A stretch of DNA of 64,000 bases from Denitrovibrio sp. (GCA_002869145.1 PKTM01000012.1:62001-126000), one strand, 5' to 3'; positions 1 to 64,000 are shown, counted from the first letter of the stretch. The notes: generated from the sequence alone by a model not told the origin. Numbers and translations are program-made.

Positions 1-821
1 AGAGATGTATAGTCTGTACCGTATGTAAGTGTATGTGCATTTGAGTTTACATACACAAGCAGAGATTTGTCGTCCTCCAATCCGAGGTTAACATCAGACA
101 CGTTATAAACATCTTTCATATCAGTACGGCCTGCAGCGTGTGCTTTTACTTTTATAGCTTCGTTATCAGCTAGGTCCATGCCGCCGCCATCGGAGCTGTA
201 AACAGAAAAGATACTGTCTCCAGGGTCTGCGTAGTGCATAAGTTCAGGGTACTCAAGAACTGTCGGGTCAGCTTCAGTGTCTAAAACACCAGCCAAGGAA
301 ACTTCAGTTGTCGCTTTAGCTACTGCGGTCTGGTAGTCAGAACTAAGGACAATATTGTCCACATTTGTATCTGTAAGCATTTCTCCGGTGTCAGGGTCTA
401 CCATCCAGCCCTGAACAAAATATCCAGAGGAGTTAGTAAGAGAACCGTCTGCACCGAAACTAAAGTTACCAGCTCTGCTGTATAGGTAATTGCCTTCGCT
501 TCCATCACCCAAAACAAAGAAACCGTCCCCCTGTATGGCAAGGTCAGTATCCACTTCTGTGGTCTGCATGGTTCCTGTCTCAAAAACTGTGTCCACACCC
601 GCAAGGGCACTACCAAGACCAACCTGTGTGGCGTTGATACCTGCGCTGTTATCTGTAGGAGATGTACTGCCCGCTAAAGTCTGGCTGAGCAGATCCTCAA
701 AAACGGCTCTACTAGCTTTATAACCAACAGTGTTTACGTTTGAAATATTGTTTCCCAGCACGTCCATTGCCTGCTGGTTTACACCCAGACCACTAATGGC
801 TGAATAAAGTGACCGCATCAT
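1..821 (-). CDS. flgE: Flagellar hook protein FlgE (N-terminal part, runs off the left edge)
   Basis: Extracellular subunit of the flagellar hook. The minus-strand frame opens with MMRSLYSAISGL at 821 (a second ATG follows at 818) and stays open to base 1, giving about 273 residues without a stop. The segment VNQQAMDVLGNNISNVNTVG is the classic N-terminal rod/hook signature shared by FlgE, FlgF and FlgG, and it is followed by Q-rich DTDLAIQGDGFFVLG, typical of FlgE. The start lies directly beside the TAA of flgD, so the two are probably cotranslated. The C-terminal part is outside the window. FlgF/FlgG are less likely, because flgD and fliK precede flgE in many hook operons. Confidence 0.93.
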   Translation of the reverse strand, partial: MMRSLYSAISGLGVNQQAMDVLGNNISNVNTVGYKASRAVFEDLLSQTLAGSTSPTDNSAGINATQVGLGSALAGVDTVFETGTMQTTEVDTDLAIQGDGFFVLGDGSEGNYLYSRAGNFSFGADGSLTNSSGYFVQGWMVDPDTGEMLTDTNVDNIVLSSDYQTAVAKATTEVSLAGVLDTEADPTVLEYPELMHYADPGDSIFSVYSSDGGGMDLADNEAIKVKAHAAGRTDMKDVYNVSDVNLGLEDDKSLLVYVNSNAHTLTYGTDYTS

Positions 822-1517
822 TTAAGCACCCCCAAGAGAAGCATCTCTAACCGAAGTTATATATTCAGATTTTATATCGCTTCCGTCCACTTCATATACA
901 AGTGAACCGTCAGTTGTTTTAATTCCTGTTACCAAACCGTTACCGTAGGTTTTGATATTTATGTCTTCACCGTCTGCACCTTTTGCAACAACAGCGAAGC
1001 TATATTTGCCGTCACCAGCATAATTACCATTAGCGTCTGTTCCGTCCCAGTAGAAGGTGTTCATGTCGGTACCTCTCACATCAGTAGAAAAACTCCTGAC
1101 AAAGTTACCCTGAGAATCTTTCACAACAACAGTAGTCTCTTTAGGAACCTGATCTGCCTGAAATGATATCGCTCCCGCACCATTGTGCAGGTAGGTGTCG
1201 TTACCTTCATATTCTACAATCTTTCCTATGAAGGACGCTGCAGATGCCATCTGTGACTGCATATTTGCATTTTCACTTCCGCCTGCAATCTTTTCTAAAT
1301 ATCCTTCCATATTTGTCATTAGCTCTACCTGGGTAAAGGTCGATGTCTGCTCCATAAGAGCAGAGTCATCCATAGGGTTTGTCGGGTCTTGGTTTTTAAG
1401 CTGAGTAATAAAAAGACTCAGGAAATCCCCCGAAGACAGCTCCCCCTGATTGTTGTTAATTTCCATCGCAGATTTATCATATGAAGAACTATCTACCGTT
1501 GTACTTGTGATTTGCAT
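822..1517 (-). CDS. flgD: Flagellar hook capping/assembly protein FlgD
   Basis: Scaffold that caps the growing hook so FlgE subunits can polymerise. The 231-aa product has the conserved N-terminal block GDFLSLFITQLKNQDPTNPM (about residues 30-50) and then a FlgD Ig-like/tudor-type C-terminal region, including FYWDGTDANGNYAGDGKYSF. A GGAGG ribosome-binding site lies 6 nt before the ATG. It sits between fliK and flgE in one minus-strand operon, with its stop codon abutting the flgE start. Confidence 0.95.
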   Translation of the reverse strand: MQITSTTVDSSSYDKSAMEINNNQGELSSGDFLSLFITQLKNQDPTNPMDDSALMEQTSTFTQVELMTNMEGYLEKIAGGSENANMQSQMASAASFIGKIVEYEGNDTYLHNGAGAISFQADQVPKETTVVVKDSQGNFVRSFSTDVRGTDMNTFYWDGTDANGNYAGDGKYSFAVVAKGADGEDINIKTYGNGLVTGIKTTDGSLVYEVDGSDIKSEYITSVRDASLGGA

Positions 1518-1539
1518 AGCCTACCTCCGATGCCCGCCA

Positions 1540-2766
1540 TTAGGCGTAGACACCATCTGATTCTTTTGTATCTTCTTCCGCATCTTTGTTGTCTGTCAGT
1601 TTTTCAGCACCGTTTTGGCTGCTATTCTTCTTTTCTCTTCCTTCCCAGCCGTCAAACTGTTTCTGATCGAAATCCTTCATAGCAAATTCCAGATTGTCAA
1701 TAATTACACCTTTCTCTGCAAGCTGCTGGCGAATAGACTCTGAACTATTTGTAAAAAACTGTCTGGCAGTATCAGATTCAAAAAAGACTTTCCCTGAAAC
1801 CTTGCCGCCCTGCTCAGTAAGCTGAATCTGTATTTTCCCAAGCTCCTGCGGATGAAGCTGGATGTTTATCCTGTTTGCCTTCTGACTTTTGGCAAGCTCC
1901 ATAATTTCCGCGAATTTCATAATATCTCTTGGACCCTGAATTCTCATCTCGGTTTTTATTATCTTTTCAGAGACTTCTGTTTTCAGAATAATTTCTTCAC
2001 CAGAGCTGGATGTGTGAACATTAACGTTTTCTGTGGTTTGCTTTGTGCCCATCAGCTCTACTATCTTCTCTTTCATCTCAGTGGAAAGCTGCTGATTAGC
2101 GTTGTTGCGTGCAATATCGAAAACTGCATCTCTTCTGGCAGCGTTGTTCCCATTATCTTTAGGCTGATTGTTCTGCTGTACCTGCTGCTGAGGATTATTT
2201 TTAACTACTGTGAGCTGAGGAGTGCTCCCTGTATTTTGTCTTGCCTGAACATCTACTATCCTGTCCAATGTCAGCTCCAGAAGCTGATTATCTTTGGTTG
2301 ATGCATTGTTCATGGCTAATACACCCTGTGCAACCTCTGTAAGAACTTTTTCAACCTGCTGAAGCATCTTAGGCGAGTCCATCTCCATACCTTCTGTCTT
2401 TAAAAGCATCTTCTTTATAACAGCTACCATCTTGTCAAGAAATTCTGCTAGCTCTTCTGTTGTTTCAGCCTTTTCCAGCATTTTCAGCAGTTTCTCTTTA
2501 TCTTCTTTAGGAATCTTAAGATTTTCTATAACTTCCTTTGGTGATTTAGGCTCTGCCATTTCTTCTGTTGATTCAGCTTTATCTATATTTTCAGTTTTAT
2601 CTGTTTTTACCTGTTTAACAACTGCCTGATTAGGTGTCGGTTTTTCAGGACGATCAAGATAACTCTTGAAAATATCTTCAAACTGACCTTGACTGCTTTC
2701 AGCATTTTTAGATGGCAGTTCCATCTGTTTTGAACTGAAAAGATTAAGGATGGACATATTCTCCAT
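1540..2766 (-). CDS. fliK: Flagellar hook-length control protein FliK
   Basis: Secreted molecular ruler that ends hook growth and switches export specificity. The 408-aa product has a long low-complexity, charge- and Gln-rich N-terminal and central region, as expected for FliK. A C-terminal Flg_hook domain lies at roughly residues 290-365, with the core INIQLHPQELGKIQIQL and later VIIDNLEF. A GGAGG box lies 6 nt upstream of the chosen ATG. The sequence of the ruler part is not diagnostic; the call rests on the C-terminal domain and the position before flgD-flgE. Confidence 0.9.
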   Translation of the reverse strand: MENMSILNLFSSKQMELPSKNAESSQGQFEDIFKSYLDRPEKPTPNQAVVKQVKTDKTENIDKAESTEEMAEPKSPKEVIENLKIPKEDKEKLLKMLEKAETTEELAEFLDKMVAVIKKMLLKTEGMEMDSPKMLQQVEKVLTEVAQGVLAMNNASTKDNQLLELTLDRIVDVQARQNTGSTPQLTVVKNNPQQQVQQNNQPKDNGNNAARRDAVFDIARNNANQQLSTEMKEKIVELMGTKQTTENVNVHTSSSGEEIILKTEVSEKIIKTEMRIQGPRDIMKFAEIMELAKSQKANRINIQLHPQELGKIQIQLTEQGGKVSGKVFFESDTARQFFTNSSESIRQQLAEKGVIIDNLEFAMKDFDQKQFDGWEGREKKNSSQNGAEKLTDNKDAEEDTKESDGVYA

Positions 2767-2872
2767 TAGACGCCTCCGCGATGTAAGTAGAAAATACGGT
2801 GCCAGTTTTTAAAATATTAGAAAGTGAAGATTTTACTTAAGTTTCTCAGGAGTGTGTCGATTAAGGCGGATT

Positions 2873-4009
2873 CTATTTGGTACATTTTTCCCTGTCTATT
2901 TTTTCCATAAAGGAATAAATTTCCTCAGCGGCGCTCTCCGAAAAATCCCTGTCAGGAAAAAAGTCACCAACCTTTTTCAGGTCTTCTCTGACTGTTTTTG
3001 ATTCGGCTATAACTTTATCGGTAAACTTCATCAGATTAAAAGGTGTGACGTCACTCTTAATGAGCTCAGGTATCACTGCTTTTTTCATTATTATGTTTGG
3101 CATGCCGATATGATCCAGCCTATAGACAAAGCGGCCGATGTTGTAAGTAAGAAAGGATATTTTATAAAGCAGAATAAGAGGTGTACCTATTATCGCTGAT
3201 TCCAAAGTGGCAGTTCCGGAACACACCCACAGAATATCTGAATATTTCATTATGTCGTGGGTCAGGTTTGAGGCGAGCCTCACCTTTGTACCTTTTATCT
3301 TTTCTTTGATGTAATCTTCGTGAACACCCTCCGCTGCGCCTAATACATATTCGTACTCAGGCATAGCCTCAGCTGCACTTAACATCACAGGCAGCAATGA
3401 CTCTATCTCGCGTTTTCTGCTGCCGGGCAAAAGCCCTATTATTTTCGCATCGTCCTTAAAGCCGCCCTTGGCAAGAAACTCGTCTCTGTTTTCACATTTG
3501 AAGTCTATCTGCCTTTTTATCGGGTTGCCCACATATTTTGCATTAACTCTCTCTTTAATGAGAATATCTTCTTCGAAAGGATATATACAAAGTACAAGGT
3601 CACAGTAATCACGAAGCTTATAAACCCGTTTGTAGTTCCACGCCCAAAATGTAGGAGAGATGAAATATATGACAGGTATCCCAAGCTTCTTCACCTCTGC
3701 TGCAAAGCGGAGGTTAAACCCAGGATAATCAACAAGCACAACAGCGTCCGGCCTGTTCTCTTTAAGCTCTTTCAGAAGCCTGTCCCTAACTTTGAAAAGA
3801 AAGCGAAGTTTTTTGATGGCCTCGTCCAAACCTATCACACTAAGATCATTTATATCGTAAAGTTGTTTTTGGCCAAGCCTTTTAAGATCAGCACCGCCTG
3901 TGCCGGTAAGAGTCAGATCAAATCTTTTAGAAAGAGCCCGGACAAGATCAGCCGCGTGTGAATCGGCAGACTTCTCAGCCGCCAATATGAAAAGTTTCAG
4001 ACTTTTCAA
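2873..4009 (-). CDS. lpxB: Lipid-A-disaccharide synthase LpxB
   Basis: Glycosyltransferase of the inner-membrane face that condenses UDP-diacylglucosamine with lipid X to make lipid A disaccharide. The 378-aa length is normal. Family features include the start LKLFILAAEKSADSHAADL, LVDYPGFNLRFA (about residue 92), YFISPTFWAWNYKRV (about 117) and LLPGSRKREIESLLPVML. The start is TTG, overlapping the TGA of the preceding gene by 4 nt (TTGA) with AGGAA upstream, so translation is likely coupled. It shows that the host makes LPS. Confidence 0.95.
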   Translation of the reverse strand: MKSLKLFILAAEKSADSHAADLVRALSKRFDLTLTGTGGADLKRLGQKQLYDINDLSVIGLDEAIKKLRFLFKVRDRLLKELKENRPDAVVLVDYPGFNLRFAAEVKKLGIPVIYFISPTFWAWNYKRVYKLRDYCDLVLCIYPFEEDILIKERVNAKYVGNPIKRQIDFKCENRDEFLAKGGFKDDAKIIGLLPGSRKREIESLLPVMLSAAEAMPEYEYVLGAAEGVHEDYIKEKIKGTKVRLASNLTHDIMKYSDILWVCSGTATLESAIIGTPLILLYKISFLTYNIGRFVYRLDHIGMPNIIMKKAVIPELIKSDVTPFNLMKFTDKVIAESKTVREDLKKVGDFFPDRDFSESAAEEIYSFMEKIDREKCTK

Positions 4010-5031
4010 CTTTCGTTCCTGTAAAAAACAACAAAGAACTTGTCTCCGGAATAATATTTACGGTACTTAAGCTCGTTCTTATATAAAAAGATCAGCCAGA
4101 GCTTACCGTCTTTTCTTCTGGCTTCCACCTTATAAACATCGCCGTCATTATATCTTTTAAAAAGACCGCTAAAAAGCCTTGTATCTTCGAATCCGAAAGC
4201 AACCAGACCGTCCATCTCCATAACACTCATCTCTGGTCTTCCAGGGAGTGAAAAGAGGAAAGATTCTGTCTTCTCATTTTTATCCCTTACAAAACCGGAA
4301 AGTCCCGTGTAGCCTCTGCATTCTCTCCCCAGAACAAGCGTACGCTCCTGAGGGCATATTTCTACATCATGACCGAAGATAAATCTGGTCTTCCCCTCCA
4401 TACGGTTTGTTGCCAGCAGACCCTTGTGCTTAACTATTCCAGGCAGAATACTTACATTAAATACGTCCAGATAATATCTTCCTCCGGATTCACCTTTTGC
4501 GTAAACAGGCGCAGAGTCAAATTCTACAGTAGTTATATCTTTATCTGTCACAGAGCCCTGAAAAGTTGCGGCAGGAATCTCAGGCGAAGCCCAAGGACCG
4601 AAACTGTTCATAGAGAGTATCTCCATATCAGGTTCCAAAGCTGTCAGAACTATCTGAAGCCCAAGATCGTTACGTGAGGCGTAAAGTTTATGCCGGCTGG
4701 CTAGAGTAAAAACAAGCTTGAAACCGCTTGGATAGTCTGTCCTGTCCAAACCTATAACAGGTCTGACATAATCGACCTTGCCAAGTCCGCTTGAAAGGTT
4801 TTTCACCACAAGAGTATATTGAAGCCCGTCGTCACTCAAAACAGATGTGTAGTCCCACTCTTTTTCAGCAATAGCCATCTCTATCTTCAGATCTCCACCC
4901 ATACGGTAGATGTATACTGAAACAGGTGTCTGTTTCATCACAGCCTCTGGCTCTTGGATAGGCTGCATCTGAACACAGGAAAACGCTGCTGAGATTATAA
5001 TAAAAATGACAATATATCTGATATTTCTCAT
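4006..5031 (-). CDS. Predicted lipoprotein with AMIN-like N-terminal region
   Basis: Function not firmly recognised. The chosen start (MRNIRYIVIFIIISAAFSC) makes an ATGA overlap with the preceding pilM-like gene and gives a hydrophobic leader ending in a lipobox-like AFSC; a start 17 codons further upstream is also open but lies inside pilM. The mature 320-residue protein is rich in beta-strand-like segments, and its first domain (ESGG/YYLDVFN, KTRFIFGHD) resembles AMIN domains found in PilQ-type secretins and amidases. The link to the PilM-like protein suggests an envelope or pilus-related role; this is inference. Confidence 0.55.
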   Translation of the reverse strand: MRNIRYIVIFIIISAAFSCVQMQPIQEPEAVMKQTPVSVYIYRMGGDLKIEMAIAEKEWDYTSVLSDDGLQYTLVVKNLSSGLGKVDYVRPVIGLDRTDYPSGFKLVFTLASRHKLYASRNDLGLQIVLTALEPDMEILSMNSFGPWASPEIPAATFQGSVTDKDITTVEFDSAPVYAKGESGGRYYLDVFNVSILPGIVKHKGLLATNRMEGKTRFIFGHDVEICPQERTLVLGRECRGYTGLSGFVRDKNEKTESFLFSLPGRPEMSVMEMDGLVAFGFEDTRLFSGLFKRYNDGDVYKVEARRKDGKLWLIFLYKNELKYRKYYSGDKFFVVFYRNES

Positions 5032-6050
5032 GCTTTCCTCATTGCAAGCCCACAGGCAAGTGCAAAAGTGCCTGCTCCGCAAGCATCAACAAGAGGGCGA
5101 AGATTAGCAGGGATATCTATGTAACGGAAAGGGTCAATGTGCGCCATGGATAAACCCATGGAAGTTTCTACATTGCCTACCACTTCAGAAATATAAGCAG
5201 TTGCACCGCAGACAAAAAAGTCTACAGGTTCCTTGTTTCTCTCCTGCATGTATATGTCCACAATTGTCTCTATCTCTGAGCCCAGACTGCTGCCGTATGC
5301 CATGGCTGCTGCCTGTATGTCTGCATTATTCTGCAGGTTCTCAGGATCTCTTATCATCTCTTCAGCTTTTTCTATGTCTATGGAAAGATCCTGCGCTACC
5401 TCTTCTGCCAGAAATTTTCCACCCTTGTATATAGTTTTGACTGTATCCACATGCCCATCGTTAAAAAATATCATCCGAACGGCATCATGCCCCATGTCAA
5501 TAACTACATTCACATGCTCATACTTCCCTTTAAAAGCGGTCACCAGATTAACCAATGCCAGTGATTCCAAGTCCACTACTACTGGCTTAAGCCCGGCTTG
5601 TGTTGCGGTAGTGAGCATATCTGCAACCTTGTCCTTAGGTGCAGCAGCAAGAACAGTGTCTGCAAGAAGAGTCTCTATGTCGTGTTTTATCATCTGTGCA
5701 TCATAAGAGGCTTTTTCTGAGCTTATACCTATATACTGCTCCGCAGACCATAAAAACTGCTCTTTAAAATCACCTTTGCCGTTCCACGGAAGTTTAACTC
5801 TTTTCACCACAACATCTTTGCCATGAAGAGCTAAAGCAGCCTCTTTGGAAATACCTTTTGCTGTTGCCAGTGCATCGGCAATGGCCTTCGAAACAGCTCC
5901 GTGATCCAGTATAGCACCCTCCACTACGGTTCTTGAGGGAGTTTTAGCAATCAATATATTCTTAACGGTATAAACATTTTTCTTCTCTTTAAGCTCTACT
6001 ATTTTAATGTTAGATGCGCCGACATCCACGCCAAGCATGAGATTGCTCAT
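5028..6050 (-). CDS. pilM: PilM-like actin-fold protein (type IV pilus assembly)
   Basis: Cytoplasmic actin-like ATPase fold that in type IV pili binds the N-terminus of PilN and links it to the motor. The 340-aa product has the phosphate-1 motif GVDVGASNIKIVEL at residues 7-20, VVIDMGHDAVRMIFF (phosphate-2 like) and the C-terminal PFRYIDIP plus FALACGLAMR, typical of PilM. It overlaps hisI upstream and the lipoprotein downstream by ATGA. No pilN, pilO or pilP follows, which is unusual; it could be a PilM paralogue serving another envelope machine. Confidence 0.8.
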   Translation of the reverse strand: MSNLMLGVDVGASNIKIVELKEKKNVYTVKNILIAKTPSRTVVEGAILDHGAVSKAIADALATAKGISKEAALALHGKDVVVKRVKLPWNGKGDFKEQFLWSAEQYIGISSEKASYDAQMIKHDIETLLADTVLAAAPKDKVADMLTTATQAGLKPVVVDLESLALVNLVTAFKGKYEHVNVVIDMGHDAVRMIFFNDGHVDTVKTIYKGGKFLAEEVAQDLSIDIEKAEEMIRDPENLQNNADIQAAAMAYGSSLGSEIETIVDIYMQERNKEPVDFFVCGATAYISEVVGNVETSMGLSMAHIDPFRYIDIPANLRPLVDACGAGTFALACGLAMRKA

Positions 6051-6382
6051 ATTATCTTATCTCCGGCGGAACTTAGTTTTGTAAAAAAACATGTGCGCTC
6101 TCCAGTATGGCAGGCTGCCCCTGTCTGGTCTATGATATATAAAACTGTATCTCCGTCACAATCCAGAAAAACATCCCTGATTTTCTGTAGATGACCTGAA
6201 GTTTCACCTTTCTTCCATATCTGGTCTCTGCTTCTGGAAAAGTAATGTGCATATCCGGTTTCAAATGTAAGTTTAAGCGCCTCTTTGTTAACATATGCAA
6301 GCATCAGGACGTCTTTCGTCTCGGCATCCTGCGCAATGGCAGGCAAAAGCCCATTTTGTTTATCCCAGTCAATCTTTATCAT
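6047..6382 (-). CDS. hisI: Phosphoribosyl-AMP cyclohydrolase HisI
   Basis: Cytosolic zinc/magnesium enzyme of histidine synthesis that hydrolyses PR-AMP to ProFAR. The 111-aa monofunctional form shows all family blocks: VLMLAYVNKEAL, YFSRSRDQIWKKGETSGH (about 48-66), the metal site DCDGDTVLY and GAACHTGERTCFF. There is no HisE (pyrophosphohydrolase) extension. It overlaps both neighbours (ATGA with pilM; 4 nt with the CxxCH lipoprotein), so it belongs to one long overlapping operon of otherwise unrelated functions. Confidence 0.96.
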   Translation of the reverse strand: MIKIDWDKQNGLLPAIAQDAETKDVLMLAYVNKEALKLTFETGYAHYFSRSRDQIWKKGETSGHLQKIRDVFLDCDGDTVLYIIDQTGAACHTGERTCFFTKLSSAGDKII

Positions 6383-6642
6383 TTCTTGTCACTTCCAAGT
6401 TTATCATACAGCTCTTTCATGAGTTTTTTTTCTTCCTGCTCAGAAAGCTTCAGTCCTCTGACCTTCATCCCGTGGATTATCCTGTCCCACTCATATTCAG
6501 AGCGTTTAATGGAGTATATCCTGTCTGTATTGTGGCATTTGCTGCATTTATCCTCCACAATAGGTATGCGCTCAACTCTGTCGCCGCAGCCAGCAAGCAA
6601 GCTAGCATATACGAGGGAGAAGCTCACCAGAAGGCATCTCAA
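6379..6642 (-). CDS. Small lipoprotein with a single CxxCH haem-binding motif
   Basis: Probable envelope monohaem cytochrome-like protein. A TTG start at 6642, preceded by GGGAAAAGG 4 nt upstream, gives 87 residues beginning with RCLLVSFSLVYASLLAGC, a clean lipoprotein leader with lipobox LAGC. A longer ATG start at 6696 is possible but would put about 18 more polar residues before the leader and enlarge the overlap with hypE. The mature part contains CSKCH (haem C attachment) and YEWDRIIHGMKVRG, reminiscent of small sensor or accessory cytochromes in which a distal ligand could be Met. No known family name is claimed. Confidence 0.65.
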   Translation of the reverse strand: MRCLLVSFSLVYASLLAGCGDRVERIPIVEDKCSKCHNTDRIYSIKRSEYEWDRIIHGMKVRGLKLSEQEEKKLMKELYDKLGSDKK

Positions 6643-7585
6643 TATGCCTTTTCCCGCCGATGGCTGTCTCAAGAACAACATTCTTACCCTCCACAATCCC
6701 GCAAACAGAAGCTCTTTTTCCGCTTTCGCAGTTTTTTATCTTTTCAAGGACGGCTTCAGCCTCGCCTTGTTCTACTATTATAACAGCTAGACCTTCGTTA
6801 GCAACTGCCAAAGGGTCAAACCCAAGCATATCACACAGATAGCCAACATTTTCGTGTATCGGTATATCAGATTCTTTCATTAAAAAACCTAAGCCGCAGT
6901 CTGACGCTATTTCGTTCAAAACAGCAGCAACTCCACCTCTGGTGGCGTCTCTGGCAAATTTCACATTCATTCCGGCAATACTCTCAAATATGTCAAGAAG
7001 ACAGGCACAGTCTGAAAGTATCTCTCCTTCAAACCCCAGCTCACCCCTTGCCAACATAACACTCATGCCGTGCCTTGCTATGTCGGATGTAATAATGACC
7101 GCATCACCCTCTTTTATATTTGACACATCAGTATAGTTATATACAGCATCACCTATGCCTGATGTGTTTATTATAAGACCGTCAACGGCGCCTTTTTCAA
7201 CAACCTTTGTGTCTCCGCAAACGACTTTTACTCCCGCTTTTCTGCATTCGGCAGCCATACTGTCCAGTATGCGTTCCAAATCGCTCACAAGATAGCCCTC
7301 CGGAACTATTAACCCAAAAGAGAGATACTTCGGAACAGCACCGGAAACAAGTAGATCATTAACAGTTCCGCAGATAGATATTTTTCCTATGTCGCCTCCG
7401 GGGAAAAACTCCGGTCGCACTACATAGCTGTCGGTGGTGAATGCTGTCTTTGAGGATACGTCAAGTATTGCAGAATCTGACGCTTTGTTCAGGATTTCGT
7501 TTCCGAGCCGGCTGAAGATGATGTCCGAAACAAAAGAACGAGTTGATGCCCCTCCGCTCCCTACCGACATTGTTATTTTATTCAT
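6602..7585 (-). CDS. hypE: Hydrogenase maturation protein HypE
   Basis: Cytosolic PurM/AIRS-fold enzyme that dehydrates the thiocarbamate made on its own C-terminal cysteine to thiocyanate, supplying CN ligands for the NiFe hydrogenase active site. The 327-aa length is typical. It shows VGSGGASTRSFV near the start, TTDSYVVRPEFFPGGDIGKI (about 50-70), the ATP-site CGDTKVV and RDATRGGVAAVLNE, and it ends precisely in LPRIC with the catalytic terminal Cys. A second Met at residue 6 is an alternative start. The rest of the hyp cluster is not adjacent in this window. Confidence 0.95.
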   Translation of the reverse strand: MNKITMSVGSGGASTRSFVSDIIFSRLGNEILNKASDSAILDVSSKTAFTTDSYVVRPEFFPGGDIGKISICGTVNDLLVSGAVPKYLSFGLIVPEGYLVSDLERILDSMAAECRKAGVKVVCGDTKVVEKGAVDGLIINTSGIGDAVYNYTDVSNIKEGDAVIITSDIARHGMSVMLARGELGFEGEILSDCACLLDIFESIAGMNVKFARDATRGGVAAVLNEIASDCGLGFLMKESDIPIHENVGYLCDMLGFDPLAVANEGLAVIIVEQGEAEAVLEKIKNCESGKRASVCGIVEGKNVVLETAIGGKRHIEMPSGELLPRIC

Positions 7586-7748
7586 AAGCTGTGACCCGTA
7601 AAGAATGATTTATCTATTTATTATACAGAGTTATGCAGTTTTTAACAGAGTAAATTATCCTCATGCCCATCACGTTATTTCTGCATTATTATTGCATACT
7701 TGCTTTGCACAGTAGCTGATAGTATGATAATAATTCATTGAGGGACAT

Positions 7749-8990
7749 ATGAGCTATATAGATTTCTTCGAGTTTAAAGAGCACCCTTTCAGGATAACCC
7801 CTGATGTTGCTTTTTATTTCACATCAGAAACACATGCAGAGAGCTTTGACTCGCTGAAATATTTTATAGATTCAGACGAAGGTTTCTTCACGCTCATAGG
7901 CGAACCGGGAACCGGAAAAACCATAACACTGCGCAAATTCCTGAACGAACTGCCGGATGATGTAGAATATGCGTACATCCTTTTTCCATCGCTGGAACCG
8001 GAAGATATGTTCAGAGCTGTACTGGAAGATTTCGGGTATAAAATAGAACCGGGTGTTTCCAAAAATTCGCTCTTCGCCGGATTCAGAGATTTCCTTACAG
8101 AAAAAAAAGCACAGGGGAAGCGTATCCTGCTTGTGATAGACGAGGCACAGAATCTGCCCACAGCAACTTTAGAAGAACTGCGCATCCTTTCAAACCTGGA
8201 AACTGAGAAAGAAAAACTTATACAGTTCGTCCTTGCCGGACAGCCGGAGCTGGAGGATAAGCTAAACTCAACAGAACTGAGACAGCTCAAACAGCGCATC
8301 ACCATGCAGACCAGACTGAATTTTCTTAGTTACCTTGAGCTTCAGAAATATGTAGTTTTCCGCCTTTCCAAATCATCATACAAAGGGCAGTACCCAGATC
8401 AGAAGTTTTATAAAAAACTCGAAGCACTTTCAGGATGCAATCCAAGAATTATAAACCTGACCATGGAGCGTGCTCTAATGTCTGCTTTTGTAGGACAGAG
8501 CAAATTTCTTGAAACAAAGCATCTGGACGCGGCTGCAAAAAGCCTTAGGCTGGAACCTGTTAAAAAACCATCAGCAGTCTCTAAAAACAGTATGGTATAC
8601 CTTCTGACTGTCATAATAATAATACTGGTATCGATTATAACGTATCAGATAAACATAAAAAATAAAGAGATACCGACAGAACAGCTAGTGCAGGAAAAAA
8701 CTACACAGACACCTGAGCCTGCACCTGTAATAAAAGCTGCGGAGCCTGAGCCCGAAAGCGAACCCGAAGCTGTTGCTGAAGACCCCCCCGTCATAAAGGC
8801 ATACGTAATAGTAGATGTACTGAATCTTCGTTCAGCCCCAACAACATCTGAGAAGAATGTCATCTATAAACTGGAAAAAGGAACACCCGTTATTATTAAG
8901 GCAGAAGTGCAAAAGTGGGTGCTGGTAATCACCACAGATGAAGAGCACACAGGGTGGGTTCATAGAGATTACATCCTTATACCGGAGTAA
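7749..8990 (+). CDS. ExeA/GspA-like AAA ATPase with transmembrane segment and C-terminal SH3 domain
   Basis: Probable membrane-anchored ATPase involved in envelope or secretion assembly. The N-terminal about 270 residues are an AAA domain of the ExeA/GspA (general secretion pathway A) type: FFEFKEHPFRITPD at the start, Walker A GEPGTGKT (about 55-62) and Walker B RILLVIDEAQ (about 129-138). A single membrane span (about 281-298) follows, then a Pro/Glu-rich linker and a bacterial SH3 domain (VLNLRSAPTTSEKNVI, GWVHRDYI) likely to bind peptidoglycan in the periplasm. The GAGGGA ribosome-binding site is 5 nt before ATG. A downstream repair gene follows by 2 nt. Confidence 0.82.
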   Translation: MSYIDFFEFKEHPFRITPDVAFYFTSETHAESFDSLKYFIDSDEGFFTLIGEPGTGKTITLRKFLNELPDDVEYAYILFPSLEPEDMFRAVLEDFGYKIEPGVSKNSLFAGFRDFLTEKKAQGKRILLVIDEAQNLPTATLEELRILSNLETEKEKLIQFVLAGQPELEDKLNSTELRQLKQRITMQTRLNFLSYLELQKYVVFRLSKSSYKGQYPDQKFYKKLEALSGCNPRIINLTMERALMSAFVGQSKFLETKHLDAAAKSLRLEPVKKPSAVSKNSMVYLLTVIIIILVSIITYQINIKNKEIPTEQLVQEKTTQTPEPAPVIKAAEPEPESEPEAVAEDPPVIKAYVIVDVLNLRSAPTTSEKNVIYKLEKGTPVIIKAEVQKWVLVITTDEEHTGWVHRDYILIPE

Positions 8991-8992
8991 TA

Positions 8993-10111
8993 ATGGCAGA
9001 ACTACTCCGTGAAGTTTTCAGCACACCAAACATAGAAAAACTAGCAGCAAGAGTGAAAAACTCTTATAAACCTTTTGACTGTGAAGCTTTTTTGGCTGAT
9101 GCCGTTAAAAACCAGAAAGAAAACAACTACGGACTGAGACTCGAGCAAATCACTGATTCGCTCTATAAACATCTGCCTTCAGATTATGAAACAACACTCC
9201 CAATACTTATAAAATCTCTCACTGATGAACTGGAAGTGACTGAGGACTTCAAATTCCGCAACGTGCATTTCATAAACCTTGCGCAGGGGAGATACATCTC
9301 CAAATACGGACTGGAACATTTTGAACTCTCTATGAACGGTTTGAAAGAGATGACAAAAACATTCACTGCGGAATACGATATAAGGTATTTTCTGGAAAGA
9401 TATCCTTCTAAAGCTCTTAATATGCTAAAACAGTGGGCAGATTCAGAGAATGTTCACGTGCGAAGACTGGCCAGCGAAGGGACAAGACCCAGACTCCCTA
9501 TGGGGCGCAGAAACCAGCAGTTTGTTAAAGATCCTGAGCCAATAATACCTATACTGGAAAAACTGAAAAACGACCCCGCTCTGTACGTTAGACGATCTGT
9601 GGCAAACAGCCTGAACGACATTTCAAAAGACCACCCAGATATGGCCGCAGATATAGCCGAAAGGTGGATAAATGAAGGTTTTGAAAATTCAGAATGGGTA
9701 TGCAGACACGCAATGCGTTCACTCTTTAAGTCGGGGCACAAAAAAGCACTGTCCATTTCAGGATTCCCCGAACCGGAAGGCATTAATGTGTGGGGACTTA
9801 ATATCAAATACACCACTTTGAAGCTGGGGGATAAGCTTGAATTCACTTTTGTAATGGACAATACATCAGAAAAAGAATTGAACATAATGGTGGACTTCGA
9901 GATATTGTTTGTGAAAAGCAATAAAAAACTCTCGCCAAAAGTTTTTAAGCTGAAAAAGACAGTTATTAAGCCTGGCGAAGTGATTAACCTTTCCGGAAGA
10001 CATCCTCTGAGGGAAAGCACCACCAGAAAGCACTATACAGGACGCCACCTTCTAAGAGTTATGGTTAATGGACGAAGATCTGCTCCGGCAGCTTTCTATC
10101 TTCAGGCTTAG
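8993..10111 (+). CDS. AlkC-like DNA alkylation repair protein
   Basis: Predicted DNA glycosylase of the HEAT-repeat AlkC/AlkD superfamily, which removes alkylated bases such as 3-methyladenine without base flipping. The repeats occupy about residues 30-270; VRRLASEGTRPRLPMGRR (about 155-172) and DPALYVRRSVANSLNDISKD (about 194-213) are the family's conserved blocks. About 100 C-terminal residues are predicted all-beta (LGDKLEFTFVMDNTSEKELN), consistent with the Ig-like domain seen in some AlkC forms. The start has GGAG 5 nt upstream, and the gene follows the ExeA-like gene in the same operon. Confidence 0.82.
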   Translation: MAELLREVFSTPNIEKLAARVKNSYKPFDCEAFLADAVKNQKENNYGLRLEQITDSLYKHLPSDYETTLPILIKSLTDELEVTEDFKFRNVHFINLAQGRYISKYGLEHFELSMNGLKEMTKTFTAEYDIRYFLERYPSKALNMLKQWADSENVHVRRLASEGTRPRLPMGRRNQQFVKDPEPIIPILEKLKNDPALYVRRSVANSLNDISKDHPDMAADIAERWINEGFENSEWVCRHAMRSLFKSGHKKALSISGFPEPEGINVWGLNIKYTTLKLGDKLEFTFVMDNTSEKELNIMVDFEILFVKSNKKLSPKVFKLKKTVIKPGEVINLSGRHPLRESTTRKHYTGRHLLRVMVNGRRSAPAAFYLQA

Positions 10112-10184
10112 GTTATTTTCTGCTTGAAATTTCCTTTTTTTTCATTATATTCAAAACTCTGCATAACAAAAAAAGAGGTTAAAA

Positions 10185-10430
10185 ATGCCTATTTACGAAT
10201 ATTCCTGCGAGAAGTGCGGAAAAGTTACTGAAAAACTTGTAAGTGTAACGGCTGAAAATAGTGAGATTGATTGCCCTGAGTGCAACGGCAAGGCTGCTAA
10301 AATAATGTCAGCTTCAGCGTTCCACCTGAAAGGGAGCGGATGGTATGCGCAAGGCTATTCAAAAGAAAGCGGATGTTCGGCTAAAAAAGATGCACCCGCA
10401 TGTGCTTCCTGTCCAGCAGCTAAAAACTAA
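10185..10430 (+). CDS. FmdB-family zinc-ribbon regulatory protein
   Basis: Small 81-aa protein with the FmdB signature MPIYEYSCEKCGKVTEKL and a second CPEC knuckle, forming a four-Cys zinc ribbon; the tail SAFHLKGSGWY is also conserved. The family is usually called a putative regulator, with no settled function. A GAGG box precedes the ATG. Additional cysteines near the C-terminus (GCSAKK, CASCPAAKN) are variable in the family. Its stop overlaps the convergent hemerythrin-like gene by three bases. Confidence 0.9.
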   Translation: MPIYEYSCEKCGKVTEKLVSVTAENSEIDCPECNGKAAKIMSASAFHLKGSGWYAQGYSKESGCSAKKDAPACASCPAAKN

Positions 10431-10846
10431 GCTTTCTCTTTCTTGGTTAGCTTAACACGAATGTAATCGCCGAGAACTTTGTCCTGCTTGCCTATGTGCC
10501 GGGCAAGCCAAGAGCTCATCATCCTCTGGACGTTAAGAGGCATTCCGTGATCTGCTCCAAATTCGTCATATCTTTTAATAATATCAATAACTGATTCCCT
10601 GAACTCTTCGTGCATTTTAATGTGATTCGGGTTGTCGTAAAAATAATACTGCAGCATTACTTTGTTCTCGAAAGCGAGTTGTGTTTCACAGAAGTCTTTG
10701 AGAAAATCGAGAGCAAAAATAACATACTGGCGACCCTCGCCATTTTTCATGGCGTCACTGAGCTTATTGAGTTCAGTTATGAATCTTTTCGCTGAATTGT
10801 CCATGAACGGGATGCCGTTTGAAAACTCTTCGCTAAAAACTGCCAT
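10427..10846 (-). CDS. Bacteriohemerythrin-like protein with incomplete di-iron ligands
   Basis: Four-helix protein of the hemerythrin family (oxygen or iron sensing or carriage). The start at 10846 is chosen because GGGGGAACA lies directly before the ATG; 139 residues result. Conserved parts are HIKMHEEF (H73/H77-type ligands) and WLARHIGKQDKVL (H101 and D106-type). At the first two His positions the sequence has MDNSAKRF and ETQLAFENKVM, so the H25- and H54-type ligands appear replaced (Ala and Gln), although the bridging Glu is kept. It may bind a single metal, or be a non-oxygen-binding relative. Confidence 0.78.
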   Translation of the reverse strand: MAVFSEEFSNGIPFMDNSAKRFITELNKLSDAMKNGEGRQYVIFALDFLKDFCETQLAFENKVMLQYYFYDNPNHIKMHEEFRESVIDIIKRYDEFGADHGMPLNVQRMMSSWLARHIGKQDKVLGDYIRVKLTKKEKA

Positions 10847-10967
10847 TGTTCCCCCACAAAAATAAGTTATGTAAATTATCACATTATATCTGTTGCTTTT
10901 CAATGGAAAATGCATATTTTATCTATTTTTATCCGTTTATAAATGATATTATTTCACAAGGAGTTAT

Positions 10968-11411
10968 ATGAAAGTATTTGCAAAAAACAAAAAAGCTTTT
11001 TTTGACTATGAGATACTGGAAACCTTCGAAACAGGCATTCAGCTCAGAGGTACTGAGGTAAAATCCATAAAGGATGCAAGGGTCAGTTTGAAGGAGGCAT
11101 TTGTCAAAATTATTGGCAGCGAGGTTTTTCTCGTCAATGCCCATGTGCCCGAATATCTGCAAGGGAACAGGAACAACCACGAACCAACAAGAAGCAGAAA
11201 GCTGCTAATGCACAGAAAACAGATAGACAAACTAATCGGAAAGATAAAAGAGGCAGGTCTTACACTAGTACCCCTGAAAATATATCAGAAAGACAGACTG
11301 ATAAAGCTGGAAATCGCTCTGGCAAAAGGGAAGAAAACCCATGACAAAAGACAGGTTATAAAAGAACGTGACCTGCAGCGAGAGATGGGCAGAGAGATAA
11401 AACTTAAATAA
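10968..11411 (+). CDS. smpB: SsrA-binding protein SmpB
   Basis: RNA-binding partner of tmRNA in ribosome rescue. The 147-aa protein has the full-length family layout: KNKKAFFDYEILETFETGIQLRGTEVKSI at the start, VNAHVPEY, RKLLMHRKQIDKL (about 78-90) and the C-terminal basic tail GKKTHDKRQVIKERDLQREM that enters the mRNA channel. An AGGAG site precedes the ATG. The tmRNA gene lies only 735 bp downstream, a common linkage. Confidence 0.97.
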   Translation: MKVFAKNKKAFFDYEILETFETGIQLRGTEVKSIKDARVSLKEAFVKIIGSEVFLVNAHVPEYLQGNRNNHEPTRSRKLLMHRKQIDKLIGKIKEAGLTLVPLKIYQKDRLIKLEIALAKGKKTHDKRQVIKERDLQREMGREIKLK

Positions 11412-11436
11412 AACAAATTCAATCCCATTTTATCTA

Positions 11437-11473
11437 TTGACTTTTATTTTTAAAGTTATATCTATTTAGATAT
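11437..11473 (+). promoter_or_regulatory. Promoter with overlapping 16-bp palindrome before the quinone reductase
   Basis: TTGACT at 11437-11442 and a TATCTA-like -10 about 16 bp downstream form a sigma70-type promoter. The perfect palindrome ATATCTATTTAGATAT (11458-11473, 7-2-7) overlaps the -10 and would let a dimeric repressor block RNA polymerase. The regulator is not in the window; HxlR-type repressors commonly control such reductases, but that is inference. Confidence 0.5.
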
Positions 11474-11487
11474 ATAAGGAGGAAATC

Positions 11488-12039
11488 ATGAAAAACGTAC
11501 TGATGATAGTTGGTCACTCAAACTATGGAAACTCACTCTCTAACAAAACAATAGCTGATACAGCAAAAGGTAATACAAATATAACTGTGAGAAACCTTGC
11601 AGATGTTTCAGATGGTTTTAATTTTAACGTGGAAGAAGAGCAAAAAGCACTAGCCAGTGCAGATATTATTGTTTTACAGTTCCCTTTTCACTGGTACGCT
11701 CTCCCTGCTCTTTTTAAAAAGTGGATGGATGATGTTCTGCAGTTCGGATTTGCTTATGGGCCAGGCGGAGACAAGCTGTCCGGAAAAAAATTAGTACTCT
11801 CTTTTACAACAGGCGGCCCAAGCGACACCTATACAAAGGATGGTTCAAACAACTATACGGTAGAAGAGTTTACTGCACCGCTTATCCAGACTGCTCAGTT
11901 TTGCCAGATGGAATACGCAGGTAACGTATGCTCTAATGGCATGCTGTATATCCCTGATATGATGGGAGACAAAGACGAAGTGACTGCAAAGGCAAAAGAT
12001 CACGCTAAGCGGCTAGTGGAACATCTGGAATCACTATAA
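11488..12039 (+). CDS. NAD(P)H-dependent quinone reductase-like flavoprotein (KefF/MdaB type)
   Basis: Predicted FMN/FAD-binding two-electron oxidoreductase of the flavodoxin-like NQO family. The 183-aa product begins with a beta strand and phosphate loop (LMIVGHSNYGNSLSNKTI), has the hallmark VLQFPFHWYALPALFKKWMDDVLQFGFAYGPGG (about 70-102) and a C-terminal helix. AAGGAGG lies 5 nt before the ATG. It stands alone between smpB and ssrA and has its own promoter and terminator, so it is monocistronic. Confidence 0.9.
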   Translation: MKNVLMIVGHSNYGNSLSNKTIADTAKGNTNITVRNLADVSDGFNFNVEEEQKALASADIIVLQFPFHWYALPALFKKWMDDVLQFGFAYGPGGDKLSGKKLVLSFTTGGPSDTYTKDGSNNYTVEEFTAPLIQTAQFCQMEYAGNVCSNGMLYIPDMMGDKDEVTAKAKDHAKRLVEHLESL

Positions 12040-12090
12040 TACTTGCAAATCTGATTTTTTCAGATATATTTAAATACGTAGCAGAAAATG

Positions 12091-12124
12091 GCCTGCATGA
12101 TCTTTTCGGTTGTGCAGGCTTTTT
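12091..12124 (+). terminator. Rho-independent terminator after the quinone reductase
   Basis: GCCTGCA (12091-12097) pairs with TGCAGGC (12113-12119) and is followed by TTTTT. It lies 51 bp after the reductase stop and 23 bp before ssrA, so the ssrA promoter must overlap it or read through it; no clean ssrA promoter is visible between. Confidence 0.8.
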
Positions 12125-12146
12125 GCGCAAAAGGTTAATGAAATGA

Positions 12147-12495
12147 GGGGGCGCACGGTTTCGACGGGGGATCGTAGGTCTCTAGGTGCATGTCCGGGGC
12201 GGCAACCCGGTAAGCAAGCCAAAGCAAGTAATTGCAAACGACGAATACGCACTCGCTGCTGCATAGATAGCGGCGATGTCCCCTACGAAGGCATTCCTGC
12301 GGTCTTGTAGAGGGCACAAACTTTAGTGGGATAGTCTGGTGTGATGCCTCGGGCATCAGGCGAAACAAAGAGGATGCTCTTTTCAGTTGGGCTGTCTTTG
12401 CCCCTGCTGAGAGGCTAAGATAAATGCAAAGACTAAACATGTAGTACCTTTGATCGAAAATACTTCGGACGTGGGTTCGATTCCCACCGCCTCCA
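12147..12495 (+). ncRNA. ssrA: tmRNA (transfer-messenger RNA)
   Basis: Rescues stalled ribosomes with SmpB. The 5' acceptor strand GGGGGCG pairs with CGCCTCC at the 3' end (one G-U), the T-arm GTGGG-TTCGATT-CCCAC precedes it, and the 5' D-like segment GCACGGTTTCGACGGGG is standard. CCA is not encoded after the discriminator A at 12495. The tag reading frame starts with GCA at 12234 and encodes ANDEYALAAA followed by TAG at 12264-12266, a normal degradation tag ending in AAA. The 3' end is the integration site of the adjoining element, and integration regenerates an intact gene. Confidence 0.98.
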
Positions 12496-12499
12496 TTTT
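12476..12499. repeat. attL: ssrA 3'-end attachment site (24-bp direct repeat, left copy)
   Basis: Begins TTCGATTCCCACCGCCTCCA and continues with TTTT; identical over 24 bp to 24443-24466. It covers the T-loop to the discriminator base of tmRNA, the usual crossover target for tmRNA-specific tyrosine recombinases. Confidence 0.92.
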
Positions 12500-12509
12500 C
12501 TAAACATCT

Positions 12510-12545
12510 AAAGGCTTCCAGAGAAATCTGTGAAGCCTTTTCTAT
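12510..12545 (+). terminator. Terminator downstream of ssrA supplied by the element
   Basis: AAAGGCTTC (12510-12518) pairs with GAAGCCTTT (12532-12540), followed by a T-rich TCTATT. It lies inside the element beyond attL, so the island appears to bring a replacement terminator for the tmRNA gene. Confidence 0.7.
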
Positions 12546-12603
12546 TAAAGGTCACAGTGTCCATATTATTCCATTAGATTCTCTTGAAATCCACTACTTT
12601 TAT

Positions 12604-12620
12604 GGGTAATATATGGGTAA
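12604..12620 (+). promoter_or_regulatory. Left arm-type integrase binding repeat (GGGTAATAT-A-TGGGTAA)
   Basis: Two tandem GGGTAA units spaced 11 bp apart. The same 17-bp arrangement, with one mismatch, occurs at 24372-24388 near the other end in the same orientation; an inverted TTACCCA follows here near 12642. The position about 105 bp inside attL suits arm-site binding by the N-terminal domain of the integrase. Inference from symmetry. Confidence 0.65.
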
Positions 12621-12669
12621 GAGTAACAACTCAAGACGATATTACCCATTTTAAACCTGAGAGGATTCT

Positions 12670-13869
12670 ATGGCAAAGACAAATAACAAGCTCACAGCTA
12701 AATTCGTTCAATCACTAAAGCCTGATGGTAGCTGTAAAAAACATCAGGATGGTGGTGGTCTGTATCTTCACCAGATGAAGACAGCTAACTATTGGCGTTG
12801 CAGGTACAACATAAACAATAGCGATAAAATATTTACTATTGGAGAGTTTCCTACAATAAGCCTAGCAGAAGCTCGAACAGCCAGAGACGATCTCAAGAAG
12901 ATGGTTGCCAATGGTATAGACCCAAATATAAATAAAAGAATTCTCAAGGAAACAGACTCTACAGATACTGTCAAATCTCTTTCGCTAGAGTGGTTTGTAC
13001 AAAGACACCGACACGAAGTATCTGAAGAACACGCTAAAAAGAACCTTAGAAAACTTGAGAAAGATGTGTTCCCCCTTATAGGTAACATGCAGATAAGAAA
13101 CGTTACTCCTCAGATACTGCTAGGAGTCTTACGCAAGATAGAAGAGAGGGGTACTATCGAAACTGCCAACAGGACAAAGACTGTATTTGGCAAGATGATC
13201 AGATATGCCATAGCTACAGGTAGAGCAGAGAGAGATATTACCATTGATCTCAGAGATGCACTTAAACCTGTTAACAGTAAACATTATGCTGCCTTTACAG
13301 ACCCCAATAAAGTAGCTGAATACCTCAAGACTGTAGAGAACTACAAAGGCTCACATGTCGTCATGATAGCTATAAAAATGCTTCCCTACCTCGCTCAGAG
13401 ACCTGGAGAAGTACGCTTGATGATGTGGAAGGATATCGACTTCGAGAAAAAACAGTGGGTTTACACGCCTTTTAAACGTAAGAGCAAAGAGTCCCACATC
13501 GTTCCACTGGCTGAGCAGGTGATCTCTATGCTTAACGAGATAAAGCCTTTCTGTGGTGAAAGTGAATATGTCTTTCCAGGAGAGAGAGGTTGGTCACGTC
13601 CTATTTCAGACAATACTTTTAACAAAGCTTATCGCAGTCTGGGGTATAATAATAAAGAGCTTGTAGCTCATGGCTGGAGATCAACCTTCAGAACAATAGG
13701 TGCAGAAGTGCTTGAGTTCCCTGTTGAGTGGCTTGAAATGCAGCTAGCTCATGTTGTCAAAGACCCTTTAGGAAGGGCTTATAACAGAACACAATATATC
13801 AAGCAGAGAACAAAGATGATGCAGAAATGGGCTGACTATCTGGATGAATTAAAATCTGAAAAAGCATAA
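12670..13869 (+). CDS. int: Tyrosine recombinase (P4-type integrase, DUF4102 N-terminus)
   Basis: Catalyses site-specific integration and excision at ssrA. The 399-aa protein has an N-terminal arm-binding domain (KLTAKFVQSLKPDG ... GGLYLHQMKTANYWRCRY), a central SAM-like domain and a C-terminal catalytic domain. The catalytic Arg lies in YLAQRPGEVRLMMW (about residue 244), the H-x-x-R box in ELVAHGWRSTFRTIG (about 334) and the nucleophile in GRAYNRTQY (Tyr about 371). GAGAGGA precedes the ATG. It lies next to attL and reads into the element. Confidence 0.95.
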   Translation: MAKTNNKLTAKFVQSLKPDGSCKKHQDGGGLYLHQMKTANYWRCRYNINNSDKIFTIGEFPTISLAEARTARDDLKKMVANGIDPNINKRILKETDSTDTVKSLSLEWFVQRHRHEVSEEHAKKNLRKLEKDVFPLIGNMQIRNVTPQILLGVLRKIEERGTIETANRTKTVFGKMIRYAIATGRAERDITIDLRDALKPVNSKHYAAFTDPNKVAEYLKTVENYKGSHVVMIAIKMLPYLAQRPGEVRLMMWKDIDFEKKQWVYTPFKRKSKESHIVPLAEQVISMLNEIKPFCGESEYVFPGERGWSRPISDNTFNKAYRSLGYNNKELVAHGWRSTFRTIGAEVLEFPVEWLEMQLAHVVKDPLGRAYNRTQYIKQRTKMMQKWADYLDELKSEKA

Positions 13870-13878
13870 GGCACTAAC

Positions 13879-15351
13879 ATGAATGAATTAAACTTATATA
13901 GCAATCTTGATTTTCTCACTGTGGACGAAACTATGAATCTGATAATAGGTAAAAATCCAAAGCATTATAAGTTTGTTTTTGGCTCTGAAAAAAATTTGCC
14001 AAAAGATGCAGCACTAATCTATAGAGCCTTAGTAGAAGATATAAAAACCTTTAGTTTATCACTCTATTTTGACGGTATTGAAGCATGTGAAGAAAATATA
14101 GGACAATTCGTAAGCTTTGAAGAATATCACTTTTCAAATTGGTGGTTCTTTGGAAAACTAAAAGTAACCGACATAAAAGGCTGGCTTATCAAAAACGAAA
14201 TAGGATCTGACTTCTTCGAAGTATACTCTCACAACACACAAGATTCAACATCTCCAAACCAAGGTATGTGGCTACCAGAAAACTGGATAACTTAAAAACC
14301 ACCTGAACAAGAATTCTGCATTTACCCATTAGCTCCAATTGGGGCAGTTACACTTATGAATGCTCATGGAGGAACAGGTAAATCACTATTAGCTCTAAAA
14401 ATGGCTATGCATATAGCCATAGGCAAAGATATTCTTGGAGCATCTACAAATCGGGAAAAAGTTGCATACCTATCCCTAGAAGACCCTTCAGAAATTCTCA
14501 GAAGCAGAATATACCGTATAATGCGAGATATGATAAAAAATGATTTCAACTGCATTGACAACATAAAAGAGCGATTAATGATAATAGACAGATATGGTAT
14601 CCCAACTTTGATAGCTGAAAGAAAAGACGAGAATATCCGTGATACTGAAACAACAATATCATTAATTGATCAACTCTTGACATACAATATTAAGTGCCTA
14701 TTCGTTGACACACTTATCCGAACACATAATCTGAATGAAAATAACAATGCTCATATGGGTACTCTTTTAGCTAAATATGAGAAGATAGCTAAAGAAGCTG
14801 GTTGTGCAGTTATTTTGCTTCATCACTTACCGAAAGGAAACGAGAATAAGGCATATGCGGCTAGAGGAGCATCAGCCATAACGGACAATGCAAGGTCATC
14901 AATGCTTCTAGATAAAGTCTCCATCAGGTCTGCTAGTGCATTAAAAGATGACAGTATGCTTGAAGCAGCTACAGAAAAAAGACTCATCAAAGTTACGCAT
15001 ACAAAACACAACTATTCAAAGCAGCACCCTGACCAATACTTTGAAATAAGTGAAGATGGAACTCCTAAAGAAATAATTCCAAAAGCTGATGAGACTGCAA
15101 TCATAAAAAGAAGATACTCAGAACTTTACCATTGGTATTCAACCAAATGGCGTAAAGAATTAATAGTTGAAGATAATATAAAAAGCCACTACCAGTCATT
15201 TCGACCTTCTAAAGGAATTGGGCATAGGCGTTATTTTGTTGCGTTAAGATGGGCTATAGAAAATGGATATGCTGAAAAAGTCAAAGCACCTAAAGGTGAA
15301 AGTAAGAATCCAAGAGCAGAATATTTCAAATTAAAGCCAATCAAAATGTAA
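13879..15351 (+). pseudogene. RepA/primase-associated AAA ATPase split by a single in-frame TAA
   Basis: Two consecutive reading frames, 13879-14295 (138 aa) and 14356-15351 (331 aa from an internal ATG), are in the same frame and separated only by TAA at 14293-14295. The 20 codons between the stop and the internal ATG (KPPEQEF...APIGAVTLM) read directly into Walker A NAHGGTGKSLLALKMA (about codon 163), as in continuous AAA_25/RepA-like proteins of islands, where a P-x-G-A-V-T-L strand always precedes the P-loop. Walker B is CLFVDTLIR; later LLHHLPKG. The restarted product would lack the first strand. Either an inactivated replication protein or one made by readthrough. Confidence 0.75.
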
Positions 15352-15389
15352 AAAAAAAAACACAACAAACTATTATATTAATTCTGAAA

Positions 15390-15442
15390 GATTTAATCAC
15401 CCACCACCAATATAAGAAATTATAGTGGTGGGTGGTTAAATC
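15390..15442. repeat. 18-bp inverted repeat in an AT-rich intergenic region
   Basis: GATTTAATCACCCACCAC (15390-15407) faces GTGGTGGGTGGTTAAATC (15425-15442) with one mismatch and a 17-nt loop, 39 bp after the ATPase gene. It is followed by about 170 bp of nearly pure A+T up to the alpA-like gene. It could be a terminator or part of a replication origin; it lacks an immediate T-run. Confidence 0.6.
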
Positions 15443-15617
15443 ATCTTACTTATTTTTATAATAATTTATTATAAATTCTCTTCTTTTTTTTTTTAATAAT
15501 TTTTATCTCATAAATTAGTTTAACACTTCATATTTATTTATAATTTAAATGATAATTTTATCCTAAATCATTCAACTAATTGGTGAATCATTAAAAAAAA
15601 AAAAATAGGAGAAAAAA

Positions 15618-15830
15618 ATGAAAAAAATAAGAATCCTAAGAAGGAAAGAAGTTGAGTCTGTAACTGGTCTTTGCAGATCATCAATCTATGCAAAAGTCGA
15701 AAAAGGAATTTTCCCTAAACCTATTAAGTTAGGTACTCGTTCAGTAGGATGGATTGAATCTGAAATAAACGAATGGCTTGAAAACCGCATTGCAGCTACG
15801 AGAGGAGTTGTTAGTAATGAAACATATTAA
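15618..15830 (+). CDS. AlpA-family DNA-binding protein
   Basis: The 70-aa protein is a MerR-like helix-turn-helix of the AlpA/excisionase group: RILRRKEVESVTGLCRSSIYAKVEKGIFPKPIKLG, then RSVGWIESEINEWLENRI. In P4-like islands AlpA activates the integrase or acts as an excisionase. AGGAG lies 7 nt before the ATG after an A-tract. It overlaps the next gene by 14 bp. Confidence 0.9.
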   Translation: MKKIRILRRKEVESVTGLCRSSIYAKVEKGIFPKPIKLGTRSVGWIESEINEWLENRIAATRGVVSNETY

Positions 15831-16095
15831 TCAAAATCTTAACTTTGCTAAAATGTCTAATTTCGACCTTACAGACTCAACAAAGAGAGAAATAGCCAAT
15901 GTAACAGATGAATGGCCTACTTCATCAGGTAAGACACAATATCAGAGGTTCTTATACGGCAAAGACCTTACATACAGACAGGCAGTACTCGCTAAATGTG
16001 CCGAATGCTGCGGAGGATATGTTGACGGTAGAGGAGATTGTAAAGCTACAAAATGTCCTTTATATCCCCTTATGCCATACAGAGACAAAGACTAA
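15817..16095 (+). CDS. Small Cys-rich phage/island protein, probably zinc-binding
   Basis: The 92-aa product (start at MKHINQNL chosen because GAGGAG precedes it; an upstream in-frame ATG at 15778 lies inside alpA). The C-terminus has CAECCGGYVDGRGDCKATKC followed by PLYPLMPYR, a pattern seen in small hypothetical proteins of prophages. The six cysteines suggest a zinc site. Function unknown. Confidence 0.7.
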   Translation: MKHINQNLNFAKMSNFDLTDSTKREIANVTDEWPTSSGKTQYQRFLYGKDLTYRQAVLAKCAECCGGYVDGRGDCKATKCPLYPLMPYRDKD

Positions 16096-16347
16096 CGTAA
16101 GATATTGCTATAGCTATACTTATTTAAGCCTGAATAATACATAATTGAAATAAACAAACAGCAGATTTTCTTATATTTTCACTATTTTAGCATTTAGGGT
16201 GTCTTAGGTTAAACATAGCAGTTTGTATTTAATCCCATCAACTTATAAAATCGTAGCATTTAATTACAGTACTAATTTAATAGTAACAGCACAAGTTTGT
16301 ACTGAAGGCATCTATGCCTTACGTAAAAAACAAATAGGTATAAAATA

Positions 16348-16719
16348 ATGAGTAGAAAACCAGTATATAACAATAAGGCTGTAGTAACTCACAGCAATCA
16401 TAAGTTTAAATGTAAAATATCTAATACAGAAGCTCTTGAGGCAATGGGAATTCTCAAACCTAATGCCTTTAAGCTTTTGATATATTATTACACACGCTCA
16501 ACTAACTGGGAGTTTAATGATGCAGAAATAGCTGAAAAGCTGAATATTAAACCAAGCACCGTACCTATTCTCAGAAATGAATTAATTAAAGCAGGATATT
16601 TGCTGATCAAAAAAGGCAAGATTCATAATTATTTTATTGGTAAAAAAGCCATAGAAAATTGGCTAAAAAACAGGACTAATCCAGAAGCTATAAATCAGCT
16701 AAAAAATGTCCCAGTTTAA
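16348..16719 (+). CDS. Winged-helix DNA-binding protein of the element
   Basis: The 123-aa protein contains a helix-turn-helix/winged-helix core (GILKPNAFKLLIYYYTRSTNWEFNDAEIAEKLNIKPSTVPILRNELIKAGYLLIKKG). It resembles the N-terminal domains of plasmid replication or island regulatory proteins; specific function not recognised. Upstream, 16096-16347 shows no gene. Downstream is a long non-coding region. Confidence 0.65.
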   Translation: MSRKPVYNNKAVVTHSNHKFKCKISNTEALEAMGILKPNAFKLLIYYYTRSTNWEFNDAEIAEKLNIKPSTVPILRNELIKAGYLLIKKGKIHNYFIGKKAIENWLKNRTNPEAINQLKNVPV

Positions 16720-16898
16720 ACTAAATTTAAGCATCATTATCAAAATTTACACTTTATATAAGCATATAAAAAGTAGTTTAAACCATCTGTATTTTAACAT
16801 AAACTACTAATAAATAAGCATACTGCCTTTTTGTATAATATATAATTATAATAGAGGCTCTCCCCAGAGAGTCTATATTATAATGGGATACCTATTCG

Positions 16899-16964
16899 AA
16901 GCTTTGAAAACCGTAAGAAGTTACGTAGCGAAGCGGAGTAACTCTGGAGGTTCTTCATAAGCTT
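16899..16964 (+). ncRNA. Candidate structured RNA (three-tier stem)
   Basis: Nested pairs are visible: AAGCTT/AAGCTT (16899-16904 with 16959-16964), TGAA/TTCA (16905-16908 with 16954-16957), AACC/GGTT (16909-16912 with 16949-16952) and an apical AGTTAC/GTAACT (16919-16924 with 16938-16943). Such layered complementarity is unlikely by chance in AT-rich DNA. It could work as RNA on either strand, or as a DNA hairpin of an origin. No family recognised. Confidence 0.4.
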
Positions 16965-17443
16965 AAGAATGGTGATACCATACTTATGCCTAGTGCAACG
17001 GTAACATTCATAATAAATTTAACTAAAATTTCAATTGTCTGTTTTAATGTCTTAAAGCATTGTTCATTTGCTAGATAGGGCAAGTACTTGCAAGAAAATT
17101 TAAATACTGCTAGAAGCTCTATTTTAAGCTCTCTACAGCCTTACAATGCAAATATCAATGTAATTTACATTGTATTTACTCTAAGAGAGTAAGCTCTACT
17201 GAGTAGTTCTGAAGATTGCTTGCTGAATGAAGCAAGATATTCATATATATACAGTGCAACGTACATCGCTATTAAATACAAGTAAGAAAACAACCTATAA
17301 CTTACACCCTCTTTACATTGCATCTAAGAGGCTCTGCAACAAAATATATTCTACCAGAAGGTCAATGCCCTCAAAGACATATACATGCCTTCAGAAAGCC
17401 AATCTAAGGCTTCCTGTGAGCTTAAAACAGTATTAAAAAAAGA

Positions 17444-17469
17444 AAGCCCTACCAATAAAGGTAAGGCTT
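17444..17469 (-). terminator. Terminator after the ArdC-like gene
   Basis: AAGCC(C)TACC pairs with GGTA(A)GGCTT around a 6-nt loop; on the minus strand it is followed by a T-rich run (17434-17443), 14 bp after the stop codon. Confidence 0.75.
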
Positions 17470-17483
17470 AAAGTTGTCGATCA

Positions 17484-18311
17484 TTACGAAGCTTGCATGG
17501 ATATTTTATCGTCCAGCTCTATAGCCGATATGATCTCCTTTGCTGTTTGATACGCTATGTCTACTGAATCCATTATCTGGTCAACAGAGCCTTTACCCCA
17601 ACCTGTTAAATAACCGAAGCTGTAACTGCTGGAGTCTATTCCAAAATGTTCAGAGACAATATATGCAGTCATCTCAGCTTCAACTTCTTTTACACTTTTC
17701 GGCTTATCATTGTTACCGACATGGCTAAGTTGACAGTGAGCGACTTCATGAATCAGAGTCTTAAGCTTCTGTTCTTCGCTCTTAGAATCATTCAGGACAA
17801 TGATTTTTCCGTCAGTGAATCCTCCTAGTGCAGACTTAAGACTCTGTTGGATAATTTCGTAATCTTTGCTGAACATTGAAATAAACCTGTTGAATAGCTC
17901 TGTATGGCTTCCAAAGTCACTTACTATTGAAGGGACACTTTCCCCTTCTGTCTGGCTGATATCGAATACAGGCACTGTTATGAAGCCAGAGAGGTATTTC
18001 TTTTCAGGTTCTTTTTCATTACCTAAAAGTTGGCTCTCTTGCTCTGTAGATTTAATTTTCTTGAATGTCGGAGCAAAGATCATTATAGCCTTCTCGCCTT
18101 TACGAACTTGTCTGCCTAGTTCTTGCCATTTGCGATAGCCAGCCACATGAGATGCTTCTGGATTATGCTGATAAATGAGCAGTGAGTTGTAGAATGAATA
18201 CTGATGCAGTTTCGATACGAATGACAGGTACTGCTGAAATGTACCGCTATTGATAATGTTCTTGAGACCTTCCCTGATAATACCTGTTAGTTCGGATTTT
18301 TCTTTGTACAT
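17484..18311 (-). CDS. ArdC-like antirestriction protein / zinc metallopeptidase
   Basis: The 275-aa protein has an ArdC-type ssDNA-binding N-domain (FVSKLHQYSFYNSLLIYQHNPEASHVAGYRKWQELGRQVRKGEKAIMI) and a C-terminal metallopeptidase region with LIHEVAHCQLSH (HExxH, about residue 190) and a downstream Glu-rich EVEAEMTAYIV. ArdC proteins of mobile elements protect incoming DNA from restriction and are thought to bind single strands. GGAGGTGATTC lies directly upstream of the ATG. It is the first minus-strand cargo gene from the left. Confidence 0.85.
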   Translation of the reverse strand: MYKEKSELTGIIREGLKNIINSGTFQQYLSFVSKLHQYSFYNSLLIYQHNPEASHVAGYRKWQELGRQVRKGEKAIMIFAPTFKKIKSTEQESQLLGNEKEPEKKYLSGFITVPVFDISQTEGESVPSIVSDFGSHTELFNRFISMFSKDYEIIQQSLKSALGGFTDGKIIVLNDSKSEEQKLKTLIHEVAHCQLSHVGNNDKPKSVKEVEAEMTAYIVSEHFGIDSSSYSFGYLTGWGKGSVDQIMDSVDIAYQTAKEIISAIELDDKISMQAS

Positions 18312-18474
18312 GAATCACCTCCACACCACTAAAGAGTATGGTCAGTGATGTTAAGAACGAAAATGACACCCATGCCAATACTGACTAGGGGGGAGGTCTT
18401 GTTTTTCGTGTAAATTTTGAGATGTAGTAATGGTGTCAGGAGATTTTAATTTTCAGTACGGAATTAAAGAAAAT

Positions 18475-18503
18475 AAAGGAGCCTCTCTTTGAAAGACTCC
18501 TTT
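18475..18503 (-). terminator. Terminator of the 18.6-24.0 kb minus-strand cluster
   Basis: AAAGGAG (18475-18481) pairs with CTCCTTT (18497-18503). On the minus strand the stem is followed by TTTATTTTCTTT. It lies about 100 bp past the stop of the last gene of the cluster; the rest of 18312-18604 shows no gene. Confidence 0.65.
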
Positions 18504-18604
18504 GTAAATTTTATATATACTTTTTACTGCCAATCTGCAATGCAGGCAGGATTACAACTATACGCAAATAGTTTGACAGGCTCTTTCTATATTGGATATT
18601 ATTT

Positions 18605-19105
18605 TCATCTAAATCTATTACAAATGCTTCTTACACTATCTCTATCCTCATTTGATCCATTCCATTTTTCTATTTGAGTTTTAGTCCATTCATATCCGTT
18701 AGGACATCTAGCAGAAACAAGCCTACCCTGTAAAAAAAATAACTCCTTATCTAAATTTCCATTTTCGAGAAAATATTTGGTAATTCCTTCTTGTCTACCT
18801 TGTTCAAAAGTTGATTCAAGTCGAATATTACCATTATTATAATAAGCTTTTTTAACTCCATGATCTTTTCCGTCTTTAGAAGAAAATTCTCCGACAAGAA
18901 TACCTTTTTGATGTAGGCATATGTTTCCATTTATAAGATAATTATTTTTATCTAAGTAAAGCACGTCAATATATTGGACACCTTCTTTTGTATAATTTTT
19001 CTTATACATAGCTTTGGAATCAACGTTCATCTCATAGTCACACTTTGAGTGTGCAGTTATATTAATAATCAATGATATAAATAATATTGCTAACATTTTT
19101 CTCAT
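18605..19105 (-). CDS. Secreted MORN/YwqK-like repeat protein
   Basis: The 166-aa product has a signal peptide (RKMLAILFISLIINITAHS) and repeat units of the YwqK/MORN-2 type: GVKKAYYNNGNIRLESTFEQGRQEGITKYFLENGNLDKELFF. The family consists of beta-hairpin repeats in secreted or membrane proteins, often annotated as antitoxins, without a firm function. A longer cytoplasmic-side relative lies at 21179-22510 in the same element. Confidence 0.7.
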   Translation of the reverse strand: MRKMLAILFISLIINITAHSKCDYEMNVDSKAMYKKNYTKEGVQYIDVLYLDKNNYLINGNICLHQKGILVGEFSSKDGKDHGVKKAYYNNGNIRLESTFEQGRQEGITKYFLENGNLDKELFFLQGRLVSARCPNGYEWTKTQIEKWNGSNEDRDSVRSICNRFR

Positions 19106-19132
19106 TTAGAAAACTCCTTGTGATTTATTGTT

Positions 19133-19813
19133 TTAAAATTCAATCTGCATTTCTTCTGTAACATACATTGTAGGTTTCCCTTTGTATGACTTTACGCTCC
19201 CCCTAACACAAACAGTTTTGCCCGTTAACGAATTAAGATTGTATGTAAATTTATACGCATCTCTGCCCCATATAACAACACTAAACAACTGGTTAGGATA
19301 AGTATTACCAAAATTCAGAAAAACAGGCCTTCCTTTAGCTTTAGAAAAATATACACTTGCGACATTAGAACATGTCTTGACATAGCTCCCCACATATTCA
19401 TGCAAATCCTTAAGTTTTACTATTTTAATTTTTTCTTTCATATGGGCAGACGGTGGCATAATCGTGCACTTGTAACTTTGCTCACTACTTCCTGACTTAA
19501 ACATTAGATAAAGCATACTGTGACTTCTATAAAATTGAATTCCTACTGCCCCAGCTTCGTAGTAAGAGTATAATGAAGTATCCATATTGGGATTGTGTTT
19601 ATAAAGTATAAGACTATCACCTGCTGAACCATTTTCAGGTATAGCAAGTAATTCATTTGTGTTTGTTTCAAAAAAAATAATAGTTTTACCATCAGGAGTG
19701 TTTTCATCACAGATAGCAGTAAACTTAGATATTATATTGTATTCAGAGTATTGATTTGCAAAAACAGAGCATGCAATCAATAATAACACTAATAATTTCA
19801 TAACTAGTCCCAT
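19133..19813 (-). CDS. Exported OB-fold protein
   Basis: The 226-aa product starts with a signal peptide (VMKLLVLLLIACSVFA). The C-terminal about 90 residues form an OB-fold-like domain: LHEYVGSYVKTCSNVASVYF ... GRPVFLNFGNTYPNQLFSVVIWG ... LTGKTVCVRGSVKSYKGKPTMYV, as seen in exported proteins fused to nucleases. The middle has a Cys-bearing beta-rich domain of unknown type. GAGAGGGG precedes the ATG at 19813; the Met five codons later is an alternative. Confidence 0.7.
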   Translation of the reverse strand: MGLVMKLLVLLLIACSVFANQYSEYNIISKFTAICDENTPDGKTIIFFETNTNELLAIPENGSAGDSLILYKHNPNMDTSLYSYYEAGAVGIQFYRSHSMLYLMFKSGSSEQSYKCTIMPPSAHMKEKIKIVKLKDLHEYVGSYVKTCSNVASVYFSKAKGRPVFLNFGNTYPNQLFSVVIWGRDAYKFTYNLNSLTGKTVCVRGSVKSYKGKPTMYVTEEMQIEF

Positions 19814-19918
19814 AAGTAACCCCTCTCTTTCATTAAATCCTAATAGTCTATTTTCACATAAATAAGGGTAAATTTTATGTGTTAATTAAATTTTTCATCT
19901 AATATGATTAATTTAGCA

Positions 19919-20332
19919 TTATTCAGCATTCCTAGTGCCTCTACAATTCGGAAATTGGCTACATCCCCAAAAATTTTTACCCGCATACTTGCCCTGTTTT
20001 GCTGTTCTTTTTACCATTTTTGAATTACAAATTGGACATGCAGGACTTTTATTATATATATTATCCAAATAATTTGTTTCTTGAATTTGCCTGTGTTGAC
20101 TATTTCTAGTAACTTCTACAAGCTCACGCTTGTCTTTATTTTGGTTAGATTTAATAAAGATATATGTCAACACTAAAGAAATAACAAAAGTATGAGGCAA
20201 TGCTGCTATAATACAATATGATTTAAAACAAGCTCCAAAAAGCACAACTTGATTAACTACAAGTGTTATTATCCAGATTACAAAAAAAACACCAAAATTT
20301 TCTTTTACAGATTTTAACATAATTATTACCAC
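19919..20332 (-). CDS. Membrane protein with topoisomerase-type zinc finger
   Basis: The 137-aa protein has two hydrophobic segments (VFFVIWIITLVVNQVVLFGA and ALPHTFVISLVLTYIFI) and a C-terminal zf-C4 domain CPICNSKMVKRTAKQGKYAGKNFWGCSQFPNCRGTRN, the zinc ribbon found in topoisomerase I C-termini. It overlaps the SNase gene by 7 bp. Role unknown; a membrane-associated nucleic-acid binding protein fits its SNase and OB-fold neighbours. Confidence 0.7.
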   Translation of the reverse strand: MVIIMLKSVKENFGVFFVIWIITLVVNQVVLFGACFKSYCIIAALPHTFVISLVLTYIFIKSNQNKDKRELVEVTRNSQHRQIQETNYLDNIYNKSPACPICNSKMVKRTAKQGKYAGKNFWGCSQFPNCRGTRNAE

Positions 20333-20763
20333 TCAGCTTTTTTACCTCCAGTATACACTTTGCCGAGTTTGTTTTCAATTAACAAGCTTCCCAAGCATTT
20401 CCCGTCAATAAAGACATTAGCAACAATTCTAAAATACTTCCCCCTTTGAACGTTTCTGAGCTCTATAACTTTACCAAATTTTAGTTTCTCAACAGTAAAC
20501 TGCTTAGCTTGTTGAGCCAGAGCTTTAATCTCTGGACGTTTATCTCTCATTTCAGGTGTATCAACACCTGCTACTCTGATAGCTATTCTGTTACCTATTA
20601 GCGGATGAACTCCTTCTATATTACACCTGAAAGTATCACCGTCATATACAGATGTGACCTCTTTACAAATTAAAGTTCCGTAATTTACTGAGTCAGATGA
20701 TTCAGCAAAACAAAAACTGAAACTTGTCTGAAAGAGCAAAAATATACATACTATAAACTTCAT
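20326..20763 (-). CDS. Exported thermonuclease-like (SNase) protein
   Basis: The 145-aa product has a signal peptide ending near FCFAES and a staphylococcal-nuclease OB-fold: VTSVYDGDTFRCNIEG, IAIRVAGVDTPE (catalytic Arg and Glu), then RGKYFRIVANVFIDGKCLGSLLIENKLG. Calcium-dependent cleavage of DNA or RNA outside the cytoplasm is the family activity. The usual DxYGR segment is changed to GKYFR, with the Arg kept. In plasmids and islands such nucleases often accompany transfer or SSB genes, as here. Confidence 0.85.
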   Translation of the reverse strand: MKFIVCIFLLFQTSFSFCFAESSDSVNYGTLICKEVTSVYDGDTFRCNIEGVHPLIGNRIAIRVAGVDTPEMRDKRPEIKALAQQAKQFTVEKLKFGKVIELRNVQRGKYFRIVANVFIDGKCLGSLLIENKLGKVYTGGKKAEW

Positions 20764-20771
20764 TCTGTCAC

Positions 20772-21170
20772 CTAGAAAGGCAAATCTTCATCGTTTGTAT
20801 TGTCTGTGTCTTCTGGTGGAAAACTTGTGTCACTTTCAACTGCCTTGGGCTTAGACACAAGCTGAACATTCTCAGCAACAATCTCATGTTTTGATTTTTT
20901 TGTACCTTCTTGTTCCCACTGCTTATAGTTCAGCCTTCCTTCTATCAATACAGACATACCCTTTGAAACATATTCTCCGCAGAATTCTGCTGTTCTACCG
21001 AATGTAACAATATCAATAAAGCAAACATCTTCCTTCTGACCAGTACTTTTACGGTATCTGCTTACCGCTAATCCGAACTTAGCGATATATAAGTTTTTAT
21101 CTGGAATGTATGAAACCTCAGGGTCTCTTGTCAAATTTCCTAGTAAAATACATTTGTTTAAAAATCCCAC
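20772..21170 (-). CDS. ssb: Single-stranded DNA-binding protein
   Basis: The 132-aa protein begins MGFLNKCILLGNLTRDPEVSYIP, with FGLAVSRYR, CFIDIVTFGRTAEFCGEYVSKGMSVLIEGRLNYKQWE, and ends in DEDLPF, the acidic C-terminal tip that recruits repair and replication proteins. It is an element-borne SSB, probably acting with the ArdC-like and AAA proteins during replication or transfer. Confidence 0.96.
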   Translation of the reverse strand: MGFLNKCILLGNLTRDPEVSYIPDKNLYIAKFGLAVSRYRKSTGQKEDVCFIDIVTFGRTAEFCGEYVSKGMSVLIEGRLNYKQWEQEGTKKSKHEIVAENVQLVSKPKAVESDTSFPPEDTDNTNDEDLPF

Positions 21171-21178
21171 AGCACACC

Positions 21179-22510
21179 CTAAAATGTTTTGCTTGAAAGA
21201 GGTTCTCCATTTGCAAATATGACCTCTCTTTTCACCAGACCTGTTTCATGAAATTCTCTGGCAACACCATCAACAACTCCATCAACATAAGGTGTTTCAC
21301 ACCTTAGTGTTCCATCCTCGTAATATTGTTTGGCTAATCCATTTATTCTATTCTGATTATACATAAATTTACTTTTGAGCAAACCATTGCTAAAAAATTC
21401 TTTCATAACTCCTTCTGCTTTCCCTAGGCTAAACTGCCCTTCAGTCTTAAGCTCTCCATTAATATAGTACTCTCTTGAGATTCCATCCAAAACTCCGTTG
21501 ACATAAGGAGCTTCAGCTTTGATATTTCCATCTTCATAGTATGATTGAAATACCCCATCAATTGTTCCATCACTAAAAGGAATCTTTTCTTTAATTTGTC
21601 CGTTAATATGATACGTGAGAGAGATACCATTAAATGGTTCTCCTAAGTAAAATTGTATCCCATCGATTAGCTCAAGCTTGTCATGATCGCAAATAACATT
21701 TTTGTCTTTATTACCTGTGTTCTCTTCAAACTCTTCATCAGCCACTTCTATAATCCAATCCTTTAAAAATTCATCTAATTCTTTATTTACTTCATCGGAA
21801 ATTTCATTATTACTACCTGAACACATATCAGTCTCTGATAGATCATCAGTGTAGCTTGAATTCAAAGTTAACATATGTGAAGGGGTCTCTTTTTCATAAT
21901 AATTTAAAATGTCATTTTCATACTCATCAATACTTACCGATTCATCATCGAATTCATCAACATCTTCAAAAATATCTTTATCTACTTGGCTATGAACTTC
22001 GAAAACTTTCCACTTTTCCCCTGCATTTAGCACAGTTGGAATAAATTCTATGTCATCTGAAAATAGATTATCCTGAAAATTATAAATATTTGCGTTTAAG
22101 AATTTTTCATGTGTTTTAATGTCAATCAAAACTTTTTCTGGTAAGTATCCATTAGACTCTTTGTATTCGTACAAGAAGTCTTGAAGTCCAACAATTAAAT
22201 CTTCTATTTCACGAGCCTTACTATTGACTATCTCTGCCTTATGATGAATATCAGCGATAGCCAAAGCCATTCTAACATTCCATGGTGAATTCATATGTGG
22301 CGATCCATGTTGTCCTAATAAAGTAGCAAAGTGTTTAACCTCATCTATTTCACCAAGAACTATTCGATTGTATGAGTCAAAAGGTACACCAAGCTCTGTA
22401 CATAGTGCTCTTATATCTGATCCATTCTGTTCATTTCTTGCTCTATTAGCCCTATCAGCAAAAACTTTCAAAATTATGAAAAAAACAATAATTGCAATTA
22501 TCCATCCCAA
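21179..22510 (-). CDS. Membrane-anchored MORN/YwqK repeat protein
   Basis: The 443-aa protein starts with a membrane span (GWIIAIIVFFIILKVFA). The middle is acidic and unrecognised. The C-terminal about 150 residues contain at least five repeats of the pattern YYEDGxxKxExPYxNGxxDGxxREYY. It is a larger relative of 18605-19105. The ATG is 9 nt downstream of the upstream gene region, and the ssb gene follows by 8 bp. The function of this repeat family in islands is not known. Confidence 0.65.
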   Translation of the reverse strand: MGWIIAIIVFFIILKVFADRANRARNEQNGSDIRALCTELGVPFDSYNRIVLGEIDEVKHFATLLGQHGSPHMNSPWNVRMALAIADIHHKAEIVNSKAREIEDLIVGLQDFLYEYKESNGYLPEKVLIDIKTHEKFLNANIYNFQDNLFSDDIEFIPTVLNAGEKWKVFEVHSQVDKDIFEDVDEFDDESVSIDEYENDILNYYEKETPSHMLTLNSSYTDDLSETDMCSGSNNEISDEVNKELDEFLKDWIIEVADEEFEENTGNKDKNVICDHDKLELIDGIQFYLGEPFNGISLTYHINGQIKEKIPFSDGTIDGVFQSYYEDGNIKAEAPYVNGVLDGISREYYINGELKTEGQFSLGKAEGVMKEFFSNGLLKSKFMYNQNRINGLAKQYYEDGTLRCETPYVDGVVDGVAREFHETGLVKREVIFANGEPLSSKTF

Positions 22511-22538
22511 AGCGTATTCTCCTCTGTGTTTGCCATGG

Positions 22539-22904
22539 TTATATCTTATTTATTTTTCTCATGAATGCATCAGCTAGATGAGTAGCATTATCTGTATAGA
22601 TCATTGCTTTCTCTTTATAACCACTTTCTATGATGTTGATAACAACATCATCATTACCTATCATGTCTCTAAATGTTACACATCTTGCACCAGTTTCACT
22701 AAAATCATCTTCAGCACCTTTAGCTAAGGCATAATTTCTATATCTTTTATACGGCTTTTTTGCAAATATAGACTTACCCCTATTATATCTATAAGCTTCA
22801 GTAATTTCTTCTTTTATAAACGCATTACCAATATCTCCATTTGTCAATATTTTCCATGCGATTATTGTAATGAATAATAATCCTATCAGAATAACGTATC
22901 CCAT
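22539..22904 (-). CDS. Small membrane-anchored protein of unknown function
   Basis: The 121-aa product has one N-terminal hydrophobic helix (GYVILIGLLFITIIAWKIL) followed by a charged domain (GAEDDFSETGARCVTFRDMIGNDDVVINIIESGYKEKAMIYTDNATHLADAFM). Not recognised. It lies upstream of the MORN protein gene on the same strand and may share its transcript. Confidence 0.55.
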   Translation of the reverse strand: MGYVILIGLLFITIIAWKILTNGDIGNAFIKEEITEAYRYNRGKSIFAKKPYKRYRNYALAKGAEDDFSETGARCVTFRDMIGNDDVVINIIESGYKEKAMIYTDNATHLADAFMRKINKI

Positions 22905-22995
22905 ATTTTCACCTTTATTCCGTCTCAGTTAATTAAATTCTCACTAAGTCTATTGTAGCATCTTTATCTTACCTTTACTGTAAAATTTGAACTCT

Positions 22996-23280
22996 TCAAT
23001 ATTCAGTGTCTAAATCTGGATAATGATAACAAAGCTCCTGTCCAAGAATCACATTACCTCCCATCTTCTCACAGCTTGATCTTGCAGCTCCATCAGCAGC
23101 TATTGGACCGATCATAGCTACAGCAAATATTTGACCACCAGTGAAATCTATTCTATCTATTTTATTACAGCCTTTAAGGTCTGTAACTGTTTGAGCTTTA
23201 AGCACTGCTCTGTTTGATGTTGTAAGACAGCCAGATAAGAACATCGTTAATATTACAAGTATTATTAATTTGAATTTCAT
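22996..23280 (-). CDS. Small lipoprotein
   Basis: The 94-aa product has a lipoprotein signal peptide with lipobox FLSGC at residues 15-19. The short mature part contains GGQIFAVAMIGPIAADGAARSSCEKMGGNVI, with paired Cys residues. Not recognised beyond being envelope-attached. Confidence 0.6.
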   Translation of the reverse strand: MKFKLIILVILTMFLSGCLTTSNRAVLKAQTVTDLKGCNKIDRIDFTGGQIFAVAMIGPIAADGAARSSCEKMGGNVILGQELCYHYPDLDTEY

Positions 23281-23371
23281 ATCTGCACCTATGATTTTTT
23301 AGTTTTACTAAAACGATCATAGCACCTTGATATTAAATAGAGGTCGCTTAGAAAGCGACATTAGATTTTAA

Positions 23372-23974
23372 TTACCCACCAAGCACAGGCAAATCATACG
23401 AGAAGAGAACATCATTAATTTCATAGATATCATAAATGCCTTTCATTATGAAATATTCGATTATCACATCAAATAATAAGCTACGTGAAAGAGAGAATCC
23501 TGCACGTTTAAGAAGGTCTCGTGTTTCATCAAGCGAAAGCTCTAGTGCAATAGCCAAAGCAATAGCTGTTCTTTTACTGGGGATATATCTTTGCTCGTTG
23601 CGTATCTTAGAAAACAATCTACGGTCAATATTGGCTTTTTTATACACATCAACAGGATTTATCCCCTTATCATCGATATACTTCATAAGAGTTGCAGAAA
23701 AAGAACTCTCAAGAAGTGCAGCAATGCTTCTTTCTGTGTCTCTTTTTCTTTTTTCTTCACTTACAGGATCAGAATAGTATGAGTGACGCTCTTTTAACCA
23801 TGATTCCCCTGATTCTCTTTTCTCACGTTCTTCTGCTTCAGTCCTGTCAGCAAATGCTCTGATTCTGCCGAAGAAGCCTTTATAATTCTTATTACACTTG
23901 AATTCATAGTGATTATTTATAAAGATGTTAATTTCATCAAACAGTGGGTTTGAAGGAGTTTTTTTTCTCACCAA
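23372..23974 (-). CDS. Helix-turn-helix protein of the macro-domain-associated type
   Basis: The 200-aa protein has a charged N-terminal region and a C-terminal domain (DKGINPVDVYKKANIDRRLFSKIRNEQRYIPSKRTAIALAIALELSLDETRDLLKRAGFSLSRSLLFDVIIEYFI...YDIYEINDVLFSYDLPVLG). The same XRE-like helical domain is common at the C-terminus of bacterial proteins carrying a macro or kinase-like domain; here it stands without one. Probably a DNA-binding regulator of the element. Confidence 0.65.
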   Translation of the reverse strand: MVRKKTPSNPLFDEINIFINNHYEFKCNKNYKGFFGRIRAFADRTEAEEREKRESGESWLKERHSYYSDPVSEEKRKRDTERSIAALLESSFSATLMKYIDDKGINPVDVYKKANIDRRLFSKIRNEQRYIPSKRTAIALAIALELSLDETRDLLKRAGFSLSRSLLFDVIIEYFIMKGIYDIYEINDVLFSYDLPVLGG

Positions 23975-24072
23975 AGTTCCCCTTATAGCTCTATGTGTAA
24001 ATATAAAGTCAATAAGAATTATAACTGTGATAAGATGAATTCATCAACTAGAGTTTATTACGAGGTTAATTA

Positions 24073-24306
24073 ATGACAAAAGCAATCTGTTTTAACTGTG
24101 GAAGTATAAAACTCGGTTCACTTACAGCTTGTGAGAACTGCAACGTAGAACCAGAGAGCAAACATGATCTTGCTGTTTCTATTCACCTATCTGATCACTT
24201 GATGAGTAATGAAGAGCTCACTGAGATCAGCAAAGCGATAAAAGAAGGCGTAAAGGTCAAGCTTAGCGATGAAACTGTAGAAAAGTGGAGTAAGATGTTT
24301 GAGTGA
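24073..24306 (+). CDS. Small zinc-ribbon protein
   Basis: The 77-aa product has an N-terminal four-Cys knuckle (CFNCGSIKLGSLTACENC) followed by a helical domain (DLAVSIHLSDHLMSNEELTEISKAIKEGVKVKLSDETVEKW). Transcribed toward the right end of the element. Function unknown. Confidence 0.6.
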   Translation: MTKAICFNCGSIKLGSLTACENCNVEPESKHDLAVSIHLSDHLMSNEELTEISKAIKEGVKVKLSDETVEKWSKMFE

Positions 24307-24371
24307 GCGTTAATATCTGCTATAATTTGATTGCACCATCAGGAATACAATCGTAACAAAATAGCCAAAGC

Positions 24372-24388
24372 GGGTAATATTTGGGTAA
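24372..24388 (+). promoter_or_regulatory. Right arm-type integrase binding repeat
   Basis: GGGTAATAT-T-TGGGTAA matches the left repeat at 12604-12620 at 16 of 17 positions and in the same orientation. It lies 54 bp inside attR. A nearby 7-bp inverted repeat (CGCTAG-TCTTAAC-CTAGCG) lies between it and attR. Confidence 0.65.
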
Positions 24389-24442
24389 TATTAAATCAGT
24401 CGCTAGTCTTAACCTAGCGATATCAACAACTTGCTTAATATA

Positions 24443-24466
24443 TTCGATTCCCACCGCCTCCATTTT
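24443..24466. repeat. attR: ssrA 3'-end attachment site (24-bp direct repeat, right copy)
   Basis: Identical over 24 bp to 12476-12499. It is not part of a functional tmRNA here and marks the right end of the element. Confidence 0.92.
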
Positions 24467-24681
24467 TATCTTTTTTATTATCAATGACTTATATTTCAAA
24501 CAGGCCGTTTTCGTAATTTTTTCGTATGGGATTTTCCTTGTTTATCAATGACTTACAAGAGGCATATTTCGTGAAAATATTAACTGCTTTATTATAAACA
24601 ACTTAAGCTGGTATTTCGGTCAATTTCACACTCAACCCCATCTGGCGAGCTAAATAAATTCTCTGACAGCGAATTTATTTC
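24467..24681. other. Non-coding flank with direct and inverted repeats
   Basis: No gene is visible. A 14-bp direct repeat TTATCAATGACTTA occurs at 24478-24491 and 24542-24555. A perfect 10-bp inverted repeat, AAATAAATTC (24652-24661) facing GAATTTATTT (24671-24680), ends immediately before the promoter of the structured RNA. It may insulate that locus. Confidence 0.5.
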
Positions 24682-24710
24682 TTGACTTATACATTAATAT
24701 CTACTACCTT
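24682..24710 (+). promoter_or_regulatory. Putative promoter of the retron RNA
   Basis: TTGACT (24682-24687), a 17-bp spacer and TACCTT (24705-24710); the start would be near 24717, just before the structured segment. Confidence 0.5.
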
Positions 24711-24716
24711 TCATAT

Positions 24717-24970
24717 AGGACATGGTTGGTATTATGCCATCGAAAGTGGGCTTCGGCTCGTGGAATGCTATCATGCGTTCTAACTTTTCCGGGGTACATG
24801 TTGTGTCGTACGGTGCGGTTGGCATTGCACGATCACCACGATAGATCTCTGGCCCTGCAGGCTGGCATAGCCTGCAGGAAATAACACTAACTGACCTTTT
24901 TTTTGTAACCTCTTCCTTTTTGGCATAACAGCACCACTAGGTGCTGAATAAAGGAGGTGACACATGTCTC
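24717..24970 (+). ncRNA. Candidate retron msr-msd RNA
   Basis: The stretch is non-coding, more G+C-rich than its flanks, and full of helices: TGGTATTATGCCA-type hairpin (24725-24740), GGGC-UUCG-GCUC hairpin (24748-24759), an imperfect stem CTATCATG/CACGATAG enclosing about 60 nt (24766-24844), a perfect 10-bp stem CCTGCAGGCT/AGCCTGCAGG (24854-24878), and CAGCACC/GGTGCTG (24929-24946). GGACATG near 24718 can pair with CATGTCT at 24963-24969, a possible a1/a2 end pair. A T8 run lies at 24897. It directly precedes an operon encoding a retron-type RT, where retrons carry their msr-msd. The exact ends and branching G are not determined. Confidence 0.55.
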
Positions 24971-25080
24971 ACAGAAAGAAGATGTCAGACAAAGTAAAGT
25001 CATTCCTATGGAGACACCGTAAACTCATTCGCAAGATAGTTTTATGGTTAGCCGGGATGATTTATGACTTATTTGACTAG
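24964..25080 (+). CDS. 38-aa basic amphipathic small protein
   Basis: ATG at 24964 follows an excellent ribosome-binding site, AAAGGAGGTGACAC. The product MSHRKKMSDKVKSFLWRHRK continues with LIRKIVLWLAGMIYDLFD, so it has a strongly basic N-half (12 Lys/Arg among the first 24 residues) and a hydrophobic, Trp-containing C-half. It resembles small membrane-active or type I toxin-like peptides in composition only. It lies between the structured RNA and the XRE gene, and its start overlaps the possible a2 segment. Confidence 0.55.
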   Translation: MSHRKKMSDKVKSFLWRHRKLIRKIVLWLAGMIYDLFD

Positions 25081-25111
25081 AGTTAGTGTTTTTTTTCATA
25101 AAGGTGTTGAA

Positions 25112-25405
25112 ATGATAGGTGAAGCACTCCGGCTCATAAGAGTCCTAAACGATAAAAAATTAATCGACGTTTCGAATGACTTAAACATATCCTCAGGATA
25201 TCTTTCTGAACTTGAGAAAGACAAGAAAAAACCAAGCCTAGACACTATTGAGAAACTCGCTTCGTATTATGAATGTAAGCCTTCCGCAATTCTCCTCTTT
25301 TCTGAAAAGTTAGAAGACGACTCATTAAAATCTAAAATAAAGACATCTATTCAGAAAAAACTGCTTGCGTTTATGGACATCGTAGAACAGGGCAAAAATG
25401 TCTAA
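25112..25405 (+). CDS. XRE-family regulator of the retron locus
   Basis: The 97-aa protein is almost only an XRE helix-turn-helix: GEALRLIRVLNDKKLIDVSNDLNISSGYLSELEKDKKKPSLDTIEKLASYYECKPSAIL. The start at 25112 is chosen for AAGGTG upstream; an in-frame ATG at 25064 would add 16 residues. The stop overlaps the RT start by 8 nt (ATGTCTAA), implying translational coupling. Small HTH proteins encoded next to the RT occur in HTH-associated retrons (type VI in the published classification, as I recall it). Confidence 0.85.
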   Translation: MIGEALRLIRVLNDKKLIDVSNDLNISSGYLSELEKDKKKPSLDTIEKLASYYECKPSAILLFSEKLEDDSLKSKIKTSIQKKLLAFMDIVEQGKNV

Positions 25406-26300
25406 TAAGCAATACAATATACATCAAAGCCCGCTATATAAATTAAATTCCAAATCAAAGTTATCCTCTATCTTGCATATAGACAACCTTGCAAATCTAT
25501 TGAGAGATGGTCATTACAACCGTTTTGAAATGAACGGTCGTCAAATTGAAAGCCCCTGTAAGGAACTGAAAAGAGTCCACAAAAGAGTCTTGAAACTATT
25601 ATCTAGAATTAATACTCCAGACTATCTGATATCTGGCAAAAAAGGTTTGTCATATGTCGACAATGCCAAGGTACATACCAGAAGGTGCAATCTTGTAAAA
25701 ATGGATATCAAGAAGTTCTACCCCAGTTCTAAAAAAGAATACGTTTTTAGATTATTCCATTATAAGTTTCGCATGGCGGAAGATGTTGCATGGATACTAA
25801 CGGAGCTTTTAACATGTGATGGACATATTCCAACTGGCAGCCCTGTAAGCCAGATTTTGGCATTTATGATCTTTGCAGACACATTCGAAGAAATAAATAA
25901 CCTCGCAATTACCCACGGGTGCTGTTTCACTCTTTACGTAGATGACATTACTATTTCATCTACTGGGAATATCCCGAGAAAATTAATTTATGCCATACGT
26001 AATGAGCTAAAAAAAGTAAACCTCAACCTCTCCGGCAAAAAAACAAGATTTTATAGTCTTAATAAAACGAAATGTGTGACAGGCTGCGTTATCACCCCTG
26101 ATGGAGAACTAAGAATTCCTAATAAGCTTCATCAGAAAATCCATGAAAAATCTACAATGCTTAATAAAGAGGGGTTATCGCCACACGATCACCAAGTACT
26201 CTTTGGATTGCTTAATGCTGCTCAGCAAATCCAGAAAAGCACTTTCCCTTCGCTATACAGGGAAGCTAAACGTAATTTCAAAATAAGTGTGGCACAATAA
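25398..26300 (+). CDS. Retron-type reverse transcriptase
   Basis: The 300-aa RT has the seven-finger/palm order without maturase or endonuclease domains. Diagnostic retron features are DNAKVH in region X (NAxxH, about 89-94), the catalytic YVDDITIS (about 180) and KCVTGCVI in region Y (VTG, about 227). Also LVKMDIKKFYPS (RT2/3), HIPTGSPVSQILAFMIF (RT4) and NLSGKKTRF (RT6). It would make msDNA from the adjoining structured RNA. Coupled upstream to the XRE gene; the SEC-C gene follows 34 bp after its stop. Confidence 0.9.
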   Translation: MSNKQYNIHQSPLYKLNSKSKLSSILHIDNLANLLRDGHYNRFEMNGRQIESPCKELKRVHKRVLKLLSRINTPDYLISGKKGLSYVDNAKVHTRRCNLVKMDIKKFYPSSKKEYVFRLFHYKFRMAEDVAWILTELLTCDGHIPTGSPVSQILAFMIFADTFEEINNLAITHGCCFTLYVDDITISSTGNIPRKLIYAIRNELKKVNLNLSGKKTRFYSLNKTKCVTGCVITPDGELRIPNKLHQKIHEKSTMLNKEGLSPHDHQVLFGLLNAAQQIQKSTFPSLYREAKRNFKISVAQ

Positions 26301-26334
26301 AAAAAATCGCACGACATACATAGAGAGAATCCCC

Positions 26335-27792
26335 ATGAAAACTAACAAATCTACTGGTGTCACTCCAACTGAACAGCTATTATATAAGCTTTGCGAAGAT
26401 ACTTTCCTTAAATTATGGAGTTACCCAAACCCTGTGAAAAATGATGGAAAAGAACTGTGTGATGTCATCGCAGTATTCGAAAACCACGTATTTGTTTTCT
26501 TTGATCGAGAAAGCAGGAAATTTGACAATCCGGATAAAGCAGTAGATATACAGTGGGACAGATGGCTAAAGGAAGTCATTGACAAGCAAACCAAAACAGC
26601 CCTTGGAGCCGAAAGATACCTAAAGAATGGCGGTGAAATATTTCTGGATGATAATTGCACCATTCCATTTCCCATAAAACTACCCAACAAAGAAACTCTT
26701 ATCGTACATAAAATTATTGTTGCTCATGGGGCAAAAGAAGCGTGTGAAAAATTTTTCGGAGAAAATTCTGCAGGCAGTCTTGTTATTTGCTATGGGGATA
26801 AAGAAAAGTCTCCAAAATTATTTCCATTCATGCTGACACTCAGTAGAGAGAATCCTGTACACGTATTTGATACATATAATTTGGACATTATACTTAATGA
26901 ACTTGATACGTTTTATGATTTTTCAACATACCTCAGAGAAAAAGAGGAAGCCATCTCAAGATACGATACAATAATGTATTGCGGCGAAGAAGACCTACTT
27001 GCACATTACCTGTTAAATTGGGATGAAAATACTGATAGAAATATTATCGGTACTCTAGATACAGAAATTAATTTTCTCAGCATCATGGAAGGAGAATGGC
27101 AAGATCTCATCAAAAGAGAAGATTTTCAAAAGAAAAAAGAAGAGGATAAGGACTCATACATATGGGATGAACTGCTACAACAAACAAGCCAAAACGCCAT
27201 TGATGGTACACTAATTGGGCAAGAGAATATTATAACTGGAAAAAACCCTTTAGTGGAAATGGCAAAAGAACCCAGATCATTCAGAACTCTCCTTGGGAAA
27301 AATTTAATACGTGTTATTGATGAGTTCCCAGAATCAGACAATAAAAGCTCACGCCTCTTGTCAGTTATCAGTTCTTTCTACTCAGACACTTTATATGTAA
27401 TTTTACAGTTAAAACCAAACCATGAAATTAACTATGAGACTGAGTACAGACCTGTTCGCAGAAAAATGCTTGCAATTGCATGCGGTGTAGCAAAAAACAG
27501 ATTCCCAGAAATCTCTAAGATCATCGGGATAACTTTTGACTCTCCAAAATATACTAAAATTAACTCTGAGGACTTTATATTATTAGATTGTTCCGATTGG
27601 GGACAAAAAGATGAAGAATTTTATAATGAAAAAAACAAAGATTTTGGATTCTTTCAGAATATAAAAGACAAGAAAAGTGATTTTTTTGAATTACCTCACT
27701 CTCCAGAAAAAAAGCAAATAAAAATAGGGCGAAATGAAAAATGTCCTTGTGGATCAGGACTAAAATATAAAAAATGCTGCAATAAAAAATAA
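26335..27792 (+). CDS. SEC-C motif protein with predicted nuclease-like N-terminus (candidate retron effector)
   Basis: The 485-aa protein ends in [20 protein letters not shown], the SecA C-terminal-type (SEC-C) zinc motif. The N-terminal about 100 residues ([47 protein letters not shown], then [10 protein letters not shown]) have the Glu ... Asp ... hydrophobic-strand pattern of PD-(D/E)XK-like domains, but a clean ExK is not visible, so the nuclease call is tentative. The start MKTNKSTG is preferred over one 16 codons upstream that overlaps the RT. Its position as third gene of the operon fits the toxic effector slot of retron defence systems. Confidence 0.6.
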
Positions 27793-27793
27793 A

Positions 27794-27813
27794 GAGGGAG
27801 CTTTCGCTCCCTC
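27794..27813 (-). terminator. Hairpin terminator shared with the second integrase
   Basis: GAGGGAGC-TTTC-GCTCCCTC; on the minus strand it is followed by TTTATTTTTTATTG. The same hairpin with at least 22 bp of identity lies at 44891-44910, beyond the 3' end of the intact integrase. Here it follows an integrase 3'-end fragment; it may also end the retron operon on the plus strand. Confidence 0.75.
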
Positions 27814-27821
27814 CCCCCATA

Positions 27822-27914
27822 TTACATATCAAATGTTGACTCAAATTCGTTTTCCTCAGGATCCTCTTCTGCAGGCTTAGAATAAACGTCCATCACCATC
27901 TGCACAGAGGCATG
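27822..27914 (-). pseudogene. 3'-end fragment of a tyrosine integrase
   Basis: On the minus strand, 31 codons read ASVQMVMDVYSKPAEEDPEE and then NEFESTFDM-stop, nearly identical to the C-terminus of the intact integrase at 44917-46086 (ASMQMVLEVYSKPADEDPEE and NEFDSTFDM). Homology stops upstream of 27914. It is the scar of an earlier related element or of a deletion between two copies. The following 27915-27967 has no recognisable content. Confidence 0.85.
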
Positions 27915-27967
27915 CCTTCAGAGTGATAAGAGTCTGCGAATCCACTCTGTAATTCTCCCACATCAGA

Positions 27968-27986
27968 TGTGACAGGAAATGTCCCA
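27968..27986. promoter_or_regulatory. Shared 19-bp operator, copy 1
   Basis: TGTGACA-GGAAA-TGTCCCA, 38 bp before the ATG of the AAA ATPase gene. It matches the consensus TGYGACA-N5-TGTCNCW found at three other promoters in the accessory zone. Confidence 0.6.
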
Positions 27987-28024
27987 CCTGAGCGTTATAA
28001 GTAAGATTATTACGGAGGTGCACA

Positions 28025-29662
28025 ATGACTCTTCACCACAGACTGATCATGGATGTAAAGCTTAATAAGAATATTCTCACACGCAATCTTTATCCGGATA
28101 TAACAGAACTGCTCCAGAGCTCATTTAATATAAACGAGCAAGAATCAAGAACACTGCTTTTCATGCTCGCCTATCATATAAAAACTGACAACACATGCAA
28201 CATGTACCGTATCAAAGACGAACATAAGCTATCATCCGACCAGTACTGCCTCCTCATGGACAATGCTCTATCACTGATGAGTAAAAACCTGATATCTCAT
28301 GACGGATACAGCCGAAACAGGCACCGAAACAGGCATTTGGAAATTTATCCTGATTTCGAATTCAACCCTTCTCTTATAGCATTCGTCCTTAAAGGAACAC
28401 TCAATATGGAAGGTATTGATTACAATGACTTATACTCTATCATTGATTATTACGAACGGCTGGTGGAAGACAGGGATAATGAAAAACTATCAACAAGCGA
28501 ATTCTTTGATAAAGTAGAGGACATTGCTGAGAGTTGCCACTAAAGTATTCGCTTCAGCAGTTTCATTAAAAGGCTTAATAATGATGAAAAATCACTTCTA
28601 CTGTACCTTATGCTCAAAAGGTTGAGCGGTGACGATGATATATGGTTCTCCACCTACATTAAAGAGATATATGAGTCTATAAAAATTGCAGGCAAATTCA
28701 GGGAGAAATTTGTCAAAGGGAAACTGAAGCTTCAAAACGAGAATTATATTGACAATGACGAAGATAAGAACTGGTTCCGTGCTGATGTATGCGTCAAGCT
28801 AACAAAGAAGTTTATTACAACTTATCTGGACACATTTGTAAATGATAAAAACATTAAATTTGAAAGCAAGTTTTTGAAAGTTGTATCACACGGAGAAATA
28901 AATCCCACACTGGTATTTGAAGGTCACCTTCAAAAAGAGATTAATACAATATCAAAAACCGTTGGTAAAACTAGACTCAAACAACTCAGGAAAAGGCTAA
29001 AAGATAATAAAATGCCTGTTGGAGTCACCTGTCTGTTACACGGTGCCCCTGGAACAGGCAAAACAGCTTCAGTATACGAGATCGCCTCTCAAACAAAGAG
29101 AGATGTTCTACATGTAGACATCTCCTCAATCCGCAGCATGTGGGTAGGGGAAAGTGAAAAGAACATCAAAAAAATCTTTGAAGATTATTACGAAGCAAAA
29201 AAGGCTTATGACAATATTCCTATCCTTCTGTTTAATGAGGCTGATGCCCTTATTAGCAAACGAGTGGAGGCCAGCAGAAGTGTTGACCATATGAACAACT
29301 CAATGCAGAACATCCTGCTGGAAGAACTGGAGCGTTTCGACGGGATACTCTTTGCAACCACTAACCTGACAATGAATATGGATGACGCTTTCTCCAGACG
29401 GTTCCTTTATAAGGTCTGCTTCCCTGTTCCTGATGCCTCAGCCAGAGCAAAAATATGGAAGCAGAAGATACCTGCTCTCTCAGCTAAAGACGCTGATGTT
29501 TTAAGCCGTTATCAGGTGTCCGGCGGGCAGATTGAAAATGTCAGCCGGAAAATGCTTATAGATTCTATGCTGCACAACAGCAAACAAAATCTCAACGATA
29601 TAGAAACCCTTATAAAAAGTGAAATGTCGTTCAAACAAACAGAAAAAATAGTGGGGTTTTAA
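28025..29662 (+). pseudogene. AAA+ ATPase gene interrupted by one in-frame TAA
   Basis: The frames 28025-28543 (172 aa) and 28610-29662 (350 aa from an internal Met) lie in one frame, separated by TAA at 28541-28543. The codons between (SIRFSSFIKRLNNDEKSLLL) run smoothly into YLMLKRLSGDDDI, so the ancestral protein was about 546 aa. The C-terminal half is a CDC48-like AAA domain: Walker A GAPGTGKTAS (about codon 340), ILLFNEADALI (Walker B with Asn for Asp, about 400), sensor ATTN and SRRFLYKV. The N-terminal half holds helical domains. The C-terminal frame may still be made by reinitiation. GGAGGTGCACA precedes the first ATG. Confidence 0.8.
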
Positions 29663-30952
29663 ATGAAAGAAGCATAATTCATAGCTAACGGCAGGTTTCA
29701 AACAGTTGTTATTTACGGTTTTCTGTATGAGAAGATCAATGGCGAGATTTTCAAGCTTATACCACTCGGAAAAGGCTCTGGGGCCTATGTACTGTCAGAA
29801 TGCTCAAAGTGGATTCCGTACCAATATCACATCTTCAGCGATGTTTTGCACGAGGCTTGGGTACACCCTAATGATTATATTATTTACGGTTATAGGTATA
29901 ACGGGAAATCTATGTCAGATGTTCCAACGAACGCAGTATTTACCGATAATCCGGTAGAACTGAACGGTTTTGTACAAAATTTAGCGGAAGAAGATTTTCA
30001 TATGGCTAAAGATTATATCTGGATGCTTCAACGTTTTTACTGCTATCAAACCATCAGGGATATGATTCCGGCGTATATAATGAATAGAGTTAGGGACATG
30101 CATGAGCTGAAGTGGGAAATGGTACAGCTACTTAATAGCTCATCTTCTGTAATCTAACGTTTTGACGAAAACCCTGCATTAATATTCATAGTTGCCGCCA
30201 GCAGACATTTGTTGCCTGCAGATGAACTGCCGATAACTATATATGAAAAAGAAATATTAGAGAAGCTTGGTATAACTGACTGCATAACAGCATTAGAATT
30301 GTTCTCAAAAATAATTCCGGCTTTTTATACAGTCAAAGCTTTCCGTTCAATTCTTGGAATATTGAAGTCAGAAAATACAGAAATGATTGATTTCTTGCTG
30401 AAAACAGAAAAACTTGAAGGTGAAATCCTGAGCTGTTGTGCAAATGGAGTTTCCCCCTCTCTGGCAAAAGAAATACACAATTGCGGCACTCATACTCCGG
30501 ACTATTATGATCTTCTGGACAAAATTATCAGGTATGAAAAGCTAAGCAAAATTTTGTCTCTCAGATATGAATATTACTGTAAGCCTTATGAACAAATACA
30601 CTCAATAAAAGAGCTAGACAATGATACTGCTGAGGCTGAATTGTATTTAGAATATGAGAAAGGGAAAATACATAATCAGCAGGCTGGTGCTGATTATTAT
30701 ATAATGAGACCTTCGGTGACTTTTCATCAGCTCACTTGCAGTGGCCTTAGACAGATGTCGGAACGTCTATCACAATCTGACATTAGTATTATTTAATATA
30801 ATAAAGACAATGCAGGAAAAAACATAATCAAAGCAACGCTTTCTTACGATGTCGACAGTGATCTCTGGGGAATTTTGGATTATAAATATGAAAATACTGA
30901 TGATATGCTTGAAGAGATAATGCACGAATTTGTAATATGGCTACAGAGTTAA
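29663..30952 (+). pseudogene. Unknown protein partner of the AAA ATPase, interrupted by three in-frame TAA codons
   Basis: From the ATG that abuts the AAA stop codon the same frame can be followed for 429 codons, with TAA only at 29675, 30155 and 30794. Between these, long protein-like stretches occur, such as FIANGRFQTVVIYGFLYEKI, HEAWVHPNDYIIYGYRYNGK, RFDENPALIFIVAASRHLLP and DLWGILDYKYENTDDMLEEI. No frameshift is needed. I recognise no domain. Position directly after the AAA gene suggests the two worked together. Annotation pipelines would see two or three small ORFs (29846-30157, 30209-30796). Confidence 0.7.
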
Positions 30953-30965
30953 AAGGAGTCTAATT

Positions 30966-31151
30966 ATGATTGGGGCAATAGCCAGAGATGTAATCGGTTC
31001 AGTATTTGAGTTTGATAATTATAGGGGAACTGACTTTGAACTTTTTACCCGTAGCAGTGAGTTTACTGACGATACTGTCCTTACTGCTGCAACAGCTTAT
31101 GCCATTCTTAATGATATTTCTTATGCGACAGCAATTGTCACATATCCCTGA
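30966..31151 (+). pseudogene. ADP-ribosylglycohydrolase N-terminal fragment
   Basis: 61 codons that match the first quarter of DraG-type ADP-ribosylglycohydrolases: MIGAIARDVIGSVFEFDNYR and EFTDDTVLTAATAYAILNDI, the latter containing the metal-binding TDDT motif. A full enzyme is about 260-300 aa, so most of the fold and the second metal site are missing. The reading frame ends inside a copy of the shared operator at 31124-31142, which suggests that a promoter region of the next operon was joined here by recombination. Confidence 0.85.
31124..31142. promoter_or_regulatory. Shared 19-bp operator, copy 2
   Basis: TGCGACA-GCAAT-TGTCACA, matching the consensus at every defined position, 41 bp before the ATG of the paralogous gene pair. 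It overlaps the last codons of the ADP-ribosylglycohydrolase fragment. Confidence 0.65.
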
Positions 31152-31183
31152 CATAATCACTGCATTAGTTTAATGAGGTTACT

Positions 31184-31984
31184 ATGACAAATTTTAAAGA
31201 CATGTTTCATCTTACAAAAGAGGAAGTCAGAGCAATACATCGCTGGCTGAGGCAAAAAAGATATGAAAGCAGCAGAGATACTTTCAAAATAATTTACGAG
31301 CCATGGCTTGACTCCATAAATGTTTCAGTATCACTAAATATAAACGGCAATACCGAATGGTTAGAATTTGATGGTTTTGAACGTGACACTGAAGCTGAGA
31401 TTAATACCTTGCAGCTTGGATCCCATAAACTCGAATTGGCAATATCAGCAGAACACTATTCTCCATTTATCCCAGTTTTACAGAAAAGTGTTGAAGCACA
31501 GGTGGAAGAAGATATTGAACATGTAACAACATTTGTATTTATAGTCTCAGAAGGTTTATGTGAAATTTATGTTGCCGGCACAAGGATCGGCACACACCCT
31601 CTAAAAAAAATTATTACTGATAGCAGCAAAGTGCGATTATGCTTCAGCAATCTCACCACGATTGAAAATCTTATTTTGTGTGAAGATATAGAAGCAAAAT
31701 GGATTGAAGAGAATATTCCGTATTTCTCTGCAGAAGATATGAAAGTTCTTGTGAAGCGCTTGGATATACTTGGGTATGAGGTTTACGGCATTGAATGCTG
31801 GAGTGAAAAGGATATGGGCTACTTCAAAACTTACGTTCAAGAATTGTACATGAACGAATATAATTCACCAGAAAAAGACTGGTTCGTTAATACTTACAAA
31901 CAGGTGCTTCAAGAATATGCTGAGAGGGTATTGTCTGATGAGCCCGATAATCCGCCAATATTCAATATTAGTATAGGAAGATAA
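31184..31984 (+). CDS. Unknown protein, first of two tandem paralogues
   Basis: The 266-aa product is not recognised. It shares with the next gene the blocks MFHLTKEEVRAIHRWLRQK, TLQLGSHKLEL, GLCEIYVAGTRIG, NLILCEDIEAKW, FSAEDMKVLVKRLDILGYEVYGIECWS and a C-terminal DEPDNPPIFNISIG. No membrane segment or signal peptide is visible. It lies directly behind a copy of the shared operator, so it is probably induced together with the defence genes. Confidence 0.7.
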   Translation: MTNFKDMFHLTKEEVRAIHRWLRQKRYESSRDTFKIIYEPWLDSINVSVSLNINGNTEWLEFDGFERDTEAEINTLQLGSHKLELAISAEHYSPFIPVLQKSVEAQVEEDIEHVTTFVFIVSEGLCEIYVAGTRIGTHPLKKIITDSSKVRLCFSNLTTIENLILCEDIEAKWIEENIPYFSAEDMKVLVKRLDILGYEVYGIECWSEKDMGYFKTYVQELYMNEYNSPEKDWFVNTYKQVLQEYAERVLSDEPDNPPIFNISIGR

Positions 31985-32009
31985 CGAACGAAAATTAATA
32001 TAGGACTTA

Positions 32010-32777
32010 ATGAGCAAACCTGCGAACATGTTTCACCTGACACAAAAAGAGGCTAGAGCAATATATTATTGGCTAAAGCGTAAAAATTATAAGACCGAGA
32101 CCAACAATACATTCAAAATCATTTTTGAGTCGCAGCAAAGTAATAAAAGTATCTTAGTTTTGATAACTCAAAATGGAATTACTAAACAACTGAAAGTTAA
32201 CATAGATTTAAATGACAGAGTAAAATCTATTGATACATTGCAACTAGGAAAACACATACTAGATTTATCAATAGATGAGAAATACCAGGCCGCAGTGAAT
32301 AATAACAATGAGTCAGGTTCATCGTTTGCTTTTGAGGTATCAAAAGGTATATGCGAAATATATGTATCAGATAGAAGCATTGGCAAATACCCACTGGCTG
32401 AGATAAGTAGACTGAAGATAAAACCTGCCTTTAGGTTAACCTATATGGAGAATCTGATTTTACTAAAAGACATAAAAGTTCAATGGCCTATACTTTATCA
32501 ATCCAGAGTCCCATTTTTTTTGGCAGAAGACATGGCTATTCTGGTTGAAAGACTTTATTTATACGGATACAAAGTGCATGGCATTGAATGCTGGAGCAGT
32601 AAAGATGTTGACTTTTTTGGGGTAGAAGTCTGGATGGATGGTACACCAGACGATGGTTGGTTTATAGATGGTTGGTTTATAGATGCTTATTATAGGCTGT
32701 TGCAAAAATATACCGAAATGGTTTTACCAGAAGAACCTGACAACCCACCGATGTTTGAATTGTCTGTATGTAAATAA
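32010..32777 (+). CDS. Unknown protein, second of two tandem paralogues
   Basis: The 255-aa paralogue of the preceding gene (MFHLTQKEARAIYYWLKRK, TLQLGKHILDL, FLAEDMAILVERLYLYGYKV, EEPDNPPMFELSV). A perfect 15-bp tandem duplication (32652-32666 and 32667-32681) duplicates five residues to give DGWFIDGWFIDAYY near the C-terminus. The gap to the upstream gene is 25 bp, so the two are one operon. Function unknown. Confidence 0.7.
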   Translation: MSKPANMFHLTQKEARAIYYWLKRKNYKTETNNTFKIIFESQQSNKSILVLITQNGITKQLKVNIDLNDRVKSIDTLQLGKHILDLSIDEKYQAAVNNNNESGSSFAFEVSKGICEIYVSDRSIGKYPLAEISRLKIKPAFRLTYMENLILLKDIKVQWPILYQSRVPFFLAEDMAILVERLYLYGYKVHGIECWSSKDVDFFGVEVWMDGTPDDGWFIDGWFIDAYYRLLQKYTEMVLPEEPDNPPMFELSVCK

Positions 32778-32788
32778 GCTTACCAATC

Positions 32789-32803
32789 AACACGCTTTGT
32801 GTT
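32789..32803. promoter_or_regulatory. Inverted repeat before the interrupted WYL gene
   Basis: AACAC-GCTTT-GTGTT lies 14 bp before the ATG at 32818, in the right place for autoregulation by a dimeric HTH-WYL protein. It differs from the TGYGACA operator family. Confidence 0.4.
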
Positions 32804-32817
32804 AACATGATTAAACA

Positions 32818-33834
32818 ATGAAGCAGGAAGTGATTTTGAAACTGAATAACCTTCATAAAATACTTAGAGCGATAGACCTTCTTAGTAGAAGACAGGGTGT
32901 GACAATCGATGAGCTAGCAGAGGAACTCAAAATCTCTCGTCGCTCAGTGCACAGACTGCTCAATGATCTGCATGATCTTAATTTCCCTCTATATGATGAG
33001 CGAGAGCCCTTTGAGCGTACAAAAACGTGGAAGCTGGAACCTGATTATGTCAAAAAGCTACCAAACATTAATATACCAGATATAAAGTTCTCTTCATCAG
33101 AGCTGATAGCTATAACCTTGCTTAAAGACAAAGAGGCAATCTTTGCAAATACAGAGATAGGCAAGGCACTAAAATCAGCTGTCGCCAAGATTGATGCGGT
33201 CTTTCCGAAAGACTTTATAGATAGTATGAACAAAGTCAAATCTGTATTCGCCATTTCCAACAAAATGCAAAAAGATTATTCCGAAAAAGGCGATATTATA
33301 GATTCTCTCACAACAGCTATACTGCAATGCAAAGAATGAAAGATTACATATCACACTTTTTACAACGACAAAGTCAGCACATTCGATGTGCATCCGTTGA
33401 GCATATTCGAGCATATGGGTGGGTTATATGCTTTTGTTTATCTGGACTACTATGACTCTGTTAAGGTATTGGCTCTGGAGCGGATGCAGGAGCTAACTGT
33501 GTCGGAAAAGACATTTGAAACTCCAAAAGGTGTCGATTTAGAGGACACAATGAAAGATGCTTTCGGTGTAGTTTATGATGACCCGATAAAAATCAAGCTC
33601 TGGATTTCAAAAGAACATGCCAAATATGTTAGATCACGTAAATACGCTGCCGACCAGCAGATCACTGATAACGATGACGGCAGTATAATCATAGAATTTT
33701 CAACCTCCGGATGGGTTGAAGTGAAGCAGTGGATACTCTCTATGGGTGCTCATGCAAAAGTGCTGGAACCTAAAGAAATGACCGAAGAAATCAAAAGCGA
33801 ATGCGAGGCAATATTAAACTTTCATAATGCATAA
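32818..33834 (+). pseudogene. HTH-WYL transcriptional regulator interrupted by an in-frame TGA
   Basis: Frame 32818-33339 (HTH domain, ILRAIDLLSRRQGVTIDELAEELKISRRSVHRLLNDL) and frame 33388-33834 (WYL part and C-terminal WCX-like domain, GWVEVKQWILSMGAHAKVLEP) are the same frame with only TGA at 33337-33339 between. The intervening codons KITYHTFYNDKVSTFDVHPL continue the WYL domain without a gap, matching the usual K-I-x-Y-x-S-x-x strand. The ancestral protein was 338 aa. Regulators of this type control many phage-defence operons by ligand-sensitive repression. Confidence 0.82.
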
Positions 33835-33971
33835 TGTATCGGTGACGGTTTTGGCACATATACATGTTAACTTAATCTTATTAATAAGCAAGTTACGAAA
33901 AAGAGGTTAAATATGGCATCTTTAGAACTCGCACTAGTCTAATAACTTACCATCAAGGAGGTAAATTAAAA

Positions 33972-35045
33972 ATGTTGTTTGAAGTAGAAAAAAATGCTTT
34001 AAAAATCATAACTGAAAATTGGAACGTAAGCGAACTTGATTTAGAAAAGTTAATTGTTGGGGCAGACAATATTTTATTAAATAACAGTATTTTTAAAGAA
34101 GAAATATTGATTATAAGTAACCAAGTTCGGACAAAGGATAAAAAGCGAGCTGATATTTTAGGACTTGATAAGGATGGTCGTGGCGTCATTATTGAATTGA
34201 AAAAAGGTAAAGGTCATCTTGGTGTAGATATGCAAGCTTTGCAGTATCTAGCGGATTTTTCAAGATATACAGGTAAAGATTTTATAAATAAATTCCAAGG
34301 CAAAGATAGCAAATGGTCTAGTGAGGACATAATAAGTTTTTTAGAGTCTGAGAATTTAGAAAGAGTAAATCAAAAAAACAGAATTATTTTGATAGCAAAT
34401 TCATTCGATTCTACATTATTTTCAATGGGAGAGTGGTTAGCCGAAAAAGGTGTCCCTTTTAAATGTATAGAATATAAAGCTATTAAAGCAAATGATAAAA
34501 GACTTATATCTTTTACAACAGTTTTTGATCGAACAAATGAATCTTTATATTCCATAGGCTTTACATACAACGATAGAGCCCCTAAATATTTTTGGCACAA
34601 TATAGGAAGAGCGGATTTGGATTGGTGGAAACATCTAATTAAATACAGTCAAATACCCGCTTGTTTTGAAAATTCACCAGGTGATCGTGGTGAACAAATT
34701 TTAAAATCCTATATAAAAGATGATGTGATTATTGCATATGCCACGGGAATCGGTGCTATTGGGTATGGAGTATTGGAAGACCCAAAGTACAAATTGATTG
34801 AATCGAAGTCAGAGGAAAACTTAAGAAAAATAGATAGTTGCTTTCATAGATTATCCATATCATGGAAGTATGTTGTGAATGATTTCAATTATGGTATCCG
34901 CCCGTCTGATTTAAAAGGTTATGAAATATACCACCCTGTGTCAACATCAGCTACAATAGCAAATGAAAAGGCAAAAAAATTAATTGAAGATATCGACAAT
35001 AATCAATTCGCTGGATTCAGCAAGCAGCACATTGCGCTACATTAG
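33972..35045 (+). CDS. PD-(D/E)XK nuclease-like protein
   Basis: The 357-aa protein has an N-terminal domain of the DUF91/NucS-like kind: KRADILGLDKDGRGVIIELKKGKG contains the Asp and ExK motif (about residues 57-77), followed by QALQYLADFSRYTGKDF. The C-terminal 200 residues (FERTNESLYSIGFTYNDRAPKYFWHN, GIGAIGYGVLEDPKY) are unrecognised but include a glycine-rich strand like EVE/PUA-type domains. AAGGAGG lies upstream. It sits between an interrupted WYL gene and a WYL C-terminal scrap, as if inserted into that family. Confidence 0.7.
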   Translation: MLFEVEKNALKIITENWNVSELDLEKLIVGADNILLNNSIFKEEILIISNQVRTKDKKRADILGLDKDGRGVIIELKKGKGHLGVDMQALQYLADFSRYTGKDFINKFQGKDSKWSSEDIISFLESENLERVNQKNRIILIANSFDSTLFSMGEWLAEKGVPFKCIEYKAIKANDKRLISFTTVFDRTNESLYSIGFTYNDRAPKYFWHNIGRADLDWWKHLIKYSQIPACFENSPGDRGEQILKSYIKDDVIIAYATGIGAIGYGVLEDPKYKLIESKSEENLRKIDSCFHRLSISWKYVVNDFNYGIRPSDLKGYEIYHPVSTSATIANEKAKKLIEDIDNNQFAGFSKQHIALH

Positions 35046-35117
35046 TTTGGAGAAGTCTTAAGAATGGTGAAATACCAGATAATTCTCTGTGGCAGATTTT
35101 GGGACACTCTGGTTTAA

Positions 35118-35253
35118 CAATATGAAAAACCTGAATTTCGGGTGCGTATCTTTGAAACAGTTTTACAAGGGGCTGAAGCCAAGGTTTTAGAGCCCTCAGA
35201 GATGGCTGAAGATATTACGAAAGAAATACATAAATTACTTGCATTATATTAAT
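35118..35253 (+). pseudogene. C-terminal scrap of a second WYL-type regulator
   Basis: 45 codons reading FRVRIFETVLQGAEAKVLEP and SEMAEDITKEIHKLLALY-stop, parallel to the C-terminus of the gene at 32818-33834 (WILSMGAHAKVLEPKEMTEEI). A stop precedes it at 35115 and nothing of the HTH or WYL core is present nearby. Confidence 0.7.
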
Positions 35254-35268
35254 CAATAAGGAGATCTC

Positions 35269-35835
35269 ATGCAATATAAAGATATACAAAAAATACCTGT
35301 TACCGATAGCCCAAACAATGATGCATTTGAAGCCTTAGTTGAGCTTTATTACCAATCACAAGGGTATATCACTAGTGCAGGGAAATGGTTTTGGGTGTGG
35401 GAAAACGGGAAAAAACAAAGAGGTTATCAAGACATTGATGTTCTTGCAGTTAATGCTCATGAAATTATTATCATTAGCGTGACCTCTAACTTAGATGATA
35501 AGCTGAATTTCAACAGGCTTGGTCAAGTCAACGAAGAAAAACTAAATAATCTCACAGGATATTTTAATAGAGTATTCGACTACCTAAATGAAGTAGAATC
35601 ATATAGGTGGTTGGTTAATAAAGATATTAGAAAAGTAGTTGCATATAATCATGCATTCAAAAGATCTGAAGTTGCTATAAAAAATTGCCTCGATAGAGAC
35701 GGAATCCAAACCATTGGATCTGACAAGATTCTTAGCACTCTTGAGCAATACCTTTGCAATAGTAACATTAAGATTCAAGACCTCATATTAAGAGCATTGC
35801 AAGTTCAGAAATTCAATAAAGACAAAAAGAAATAA
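35269..35835 (+). CDS. Predicted nuclease-fold protein with imperfect PD-(D/E)XK motif
   Basis: The 188-aa protein begins with DAFEALVELYYQSQGY and then RGYQDIDVLAVNAHEIIIISVTSN: the Glu, QDIDVLAV and following beta strand match Mrr/Holliday-junction-resolvase-like folds, but the expected E-x-K is replaced by S-V-T-S. The rest is helical (WLVNKDIRKVVAYNHAF). AAGGAGATCTC precedes the ATG. It may be an inactivated nuclease or a binding partner; family uncertain. Confidence 0.6.
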   Translation: MQYKDIQKIPVTDSPNNDAFEALVELYYQSQGYITSAGKWFWVWENGKKQRGYQDIDVLAVNAHEIIIISVTSNLDDKLNFNRLGQVNEEKLNNLTGYFNRVFDYLNEVESYRWLVNKDIRKVVAYNHAFKRSEVAIKNCLDRDGIQTIGSDKILSTLEQYLCNSNIKIQDLILRALQVQKFNKDKKK

Positions 35836-36004
35836 GGCTTGCTATGAGTTTATCTTCTAGTTGAGCTTAGGTTGTAAATTTCTTAATTTTTATAAGTAAT
35901 TAACTCATACGGTAATTAATATTTGTTTTGTATTTTTGCAAATATCTCCTCATGGAATTTATCACAAGCAAACGAATTACAACTTTCACGGTCAACCAAA
36001 AGCA

Positions 36005-36034
36005 AAGTGAGCCTTCCCGACGGAAGACTCACTT
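36005..36034. terminator. Bidirectional hairpin downstream of mcrC
   Basis: AAGTGAG-C-CTTCC, a CGAC loop, then GGAAG-A-CTCACTT: two stacked perfect stems with a single mismatch between. It lies in the 35836-36179 gap, which holds no intact gene, and on the minus strand is followed by TTTGCTTTTGG. Confidence 0.55.
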
Positions 36035-36163
36035 ATAAAGCTCTTATATTTAGCTATTTTAGGTATCGAAAATAAATGGACTATGCCAATCAGGGATTGG
36101 GGTGCAATATACTCACAGCTGTATATCAACTATGAAGACAGAATTACGACTTTACACAGTTAA
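36029..36163 (+). pseudogene. IS256-family transposase C-terminal remnant
   Basis: 44 codons: SLIKLLYLAILGIENKW, then TMPIRDWGAIYSQLYINYED and RITTLHS-stop. This is the conserved end of IS256-family transposases (K-W-T-M-P-I-R-x-W ... Q-L-x-I-x-F/Y-E-D-R). Nothing upstream in frame continues it, so the insertion sequence has been almost completely lost. Confidence 0.8.
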
Positions 36164-36179
36164 TATGACAGGCTCTCTT

Positions 36180-37535
36180 CTAATGAAAAATACTCGTAAG
36201 TTTACTGCATGCAATCGCATTAAGGTCTTTATTATTAAAAGAACTAGTAACATTAAAGGGAATAGCACATAACCGTAATGATTTTCCGTTGGTATCTTTA
36301 GTAGAGTACTCAAAATGCTCTAATGGTTCAGTAAAGTCCACAGTATACGGGTAAATAAGAAATAGGCAGACATCATTCTTGCTATTGCGTTCATACTTTT
36401 TACCATAGGCAAAAAGCTGATACATATCCGACTGAGAAATCAAATAGTTCTTTCTTTCAAGATTCTGGTCAATAAGCTTCCATTTTGTATCCAGCACTAC
36501 AACTCGCCCATCTTTTTCCATTACGATATCAGGCTTCAGCCGAAACTTACCAGTAGCTGTATGTTTATCAACTAAATAATGTTGTTTATCTTGAGTTTTC
36601 AAATGCCAATCTGAAAAATTATTTCTGATATATGCAGCAACATAATCTTCAAAAATCCTCTCCATTGGGAAAAGCAAAGCAAAAGCTATGTCAGTCCCTT
36701 TGTAATTTGTAAAAGTTTCATTTTGAAGAAATATCTTGCACCAGCTTAGAACTCTTTCGTAATCTACCATGCTGCGATCAGGTTTAACTTTAGCAAAATC
36801 ACTAATGATATTTTGTGAAGCTCTTACCTCATCAAAGACAAAAAGATACTCTGAGATGCTTTTCTGGTTTTTATATGATTTTGATTTCTTTGAAAGCATC
36901 ATCAGGGTTGATTTTATCAACCTGTTTTCTGGCCTGTCAGTAATATACTCATCATACTCCACAAAGAATCGTTCTTTGTGTATCAAATTTTTGTTTAAAT
37001 GATCCGTCCATTTAATCTTACCTTTCATAAAATTACAGTTTTCAGCTACAGCAACATAGTCGGACTTAATTCCCTTTTTTATCAGCACGCTGAGTTCATC
37101 CAAAAACATTGTGATAAAAATTTCTATCAATGGCATTTTACTAGACTTAAGATGAGCGAAATCTATTTGCTTATAAGGTGTGCTTTTTAGACAACGCAAC
37201 ATTTTAAGAAAAATTTCTCTGGTTTCATCTTCCTTGTTATCAAGACCATGAATTTTAGGAAGAATCTCTATGACAATTCCTGCTTTTGTCTCAATGACCC
37301 CTACATAATTTTGAGCAACAAGTACCTTTTGTTTTTTTCTACTCTGTAGTTTTAGAAACCTATCAGTGTCATCACTTGAAGAAAGGACAAAATTCTCTAA
37401 CTGTTCAAACGTATCTTCAGGTACAAAAACATTGCCATTATCGCTGTAACTCAGAAGATCGTTACCTTTCTCATCTTTTTTTCCATGTTTAGCAATGCTG
37501 ATATAGCTATATTCTTTAAGAACCAGGTGTTTCAT
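36180..37535 (-). CDS. mcrC: McrC subunit of a modification-dependent restriction system
   Basis: Nuclease partner of McrB; together they cut DNA bearing modified cytosines. The 451-aa protein has the McrC N-terminal region (VLVAQNYVGVIETKAGIVIEILPKI), YDEYITDRPENRLIKSTL in the middle and a C-terminal PD-(D/E)XK core, FRLKPDIVMEKDGRVVVLDTKWK (Asp about 348, DTK about 361). Its start overlaps the end of mcrB by 20 bp, implying coupling. Confidence 0.93.
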   Translation of the reverse strand: MKHLVLKEYSYISIAKHGKKDEKGNDLLSYSDNGNVFVPEDTFEQLENFVLSSSDDTDRFLKLQSRKKQKVLVAQNYVGVIETKAGIVIEILPKIHGLDNKEDETREIFLKMLRCLKSTPYKQIDFAHLKSSKMPLIEIFITMFLDELSVLIKKGIKSDYVAVAENCNFMKGKIKWTDHLNKNLIHKERFFVEYDEYITDRPENRLIKSTLMMLSKKSKSYKNQKSISEYLFVFDEVRASQNIISDFAKVKPDRSMVDYERVLSWCKIFLQNETFTNYKGTDIAFALLFPMERIFEDYVAAYIRNNFSDWHLKTQDKQHYLVDKHTATGKFRLKPDIVMEKDGRVVVLDTKWKLIDQNLERKNYLISQSDMYQLFAYGKKYERNSKNDVCLFLIYPYTVDFTEPLEHFEYSTKDTNGKSLRLCAIPFNVTSSFNNKDLNAIACSKLTSIFH

Positions 37536-40383
37536 GCTTATCTTTTTTCAATGATTTGAGTTGATATATATTTCTAAATGCATCTGGGTTTATTAACTTG
37601 TCACCAGTTTCAATCAATGCAGGGTTTATTTGATATTCAAAAGAATCGTCCAAATCATCATGATCAAACCCAATGATTTTATCCTCTTCAACCAACTTAC
37701 TCTGAACTAATTGATTAAGAGTATCGTCAAAATCTATATTTTTTAAATCGTTCTTCGTAGGTTTGAGTTGGTTGGGATGGCACCCAAGAACTATTTGAAT
37801 TTTACTCCAGTCGTCATAAAAGTACTCCTGAAGTAGCGGAATAATTTTGTTAGCAAAAATGCTGCAAAGCTCACTGTATCTATGATCTTCATCCAGAATA
37901 TCTTTTAACTTGATGAAATATGCATGCCCTATTTGGTGATCTCTATCATAAAGATAAGTAATGCGTTTATTGATGGATTCAAGCATCTTATCTATTTCAA
38001 TATCAATCACCTTAAATCTCAATTTATCATACTTTGGCATCATCTCTTCGAAGATAAAACGACGCCTGAGAGCTGTATCCATTAAGGCAATAGACCTATC
38101 AGCAGTGTTCATTGTCCCTATAATATAAAGGTTCCTGGGCACACCAAAACTATCCCCCGAATAAGGCAATGTGACTGTCAACTCGTCATCTGCACCTATT
38201 CTCTTAGAATCTTCTATGAGTGTTATAAGCTCACCAAAGATTTTGGATATATTGCCACGGTTAATTTCATCTATTATCAATACAACATTAGGAGATTTGT
38301 TTTCAGCTAAGTTGCGAGGAAAGTCCTCTATGAAATTACTTTTATTAAGCGAGTAAGTCGTTTGCTGGCTCAGCTGTTTACTATATATTTGGCTAATTGG
38401 TATTTCCACATCTGCCAAAAGCCATTTTACTCTTCTGAAATGACAACGATTAATTTCCTCGTTTGGGAGATACTGGTAATCTCCATCAACGACACCTATC
38501 GCTCTGATAGTCCTTAATCCTTTAGACGCAAAAACAATATCTCCGGTCTTAATCTTATTCTTAAACCTGTCAATAAACTCATAATTTGACTTACTATATT
38601 CGTAATTATTTTTTTGAACCTCTTCATCATATTTTTTCTTAACTTCAGAAAGTGTGTCACAGTCAGAGTAATCTATATCACCTCCCCATCCCATAACAAT
38701 AAGGCCATTAGCAATGCAATATTCATGTATTCTAACCCCCTCATCAGATGTTGAGTCACCCAATGATATTTTATGGAAGTCATTTTGCATTTGTTCATCG
38801 GTTAGAGAAAAGCCCATGAATTTATTACTGGCTATACTATCACTATATTTTATATTGTCTAAAGCTAGTTCAGCCGCTTTCTTGAAAACACCTGCTTTAA
38901 CTTTATAGATTACATTATCAGAAGGGTTTTCATCTATATTGGGTGGAATTGGCTTGATGCCCTCAACAAACTCTTCATATGAATAGCTCTGGTGAAATGT
39001 CACAAACTCTATTTGCCCCTTCTCTTGTAAAACTTTGAACTTCTCTAATGCATCTTCACGGTCATCATATCTAGTCTCAGTAATTTTCAAAGCCTTCTCG
39101 ATAACACTATATGTCTTCCCTGTTCCAGGTGGGCCATATAATATTGTGTTTAACTCATATTTGGTTTCAGGAATATTACCCTCCGTTCGACAACCATCTT
39201 CACCGTTCTCATCTATATACTTTGCCATAAATTCTTCTAAAAACTTAGAATATTTATTTTTATTGCTAATTTCCAATAAGCCCAGTTGTACATTTACGCC
39301 ATATCCACTAATATCCCAAGATTCAATTTTTTCCCATGAAATATCTCTATAGTTATCATAAGGTTTAAATGACGCATTATAGACATTTTTAGAGTTAACA
39401 ACCCCATATCCTATACATGTAGCAACACCAGAAAGGGCAATGATAATATCATTCTCATTTATTTTGTTTACAAAATAGTCGCCGAATCTTGACCAATATT
39501 TTAATCTGCCCTCAGGTACACCTTTGCTAATTTTGTGATATTGCTGCAAAAGTCCCTGTTGATCTTTATAATGACTTAAATCGCCAAGTCCTTCTGAATT
39601 AATTGCCATTATCTTTTTAACGTAAAAATCGTTCCACATCTCGCCACCAGGACCTGGATAATACAACCAAACCTTACGAACTGACTCATTATTTTTTTGA
39701 GGTTTAATCCCCAACTCATCCGAATATAGAACCATCATAAAGCCATATGGGGTAAGTTCCTCTACTTCCTCTTTAATTCTTATATAAATCTCTCTCAATT
39801 GGAGCATAGCTGCTATTGGTTTACCTTTCAGTGAATTGCTAGAAATACCAAATTTTTCAATAAAATATTTGATGTGCGTTAATGAGTATATCGGAAGAGC
39901 CCATTCGGGATTATAAGCTGCCAATATTCTTAACTTGCGACCATCTCCAAGCAAATCATTTGTATCAATACCTAATTCAGATTGTAAGACTTGCCAATCA
40001 TAAATCTTCTTTGCGTCCTCAGGATTATAAATACTTGCAATATATTGATGGATTTTCAACACATAAGTAAAGGCTTCATCTAAACTGTATTTTTGCAACA
40101 TTTTTAATACAAAAGTTGAGCCATCGGATTGATAATAAATGAGATGTCCTCTAGAACTTCCAGGGGAATATGTGCCTATACAATCTCTCAATCCAAATTC
40201 AAGCCAATAGCTAAAGGTATCTTTACTGCCACCGCCAACACAATACTCATCTAACGTTAAATGTGTAATTCTATCTGAAGGAAATTTGCTTATAAACTCA
40301 CGATGTTTAGCATCATTACCTGTAAGTTTATGATATTCTGTATTGCTTTTAGCCAGTTCAATTATTTTCTCTTTTATTTCCAT
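37516..40383 (-). CDS. mcrB: McrB GTPase with N-terminal sensor region and inserted EVE-like domain
   Basis: The 955-aa AAA+ GTPase loads and drives the McrC nuclease. Walker A LYGPPGTGKT lies near residue 414, followed by FVTFHQSYSYEEFVEGIKP; Walker B VVLIIDEINRGN near 700 and the GTP-specificity loop MNTADRS near 760, then DTALRRRF. Between Walker A and Walker B is an extra block (about 560-690: IVMGWGGDIDYSDC, GDIVFASKGLRTIRAIGVVDGDYQY) that resembles an EVE/modified-base reader. A second reader-like segment (NDIIIALSGVATCIGYGVV) lies before the AAA domain. The N-terminal about 200 residues are unrecognised. Confidence 0.9.
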   Translation of the reverse strand: MEIKEKIIELAKSNTEYHKLTGNDAKHREFISKFPSDRITHLTLDEYCVGGGSKDTFSYWLEFGLRDCIGTYSPGSSRGHLIYYQSDGSTFVLKMLQKYSLDEAFTYVLKIHQYIASIYNPEDAKKIYDWQVLQSELGIDTNDLLGDGRKLRILAAYNPEWALPIYSLTHIKYFIEKFGISSNSLKGKPIAAMLQLREIYIRIKEEVEELTPYGFMMVLYSDELGIKPQKNNESVRKVWLYYPGPGGEMWNDFYVKKIMAINSEGLGDLSHYKDQQGLLQQYHKISKGVPEGRLKYWSRFGDYFVNKINENDIIIALSGVATCIGYGVVNSKNVYNASFKPYDNYRDISWEKIESWDISGYGVNVQLGLLEISNKNKYSKFLEEFMAKYIDENGEDGCRTEGNIPETKYELNTILYGPPGTGKTYSVIEKALKITETRYDDREDALEKFKVLQEKGQIEFVTFHQSYSYEEFVEGIKPIPPNIDENPSDNVIYKVKAGVFKKAAELALDNIKYSDSIASNKFMGFSLTDEQMQNDFHKISLGDSTSDEGVRIHEYCIANGLIVMGWGGDIDYSDCDTLSEVKKKYDEEVQKNNYEYSKSNYEFIDRFKNKIKTGDIVFASKGLRTIRAIGVVDGDYQYLPNEEINRCHFRRVKWLLADVEIPISQIYSKQLSQQTTYSLNKSNFIEDFPRNLAENKSPNVVLIIDEINRGNISKIFGELITLIEDSKRIGADDELTVTLPYSGDSFGVPRNLYIIGTMNTADRSIALMDTALRRRFIFEEMMPKYDKLRFKVIDIEIDKMLESINKRITYLYDRDHQIGHAYFIKLKDILDEDHRYSELCSIFANKIIPLLQEYFYDDWSKIQIVLGCHPNQLKPTKNDLKNIDFDDTLNQLVQSKLVEEDKIIGFDHDDLDDSFEYQINPALIETGDKLINPDAFRNIYQLKSLKKDKHETPGS

Positions 40384-40392
40384 AACAACACC

Positions 40393-42366
40393 TTAATTTA
40401 GATTCTTCAGCATATCCACCCAACCTTCGTGGATCATGACCATGGCCATAGTGTCAAGCTCGCAGTATTTAAGAAGAGCTTTGCGCAGTTCATTACGCTC
40501 GGCAAGCGACATCTCTTCAAACTGCATACGGGCATATGCCGTAAGTGCAGCCCCGCCGCCCCTTATCTCATCATCCTCTGTGAATCTGTCTAAAATCTCT
40601 TCATCTATATCCTGAAACATTTTCGGCAACAGCTTATAAGGGTCTTTCACTTTGCCGTCTTCCTTTTTTACCCATATCCAGCCTTTATAATTCAGACTAG
40701 GGATTGTTTTAGTTCCGTAGACAGGCTCTGAATACTTATCCTGAAGATATTTTGAACTATTCAGAATTGCCGGAAGTACAGCCTTAATGGAATTTGAACC
40801 GTTTGTCTGCGGATCATAATAATATCGTTTTACAACATCCCACTGGTCAACCATACATCTTTCGCCTTCCCACTTTTCAACTGAATCTTTTGATGAACGG
40901 GTAATAGTTTTAATGAAATGTATCAGTTCTGCCTTGTCAGTGATTACAGTTTTATCATCCTGCAGCTGTCTGTAAATCATGTTTAAAAATGAATTTTCGT
41001 GATTGGAATATCTGAAGATAGTGCCCTCATTCGCCTCCAGACACTTTTTCAAAGCTCTCAGAAAATCATAATTAGGAAAAACCCCCGGCTCTGAGTTAAG
41101 ATACTCCGTCTTATGCTCAACAGTCCCGTCTTCTTTCAGGATATGATGTGAAAACTGAAAGGCTATTCCTTCATAAGGTCTGCGACCGGCATTAAATGGA
41201 ATCGCCACCATGGAGGTTTCAAAGTCAATAAAATTTAGCGGATATTTCCATGTCGCAAGCTCTGCGGCAAAACCTTCCGCATCAAAATATATGGAACTGT
41301 CATTGTTCTTATACTTTTCCACCTGCATCCACTGTCGTTCTCTCGGCGAAAGCCCCGGTTTAGCGTCAGGCGCAGGGGAAATATCTTCTTCTTCGACTTC
41401 ATCCAGCTTATATTTGCCAGCTTCCAGCAACTTGCCTTTACCTCTATAGTTCCATAGATTAAACATAAGTTGGTCGTCAAATTCCTCATCACTCCAGCCA
41501 AGCTGAGCTTTCCAACACTCTTTGAAACCACTTTTAAGCCCCATTTTTTCATCTTCCAGATCAGCTGTAAATTCGCACCCCGCACATCCTGTAGATATCG
41601 GTGTATTTATCTTTTCATCTCTCTCATAATAATCTGCAAGGTAGGTAACATAATCAGGAAAGGTCATCCCTTCATAAGTATCAGAATGTATGATGTCGGT
41701 TATCTCATCGACATTCACTTTGCATAGAACCTTGTGCTTCAGGTCTGCCTCTGTAATACTGCTCGAGACCTCAACACCTTTTCTGCCATCTGTCGTTCTG
41801 ATCCTGAATTTCTGATTCAACCCATCAGTGCCGGCGACAGTATTCTTATCAGCCATCATCAGATAGCTGGTAACATTCCAATCCGGAAAAGCTGATTCCA
41901 TTACATATTTCTGAAAAGCAACATCAAACAGATAGTCAGCCCAGGCACTTTTCGGTTTCCCGTCTCTTTTGTTGAGAAAAGGACTCTGCTCTGTGGTATC
42001 AAAAGACTTCGCCTTCACTTCTATCAGTTCAACATTCCTGCCTTTTTTCACCAGAACGTCTACTCTTATGAATAGGTTTATATATTTTATCGCAGGCTCA
42101 TAGATGATAACGTCTTCCTGCTCCAGCAGACTGTTTGTCTGTTCAAGGGCTTCCTTTTCAACTAGCGTAGTGATATCATGTCCACCTGGATGGTAACATT
42201 TCGCCAGTTCACCAACCTGGAAACCGCCTTCCGCAAGTGACGCCAGAAAAGGATCATCTGCTGAAGTATTCTTATATTCTTTTTCTTTCTTTGTATAAAA
42301 AAGCTTCGACGGACAGCTATGCCCAATTTTGAACCGTGACTTAGTTAAATACCTTGGTTTACTCAT
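40393..42366 (-). CDS. DUF2779-family nuclease linked to McrBC
   Basis: The 657-aa protein has an N-terminal Cas4/RecB-like PD-(D/E)XK region (KSRFKIGHSCPSKLFY ... FIRVDVLVKKGRNVELIEVKAKS) and Cys residues (TGCAGCEFTADLEDEKMGLKSGFKEC) that could hold an Fe-S cluster. The C-terminal DUF2779 part has an RNase H/DEDD-like start, PLNFIDFETSMVAIPF, and ends with CELDTMAMVMIHEGW, typical of DEDD exonucleases. It is the first gene of the minus-strand McrB-McrC operon, 9 bp ahead of mcrB. A copy of the shared operator lies 76 bp upstream. Confidence 0.85.
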   Translation of the reverse strand: MSKPRYLTKSRFKIGHSCPSKLFYTKKEKEYKNTSADDPFLASLAEGGFQVGELAKCYHPGGHDITTLVEKEALEQTNSLLEQEDVIIYEPAIKYINLFIRVDVLVKKGRNVELIEVKAKSFDTTEQSPFLNKRDGKPKSAWADYLFDVAFQKYVMESAFPDWNVTSYLMMADKNTVAGTDGLNQKFRIRTTDGRKGVEVSSSITEADLKHKVLCKVNVDEITDIIHSDTYEGMTFPDYVTYLADYYERDEKINTPISTGCAGCEFTADLEDEKMGLKSGFKECWKAQLGWSDEEFDDQLMFNLWNYRGKGKLLEAGKYKLDEVEEEDISPAPDAKPGLSPRERQWMQVEKYKNNDSSIYFDAEGFAAELATWKYPLNFIDFETSMVAIPFNAGRRPYEGIAFQFSHHILKEDGTVEHKTEYLNSEPGVFPNYDFLRALKKCLEANEGTIFRYSNHENSFLNMIYRQLQDDKTVITDKAELIHFIKTITRSSKDSVEKWEGERCMVDQWDVVKRYYYDPQTNGSNSIKAVLPAILNSSKYLQDKYSEPVYGTKTIPSLNYKGWIWVKKEDGKVKDPYKLLPKMFQDIDEEILDRFTEDDEIRGGGAALTAYARMQFEEMSLAERNELRKALLKYCELDTMAMVMIHEGWVDMLKNLN

Positions 42367-42441
42367 ATTAATCCCCGCATCCTGAATTTTAACACACAGT
42401 GTTTACTTGTGTCTTTACTATTTTTAGTTATAATACTTTTA

Positions 42442-42460
42442 TGCGACAGATTCTGTCACA
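42442..42460. promoter_or_regulatory. Shared 19-bp operator, copy 3
   Basis: TGCGACAGA-T-TCTGTCACA, a near-perfect palindrome between the divergent DUF2779-McrBC operon (start 42366) and the 5'-nucleotidase gene (start 42492). It can control either or both. TTATAATAC just to its left may be a -10 for the rightward promoter. Confidence 0.65.
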
Positions 42461-42491
42461 TGAGACATGTATATCTTTTTCAGAGGTACAA

Positions 42492-43406
42492 ATGGCAGTC
42501 GATTTAAGCAAGATACTCGTAGTAGGAATTTCATCCAGAGCTCTTTTTGATCTAGAAGAAGAAAATGCTATCTTTGAAAATGAGCCGCTTGAATCATATA
42601 TCAAGTACAAGATAGATCATGAAAATGTTTTTCTAAAAAAAGGGACAGCTTTTCCCCTCATTGAAGCACTCTTAAAGCTCAATACGTTATATGAAGGTGA
42701 GAAGCTGGTAGAAGTCATTGTTATGTCTCGCAACAGCCCAGACACCGGTCTGCGCATATTAAATAGTATCAAGCATTATGGTCTGGATATCACACGGTCT
42801 GCCTTTGCTGGCGGAGAACTGCTCTCTCCCTATCTGGATGCTTTCAAGGTTAATCTTTTCCTCTCAAAAGATGAAGATGACGTCCAGTATGCAATAGACA
42901 ACGGTGTTGCGGCAGCACTGCTGTATGACCCTCCAAAAGATTACGAACCTGACACAGAACATATCAGATTGGCACTTGATGCGGATGCAGTAATATTTTC
43001 AGAAGAATCCGAGCAAATATATAAAGAACAGGGACTGGAAGCATTTCTCAGACATGAAACCGAGAATGAAGACGAACCTATTCCACCCGGCAACTTTATG
43101 ACATTTCTGGAAATACTCTCAACCATTCAGAAAAAATTTGGTGTGGAGAAATCCCCTCTGAAAGTTGCCATTGTTACAGCCAGAAGCTATCCGGCAAATA
43201 TCCGTGTTATCAAAACCCTGCGTTCCAAAGGAATATATTTAAATGAAGCATTCTTTTTGGGTGGTCTATCAAAAGATGAAGTGCTTAAGGCTTTCAGACC
43301 GCTTATCTTCTTTGATGATCAGGATTTACATGCAGGCCCGGCATCGCAGCATGTACCCTCTGGAAGAGTCCCTTATAAATCCGGCTCTAAATTGAATCAA
43401 AAATAA
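42492..43406 (+). CDS. Cytosolic 5'-nucleotidase (NT5C1-like family)
   Basis: Predicted nucleoside monophosphate phosphatase of the 5_nucleotid family found in animals and some bacteria. The chosen start MAVDLSKILVVGISSRALFD has AGAGG upstream; a longer frame opens at 42399 but would cover the operator. Conserved parts are VIVMSRNSPDTGLRILNSIKHYGLDITRSAFAGGE (about 75-110), VAAALLYDPP and the C-terminal LIFFDDQDLHAG. The 304-aa length is typical. It converges on dnaB with no gap between stop codons. Confidence 0.82.
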   Translation: MAVDLSKILVVGISSRALFDLEEENAIFENEPLESYIKYKIDHENVFLKKGTAFPLIEALLKLNTLYEGEKLVEVIVMSRNSPDTGLRILNSIKHYGLDITRSAFAGGELLSPYLDAFKVNLFLSKDEDDVQYAIDNGVAAALLYDPPKDYEPDTEHIRLALDADAVIFSEESEQIYKEQGLEAFLRHETENEDEPIPPGNFMTFLEILSTIQKKFGVEKSPLKVAIVTARSYPANIRVIKTLRSKGIYLNEAFFLGGLSKDEVLKAFRPLIFFDDQDLHAGPASQHVPSGRVPYKSGSKLNQK

Positions 43407-44732
43407 CTATTCATTTTCGAAAGCCATATACTCTTTCACAAACCGAAGCCTGATGTCATCAGTAGCTCCATGTCTGTGTTTTGCTACAAGTACTTCCGCA
43501 CGATCAGGATATGGACACTGTTCTTTAGTATAAACAACATCCCGATATAGAAACATAATCAGGTATGCATCCTGCTCTATCGCACCAGATTCACGCAGGT
43601 CAGATATTCTTGGCCGTTTCGACTCTTCCTTTGATCTGTTTTCAACCGCCCTGTTTAACTGAGAAAGCGCCACCACAGGAACATTCAATTCTTTGGCCAG
43701 TGCTTTCAAAGATCTTGATATATCGGAAATCTGCTGTTCCCTATTGTCCCCCTTATTTGAGCTCATAAGCTGAAGGTAATCAACAAATACAAGGTCAAGC
43801 CCGTGCTCTCGCTTAATCCTTCTGCACTTTGCTCTCATCTCCAGAGGGTTTATAGCAGGGGTATCGTCTAGGAAAAAATTCAGATCAGACAACTGTCCGC
43901 TAGCCATTATAAGGTTTTGCCAGTCTTTCTGAGTAAAATAGCCGTTACGGATTTTGGCAGACTCCACCCTCCCCAAAGCAGAAATAAGTCTCTGAACAAG
44001 CTGGGCAGATGACATCTCCAGAGTAAAAAACGCTACAGACTTTTTCTCTTCACTCACGGCGGCATTCAGAGCGACATTAAGTGCGAAAGCGGTCTTCCCC
44101 ATACCTGGACGTCCTGCCATGATAATCAGGTCAGAGGGCTGCAGACCGTTTATGAGTTCATCAAGTTTAGTATACCCAGTGCTGGTCCCTGATAATGAGT
44201 TTATATTTTTGAATAGCTTATCAAGGCTGTCGATCACCTCCGGCAGAATTGTCCCCAAATGCCTTACATTCACATTGGCTTTCTTTTCAGCCAGCATGAA
44301 AACTCGCTTTTCAGCATCTTCAACAAGATCGTCTATGTCACCATAACTGCCGTAACAATTATCTATAACTTCCGAAGCAGTATTAATAAGCTGTCTAACG
44401 ATAGACTTTTCTCTAACTATCTTCGCATAATATTTCATGTTCGCAGATGAAGGCAGTATATCGATCAGAGATGATATATAATCCAGTCCTCCAGCTTTGT
44501 TTATCTCTTTATCTTCAATGTTGTTCAGTAATGTCACTATATCTACTGGCTGGTTATTTTCGTGTAATTTTACGATGTGCCTGAAAAGATAGCGATGAAC
44601 TGGCATGTAGAAATCAACCGGCAGGAGCTTGTCTATTATTTTGTCCAGAGAAGTGTTATCTATCAGTGCCGATGCTATGACGGCCTGCTCAGCCTCTTGG
44701 CTATATGGCTGCTCATGTTTATCTGATTTCAT
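43407..44732 (-). CDS. dnaB: Replicative DNA helicase DnaB
   Basis: Hexameric 5'-3' helicase at the replication fork. The 441-aa protein has the standard two-domain layout: an N-terminal primase-binding domain (PYSQEAEQAVIASALIDN) and a RecA-like domain with Walker A GRPGMGKTAFALN (about 208), H-x-E-like FFTLEMSSAQLVQR, Walker B LDLVFVDYLQLM, SQLNRAVENRSKEESKRPRISDLRESGAIEQDA and the C-terminal VAKHRHGATDDIRLRF. Probably the chromosomal copy. It has no recognisable ribosomal-protein neighbour here. Confidence 0.95.
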   Translation of the reverse strand: MKSDKHEQPYSQEAEQAVIASALIDNTSLDKIIDKLLPVDFYMPVHRYLFRHIVKLHENNQPVDIVTLLNNIEDKEINKAGGLDYISSLIDILPSSANMKYYAKIVREKSIVRQLINTASEVIDNCYGSYGDIDDLVEDAEKRVFMLAEKKANVNVRHLGTILPEVIDSLDKLFKNINSLSGTSTGYTKLDELINGLQPSDLIIMAGRPGMGKTAFALNVALNAAVSEEKKSVAFFTLEMSSAQLVQRLISALGRVESAKIRNGYFTQKDWQNLIMASGQLSDLNFFLDDTPAINPLEMRAKCRRIKREHGLDLVFVDYLQLMSSNKGDNREQQISDISRSLKALAKELNVPVVALSQLNRAVENRSKEESKRPRISDLRESGAIEQDAYLIMFLYRDVVYTKEQCPYPDRAEVLVAKHRHGATDDIRLRFVKEYMAFENE

Positions 44733-44796
44733 AACTCAGTCCTCCACACATATTAAACCTCCTGTCCTTAAGCTTGCATTCAGGGTAAGGGTTGTA

Positions 44797-44815
44797 TGTG
44801 TCAAAAACTGTCACA
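44797..44815. promoter_or_regulatory. Weak relative of the shared operator upstream of dnaB
   Basis: TGTGTCA-AAAAC-TGTCACA matches the operator spacing with one mismatch in the left half, 64 bp before the dnaB start. It may be chance. Confidence 0.25.
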
Positions 44816-44890
44816 CTGCAATAGGGCTTTGAAATGATGTCTGAATTAAACAATAATACATGTGCTTTCCTTACGCACAAAAGAAAAAGA

Positions 44891-44910
44891 GAGGGAGCTT
44901 TCGCTCCCTC
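44891..44910 (-). terminator. Terminator of the second integrase gene
   Basis: GAGGGAGC-TTTC-GCTCCCTC, followed on the minus strand by TCTTTTTCTTTTG; 6 bp past the integrase stop. Duplicated at 27794-27813. Confidence 0.85.
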
Positions 44911-44916
44911 CTCTAT

Positions 44917-46086
44917 TTACATGTCAAAAGTTGAATCAAACTCATTTTCTTCCGGATCTTCATCCGCAGGCTTAGAATATACCTCCAGCACCATCTGCAT
45001 AGATGCATGCCCCATGTTCCTGCTAATCTCAGAGAGTTTTACTCCCGCATCAATTGATAAGACAGCAAAGGTATGCCGAGTGTTGTACATTCTCCGATAC
45101 GGAATTACTAAAGCTTTCAGTGTAGGCTTCCAGTAATCCTTAATAATATGCCTTGTCGAAGTATACGCCTCGCCATACGATGTCAAAAACATAAAGCCTT
45201 TCTTAGGCTTACCCTGCTCTATCCACAAATCATTCAGAACCAGCTTAAGCTTCTCTGGTATGCGGACTTTCCTTACAGAGGAAGCAGTTTTCGGTGCTCC
45301 AAGCTCATGCACCGCAAAACCCTGCTTGACATGATAGTAGTTCTTATCAAAGTTCATGTTCTCCCACCGGCACGCACACATCTCACCACCACGAACACCT
45401 GTAGCAAACAGAAACAGGATAATAGGATAAGCCTTTGTATGATTCTCATTAACATAATCCAGGATCGTGAGCATCTCTGTCTTAGAAAACGCATGTATTG
45501 GCGGTTTAGAATACCTTGGCACCTTAACCCGATCCATTATATTCTTATCCACGATATCTCTTTGATAAGCCAGCTCGAAGACCTGGTTTAGAGGCGTCAT
45601 ATAATTGTTGATTGTCTTGCCAGACAGCTCATCTTCCTCCATCTCTTCTATCATGTCCTGGATTTCTGACTGATGGAATGCACTTATCCATTTGTCCAAG
45701 ACTAGATACCTGCTGACTGTGCTAATAGCTGCAAGATATGATTTTCTCGTACTTTTACTAATCTCTTTTCTAGTTAACTTTTTATCAAGACTGGCTTTGT
45801 ACATATCAATAACTTCGCCAAGCGTTGCATTAACCGCTATCTTCCTACCCAGCTTATATTTCTCAATATTCTTGCTGCCAGGGAAATGCTTTACGAAATC
45901 AAATACATTTGTCCGGATCTCAGCATCTATCTGCTCTGCTAGCTCACGAGCCTTCAGCCTGTTTTCGGGAGTATCCTGCATATCAAGGTACTGCTTAATC
46001 ATTAGCCCCAAACACGGTATAATAAAGTATAAATATCCACGGTCAGATCGAAGAGTCACTTTAAGTTTCTTACTCATGATAGCCAC
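44917..46086 (-). CDS. int: Tyrosine recombinase / phage-type integrase (second element)
   Basis: The 389-aa recombinase has a short N-terminal region, a SAM-like DNA-binding domain (TRKEISKSTRKSYLAAISTVSRYLVLDKWISAF) and a catalytic domain: LFATGVRGGEMCACRWENM (Arg about 230), RMYNTRHTFAVLSIDAG, ISRNMGHASMQM and VLEVYSKP with the likely Tyr nucleophile (about 369). It overlaps the excisionase-like gene by 17 bp. Its 3' end plus terminator is duplicated at 27.8 kb. The attachment site could not be located. Confidence 0.92.
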   Translation of the reverse strand: MAIMSKKLKVTLRSDRGYLYFIIPCLGLMIKQYLDMQDTPENRLKARELAEQIDAEIRTNVFDFVKHFPGSKNIEKYKLGRKIAVNATLGEVIDMYKASLDKKLTRKEISKSTRKSYLAAISTVSRYLVLDKWISAFHQSEIQDMIEEMEEDELSGKTINNYMTPLNQVFELAYQRDIVDKNIMDRVKVPRYSKPPIHAFSKTEMLTILDYVNENHTKAYPIILFLFATGVRGGEMCACRWENMNFDKNYYHVKQGFAVHELGAPKTASSVRKVRIPEKLKLVLNDLWIEQGKPKKGFMFLTSYGEAYTSTRHIIKDYWKPTLKALVIPYRRMYNTRHTFAVLSIDAGVKLSEISRNMGHASMQMVLEVYSKPADEDPEENEFDSTFDM

Positions 46087-46276
46087 CCTCCTTCAGCAGA
46101 TGCTGAAAGGCAGCTTCGAGAAAAAGAACCTTCCCGTTTTTACCCCTGGATGATTTGATGTAATGCACCCCTTGTACAAACTCTTTTCTTGAGACTTTGT
46201 TGCGTAGGGTGCCAACAGCGATAGCCGTTCTTGCCGATAGGTCCTGATAAGACATTAAAATAGAAACGTTGTGCAT
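46070..46276 (-). CDS. Excisionase-like small DNA-binding protein
   Basis: 68 aa from the ATG at 46276, which has GGAGG 6 nt upstream; the longer open frame to 46429 contains an unlikely hydrophobic extension. The product MHNVSILMSYQDLSARTAIA followed by VGTLRNKVSRKEFVQGVHYI has a helix-turn-helix then a basic wing, like MerR/AlpA-type excisionases. It overlaps the integrase start, so the pair is cotranslated. Confidence 0.72.
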   Translation of the reverse strand: MHNVSILMSYQDLSARTAIAVGTLRNKVSRKEFVQGVHYIKSSRGKNGKVLFLEAAFQHLLKEGGYHE

Positions 46277-46556
46277 CTTATACCTCCAGCACTTATTTCT
46301 ATTTCTATAACTAACGAAAACGGGAATATAAAAAAAAACTAGCCCGAAATAAAAATAGTTTGGGTAAAATTCACTTTTTTTACGAAAAACGAGGTATCTT
46401 CTTAGGATTGAGGCTCGAAATGAGCTCAAAAAGATTTTGTACTGCTGCTCAGCATGTATTTTTTATTTATTACTGCTTATTAATCTCGAGTGATTTAATT
46501 GTGCGTAGAGTTTGACTCTATGAGTGGAATTAATTGAGGTCACATCTTATTTGATG

Positions 46557-46997
46557 TCAAAGATATCCTTTGACATCATCCAGAATTTTCACTGCTATCT
46601 CTTTTATTTTTTGAATTTCTTTACTGCCCACTCCCTCTGCCCGAAGCATCGATATGATGCTCGAATGTTCAGCATAGGAGTGATCTTCAGCTTTATCATA
46701 AATAACAGACTTATACTTAGACTTATAAAGTTCTTGCAAAGAAGTCTCAGCGACACCGCTGAAAAATATCTCAACAATATTTTCTACTGCTTCATCCAAC
46801 GTATTTTTATTTTTTACTGCTCTCTTAAGAGCAATAATATACTTAGTGACAGAATCCAGATTCAGTTCACTGTGCCCATTTCTAAAATTTGAATAGTACC
46901 CCTTCGTCATCCCTTTTTCTTTAATAAAATCATCTATTGCTACCGATTCAGTTGCTGTTGCTCTCTCTATAATATCTATAATTGCTTTTGTACTCAT
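46557..46997 (-). CDS. Putative phage-like repressor
   Basis: 146 aa from MSTKAIIDIIERATATESVA. A helix-turn-helix-like segment (IDDFIKEKGMTKGYYSNFRNGHSELNLDSVTKYIIALKRAV, about 22-62) resembles XRE-type domains; the remainder is helical. It is transcribed divergently from 47114-48121 across a region with two 18-bp operator-like repeats, the arrangement of a lysogeny-type switch. Confidence 0.6.
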   Translation of the reverse strand: MSTKAIIDIIERATATESVAIDDFIKEKGMTKGYYSNFRNGHSELNLDSVTKYIIALKRAVKNKNTLDEAVENIVEIFFSGVAETSLQELYKSKYKSVIYDKAEDHSYAEHSSIISMLRAEGVGSKEIQKIKEIAVKILDDVKGYL

Positions 46998-47017
46998 TCT
47001 ACACCTCGAAAGCAAAC

Positions 47018-47081
47018 ATTATCACAATTCAATGCGTTTTGTAAATTTCTTCTTGCATTAATTCAATTCGTATTGTATAAT
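47018..47081. promoter_or_regulatory. Divergent promoters with two 18-bp operator repeats
   Basis: Rightward: TTGCAT (47053-47058), 17 bp, TATAAT (47076-47081). Leftward: TTTACA (complement of 47040-47045), 16 bp, GATAAT (complement of 47018-47023). Repeats AATTCAATGCGTTTTGTA (47026-47043) and AATTCAATTCGTATTGTA (47060-47077) match at 16 of 18 positions in the same orientation. The first lies between the leftward -35 and -10; the second covers the rightward spacer and -10. Confidence 0.7.
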
Positions 47082-47113
47082 AGCATCAACATCAAATAAG
47101 ACGGAGGATACAA

Positions 47114-48121
47114 ATGAAAAATAAAGTAAAAAAAGTTTCTGTAATGATAGAGAAAAAATGGATTGACCTGTTTAATGTTTCAGCTGACAAAAATCTTGTG
47201 CCGGATATTAATACTACTATTGAGCAGTGTGTACATGATCTATATGTTTTTAAAGTACAGAAGATCATGGATCTCACTTACAGCTCTGAGTTCAGACCAA
47301 TACCAGCCGATATCTTTACTGATGCTATAAGACATCCACGCATCGATAAGTCTCTGGTATCAGTTACTATCAATCAGCACTACAGGCACAACGAGATTGT
47401 TGAGTATCTTGATGCAGCGACAGGTATGGAGCTTGCAGATTACGTGAATACCGCAATCAAGCTTATTGCTTTAACCTTTTATGAAAATGCCATACCTCAG
47501 GAAGTGTCAGAAGTTCAGAATGAATTCACTGACGAAGAAAAACTTGAAGCGGAGATACTTGTAGATGACATTTACTTTATGGCGGGTATTCTTAATTCAA
47601 ACAAGGCTAATATGATCAAAAAGCTCTCTGAAAGCAGTGTAGACTACAAGCGCCCGGTTGAGTTATCTAAAGAATTGCAGGACAAGCTGGACTTGGTTGT
47701 GGAAGCAGGTGAAACAGACCTCTTTAAGGACTATATGAATAGCTGTCTTTGTGAGCAAATAGTAGATACAATCTTTAATGCATACGACAATAGTGAGTAT
47801 TTAGCACTCATGAAAACTCCAATGGTTTTATATCTTGATGTAAGAAAAGTCGAAGGCAACAACAATATCTACTTATTCGTAGTCGACTCAACCATCAATG
47901 ATCGGTTTACAACTGGCGTGCACACAAACAGCAAAATGTCTGTTGAGAATTTAATAAATAATATTATTAAAATCTCTCTTGATTTTACAATCAGAACAAT
48001 AGAAGAGAAAGTAACCGATGTTATTAATAATAATCCCATCGACATGCGTACTCTGCAAAAGATGCTCCAGTACGTTATCGCAACAGCCCTGCGAATAGAG
48101 CGAGGCTCCAATCTTAATTAA
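47114..48121 (+). CDS. Unknown protein opposite the repressor
   Basis: The 335-aa product is not recognised. It begins KVKKVSVMIEKKWIDLFNVSADKNL, is mostly helical and acidic in the middle (TDEEKLEAEILVDDIYF), and contains two related segments, RPIPADIFTDAIRHPRIDKSLVS (about 63-85) and RPVELSKELQDKLDLVVEAGETDLFKDYMNS (about 179-209), that suggest an internal duplication. It has a strong sigma70 promoter covered by operators, and GGAGG precedes the ATG. Confidence 0.65.
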   Translation: MKNKVKKVSVMIEKKWIDLFNVSADKNLVPDINTTIEQCVHDLYVFKVQKIMDLTYSSEFRPIPADIFTDAIRHPRIDKSLVSVTINQHYRHNEIVEYLDAATGMELADYVNTAIKLIALTFYENAIPQEVSEVQNEFTDEEKLEAEILVDDIYFMAGILNSNKANMIKKLSESSVDYKRPVELSKELQDKLDLVVEAGETDLFKDYMNSCLCEQIVDTIFNAYDNSEYLALMKTPMVLYLDVRKVEGNNNIYLFVVDSTINDRFTTGVHTNSKMSVENLINNIIKISLDFTIRTIEEKVTDVINNNPIDMRTLQKMLQYVIATALRIERGSNLN

Positions 48122-48135
48122 CCAACCCCTCTCCA

Positions 48136-48159
48136 TATCGGGGCTTCATCGCCCCGATA
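48136..48159 (+). terminator. Hairpin terminator after 47114-48121
   Basis: TATCGGGGC (48136-48144) pairs perfectly with GCCCCGATA (48151-48159) around TTCATC, followed by CTTTCCTT; it lies between convergent genes and may serve both. Confidence 0.7.
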
Positions 48160-48204
48160 CTTTCCTTAAATATAAGTATCAAACAGTCAATTTCATAATT
48201 AAAA

Positions 48205-48642
48205 CTATATGAAAAATTCAACCATACCATATTGCTCAATATATTCTCGATACTCGTCAGAAGTTTTAAACTGTGGCGGTTTTCCTTCCAGGCTTACCAA
48301 AGGAACCATTGCCAACTGCTCTCTGATACACTGAATTACTTCGTCCAAAGTTTCAAATATTAGTTGTTTATGTGGAGGATATCCCGCTGTATTATGAAAA
48401 ATTAATACAGCATATTGCTGACCTTGCTGCAGGTTGGCTAAACTTTCTTTACTCTCATATTGAACCATAGAGTTAAAAAAGTACTCTCAATCCTTTACAA
48501 TGCCGCTTTCAGTATAGAAAGAATAATTCTTAATATTACTAAAAGATTGTGACACAATCCTATTGTCACTATCCAAAACTCTCTCCCCATTAAATCTTCC
48601 TAGGCAAAGCACAAACATTCTGTCATCTAAAAATGAGTTCAT
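48205..48642 (-). pseudogene. Unknown gene interrupted by an in-frame TGA
   Basis: On the minus strand a frame starting with ATG at 48642 reads MNSFLDDRMFVLCLGRFNGE and RVLDSDNRIVSQSFSNIKNY, meets TGA at 48487-48489, then continues as EYFFNSMVQYESKESLANLQ and on to 48205. Only the part from the Met at 48468 (87 aa) would be called as a gene. No domain recognised; the product would be 145 aa. It follows the nuclease-like gene at 48653 by 10 bp. Confidence 0.6.
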
Positions 48643-48652
48643 CTAAAACACC

Positions 48653-49354
48653 TCATATATCTTCTAACGATATCGACATATTATATATTTTAAGATCAAT
48701 ATTATCGTTCGTGCTGGCAGCATATGAAAGGCTGGGGTCTATTGTTCCGGCAATTATTATCCCTGAAACTTTCTTACTGGGGAAATGTTTCTTGATTAAC
48801 CCCATGTACATTGATATCTGCCCAAAAACCTTATAGTCGGCTGTCCCTGACTTCAGTTCAAGCACCATCAAAGCACCTGTTTCAGAATGCTCCAGCAATA
48901 CATCGATACGTCTATTCTCAACAGGGTACTCAATCCCCTCTTGATTATCGCCATAGATTTTATATCCAGGAAACAAGTCACTTATTTGCGAACAAAGAGT
49001 TTTTTGTAAATCTTTTTCATATGCAAAATTCGTGGTTAAATTATCTATATCATCACGAATACATTCCCCTTCATTAACATTTGATCTATCAACTAAGAAG
49101 TTGGCATACTTATTTATTGCTGCCCTATATAAGCCATTTTGTAGAGCGCCAAATTCTTCAAACCTGCCACCTTGGTTATATTCTGATTTAATTACTTCAA
49201 GTTCATTAATATTATCAATCGAATAGACATTTATAGCAGAATTAGTATTTTGATTATAATGATCAGATATCCCAGTAATAGCTCTTGCATAATTGTTAAC
49301 GGTTCCTGCTACTCGCCCTTCTCTCTCCATCCATTGTCTAAATAAAGCTTCCAT
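48653..49354 (-). CDS. NucS/DUF91-like PD-(D/E)XK nuclease-fold protein
   Basis: The 233-aa protein has a C-terminal nuclease core: YPVENRRIDVLLEHSETGALMVLELKSGTADYKVFGQISMYMGL, containing the Asp and E-x-K motif (about residues 150-190) and the conserved Q-x-x-x-Y helix. The N-terminal half (FRQWMEREGRVAGTVNNYARAITGI) resembles a short SAM-like or integrase-type helical DNA-binding domain. Upstream is the WYL regulator on the same strand, with 9 bp between them. Confidence 0.75.
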   Translation of the reverse strand: MEALFRQWMEREGRVAGTVNNYARAITGISDHYNQNTNSAINVYSIDNINELEVIKSEYNQGGRFEEFGALQNGLYRAAINKYANFLVDRSNVNEGECIRDDIDNLTTNFAYEKDLQKTLCSQISDLFPGYKIYGDNQEGIEYPVENRRIDVLLEHSETGALMVLELKSGTADYKVFGQISMYMGLIKKHFPSKKVSGIIIAGTIDPSLSYAASTNDNIDLKIYNMSISLEDI

Positions 49355-49363
49355 ATATTACTC

Positions 49364-50281
49364 CTATTTATTCAATTCCTTTGCACTGTCCAGCATATCT
49401 ACAAAATAGTCCCTTACTACATGCGGAGAAATGATCTTGATATGAGGTATCCAGTCGAGGCAGAGCTTCACACATTCCAGTGGGGAACCCGCCTGAAAGC
49501 TAAAGATGATGTCACCGTTTTCCTTCTCCTCTATGATCTCCTGATAAGGGAAGAACTTTTTACGTTTCAAAAAACCTGCCAAATCAGACTGCATAAGACA
49601 CTCAACCATTATCTTTTTGTGCGGGTCAAAGAATATACTCTTTGCGCCCTGAATCTCCTCTTCAATGCCTTTCGGCACCTCATCATAAGTTCTGCCTGTC
49701 GGCTGTATATCAGAGATCAGGTCCAGTCCAAACTTACGGATTTCGTCTTTCTCTTTTGCCCCTACCAAATACCAGAAGCCGTCGCTATAAATCAGTCTAT
49801 AAGGCCTCACCCTATATATTTCGTCATTTTTACTATACTTAAATTGGATTTCTTGTCTATTCAGGATGCTGTTCTCCAGTTCGGTAAATATGGGTGCAAT
49901 TTTGTCAAAATCCACCGTATCTGCTTTAAGAAAACTTACAATATTCTCTTTGTTTGATGCGGTAATAATCTTCTTTTTAATTTTCTTCAGCATGTCAGAA
50001 TAATCACTTTGCAGCAGAGATTCGGCGTAATCAAATATGCCGGAGAGAATGGCCAGTTCATTACTTTTCAGATAGCTGTCCTGCAAACCATATTTATCTG
50101 TGAGGTACCACCTATGATTTTCTTCATCATAGCAAACACCAGGCAGATATGTCATTTCGTTAAGGTATCTCTGGGCAGTACGGATGCTAACCTCAAATTC
50201 CTCTGCCACAATCGAAGAGGTAACGTATCTGTTTTCATTAAGGAGCTTTATCAGGTTCAGGGCTATGTAGAGCTTATTCAT
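49364..50281 (-). CDS. HTH-WYL transcriptional regulator (intact)
   Basis: The 305-aa protein has an N-terminal winged HTH (ALNLIKLLNENRYVTSSIVAEEFEVSIRTAQRYLNEMTYLPG), a WYL domain (IQFKYSKNDEIYRVRPYRLIYSDGFWYLVGAKE, about 150-185) and a C-terminal WCX dimer domain (IKIISPHVVRDYFVDMLDSAKEL). Relatives such as CapW and BrxR repress defence operons until a nucleic-acid or nucleotide ligand binds. A copy of the shared 19-bp operator lies 34 bp upstream of its ATG, so it is the best candidate for the regulator of the dispersed sites. Confidence 0.9.
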   Translation of the reverse strand: MNKLYIALNLIKLLNENRYVTSSIVAEEFEVSIRTAQRYLNEMTYLPGVCYDEENHRWYLTDKYGLQDSYLKSNELAILSGIFDYAESLLQSDYSDMLKKIKKKIITASNKENIVSFLKADTVDFDKIAPIFTELENSILNRQEIQFKYSKNDEIYRVRPYRLIYSDGFWYLVGAKEKDEIRKFGLDLISDIQPTGRTYDEVPKGIEEEIQGAKSIFFDPHKKIMVECLMQSDLAGFLKRKKFFPYQEIIEEKENGDIIFSFQAGSPLECVKLCLDWIPHIKIISPHVVRDYFVDMLDSAKELNK

Positions 50282-50314
50282 AAATCACACCTCATTTACA
50301 AAATAATTGTAGCA

Positions 50315-50333
50315 TGCGACAGCTGTTGTCGCT
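50315..50333. promoter_or_regulatory. Shared 19-bp operator, copy 4
   Basis: TGCGACA-GCTGT-TGTCGCT between the divergent WYL regulator (start 50281) and the lipoprotein gene (start 50374). Left half-site identical to copies 2 and 3. Confidence 0.68.
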
Positions 50334-50373
50334 TCGTCAATTTATTATCAATCCATAATAGTGGAGGTGTGGT

Positions 50374-50973
50374 ATGCACAACAGAATAATTTTAATTTTT
50401 ACGGCAATGATAATGCTCCTTGTCCTCGTGGGATGCGGCGGTGGTGGTGGCGGTGGAGAAGAGTCAACTATGAGCGGAACGACGCCCATCAACCTGAACG
50501 ACAGAGATTCAATTTACGGTACATATCAGGTTACTTTTGTCTCTGTTAACTGTACTAATGGGGAATCTTTCACCACGTCTAACGACAGAGTGGATGAGTT
50601 CAGGGCGTTTGTAGGCTACGGTTATAGTAACTTCTACAGAGATCTTTATCTTGAGGCGGATGGGACTGTTTTGATCGATGTGGCAGATGTCAGACCTTAT
50701 GATCAGGTGGAGTCAAACAACTATACTTCCACCACGAACATGATAGATGATTATAACTTTACTGAGACCATCTACAATGTGCCCGTCAGTTATTACTATT
50801 GTGATTACACATACAGATACAAAAAAATCAGCGATTCTATCGTAACAAATTATTTCCGTGTGGTCAGAAGCAGAACAACTGATGTAAGCGAAGGATATAT
50901 CTTTTTTGATGAGGCAGAACTGCCGAATTTTAACCTGGAGTTTGGAAATCTGTTTAACAGATTTTCAAATTAA
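50374..50973 (+). CDS. Lipoprotein with poly-glycine linker
   Basis: The 199-aa product has a lipoprotein signal (RIILIFTAMIMLLVLVGC) followed directly by seven glycines after the lipid-bearing Cys, a flexible spacer typical of some outer-membrane lipoproteins. The mature domain is Tyr/Asn-rich and predicted beta (GYGYSNFYRDLYLEADGTVLIDVADV). GGAGG lies 8 nt upstream. The operator between it and the WYL gene suggests common control. Not otherwise recognised. Confidence 0.7.
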   Translation: MHNRIILIFTAMIMLLVLVGCGGGGGGGEESTMSGTTPINLNDRDSIYGTYQVTFVSVNCTNGESFTTSNDRVDEFRAFVGYGYSNFYRDLYLEADGTVLIDVADVRPYDQVESNNYTSTTNMIDDYNFTETIYNVPVSYYYCDYTYRYKKISDSIVTNYFRVVRSRTTDVSEGYIFFDEAELPNFNLEFGNLFNRFSN

Positions 50974-50984
50974 TCCCAACATGG

Positions 50985-51012
50985 GCTCCCGTATTTCATG
51001 CGGGAGCTTTTT
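50985..51012 (+). terminator. Terminator after the poly-Gly lipoprotein
   Basis: GCTCCCG (50985-50991) pairs with CGGGAGC (51001-51007), followed by TTTTT; also positioned to end the convergent small lipoprotein gene. Confidence 0.85.
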
Positions 51013-51014
51013 AT

Positions 51015-51170
51015 TTACTTTGGATACCAGTATTGTTTTCCTTCCTTTATCTCGTACCAATAAGCAGGACGATATGATGGTTTATCAGGTTTTACCCCTG
51101 AGTGTTCAGCAGTAATCCATGAACATGAAGCAATGGATAGTATTATTACGATTATAATTATTCTTCGCAT
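51015..51170 (-). CDS. Very small lipoprotein (51 aa)
   Basis: From ATG at 51170, preceded by GGAGG at 6 nt, the product MRRIIIIVIILSIASCSWIT has a lipoprotein leader with a lipobox IASC and a short mature part ending PAYWYEIKEGKQYWYPK. A longer frame to 51215 lacks a ribosome-binding site. Function unknown. Confidence 0.6.
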   Translation of the reverse strand: MRRIIIIVIILSIASCSWITAEHSGVKPDKPSYRPAYWYEIKEGKQYWYPK

Positions 51171-51259
51171 ACGACACCTCCAGTTATTTAATAACTTATG
51201 TCTAATAGGCGTCATTAATTGTCGTATTCATGTTTAATTATACAAACAAGAGGTGCGAG

Positions 51260-51580
51260 ATGAAAACCTTCCCCGTAATCGAATACATTCACGACAAACA
51301 CATTGTCAGAGACCGTGTGTCTTGCAGTTCCGTATATTCAGTAAAGATGATCAGGATGGACGATCTTGATGACTGGCCTTGGTTTCTGGCTGAGCTATTT
51401 ATATTCGACCTCTTCGGATGGATCACCCCTTCTAAATACAGGGTTGAGGTTTCAACTGAAAAAGGCGTTTACCGCTCGTGCATTAAAAATAAAAAATATG
51501 AATTACGGTATATAGATGAAATCAAAAAGTCAGACCCTGATTTCGATGCACTATTAAAAGATATAAGCTTCAGAGTTTGA
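51260..51580 (+). CDS. Unknown 106-aa protein
   Basis: Start at 51260 is chosen for GAGGTG 5 nt upstream. The product MKTFPVIEYIHDKHIVRDRV has an aromatic patch (DDWPWFLAELFIFDLFGWITPSKY) and ends DFDALLKDISFRV. No family recognised; no signal peptide. The following 99 bp up to the phosphatase gene contain a possible readthrough tail of that gene on the minus strand. Confidence 0.5.
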   Translation: MKTFPVIEYIHDKHIVRDRVSCSSVYSVKMIRMDDLDDWPWFLAELFIFDLFGWITPSKYRVEVSTEKGVYRSCIKNKKYELRYIDEIKKSDPDFDALLKDISFRV

Positions 51581-51679
51581 ATATGACAATCATGAGCTCT
51601 TTTTCTTCTTTTTTCTTTTAACGCTTTCACCAGCTTCTTTTACACATTCATCAAGATGCCAGTCAAAATAGTCTTCATA

Positions 51680-52471
51680 TTAATCACTGCTAGGCTCTTT
51701 ATCGCAAGGAGGTTCCGTATAAGGGAAACTCACAGTCTCATACTCGCCAGTCTCCGAATCAATAAGTAAAACTGACAGAGCATTTCCGTAACAGCAGCCT
51801 GTGTCCAGACCTATATCAGCAGAAGTCCCATCAGCAGTTTTTGTTATGACAGGGGCTATTTCAAGACCAGCTGATTTATAATCAAGTGAAGTATGACCGA
51901 ACACATAATATGTATTTTTACGTTCCTTCAGGCCGCCATAAAAATATCGCTCACGACTGTACATCAGGTCTTCCAAGTCATAGCCTCCCATCTTTTCCCC
52001 ATCGAGAATTCTATCTAGAGTGTCTCTGTCACCGCCTGAATGGGAAAAGATATAAGTCTTGTCTCCGATTTTCTGGACATGGTATATCTTCGCATTATCA
52101 AATATCGACAAATACTCTTTCATCTCATTACGTAATTCTTCTGAAATAAACTCTTCCTTTGTAAATGACTCGACTGTCTTTTCACCGCCGTTTCTCATCC
52201 AATATCGATATGCTTCATTGTCCCTAATACTTAACCAGCGAAGAAGCTTATCTTCATGATTACCTTTAAGTAAAATCACTGGGGTATCAGACTCCATAAG
52301 ATTTTTCACATACCTCAAAACCCATTTTGACCACTGACCTCGATCGATAAGGTCGCCCAAATATATGTACTGAACAATCTCATTGTTCTCCTTGATCTTT
52401 TCTATAAGTTTGACGTGCTCGTATTGGCAGCCATGTATGTCAGTAAAAACCGCTATAACTTTCTTTTTCAT
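51680..52471 (-). CDS. PPP-type metallophosphatase
   Basis: The 263-aa protein belongs to the serine/threonine-phosphatase or Ap4A-hydrolase branch of calcineurin-like enzymes: TDIHGCQYEH (about 11-20), YLGDLIDRGQWS (36-47), LLKGNHEDKLLRW (66-78), FSHSGGDRD and VFGHTSLDY supply the dinuclear metal ligands. After its TAA (51680-51682) the same frame stays open for 29 codons (YEDYFDWHLDECVKEAGESV, then a Lys-rich end) to TGA at 51590-51592, possibly a lost or readthrough tail. It is the last of a cluster of five phosphoesterases. Confidence 0.85.
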   Translation of the reverse strand: MKKKVIAVFTDIHGCQYEHVKLIEKIKENNEIVQYIYLGDLIDRGQWSKWVLRYVKNLMESDTPVILLKGNHEDKLLRWLSIRDNEAYRYWMRNGGEKTVESFTKEEFISEELRNEMKEYLSIFDNAKIYHVQKIGDKTYIFSHSGGDRDTLDRILDGEKMGGYDLEDLMYSRERYFYGGLKERKNTYYVFGHTSLDYKSAGLEIAPVITKTADGTSADIGLDTGCCYGNALSVLLIDSETGEYETVSFPYTEPPCDKEPSSD

Positions 52472-52480
52472 ATCGACCTC

Positions 52481-52897
52481 TTAAACTATCTTACAGCTCT
52501 GGATCATATGCATACAAAGAGTCTTGTAGTCCTGAGCTTTTTCTGTTTCATCTTTACAGTCCTGAATTCCTTGCAGAGTGTCACACCATGCACATGAACC
52601 GTATTCAACTTTGAAAGTGAAATAATTACACGGTTGATAGTCCAGTTCAGGCACAACAAAAAGCAGTGTCCCCTGATAGTACCCATCATCTATTTCATAA
52701 ATAGTCCGATAATCGGGAACACCTTCACAGTAAACTTCCCCAAACCAGTCCGGCTTAGCCTTATTGATTTCTTTTATGTTCATTCGTTCCAGGGTGATCC
52801 TCAGCAAATCTTTATAGCTGCCAAAATTATTACATTTGAGAAGCATATATAAATCTTCTTCGATCTCTGTAAATCTTTGGGCCATTTCCTCGATCAT
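52481..52897 (-). CDS. Phage-type protein of unknown function inside the phosphoesterase operon
   Basis: The 138-aa product includes NYFTFKVEYGSCAWCDTLQG and ends with YKTLCMHMIQSCKIV; the S-C-x-W/G-C-D-T-L pattern recurs in small hypothetical proteins of phages and mobile elements. It lies 9 bp from each neighbour, within the run of phosphoesterases. The function is not known. Confidence 0.6.
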   Translation of the reverse strand: MIEEMAQRFTEIEEDLYMLLKCNNFGSYKDLLRITLERMNIKEINKAKPDWFGEVYCEGVPDYRTIYEIDDGYYQGTLLFVVPELDYQPCNYFTFKVEYGSCAWCDTLQGIQDCKDETEKAQDYKTLCMHMIQSCKIV

Positions 52898-52905
52898 TAC
52901 TTACC

Positions 52906-53730
52906 TCAAATCAACCCTTTCTTCTGTGCAGCATTATGCAGATATTTTTCAATCCATTCATCTTCATAAACAAGCAGGGTCTGCCCAGTATCTATATCTA
53001 TTAAATTCTGATAAATAACAGTAAGATCACCAATACGCTTATCGTCGTGATAGTGACCGCAATACCAGTGCCGAAAATTAAGCCTGTCATAGATTTTTTC
53101 TAAGAAGAACTCGACTGGATCGTAGTACCGGCTCTTGGGATTTGTTGTCTGGATGAAATCCGAAAAGGTATTTCTGATTGGCGTATACGGCCCGGCATGG
53201 GTAATAACATAATCCACTTTCCAGTCAGCATCTTCCAATACAGCCAGAGCCTGATCTTTTTCACGCTTATTGACGAGTTCTTCCGGCCACCAGGTAACAT
53301 GTGGCGTACGGAACTCTTTATCCATGGAATTAGCTCCTACCAACACAAAAAAGGTCTTACCGTTGATATTAAATATCTGGGAACGCCTTAAGTGCATAAG
53401 CTTATTAGCGATAACCCCAACCTCCCCACCGCACCACTGACGGCGACGAAGTACATTGAGACGTGGAAAATTTTCGTGATTTCCATCAGTAAACACAGTG
53501 GTCAAAGGAAATATCTTGTTGTACTCTCCGATTAACTGTGACTCCATAGGAGTCTGCTTAGGGTAAAACAGAATACCTGTATCGCCTGCAATGATAACAA
53601 TGTCATCTCTGTCCAAAGGAGATACACCATATTTCCGTTGGAATTTCTCAGCCTGCAATGCCAACTGACGCAAATGGAACATATCAGAGGTAAAGTGTGT
53701 GTCTCCGGCAGCAATAGTCAGATGAAACAT
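52906..53730 (-). CDS. Metallophosphoesterase, paralogue A
   Basis: 274 aa; calcineurin-like motifs AAGDTHFTSDMF (I), IIAGDTGILF (II), TDGNHENFPRL (III), YVITHAGPYTP (IV) and YCGHYHDDK (V). Shares with paralogues B and D the block VGANSMDKEFRTPHVTWWPEE. The start overlaps the stop of the next gene (TAATG). Substrate unknown; such enzymes act on phosphomonoesters, phosphodiesters or cyclic nucleotides. Confidence 0.85.
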   Translation of the reverse strand: MFHLTIAAGDTHFTSDMFHLRQLALQAEKFQRKYGVSPLDRDDIVIIAGDTGILFYPKQTPMESQLIGEYNKIFPLTTVFTDGNHENFPRLNVLRRRQWCGGEVGVIANKLMHLRRSQIFNINGKTFFVLVGANSMDKEFRTPHVTWWPEELVNKREKDQALAVLEDADWKVDYVITHAGPYTPIRNTFSDFIQTTNPKSRYYDPVEFFLEKIYDRLNFRHWYCGHYHDDKRIGDLTVIYQNLIDIDTGQTLLVYEDEWIEKYLHNAAQKKGLI

Positions 53731-54455
53731 TACAGTACTCGTGCAAAATTATCGTAGAGGCACTGCAAATGCCTGCTCTGGTTGTCTTTCACTTTGCTTT
53801 TGACGTGCCAGTGAGCAAAGTACCACTCATTAAACTGCAGGTCAGCTTTGAGGAAGTAATCGAGGTAATAGCTTGTCTTATCAAAGAAGATTTCCTCATG
53901 CGGCAGTATCAGACGCATCTGACGTATGAAACTTTCAGGACATGTATGTGTCAGGACAATATCCACTTTGAAGTTATGCTTCTTTAAATTATAGAGGGCA
54001 TAATTGAACTCTTCCTCTGACGGTATTTCCTCAGGCCACCAGTCCAGACCTTCGGTACGAAACTGTTTATCGATACTCACACCACCGCCGAAACAGAAAA
54101 TCTTTTTGCCGTTTATCGTATATACTTCGCCCCGTTTCAGCGTAAAGATATTGTCGTAGAAGTGTCCCATTTTACCGCCGTATTTTTCTATTACGGGAAG
54201 TTCCGCAAGCCATTCGTGGTTGTCGTGATTTCCATCAAGCAGAAAAACATTAAATGGTAACTGAGTCAGCTTTATTATCTCATTAAGTTCCGCTTCGTTT
54301 TTGCTTGGATAAAAGAAACTAATTCCGTGATCACCCAGAACAACGACGACATCGCACTCTTTCATATCTCTGTAATTATGAAAAATTTGCGGTGACAGCC
54401 TGCTGGCTACATAGCCATGAGTGTCGCCAGTCACAAGTAATTTTATTTTTCCCAT
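53730..54455 (-). CDS. Metallophosphoesterase, paralogue B
   Basis: 241 aa; motifs LLVTGDTHGYVAS (I), VVVLGDHGISFF (II), LLDGNHDNHEW (III), IVLTHTCPES (IV) and YFAHWHVKSKV (V, the usual Gly replaced by Ala). Contains FGGGVSIDKQFRTEGLDWWP, nearly the same as in paralogue D. It overlaps the upstream gene by 13 bp. Confidence 0.85.
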   Translation of the reverse strand: MGKIKLLVTGDTHGYVASRLSPQIFHNYRDMKECDVVVVLGDHGISFFYPSKNEAELNEIIKLTQLPFNVFLLDGNHDNHEWLAELPVIEKYGGKMGHFYDNIFTLKRGEVYTINGKKIFCFGGGVSIDKQFRTEGLDWWPEEIPSEEEFNYALYNLKKHNFKVDIVLTHTCPESFIRQMRLILPHEEIFFDKTSYYLDYFLKADLQFNEWYFAHWHVKSKVKDNQSRHLQCLYDNFARVL

Positions 54456-55204
54456 AAATCACCCCACTCTTCTTCGAGTATGAAATATTGGTTGATAGGC
54501 AGATTAACTACACGAGTGCTGTCAATCATGCGCTCAGCCGCAAAGTGCATATGTCCGCAGAAGGCAATCTTTGGCAACAGAGCTTTAACAAGGTCTGTTA
54601 TAAGGTCGCAGCCATATTCGAGCTTCCCCCCATGATATTTAGCAGGATTTTCATGAAGCAGAAGGATATCGACTTCTCTACCTCTGCAGGCATCTATAAG
54701 CGCATGTATATCAGCTTCATTAAAATATGCAGCCCTCTTGGGCGAACAAAGTTTTCTGCGTTTTGGGTGCCACGGTTGAAAGTTCTCTGCTAGAGAGTGT
54801 TCTTCATGAAATATTTTTGAGAATCCGGCAACAGTCAGTTTGCCGACCCCTGTCTCTATCTCTGTGACTCCATAGTTCCCAAAGTAGAAGAAATTCGGAA
54901 CTAGCTCATGCGGACCCCTGCTCCTAAACTGCTCCAGCCAGCCGAATGGCTCATGGTTCCCTGAGATTGTATATGTTGGAACAGGAACACCTTTTAAATA
55001 TTCTGCAAACTCCAGAGGTCTATCGCCGCTTTTATATTCACACACGAATTTAGACGGCGCAGGAAAGTGCTGAAGGTCATCAAGACTGCGTATAGGTTCC
55101 AAGTCACCGCACTGCAATATGGTAGTGACGTCATTCTTTACAGCATTCTCGTACAGTGTTTTATGTTTACCGTGATTATCGGTGGTCAATAATATCTTTT
55201 TCAT
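54443..55204 (-). CDS. Metallophosphoesterase, divergent type C
   Basis: 253 aa; motifs LLTTDNHGKHKTL (I), ILQCGDLEPIRSL (II), TISGNHEPFGWLE (III), LLLHENPAKYHGG (IV) and FCGHMHFAAE (V). It lacks the SIDK-WW block of the other three and resembles YfcE/DR1281-like single-domain phosphoesterases more. ATGA overlap with the upstream paralogue D. Confidence 0.83.
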   Translation of the reverse strand: MKKILLTTDNHGKHKTLYENAVKNDVTTILQCGDLEPIRSLDDLQHFPAPSKFVCEYKSGDRPLEFAEYLKGVPVPTYTISGNHEPFGWLEQFRSRGPHELVPNFFYFGNYGVTEIETGVGKLTVAGFSKIFHEEHSLAENFQPWHPKRRKLCSPKRAAYFNEADIHALIDACRGREVDILLLHENPAKYHGGKLEYGCDLITDLVKALLPKIAFCGHMHFAAERMIDSTRVVNLPINQYFILEEEWGDLWEK

Positions 55205-55893
55205 ATTTTCAGCTCCCTAACCTGTAGATAGACTGAATGGAATTTGACCCCATTCTGTTCCGCAGTTATGTCTCTGTGCCAATGCCCGAAGTACCATTCT
55301 TTGACTTTCATCTTATAGAGAAGTACTTCGAAGCGATCCCAGGTTTTGTCGTAGTATTTGTCGTTGGGATGTACCGGAAAACCAAAGAGGTCTATAGCCG
55401 ATAGCGGGCATGTATGCGTAAGAACGTAATCTACTTCCCAATCGCTGTAGCCAAGGCAATGCTCAGCATGGCGGTAGTCATCCTCAGTCGGAACTTCCTC
55501 CTGCCACCACGACATACCCTCTTTCCGCCACGCCCTGTCTATGGACAGTGCTCCTCCCATACAGAAAAACTTCTTTCCAAGGATGGTATAGACCTCTCCT
55601 CGACGAAGGTAAAGTATGTTGTCGTAAAATACGCCGACATAACCGCCGAATTTTTCTTCGAGAGGCAAGCCGAAGTAATCTGGAAGCCTGTCGTGGTTAC
55701 CATCTATCAACAGCGAAGTCCAAGGGCATGACTCTAAGAACTTCAATCCCGCATAGTTGAAAAGGTGAAGCTCAAGATCGCCTAAAAGTATCAGGTAATC
55801 ATCTTTCGTAAGATAAGCTCCTAGAGGAAACCGCTCAGTACCCAAAACATCAGCTATCGCAGCATGCAAGTCTGACAGAATGAATATCCTCAT
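55201..55893 (-). CDS. Metallophosphoesterase, paralogue D (first gene of the operon)
   Basis: 230 aa; motifs ILSDLHAAIADVL (I), LILLGDLELHLF (II), LLIDGNHDRLPDY (III), YVLTHTCPLSAID (IV) and YFGHWHRDIT (V). Shares GGALSIDRAWRKEGMSWWQE with paralogues A and B. It has a TAGGAGG ribosome-binding site and three TTAGCAC repeats 26-67 bp upstream of the ATG; it begins the overlapping operon. Confidence 0.85.
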   Translation of the reverse strand: MRIFILSDLHAAIADVLGTERFPLGAYLTKDDYLILLGDLELHLFNYAGLKFLESCPWTSLLIDGNHDRLPDYFGLPLEEKFGGYVGVFYDNILYLRRGEVYTILGKKFFCMGGALSIDRAWRKEGMSWWQEEVPTEDDYRHAEHCLGYSDWEVDYVLTHTCPLSAIDLFGFPVHPNDKYYDKTWDRFEVLLYKMKVKEWYFGHWHRDITAEQNGVKFHSVYLQVRELKI

Positions 55894-55918
55894 CCATACC
55901 TCCTACCGTTAATCACCA

Positions 55919-55960
55919 TTAGCACTTTTTAGCACTAAAGTAAATAGCAACTTTTAGCAC
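55919..55960. promoter_or_regulatory. Three TTAGCAC repeats before the phosphoesterase operon
   Basis: Copies at 55919-55925, 55929-55935 and 55954-55960, starting 10 and 25 bp apart, so roughly on one helical face. They lie in the promoter position of the minus-strand operon and may bind a regulator. The rest of 55961-56090 shows no gene. Confidence 0.45.
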
Positions 55961-56090
55961 CGATTGAGCATGATTTGAATAGGCCGTTCTCTTCAAAAAT
56001 TGAACTGTCGAAGATATACATCGGGAAGAATATTATTATTTAAATCCAACAGTAATAAATGCTATGATGATGTGAGGAGTAAATCACTAC

Positions 56091-57134
56091 ATGACAAAGG
56101 CAAATACGGTACCAGATAAGCTGGGAAAGCGTTTTTTCCGTAGCAACACTATTTTTAAGTGCCAAGAAGAAGTTCTTAAAGACAGATATCTTTTTAATGA
56201 ACAGACTCTTGGTCGTAAATATCTGCACTATCTGAATTTTACTGATTTTGTAGTAGATGTTATAAATGCCGCATACGATTACCTTTGCATCCGAGGAAAA
56301 GACCCTTTTCAGCTCCCAGAATATAATTCGTTCACTCAAAAATCTGAGTACGATTTTATCTATGCAGCGATAAGACTGAACCTATCCCTGACAAAGCATA
56401 ATTTCCCTGAATTTAATGACAATTCAAGAAAAAGCTGGTCTTTAAACTATGGAAGACACAACGACATTATCAACAGATATTACGAACTTTCAGAGTATCT
56501 TAAAGAGCATAAGGCGATGCCTAGCTTTAACAGCCTTATATCCAGCTCTTTGACAATGCTTTTTATAAAAATTTTTAATGGATGGATCGGCATAAGCCCT
56601 GACTCTTTACATTCAAAAACAATTGTGAAATTTGAGGGGCATACTGAAACTAAGATACCATCTAAAAGATTACCGCAATCTCCTCAGCTTAATGGGATGC
56701 CTCGTACAAATCTTTCTTTCATGCTCCAGCACTTTTTGCAGGATGAAGCACTATCTTCTCTTATTTACGAAATATTCTTTAAAGATGACACTAAAAATAG
56801 CCTGCAACACTCATTTGATAAATTCAATTCCGATAATCCCGAAGACACTGAATATTACGATAGAATAATTAAGGAAACGATGTCCCGCTTATTTTCTAAA
56901 ATTATCTCAAAGTACCTTAAATCGCAGACTATTGAACTGCAGAAGCTATTAAATTCTTCTAATGAAATTGACTGCAGCGAAATAGTAGTATCAAACATAA
57001 ATTCTATCTCATATCCACTAGAACTGAATATAATGCTTCCGGATACCGGTCACAAAACCAATCTCGCCAATATAAAAGCCCTAGCTACCGAGCTCTTTAA
57101 CTTTCCAGTTAAAATCAATATCGTATACAAATAA
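56091..57134 (+). CDS. Unknown 347-aa protein
   Basis: Not recognised. The product is soluble and mainly helical, beginning MTKANTVPDKLGKRFFRSNT, with a conserved-looking patch GRHNDIINRYYELSEYLKEHKAMPSFNSLISSSLTMLFIKIFNGWIG and a C-terminal beta-like tail (YPLELNIMLPDTGHKTNLANIKALATELFNFPVKINIVY). GAGGAGTAAATCACTAC precedes the ATG. Its stop codon is followed in the same frame by an XRE fragment. Confidence 0.6.
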   Translation: MTKANTVPDKLGKRFFRSNTIFKCQEEVLKDRYLFNEQTLGRKYLHYLNFTDFVVDVINAAYDYLCIRGKDPFQLPEYNSFTQKSEYDFIYAAIRLNLSLTKHNFPEFNDNSRKSWSLNYGRHNDIINRYYELSEYLKEHKAMPSFNSLISSSLTMLFIKIFNGWIGISPDSLHSKTIVKFEGHTETKIPSKRLPQSPQLNGMPRTNLSFMLQHFLQDEALSSLIYEIFFKDDTKNSLQHSFDKFNSDNPEDTEYYDRIIKETMSRLFSKIISKYLKSQTIELQKLLNSSNEIDCSEIVVSNINSISYPLELNIMLPDTGHKTNLANIKALATELFNFPVKINIVYK

Positions 57135-57434
57135 CCCTGCCCGGATTTAACTCTGGACAGGCTTTCACAGGAACAGCTTTCTGAACTTGCGGGGCTTCAT
57201 CCAACATACATTTCGCAGCTTGAAACCGGTAAGGCAAATCCATCGATGGTGATTTTGATTGCGGTTGCTGAACAGTTGGGAATTACGATAGTCGACCTCC
57301 TTCGTGGCAGTGTCCTCAGTGAGTCGGATGCTCTCATTTTAGAACTGAAAGAAAACCTGAACACCTCAGGCACCACCCAAAAGCAAGCGGTTACGACAAT
57401 TCTCGAAGGAATCGCCAAGGCTTACAAAAAGTAA
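57135..57434 (+). pseudogene. N-terminally truncated XRE-family regulator
   Basis: 99 codons open directly after the previous stop codon and in its frame: DLTLDRLSQEQLSELAGLHP, then TYISQLETGKANPSMVILIA. The helix-turn-helix core is nearly complete, but the usual first helix and any start codon are absent (the first ATG is at 57246, inside the domain). Either recombination joined it behind the unknown gene, or a readthrough fusion exists. It converges on the gene at 57435. Confidence 0.65.
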
Positions 57435-57794
57435 TTATCCCTCTTTCTGCAACTGGCTCTTCCTAGCTGCGAACGTTTCACTCACGGCTTTATGGACGGC
57501 AGGGTCACTGTCCATCAAACTGATGGCTAATTTCGCTTTACGCTGAATACTGTCAGTCTCGTCTTGGAACTTATACCCAAGCTCTTCCTTGACATACTTC
57601 TTAAATTTCCCATATGAGAGCCTGCATCCTTTTTTATCGATTGCCCGATAAATCTCCTTTGGGGAGAAGCCTTCTTTGCTTGTAAGTAAATCTTTGAGAA
57701 CCTGCTCGTTAGCAGTAAGAATTTCAGGATAAGTATCCTTTTGCCTGCGGCCGACAATCTTGCTGCTGATTTCATCAAATTTTATTTCAGACAT
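57435..57794 (-). CDS. Putative relaxase accessory protein
   Basis: 119 aa, charged and helical: ISSKIVGRRQKDTYPEILTANEQVLKDLLTSKEGFSPKEIYRAIDKKGCRLSYGKFKKYVKEELGY contains an HTH-like segment similar to small plasmid mobilization proteins that bind oriT. Divergent from the relaxase gene, with a 169-bp AT-rich gap. Role inferred from position. Confidence 0.5.
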   Translation of the reverse strand: MSEIKFDEISSKIVGRRQKDTYPEILTANEQVLKDLLTSKEGFSPKEIYRAIDKKGCRLSYGKFKKYVKEELGYKFQDETDSIQRKAKLAISLMDSDPAVHKAVSETFAARKSQLQKEG

Positions 57795-57963
57795 AATAAC
57801 CTCCTATTGCCTAAGTTAAAAAAAATATTCCTAAACATATATAACAAACAAATCCATAAACATGAGCAACTTACATAGATTTTTCTTCATTTATTGAAAT
57901 TTTTATTGCGACAATAACGAAAATACTTTTTTCCTCGTTTCAGAAATTTGTCATATAATATAC
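57795..57963. other. Candidate origin of transfer between mobilization genes
   Basis: AT-rich divergent intergenic region between the accessory gene and the relaxase. Contains short A/T runs and TGCGACAATAACG; I cannot point to a clear inverted repeat with a nic site. Candidate only by position. Confidence 0.3.
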
Positions 57964-59289
57964 ATGAAAGATAAATTTAATATTGTTGAGCATGTGCTTG
58001 ACCACCAAGACTACTTTAATGACAAAAGATTCAACTATAAGCTGTCGCATAGTGATCTCAGCCAGTTTGTCATTTCGTTTCATGACCTTCAGTTTCTTGA
58101 ACGGCAAGAAAGCTCTCTGGAAATCCTCAGTAAAATCACTGATGAAATTAAAGAAAAAACTGTAACATGGAAAGAGCGTAAAGAACTTAAGGCTGAGGTC
58201 AAATACTATGAGCGGTTTGGCCGGACTGAAGACTGCTTGGCTGTAGTGCACGACCATGCGGATCACCCTCATATACATTTTGTCTACCCTAAACTTCAGT
58301 TAAATAAGAAGCAAACTAAATATATTAAAAGGGGATACGGGCTCAACTTTCACCAGCTTAAATGCCACATCAAAACGATATGCGACAGATATAGTACGGA
58401 GCCTAACTTCTATCTAACATCAAAAGAAAGACAGGCATTCCGTAGCCCAAATATTAACATGAAGCTGAAGAAGACTCTGTCACATCTATCATGGCAAATG
58501 AAGCAAAATCCGGATTCTAGAATCAAATACAGTCGAGAGCAGATAATGAGAATGCTTGAAAGATACGGCAAGCAAAGCGGAGACATGTCATTTGTAAATA
58601 AATTCATCCGGCTATGGAATGAGACGCAAAATGATGATCTCCCTCCCGCACTGCTGGAACACGACCAGAAATTGCTTGAGATACTGGAAGAAAACGACAG
58701 TGAAAAGCTGCTATCATCAATTAATGAAACAAACTACAGATCCATCATTCTTAACGACCTGATACGTTTTATACATAAGAAGGCCACTAATCTCCTTCAC
58801 GAACTTACAGATCTGGCAGTACTCCAATATCCGAAATCCATTGCAAAGAAAATATTGAGTATCAAAAAGAAGCTAAAAAATGAGATTCTAGAGAGGTCCC
58901 AAAAAAGACCCGTAAAACCATCTATATACGATGTTTTCAACAGGGCTCTCTCGCATGTGATGAGACATTCTAGAGGCTTTGATGATTTGGAAAAGAATAT
59001 GAAATGCTATTTCGATGATTTCGGTTTTGCAGGTCTGCCCCACAAAAAAGTCGATGAATTTATCCCTGTCTTAAACCAGACCCTGTATTTTATACCCACA
59101 GGGGAAACCCCTTACAAGAAAAACAAGCTCATCCGTCAGAGATTAATAAAGAACACTTTGGATAATGTCCCAGACTTCCGGCCGCTACATTCCATTAAGA
59201 AACAAATTGATCTTATTAAACAAAGGTTGGAACCAGCTGAAGAGGCACAACCAACACTTTACTCTGAGCCACCAGATCTTATAATTTAA
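57964..59289 (+). CDS. Relaxase / mobilization nuclease
   Basis: The 441-aa protein has an HUH-type metal site HPHIHFVYPKLQLN near residue 101, preceded by FVISFHDLQFLERQESSLEILSKI (catalytic-domain strand) and GRTEDCLAVVHDHAD. Relaxases nick oriT and carry the strand into the recipient. The helical C-terminal part (about 200-400) is unrecognised. With the integrase and excisionase at 44.9-46.3 kb it points to an integrative mobilizable element. No type IV secretion genes are in the window. Confidence 0.8.
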   Translation: MKDKFNIVEHVLDHQDYFNDKRFNYKLSHSDLSQFVISFHDLQFLERQESSLEILSKITDEIKEKTVTWKERKELKAEVKYYERFGRTEDCLAVVHDHADHPHIHFVYPKLQLNKKQTKYIKRGYGLNFHQLKCHIKTICDRYSTEPNFYLTSKERQAFRSPNINMKLKKTLSHLSWQMKQNPDSRIKYSREQIMRMLERYGKQSGDMSFVNKFIRLWNETQNDDLPPALLEHDQKLLEILEENDSEKLLSSINETNYRSIILNDLIRFIHKKATNLLHELTDLAVLQYPKSIAKKILSIKKKLKNEILERSQKRPVKPSIYDVFNRALSHVMRHSRGFDDLEKNMKCYFDDFGFAGLPHKKVDEFIPVLNQTLYFIPTGETPYKKNKLIRQRLIKNTLDNVPDFRPLHSIKKQIDLIKQRLEPAEEAQPTLYSEPPDLII

Positions 59290-59490
59290 AACCCAAAGCA
59301 TACGACAGTATCTGACGTTGGCAAATGTTACTTTTTAAAAACAAGATAATATCGGTAAATATTGCTGCTATATACAATATTATGGTTTAATAGATAAGGA
59401 TTAATTTACAACTAGACATTATTAATATAAATTTACACTATAAGTTGTGAATCTGATTCACAAAAATTTTATCAATAAAAGGATGACACT

Positions 59491-61134
59491 TTGCCTCTAT
59501 CGCCAAAATACTCAACCATACCTGTTATAGATCTGTTCGCCGGACCTGGTGGTCTTGGAGAAGGTTTTTCATCCGTAAATAAAAACTCTAAGTCAATTTT
59601 TGATATTAAACTATCAATAGAAAAAGACCCACAAGCTCACAGCACTCTTGAATTAAGAAGCTTTTACAGAAAGTTCTAGCCTTGTGATGTCCCTGAAGAC
59701 TATTATCAATTACTTAAAGCTGACACTTTAGCCAAAAGGGAGAAAATAAAAAAAAGCTTATTTGAGCAATATCCTAAGCAAGCTGCGGCCGCTAAAAATG
59801 AAGCATGGTTGGCAGAACTTGGGGCAGATGGTTTCCCTCCAGAATTAGTTGATCAGAGAATAGAGTCTGCTCTAAACAAATCAAAACAGTGGCTGTTAAT
59901 TGGTGGTCCACCATGCCAGGCATACTCACTGGTTGGAAGATCTCGGGTTGGTGGCATAAACAATGGAGACAATAGGGTCTATCTATATAAAGAATACCTA
60001 AGAATTATTGCGCAGCATCAGCCGACTGTTTTTGTAATGGAAAATGTTAAAGGGCTACTCTCTGCCAAGATCAATGATGAACACATCTTTGAGTGGATAC
60101 TAAGAGATCTCAGAAACCCCAGTTCTTTATTCCCTAAAACAAACTCTTATAGGTATAAAATCTTTTCTTTGTCCTACACACCAAGTGATTATATTGACGA
60201 GTTTCCATCTTACAAAGAGAACAGTGACTATATAATTAAGTCTGAGAAATACGGCATCCCACAAAGAAGACATCGGGTAATATTATTAGGAATAAGAGAA
60301 GATGTTTCAGTTAGTCCTCATATCCTCAAACAAAAGGTAAACGAAGTCAGCCTAAAAGATGTTATAGGTGATTTGCCCAAAATCAGGAGTGCTTTAAATA
60401 GAGAATTTATTTCTTACAGTATTATAAATAACAAGAAAAAAAGGCAATATAAGCAAGTAAAAGACTCCTATAAGACATGGAGTTCCACTATAAACACATA
60501 TAAAGATGAAATATGTACATTTAATGGGTTCGTTAATACGGATTGCTCCTTTCAGTTGACAACAAATGAGCATGGTAGAGGTTCTGAATTCATTAAATAT
60601 GATACTCCATCAGATGAAAACCCTCTAAAAGATTGGTTCAATGATCCTCGACTTAATGGAGTATGCAATCATGAATCCAGAGCTCACCTTACTCAGGATT
60701 TAAAAAGATACCTATTTTCGAGCATGTTCACCCAAAAGTATAAACAATTTCCACGTCTTCATGAGTACACTAAGTTTTGCAGTGAATTGATGCCAGACCA
60801 CGAAAATGCAAATACCGGTAAGTTCGCAGACAGATTCAGAGTGCAACTACCTGATCAGCCAGCAACAACAGTCACAAGCCATATTTCAAAAGACGGGCAT
60901 TATTTCATCCATTATGATCAGGCACAATGCAGAAGTCTCACAGTAAGAGAGGCAGCCAGAATCCAAACATTTCCTGATAACTACCTGTTTTATGGCTCTA
61001 GGACTGCACAGTTTCATCAAGTCGGTAATGCAGTGCCACCTTACCTCGCTTCGCAGATTGCAATAATTGTAAAAGACATCTTCGAAGCCAATTCGCTTAA
61101 AACTAAGAATTCTGTAACTAAAAGGACTAAATAA
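59491..61134 (+). pseudogene. C5-cytosine DNA methyltransferase interrupted by an in-frame TAG
   Basis: The frame opens at a TTG start (59491, AAAGGATG upstream) with motif [18 protein letters not shown], reaches TAG at 59677-59679 (codon 63), and continues in frame through PCDVPEDYYQLLKADT, motif IV WLLIGGPPCQAYSLVGRSR (PCQ Cys about codon 142), motif VI-like VFVMENVKG, motif VIII GIPQRRHRVILLG and motif X FHQVGNAVPPYLASQIA. A product started at the ATG 59809 would lack motif I (SAM binding). So the enzyme is either dead or made by readthrough. Its stop overlaps the ATPase start (TAATG). Confidence 0.88.
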
Positions 61135-62642
61135 TGTGCCGATATGAAGACGTTACACCTAATCCGGAATATCTAATTAAATCAGTGGCTGAACAGGGCT
61201 ACAGCCTAGAAGCAGCATTAGCAGATTTAATTGATAACTCCATATCTGCAGTTGCCGATAAAATCGAGATCCTAATAAAAACAGCAAAAGAACCTTTCAC
61301 CCTTATCCTAGCTGACAACGGACACGGGATGGATGAAGAAACTCTTAAAAAAAGCATGCGTTTCCCATGTACTTCTCCCGACAATCCAAGGACTCAGTCT
61401 GATTTGGGTCGTTTTGGACTGGGCATGAAAACAGCTTCATTTTCGCAAACCAGAAAATTCACCGTGCTCTCAAAAAACGCCTCTTCACTCGATTACAAAG
61501 GAAGAACCTGGGATTTAAATACTCTTACTGATCATGGCTGGAAACTGATTATTAACACTCAAGAAGAAATCTATTCAATGACTGAAGAATATACAAAAAT
61601 GAGTAATGAGTTTCTTGATCCATTTCAGAACTTCAAACCAAATACTATAATAATTTGGCACGGACTTTATAAATATGAAGAATATCTGGAAGAATCAAAT
61701 CGTTCAGCAGCACTAAAAAAAGAAATAACAGAAACCACGGCAGAACACCTGTCATTGGTCTTCCATAAATATATGGAAGACAAAAAAGGACCACTTAAAA
61801 TCAGGCTTAACAACAGTCAGCTCGAACCTTTTAATCCATTTCCTGTTCAGCAAAGTGATTTCAGGCCTATTGAACCCAAACACAGAAAGTTTGGCCCTGA
61901 TTATTTTAATCTTGAAGGCTATATACTCCCAAACAGAAGTATTGAAGAATCAAAAAATGCTGGAAATATATGGACCACAACACACAGAAGTCTTATTGAC
62001 ATGGAAGGAATATATATATATCGCTCAAAAAGAGTAATCTATTTTGGCGGGTGGAGTGGTGTCATTAAAAAATTGCCCCGTCTTCAACTGGCCAGACTCA
62101 AAATTGACATCGGAAATGGTGTCGATAATCTACTGCACCTTAATGTCGCAAAATCAAAGGTTATTATTCCTCATGACCTGAAAGATGCCATTAAAAGTTA
62201 TATTGAAGAATTGAAAGCAGAAGCGACAAAAGAGTTTTTCAATAAGGGGACAACAAGACTAACTTCTGAAAAATGCAAGAACTCATCTTTGTTCGTAACG
62301 ACACCTTCCAGTAAGGGAATGTTGTTGGAACTTAATACTGATTTCCCATTAATAAGGCAAATCATCGATAACCTGCCAAAAAATGAGACCGCCAAATTTA
62401 CTCTTCTAATCAAAATGGTAAACACACAGATCAATAAAATTAAACACACTCATGATGACACTGATTTCCAATGTCTGGCAGAAGAAGAACAAAAAACAGG
62501 AAATGAACAGTTAAAAATAATTATGGAAATAGTTCAGAATAGTGGAATGGATAAAAACGTTGTCAGAAAAGAGCTTCTACCAATGCTGGGATATGATATC
62601 AGCTCTCTGCCAAAAGATATAATAGGAGTACTGTATGACTAA
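61134..62642 (+). CDS. GHKL (MutL/MORC-type) ATPase of a restriction-like system
   Basis: The 502-aa protein has the GHKL motifs N-box ALADLIDNSISA (about 28-39), G1 LADNGHGMDEE (about 60-70) and G2 GRFGLGMKTASFS (about 96-108). Later parts include WGGWSGV-like YFGGWSGVIKKLPRLQLARLKIDI. MutL-like/MORC ATPases next to a cytosine methyltransferase and a Z1 helicase form a described family of predicted restriction-modification systems. It overlaps both neighbours, so all three are cotranslated. Confidence 0.87.
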   Translation: MCRYEDVTPNPEYLIKSVAEQGYSLEAALADLIDNSISAVADKIEILIKTAKEPFTLILADNGHGMDEETLKKSMRFPCTSPDNPRTQSDLGRFGLGMKTASFSQTRKFTVLSKNASSLDYKGRTWDLNTLTDHGWKLIINTQEEIYSMTEEYTKMSNEFLDPFQNFKPNTIIIWHGLYKYEEYLEESNRSAALKKEITETTAEHLSLVFHKYMEDKKGPLKIRLNNSQLEPFNPFPVQQSDFRPIEPKHRKFGPDYFNLEGYILPNRSIEESKNAGNIWTTTHRSLIDMEGIYIYRSKRVIYFGGWSGVIKKLPRLQLARLKIDIGNGVDNLLHLNVAKSKVIIPHDLKDAIKSYIEELKAEATKEFFNKGTTRLTSEKCKNSSLFVTTPSSKGMLLELNTDFPLIRQIIDNLPKNETAKFTLLIKMVNTQINKIKHTHDDTDFQCLAEEEQKTGNEQLKIIMEIVQNSGMDKNVVRKELLPMLGYDISSLPKDIIGVLYD

Positions 62643-64000
62643 CAGAGAACTTATTGATTTCATAAAGACATTAATAACTAATCAAATATCGATTCAGATA
62701 GCTACAGGTAAACCAATAACTAGGGATTTCTTTGAATCAGAAAGCCTGTACTCACATATTACAACTCATTTGTCTCCATTTAATCTCTCTGAAGAAAGAC
62801 TAAGTTCTCTTTTTGAAACTGCGGTAAAGGAGGCAAGGTTAAAACACCAGTCCGGCATGTCTCCAAGCATTTCCATAAATGACAATATTGATTTCGGAGA
62901 TTGGCTCGATGATAAAAAAATAAATGAATTGGGCTGGTCAAAAGATCTTTTGTCGAATTATAGAACCAGATATTTCGCATACCTGAGAAAACTCGGCAGG
63001 TCAGACGAGTACATAGAAGAAACAAAGCGATCCAGTATTGAGATCATAAAAAAACTGGGCAACCCTCTTACAAAAGAACCTTTTTTCAGGAAAGGACTGG
63101 TTGTAGGAGGTGTACAGATGGGTAAAACGGCGAACTTTAATGCAGTCATAAACAGTGCCGTTGATTTAGGGTATGATTTAATAATCGTTCTCTCAGGAAT
63201 AATGGAAGACCTTAGAAAGCAAACTCAGAAGCGGATAGAAACCGATGTAGTTGGAAAGTTTGTTAAAGAAGGTGTTTTTTTAGGAGTTGGCAAAGATGCT
63301 GGATTTGGTCCAAGAGGGGAATACAAGGATGTTATGCAGGTAATTTCAATAACTTCCGAAGATACAGATTTCAAAAGAACTATGCTCGGTGCCGATTTTA
63401 CCTTAAACAGCAGAAACATACTAATATGTAAGAAAAACACAAGTGTACTAAAAAATTTGATCTTATGGCTCAATGATTATCTGACAACAAATAAAAACAA
63501 AATGGAAGAAGTCCCGTTGCTGATTATTGATGATGAAGCGGATAATGCCTCTCTAAACAACCTTGGGCATAAAGGGATTGAATATGCATCTACAATTAAT
63601 GGTCATATAAGAGCCTTGCTGGCATTGTTCAGGAAAAAAGTTTATTTGGGTTATACAGCTACACCTTTTGGCAATGTATTACAGGACAGACATGAATCTC
63701 CTTCGAAAAAGTGGCCAATTAAAGTCAAAGATACTGTCAAAGAGTTTGAGCAGGAATCAAGCCTGTTCCCAAATGACTTTATTGAGTTATTATTTCCCCC
63801 ACCTAACTATGTCGGAGCCAAAAATTACTTTAAAACAAAATATCATGACCATATCAAAACTCTGCCATTAATCGAGCCCATTAAAGATTTCATTAACGAT
63901 TTCCCGTATAGAATAAATATTGATACTAATAACCCAACAAAGGATACATACAGAGCAACAACAAGATCAGTGAATAAGGATGATGACTTCCCTAAAAAAC
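62635..64000 (+). CDS. Z1-domain superfamily-II helicase/endonuclease-like protein (N-terminal part)
   Basis: 455 codons without a stop to the window end. Motifs: GLVVGGVQMGKTANFNAVI (Walker A, about residue 159), LIIVLSGIMEDLRKQTQKRI, LLIIDDEADNAS (Walker B/DEAD, about 298) and VYLGYTATPFGNVLQ (motif III). This is the N-terminal helicase half of Z1 proteins, which are linked to MORC-type ATPases and often followed by a PD-(D/E)XK or AIPR gene. It overlaps the ATPase gene by 8 bp. Confidence 0.88.
   Translation, partial: MTNRELIDFIKTLITNQISIQIATGKPITRDFFESESLYSHITTHLSPFNLSEERLSSLFETAVKEARLKHQSGMSPSISINDNIDFGDWLDDKKINELGWSKDLLSNYRTRYFAYLRKLGRSDEYIEETKRSSIEIIKKLGNPLTKEPFFRKGLVVGGVQMGKTANFNAVINSAVDLGYDLIIVLSGIMEDLRKQTQKRIETDVVGKFVKEGVFLGVGKDAGFGPRGEYKDVMQVISITSEDTDFKRTMLGADFTLNSRNILICKKNTSVLKNLILWLNDYLTTNKNKMEEVPLLIIDDEADNASLNNLGHKGIEYASTINGHIRALLALFRKKVYLGYTATPFGNVLQDRHESPSKKWPIKVKDTVKEFEQESSLFPNDFIELLFPPPNYVGAKNYFKTKYHDHIKTLPLIEPIKDFINDFPYRINIDTNNPTKDTYRATTRSVNKDDDFPKK

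Follow-up and report, generated by a model that had tools for sequence, protein, structure and literature searches.

A retron-like operon lies within a 64,000-nucleotide stretch of DNA from Denitrovibrio sp. (GCA_002869145.1 PKTM01000012.1:62001-126000; hereafter the window, with positions counted from its first letter), and it raises a question: if the operon is a retron, which of its parts is the effector? A structured RNA is followed by an XRE gene, a reverse transcriptase (RT) gene and a gene for a SEC-C protein, collinear on one strand. The original prediction, made from the sequence by itself, had this layout right, including the coordinates and the 8-nt overlap of the HTH/XRE and RT genes. 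It took the SEC-C protein to be the effector, and that is where the present account departs from it.

Class and composition of the locus

The larger genes of the operon are these:
25112-25405, + strand: HTH/XRE gene, 97 aa, a proposed autoregulator (PADLOC HTH_VI, 6.1e-24; Pfam HTH_3)
25398-26300, + strand: retron RT gene, 300 aa (PADLOC RT_VI, 8.2e-84, 279 bits; Pfam RVT_1)
26335-27792, + strand: SEC-C gene, 485 aa, a neighbour rather than a recurrent part of the retron

Judged by its matches, the element is a type VI retron and belongs to a known class of bacterial elements directed against viruses: the two genes match the PADLOC RT_VI and HTH_VI models, Pfam agrees, and the alignment of the RT shows kinship with retron RTs of solved structure, Ec86 among them. 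The RT scores 279 bits with RT_VI and 135 bits with the next retron class in PADLOC. The motifs claimed for it (NAxxH, YVDD and VTG) are present, as NAKVH, YVDD and VTG, and in the alignment of relatives they are invariant or nearly so. The HTH/XRE gene stands directly 5' of the RT gene, overlapping it, as type VI prescribes, and the suspicion that the element belongs to the class of retrons with small HTH proteins proved correct, down to a homologous structured RNA upstream. To our knowledge, no large effector has been recognised in type VI retrons.

The locus shares its RT clade, HTH gene, gene order and upstream structured RNA with the type VI retrons of the Mestre et al. 2020 classification (PADLOC RT_VI plus HTH_VI). 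Type VI is described in PMC8541194, which concerns a Shewanella phage and cites that classification, as consisting of an RT, a DNA-binding protein and "small auxiliary proteins". The type VI element of that paper is linked there to short ORFs other than the kind considered below, with MuM16-1_p31 on the opposite strand. Hence neither type VI nor the presence of a small protein is new.

Relatives of the RT were gathered from plasmids and phages, and 80 further loci came from one profile scan of genome contigs. Seventy-two RT loci, the window included, have an HTH gene directly upstream, and 71 of these have enough upstream sequence for comparison; the non-redundant set comprises 59 loci, and the pairing tests below used a set of 50. 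The loci are mutually related, so all p-values given here are optimistic. A search of viral contigs by RT alone found only weak RT matches, with no HTH gene. At six loci (L053, L054, L060, L067, L076 and L119), a type VI-like RT lacks a recognised HTH gene and is preceded by a short ORF of cationic or membrane type.

The retron RNA and a small ORF behind it

The RNA at 24690-25112 folds better than its dinucleotide shuffles (z -5.85, 0/100), and the fold of 24705-24905 has a z of -3.58. A search of Rfam with the structured RNA gave no match, and it was therefore tested instead by comparison with relatives. Its parts are:
24732-24739, + strand: a1 arm, TTATGCCA, an inverted repeat whose homologous stem covaries in alphaproteobacteria, also placed by descriptor and model alignment
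24747-24782, + strand: two msr hairpins, TGGGC-TTCG-GCTCG and TGGAATGC...GCGTTCTA, with conserved GGA...UCU closing pairs, covariation and occurrence across phyla
24783-24907, + strand: predicted msd (template) region, with the CCTGCAGGCT hairpin at 24854-24878, from the fold, the inverted repeat and the position relative to a1/a2
24921-24928, + strand: a2 arm, TGGCATAA, inside the loop between anti-SD and SD (see below), from inverted repeat, covariation and descriptor

The alignment of alphaproteobacterial RNAs has as its consensus the a1/a2 stem, the two msr hairpins and a long msd hairpin, with compensatory changes in 18 of its 35 pairs. The covariance model built on it matches the right place in distant loci. 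It aligns end to end with 24728-24962 of the window, weakly (5.7 bits, E 0.0097 in a search of 521 nt), and it missed the window's own ncRNA in a wide search. A descriptor consisting of a1, hairpin 1, hairpin 2 with GGA...UCU, and a2 some 45-60 nt before the small ORF does better on real sequence than on shuffles in 54 of 59 loci (p 8e-8), whereas an unanchored search for complementarity of the a1/a2 kind gave no excess over shuffles. An upstream ncRNA with a1/a2 stem and msr hairpins, another feature of type VI, is thus found here, the score of the model on the window itself being weak. For the start of copying at a2, and for where the branching G lies, we rely on analogy with other retrons.

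A promoter had been claimed in front of the RNA, and the claim is half convincing:
24657-24675, + strand: candidate XRE operator, palindrome AATTCTCT-gac-AGCGAATT, just upstream of the -35
24682-24687, + strand: -35-like TTGACT of the putative ncRNA promoter, with a weak -10

The -35-like hexamer is there, but the -10 is poor, and a promoter scan did not list the putative ncRNA promoter at 24682. Many type VI loci, from different phyla, have the palindrome TTCGCTnnnAGCGAA in the corresponding position in front of the small ORF, and in many relatives a TTGAC-like hexamer follows it. We infer that the XRE protein represses the operon through this candidate operator. The notion that msDNA serves as a decoy for the XRE protein found no support, since half-site words cluster at the upstream operator and not in the msd.

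Between the ncRNA and the XRE gene lies an ORF that the original prediction overlooked:
24950-24958, + strand: Shine-Dalgarno (SD) of the small ORF, perfect, AAAGGAGGT, masked by the anti-SD arm
24964-25080, + strand: small toxin-like ORF and proposed effector, 38 aa, MSHRKKMSDKVKSFLWRHRKLIRKIVLWLAGMIYDLFD

An equivalent ORF, short, cationic and amphipathic, occupies the same spot in 71 of the 71 HTH-RT loci with enough upstream sequence, and in the window it answers to the small auxiliary protein that type VI is reported to have. These ORFs run from 32 to 75 aa, nearly always with ATG and a good SD, and leave 27-79 nt between their stop and the start of the HTH gene. Of the 59 non-redundant loci, 55 passed a strict test that asked for ATG, SD, charge and a hydrophobic C-terminal half. 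The same test was passed by 1.1% of shuffled upstream regions, by no reverse strand, and by a single one of 165 stretches taken from in front of other genes of these loci. The pN/pS calculated from close pairs is 0.46. In nearly all loci the peptide has a cationic N-terminus and an amphipathic helix, the sequence itself being variable; its median net charge is +8, and its amphipathicity exceeds that of shuffled peptides (p 1.6e-9). Comparison among loci thus shows that the small ORF codes for protein and that type VI loci carry it as a constant component.

Pfam and NCBIfam hold no family for it. Some records annotate it (Enterococcus, Serratia, Scytonema), but others leave it out, for example that of Shewanella phage MuM16-1 (L043, ORF at 3363-3509). 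In phage P2_2H1 (L039, 3250-3642), an annotated 130-aa "hypothetical protein" ends on the stop codon of the small ORF, and the call appears to have been extended too far, through the ncRNA.

Two helices around the small ORF

The leader and its flanks contain three further segments, which together with the SD form two predicted helices:
24877-24892, + strand: b1 arm, just 3' of the msd hairpin; pairs with b2 (pair probability 0.97)
24908-24919, + strand: anti-SD arm, ACCTCTTCCTTT, directly 5' of a2; pairs with the SD (pair probability 0.77)
25081-25096, + strand: b2 arm, AGTTAGTGTTTTTTTT, after the stop of the small ORF; pairs with b1 around the whole of the ORF

The first helix closes on the SD. 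Among the relatives, the mean probability that the SD is unpaired is 0.23, as against 0.40 with shuffled leaders (p 5e-9). The duplex of anti-SD with SD has an energy of -16.8 kcal/mol, compared with -13.6 for dinucleotide shuffles matched in composition (p 2e-11) and -12.8 for non-cognate pairs. The second helix encloses the ORF. The b1:b2 pairing stands at 22.1, compared with 18.0 for shuffles (p 6e-9) and 17.9 for non-cognate pairs, and exceeds a control stretch as well (p 8e-9); examples reach 17-19 bp. Since shared base composition can inflate tests of cognate against non-cognate partners, these were repeated against dinucleotide shuffles. The window taken singly shows modest pairing (b1:b2, p 0.049; anti-SD duplex, p 0.15), and the strength lies in the set of 50. 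Two loci, L044 and L084, are among the few without a clear lock on the SD. By these comparisons, the ribosome-binding site of the small ORF is masked by the anti-SD arm, and the ORF as a whole is further enclosed by the b1:b2 helix.

The anti-SD and b1 arms both fall between the msd hairpin and a2, and the a1:a2 stem interleaves with both locks, a pseudoknot topology. When the RNA upstream of about a2 was removed in silico, exposure of the SD rose from 0.23 to 0.46, with an increase in 40 of 50 loci (p 6e-8); the same cut takes the window from 0.22 to 0.57.

Effector, switch and their alternatives

Two traits of type I toxin-antitoxin systems are present: a masked ribosome-binding site in the toxin mRNA, according to the folding and duplex tests, and a short hydrophobic or amphipathic peptide, according to its sequence properties. 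As far as sequence can tell, the 38-aa ORF is a likelier retron effector than the SEC-C protein, and its peptide would, by analogy with type I toxins, damage the inner membrane. We consider it rather likely that the locus is a retron of type VI with a hidden, type-I-toxin-like peptide of 38 aa as its effector, coupled translationally and in cis to the retron RNA and autoregulated by the XRE protein.

How might such a system work? The two folds, anti-SD:SD and b1:b2, would hold translation of the peptide shut, and engagement of the RNA by the RT would control the lock, so that the state of the retron complex sets the translation of the peptide. Retron RTs (Eco1 and others) start copying at the 5' edge of a2. 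They use a 2'-OH as primer and depend on host RNase H1, which removes the template RNA, probably during synthesis (PMC8989520). With copying begun at a2 and RNase H1 acting on the template, reverse transcription would strip away both arms, anti-SD and b1, so that the SD is free on the 3' mRNA that is left. The complex of RT and msDNA might instead keep the toxin off until a phage disturbs the complex. The first direction, in which copying opens the lock, is slightly favoured over the second, in which the RT complex closes it, because copying would reach just these two arms before any other RNA. In either direction the outcome would be membrane damage and, by analogy, abortive infection. Bolder, and rather less likely than not, is the proposal that reverse transcription is itself the switch, with RT and RNase H1 removing the arms that shut the toxin mRNA, the template RNA acting as an antitoxin in cis, and its conversion into DNA serving as trigger. 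If copying does unlock the mRNA, constitutive synthesis of msDNA would be poisonous, and therefore transcriptional repression or some second control would be required.

The small peptide might instead be a toxin neutralised as a protein, by a complex of RT and msDNA (perhaps with the HTH protein) after the manner of tripartite retron toxin-antitoxin systems, the RNA folds merely lowering translation. Retrons usually work by having RT and RT-DNA sequester the effector (PMC12548924), and the HTH and RT genes are co-transcribed downstream of the small ORF. We nonetheless think this doubtful: two conserved locks whose 5' arms lie inside the predicted template favour control at the level of RNA, and with a peptide so short and so variable in sequence, specific binding by a protein is less obvious. 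Improbable, in our judgment, is that the small ORF encodes no toxin and serves as a leader peptide controlling HTH-RT expression or RNA folding. Its place between the ncRNA and the HTH-RT genes would suit a leader, as would the closeness of the b2 arm to the HTH ribosome-binding site, but what is conserved is the properties of the amino acids and not codons at particular positions, the pN/pS is 0.46, and type VI loci share no other effector.

That the SEC-C protein is a toxic effector held inactive by the RT-msDNA complex is very improbable, for all that its gene starts 34 nt after the RT stop on the same strand, its family occurs on plasmids, prophages and islands, and its N-terminus gives weak hints of a PD-(D/E)XK-like fold. 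No SEC-C relative was found at type VI loci or in the other 193 genomes searched (of the 194, only the window's own genome has one), and no RT was found beside the SEC-C homologues at 30 loci; the recurrent linkage by which the original prediction proposed to be judged is absent in both directions, which rules out SEC-C as a recurrent effector. Downstream genes at type VI loci are varied or missing, and no effector other than the small ORF is common to them. Likeness of the N-terminus to nucleases is weak at most: one homologue matches NERD at E 0.15; the AlphaFold model of the protein (pLDDT 82.6) finds no PDB match at E <= 0.001, and no nuclease fold can be assigned with confidence. The homologues, 28-48% identical, lie on many plasmids, in prophages or satellites, and in islands. 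The family (window 26335-27792, L131-L153; about 485 aa) has a conserved GKExCDLLVVF...FSDK near its N-terminus and is common on plasmids and prophage-like contigs.

The SEC-C gene is in a mobile region and is best read as an independent accessory or defence cargo gene that happens to follow the retron. A tmRNA gene at 12147-12495 is followed by an integrase gene at 12670-13869. The last 16 nt of the tmRNA gene recur as an exact copy at 24447-24462, the two bounding the integrase element, and 12496-24462 has the appearance of an integrated element carrying ssrA attachment sites; the retron begins just beyond the second copy. Just downstream of SEC-C, at 28610-29662, is an AAA ATPase near the PADLOC IetA and TRIP13 models, a possible defence gene. 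Two adjacent, similar ORFs (266 and 255 aa) at 31184-32777 appear to be a tandem duplication. On the - strand, by eye, 36180-42366 holds an McrBC-like pair (451 and 955 aa) with a 657-aa protein, consistent with a defence island, and 51680-55893 holds several tandem metallophosphoesterase-like ORFs, apparently paralogous.

Three groups of known systems bear comparison. The large-effector retrons (types I, II, III, IX and XII) likewise have an RT, of a fold related to Ec86 and others, and an msr-msd RNA, but type VI loci lack a shared large effector and offer a hidden peptide as candidate. Among type I toxin-antitoxin systems, the hok mRNA also has long-range pairing of its 5' and 3' parts. ZorO and Fst are toxins with ribosome-binding sites sequestered in cis (PMC8309996), and hok/Sok, zorO/orzO and Fst resemble the present locus in having a short cationic peptide of membrane type and an SD masked by RNA in cis (PMC8309996); here, by contrast, the arms of the lock sit in a retron template, and genes for RT and XRE proteins belong to the operon. 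In DRT2, reverse transcription triggered by phage makes a toxic gene and protein (PMC12039810), a precedent for an RT that switches on synthesis of a toxin; the present locus differs in carrying its ORF in the genome from the outset, in having an RT of the retron clade, and in the a1 and a2 of its ncRNA. The literature searched contained no description of the RNA locks, of their overlap with the template or of this small ORF, and the original 2020 paper and recent subscription papers or preprints may say more.

A constant, hidden, toxin-like ORF with two co-evolving locks anchored in the template would provide an effector for type VI retrons, and it would join two separate fields, those of retrons and of type I toxin-antitoxin RNAs. 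The nearest large gene is an unsafe guess for the effector of a retron, and annotation misses small ORFs inside retron leaders regarded as "non-coding". If it is true that reverse transcription is the switch, then the step that makes DNA would directly turn on translation of a membrane toxin.

Follow-up and report, generated by a model that had tools for sequence, protein, structure and literature searches.

The window, that is, the whole 64,000-nucleotide stretch of Denitrovibrio sp. DNA analysed here (C13:62001-126000, from a genome of 2.88 Mb in 29 contigs with a completeness of 99.4%), ends inside an operon, and the part lying past the window end was followed on the same contig in locus L004 (C13:120000-139999). 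The gene order is C5-cytosine DNA methyltransferase, MORC ATPase, Z1 helicase, PD-(D/E)XK nuclease, AIPR and DUF6998. The first gene (59491-61134, +), assigned by PF00145 and by alignment to relatives, contains one in-frame stop. It is followed by an intact gene for an MzaB-like MORC-family GHKL ATPase (61134-62642, +; PF13589 and MzaB models) and by the gene for an MzaC-like Z1 helicase (+; PF10593 and MzaC), which begins at 62635, runs beyond 64000 and continues to L004:7506 (L004:4636-7506). The MORC ATG at 61134 shares bases with the methyltransferase stop (TAATG) and the Z1 ATG at 62635 has an 8-nt overlap with the MORC stop, confirming what had been claimed from the DNA alone (the sequence-only reading), namely that these three genes overlap as one operon; the MORC gene also has its own ribosome-binding site (AAGGA). 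As that reading had advised, nuclease genes were sought beyond 64 kb, and a PD-(D/E)XK nuclease gene (DUF4420, PF14390) was found there at L004:7655-8671, together with AIPR (L004:8664-10538) and the last operon gene, DUF6998 (L004:10575-11090), 3' of which lie a HipA-like gene and then a DUF4365 gene. The DUF6998 protein strongly matches the PADLOC 'methyl-directed restriction enzyme' models (E 3.5e-65), a putative label. Directly upstream of the operon lies 57964-59289 (+), the product of which contains the relaxase-like motif HPHIHF (PF03432, below cut-off) and which is possibly a mobile-element neighbour. Farther upstream, a gene row at 51680-55893 (-) contains several tandem calcineurin-type phosphoesterase-like paralogues, as recognised by reading the translations.

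Affiliation of the operon

Iyer et al. (2008) described the motifs GhXhhpXXRhl for MORC and DThhQXuRhFG for the helicase C-terminal region (PMC2292703), and both are present here, as GIYIYRSKRVI at 62007-62039 and as DTLLQMGRWFG at L004:6544. The E-D-ExK motif of RE-fold nucleases is also present in the operon (DFVLDKKHVEIK at L004:8228), and none of the helicase, nuclease or MORC motifs is damaged. These family-specific motifs and the gene content uphold the identification as a MutL/MORC-associated R-M system; judged by its sequence, the operon belongs to the third type of MORC-associated R-M operons of Iyer, Abhiman and Aravind (2008), whose common features are a MORC ATPase, an SF2/Z1 helicase, an RE-fold nuclease, a cytosine methylase and AIPR (PMC2292703), and it is no new kind of system. 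It differs from that type in that the methyltransferase and the Z1 gene each have a premature stop, and in that no Vsr gene was found in the operon or in the genome. In another member of the order, the same methyltransferase subfamily stands beside a Vsr gene, without Z1. The gene set that Miller et al. (2022) describe as a putative Type II defence system, with a core of Z1, PD-(D/E)XK and cytosine methyltransferase joined by AIPR and MORC (PMC9523054), is likewise present in full, but two of its core genes, those of the methyltransferase and Z1, carry interruptions here.

The operon also resembles the anti-phage system mzaABCDE (MZA), since models of the MzaB, C, D and E types match its proteins in the same order. 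The PADLOC MzaB-E models match, whereas the NCBIfam scores stayed below the equivalog cut-offs for MzaB to MzaE (195/850, 346/1500, 84/420 and 271/1050 bits), and the sigma factor MzaA had no match among the operon proteins scanned. The mzaABCDE system is listed with that sigma factor and without a methyltransferase, whereas this operon has one; the two are related but, as judged by the NCBIfam cut-offs, are not the same system. The Z1 gene was absent from both same-genus genomes compared, indicating that the operon is accessory and patchy in its distribution.

Premature stops in the methyltransferase and the Z1 helicase

A single TAG at 59677-59679 (codon 63) is the only interruption of the methyltransferase frame, which runs from TTG 59491, with an AAGGAT-like ribosome-binding site just 5' of it, to the TAA at 61132-61134. 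Motif I (FAGPGG, 59536-59553, +) lies before this TAG, and motif IV with the catalytic Cys (GGPPCQ, 59902-59919, +), ENV (60040), QRRHR (60262) and the C-terminal QVGNAV (61018) all lie after it, so that motifs I-II are split from motifs IV-X. That the TAG parts motif I from motif IV, as previously proposed, was thus confirmed by the motif positions and also by PF00145, which matches both fragments, narrowly missing the Pfam cut-off with the first 62 aa and far exceeding it with the remainder. The alignment of relatives crosses the TAG without a frameshift, at about 30-56% identity, and the residue at codon 63 is variable among them (A, E, P, D, R, V or N). Since the read-through frame retains 93 of the 94 residues that are invariant in 14 relatives, the interruption is not an artefact of frame choice. 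With a TAG at codon 63, the gene does not read as that of a working cytosine methyltransferase, and the enzyme is predicted to be null in this genome. The first in-frame ATG, GTG or TTG past the TAG is TTG 59809, 130 nt downstream and without a clear ribosome-binding site; reinitiation past the TAG was rejected, there being no in-frame ATG, GTG or TTG before TTG 59809. Split C5 methyltransferases occur in nature and have been engineered, and each fragment here keeps its motifs, so both pieces might in principle be translated and reassemble into a working enzyme. The chance of this seems close to nil, given the poor start at TTG 59809 and the loss that it would entail of the stretch between the TAG and that start, which carries conserved residues.

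A second in-frame stop was found in the Z1 gene, where a TAA at codon 957 (L004:7504-7506, equivalent to window position 65503-65505 and thus 1.5 kb past the window) removes the last ~67 residues. Translated beyond the TAA, the next 67 codons give the usual Z1 tail (...LDIPIIGYAIG...), and the Z1 homology of all six relatives tested continues past the TAA in the same frame, to about L004:7626-7707; the 148-nt gap between the Z1 and nuclease genes is therefore largely the lost tail. Within the tail, Pro993, Pro1002 and Tyr1012 (numbering of the intact protein of locus L047) are at least 90% conserved across 26 Z1 proteins. By a pattern count, 90 of 104 loci have the tail; among the 14 loci missing the pattern, 11 have a recognisable tail by eye, and the rest are the window, L077 and L121. 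By sequence, the Z1 protein has no match among solved structures. The intact L047 protein was modelled with AlphaFold2 from an alignment made without two rows from plasmid records (mean pLDDT 77, pTM 0.65). In the model the tail would form a helix (978-987) and two strands (994-1000 and 1010-1015), at a pLDDT of about 70-89 (block means of 82 and 89 for residues 981-1000) except at its end, where roughly the last 20 residues are predicted to be disordered. From the conservation and the modelled fold of the tail, we infer that the truncated Z1 helicase is inactive. The sequence-only reading had posed the broken methyltransferase as a paradox, loss of methylation being expected to be lethal beside a normal restriction arm; with a lesion in Z1 that takes away this tail and probably the activity, the paradox does not stand as posed. 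A loss-of-function lesion in Z1 was among the outcomes which that reading had itself named as refuting it.

The other operon proteins were compared with those of 14 relatives in the same manner. MORC keeps 54 of 56 invariant residues (the two changes are R to K), the nuclease 20 of 20 and AIPR 55 of 57, and the only invariant residues missing from Z1 are three in the lost tail. The two stops aside, the operon is without visible degradation, with nearly all invariant residues kept in four of the five main proteins, which suggests either that any decay is recent or that part of the operon is still under selection.

Possible decoding or miscalling of the stops

We examined whether the stops are decoded in this genome. 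Reassignment of TAG was rejected, as the genome encodes release factor 1, 10 of the 65 window ORFs with 100 aa or more terminate at TAG, and the interruptions comprise a TAG, a TAA and a TGA. The TGA (33337-33339, codon 174) splits a third gene, that of an HTH_11-WYL-WCX transcriptional regulator at 32818-33834 (+), for which no close homologue was found in 12 relatives. A suppressor tRNA was rejected because none of the 38 tRNAs searched has a stop-reading anticodon (CTA, TTA or TCA), and a readthrough-promoting RNA structure was rejected because RNA folding 3' of both operon stops was no better than for shuffled sequence. TAG is an ordinary stop in this genome, and that each of the three stop codons is seen once as an interruption fits ordinary nonsense mutation or sequencing error and not recoding.

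Low-level readthrough by near-cognate decoding could still yield enough methyltransferase to protect the DNA and some full-length Z1. In E. coli, termination at UAG is relatively weak when C follows, and the UAG here precedes C; codon 63 tolerates many residues, and both frames are otherwise conserved. Against this stand the release factor, the tRNA set, the ordinary use of TAG in the window and the lack of an unusual fold after either stop, and no surveyed relative has such a stop; we consider this explanation very unlikely. The two operon stops do share the heptamer TTCTARC, at 59674-59680 (TTC-TAG-C) and L004:7501-7507 (TTC-TAA-C), which occurs 9 times in the window against about 22 expected; two random nonsense sites would share the preceding codon and the following base with a chance of about 0.9%, a coincidence noticed post hoc. 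That both stops are tolerated or regulatory readthrough sites, throttling methylation and restriction so that the operon stays alive at a low set point, seems extremely unlikely.

The same shared context may instead point to a sequencing or assembly error, with one or both stops miscalled and the operon intact. In favour of an error, the operon was examined in a single assembly, everything else in both genes is conserved, and a third window gene is also split by a lone stop. However, each of the three interruptions is a lone in-frame stop with no shift of frame, while errors of assembly frequently introduce indels; the conserved genes checked, those of release factors 1 and 2 and of the other methyltransferase, are free of internal stops, and the completeness of the genome is high. 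We therefore regard such an error as unlikely.

Related loci and probable decay of the operon

A scan of the genome collection with the methyltransferase fragment alone gave no matches, and the survey of related loci was therefore seeded with a Z1 alignment, which retrieved 80 loci from the genome collection (the best 80 of at least 415 by similarity) and 23 from viral contigs, to which three plasmid loci were added. Both flanks were present at 79 survey loci, and a C5 methyltransferase was found at all 79 and was broken at none, being intact by a motif and length test in 77, by eye in L118 and by Pfam in L064. The surveyed methyltransferases span several subfamilies, and in a few loci (e.g. 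L064, L089, L120 and L126) the enzyme lies several kilobases off and could belong to a neighbouring system. One Priestia plasmid and one Helicobacter plasmid, on which Z1 proteins stand in other arrangements, were excluded from the count. The only other broken methyltransferase seen was a fragmentary one on a Devosia plasmid, where MORC, Z1 and AIPR are also fragmented; these breaks could be sequencing errors in the record. Both broken methyltransferases thus sit among other broken genes, and this, together with the 79 unbroken ones, supports, without proving, a role for this methyltransferase as the putative protective partner of the MORC/Z1 core.

A different role for the methyltransferase was also weighed, in which it is not the antidote and MORC, Z1, nuclease and AIPR sense something other than absent methylation and are still active. 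The sigma factor listed for mzaABCDE in place of a methyltransferase agrees with this, as do the differing subfamily and orientation of some surveyed enzymes. On the other hand, none of the 79 fully flanked relatives lacks an unbroken C5 methyltransferase, the enzyme is a core gene in Miller et al. (PMC9523054), and Z1 here is truncated too, so that we find this role quite unlikely. A backup enzyme of the same specificity was looked for as well. Contig C7 carries an intact R-M locus (L005:4118-6949) with a Dcm-like methyltransferase (PRK10458 subfamily), an MvaI/BcnI-family endonuclease and a neighbour gene; the Dcm-like enzyme was rejected as a probable backup, since it has its own nuclease and a divergent target region. 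Of the three ways out of the paradox offered earlier, damage to the restriction arm as well is favoured by the Z1 TAA, readthrough of the methyltransferase is unsupported, and a role other than antidote is disfavoured by the 79 loci.

The likely explanation is that this is a horizontally acquired MORC/Z1 R-M operon in early decay, that is, the recent pseudogenisation of a costly restriction system. As suggested by its protein families, the intact kind would probably carry out methylation-guided restriction, in which the C5 methyltransferase would mark self DNA, the MORC ATPase and the Z1 helicase/translocase would find or remodel unmarked DNA, and the PD-(D/E)XK nuclease would cut it. The Z1 step is pictured after CglI and NgoAVII, whose cleavage of unmethylated DNA is driven by an ATPase that has both DEAD and Z1 domains (PMC4267653). 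These systems share with the operon a C5 methyltransferase and a Z1-domain ATPase and so may serve as a biochemical model for this step, but they have a PLD-family nuclease, unlike the operon, and are described as three-gene systems without MORC or AIPR. In the decay proposed here, the Z1 lesion, or a loss of expression, would disable DNA cleavage first; the methyltransferase would then become dispensable, and a nonsense mutation in it could be tolerated. In addition, the TAG leaves about 485 codons untranslated ahead of the TAATG-coupled MORC gene, and such polarity may lower the expression of the restriction genes, only partially since MORC has its own ribosome-binding site. Either loss of cleavage or polarity would remove the expected lethality without readthrough. 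The order of the lesions is not readable from one genome.

Toxic restriction genes of the PabI family decay by nonsense and frameshift mutation (PMC10273834). Here both arms are truncated, the methyltransferase by its TAG and Z1 by its TAA, and the other operon genes are still open. Decay is favoured by two independent in-frame stops, by the homology that continues past both of them and by the lack of a broken methyltransferase in the 79 relatives, and the conservation and modelled fold of the lost Z1 tail, the Devosia plasmid with several broken operon genes, the accessory nature of the operon and the normal use of TAG were also counted for it. Counted against it were the near-complete retention of invariant residues in four of the five main proteins and the undamaged helicase, nuclease and MORC motifs. 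Overall, the apparent paradox of a broken antidote is removed by the second lesion, which lay just outside the window.
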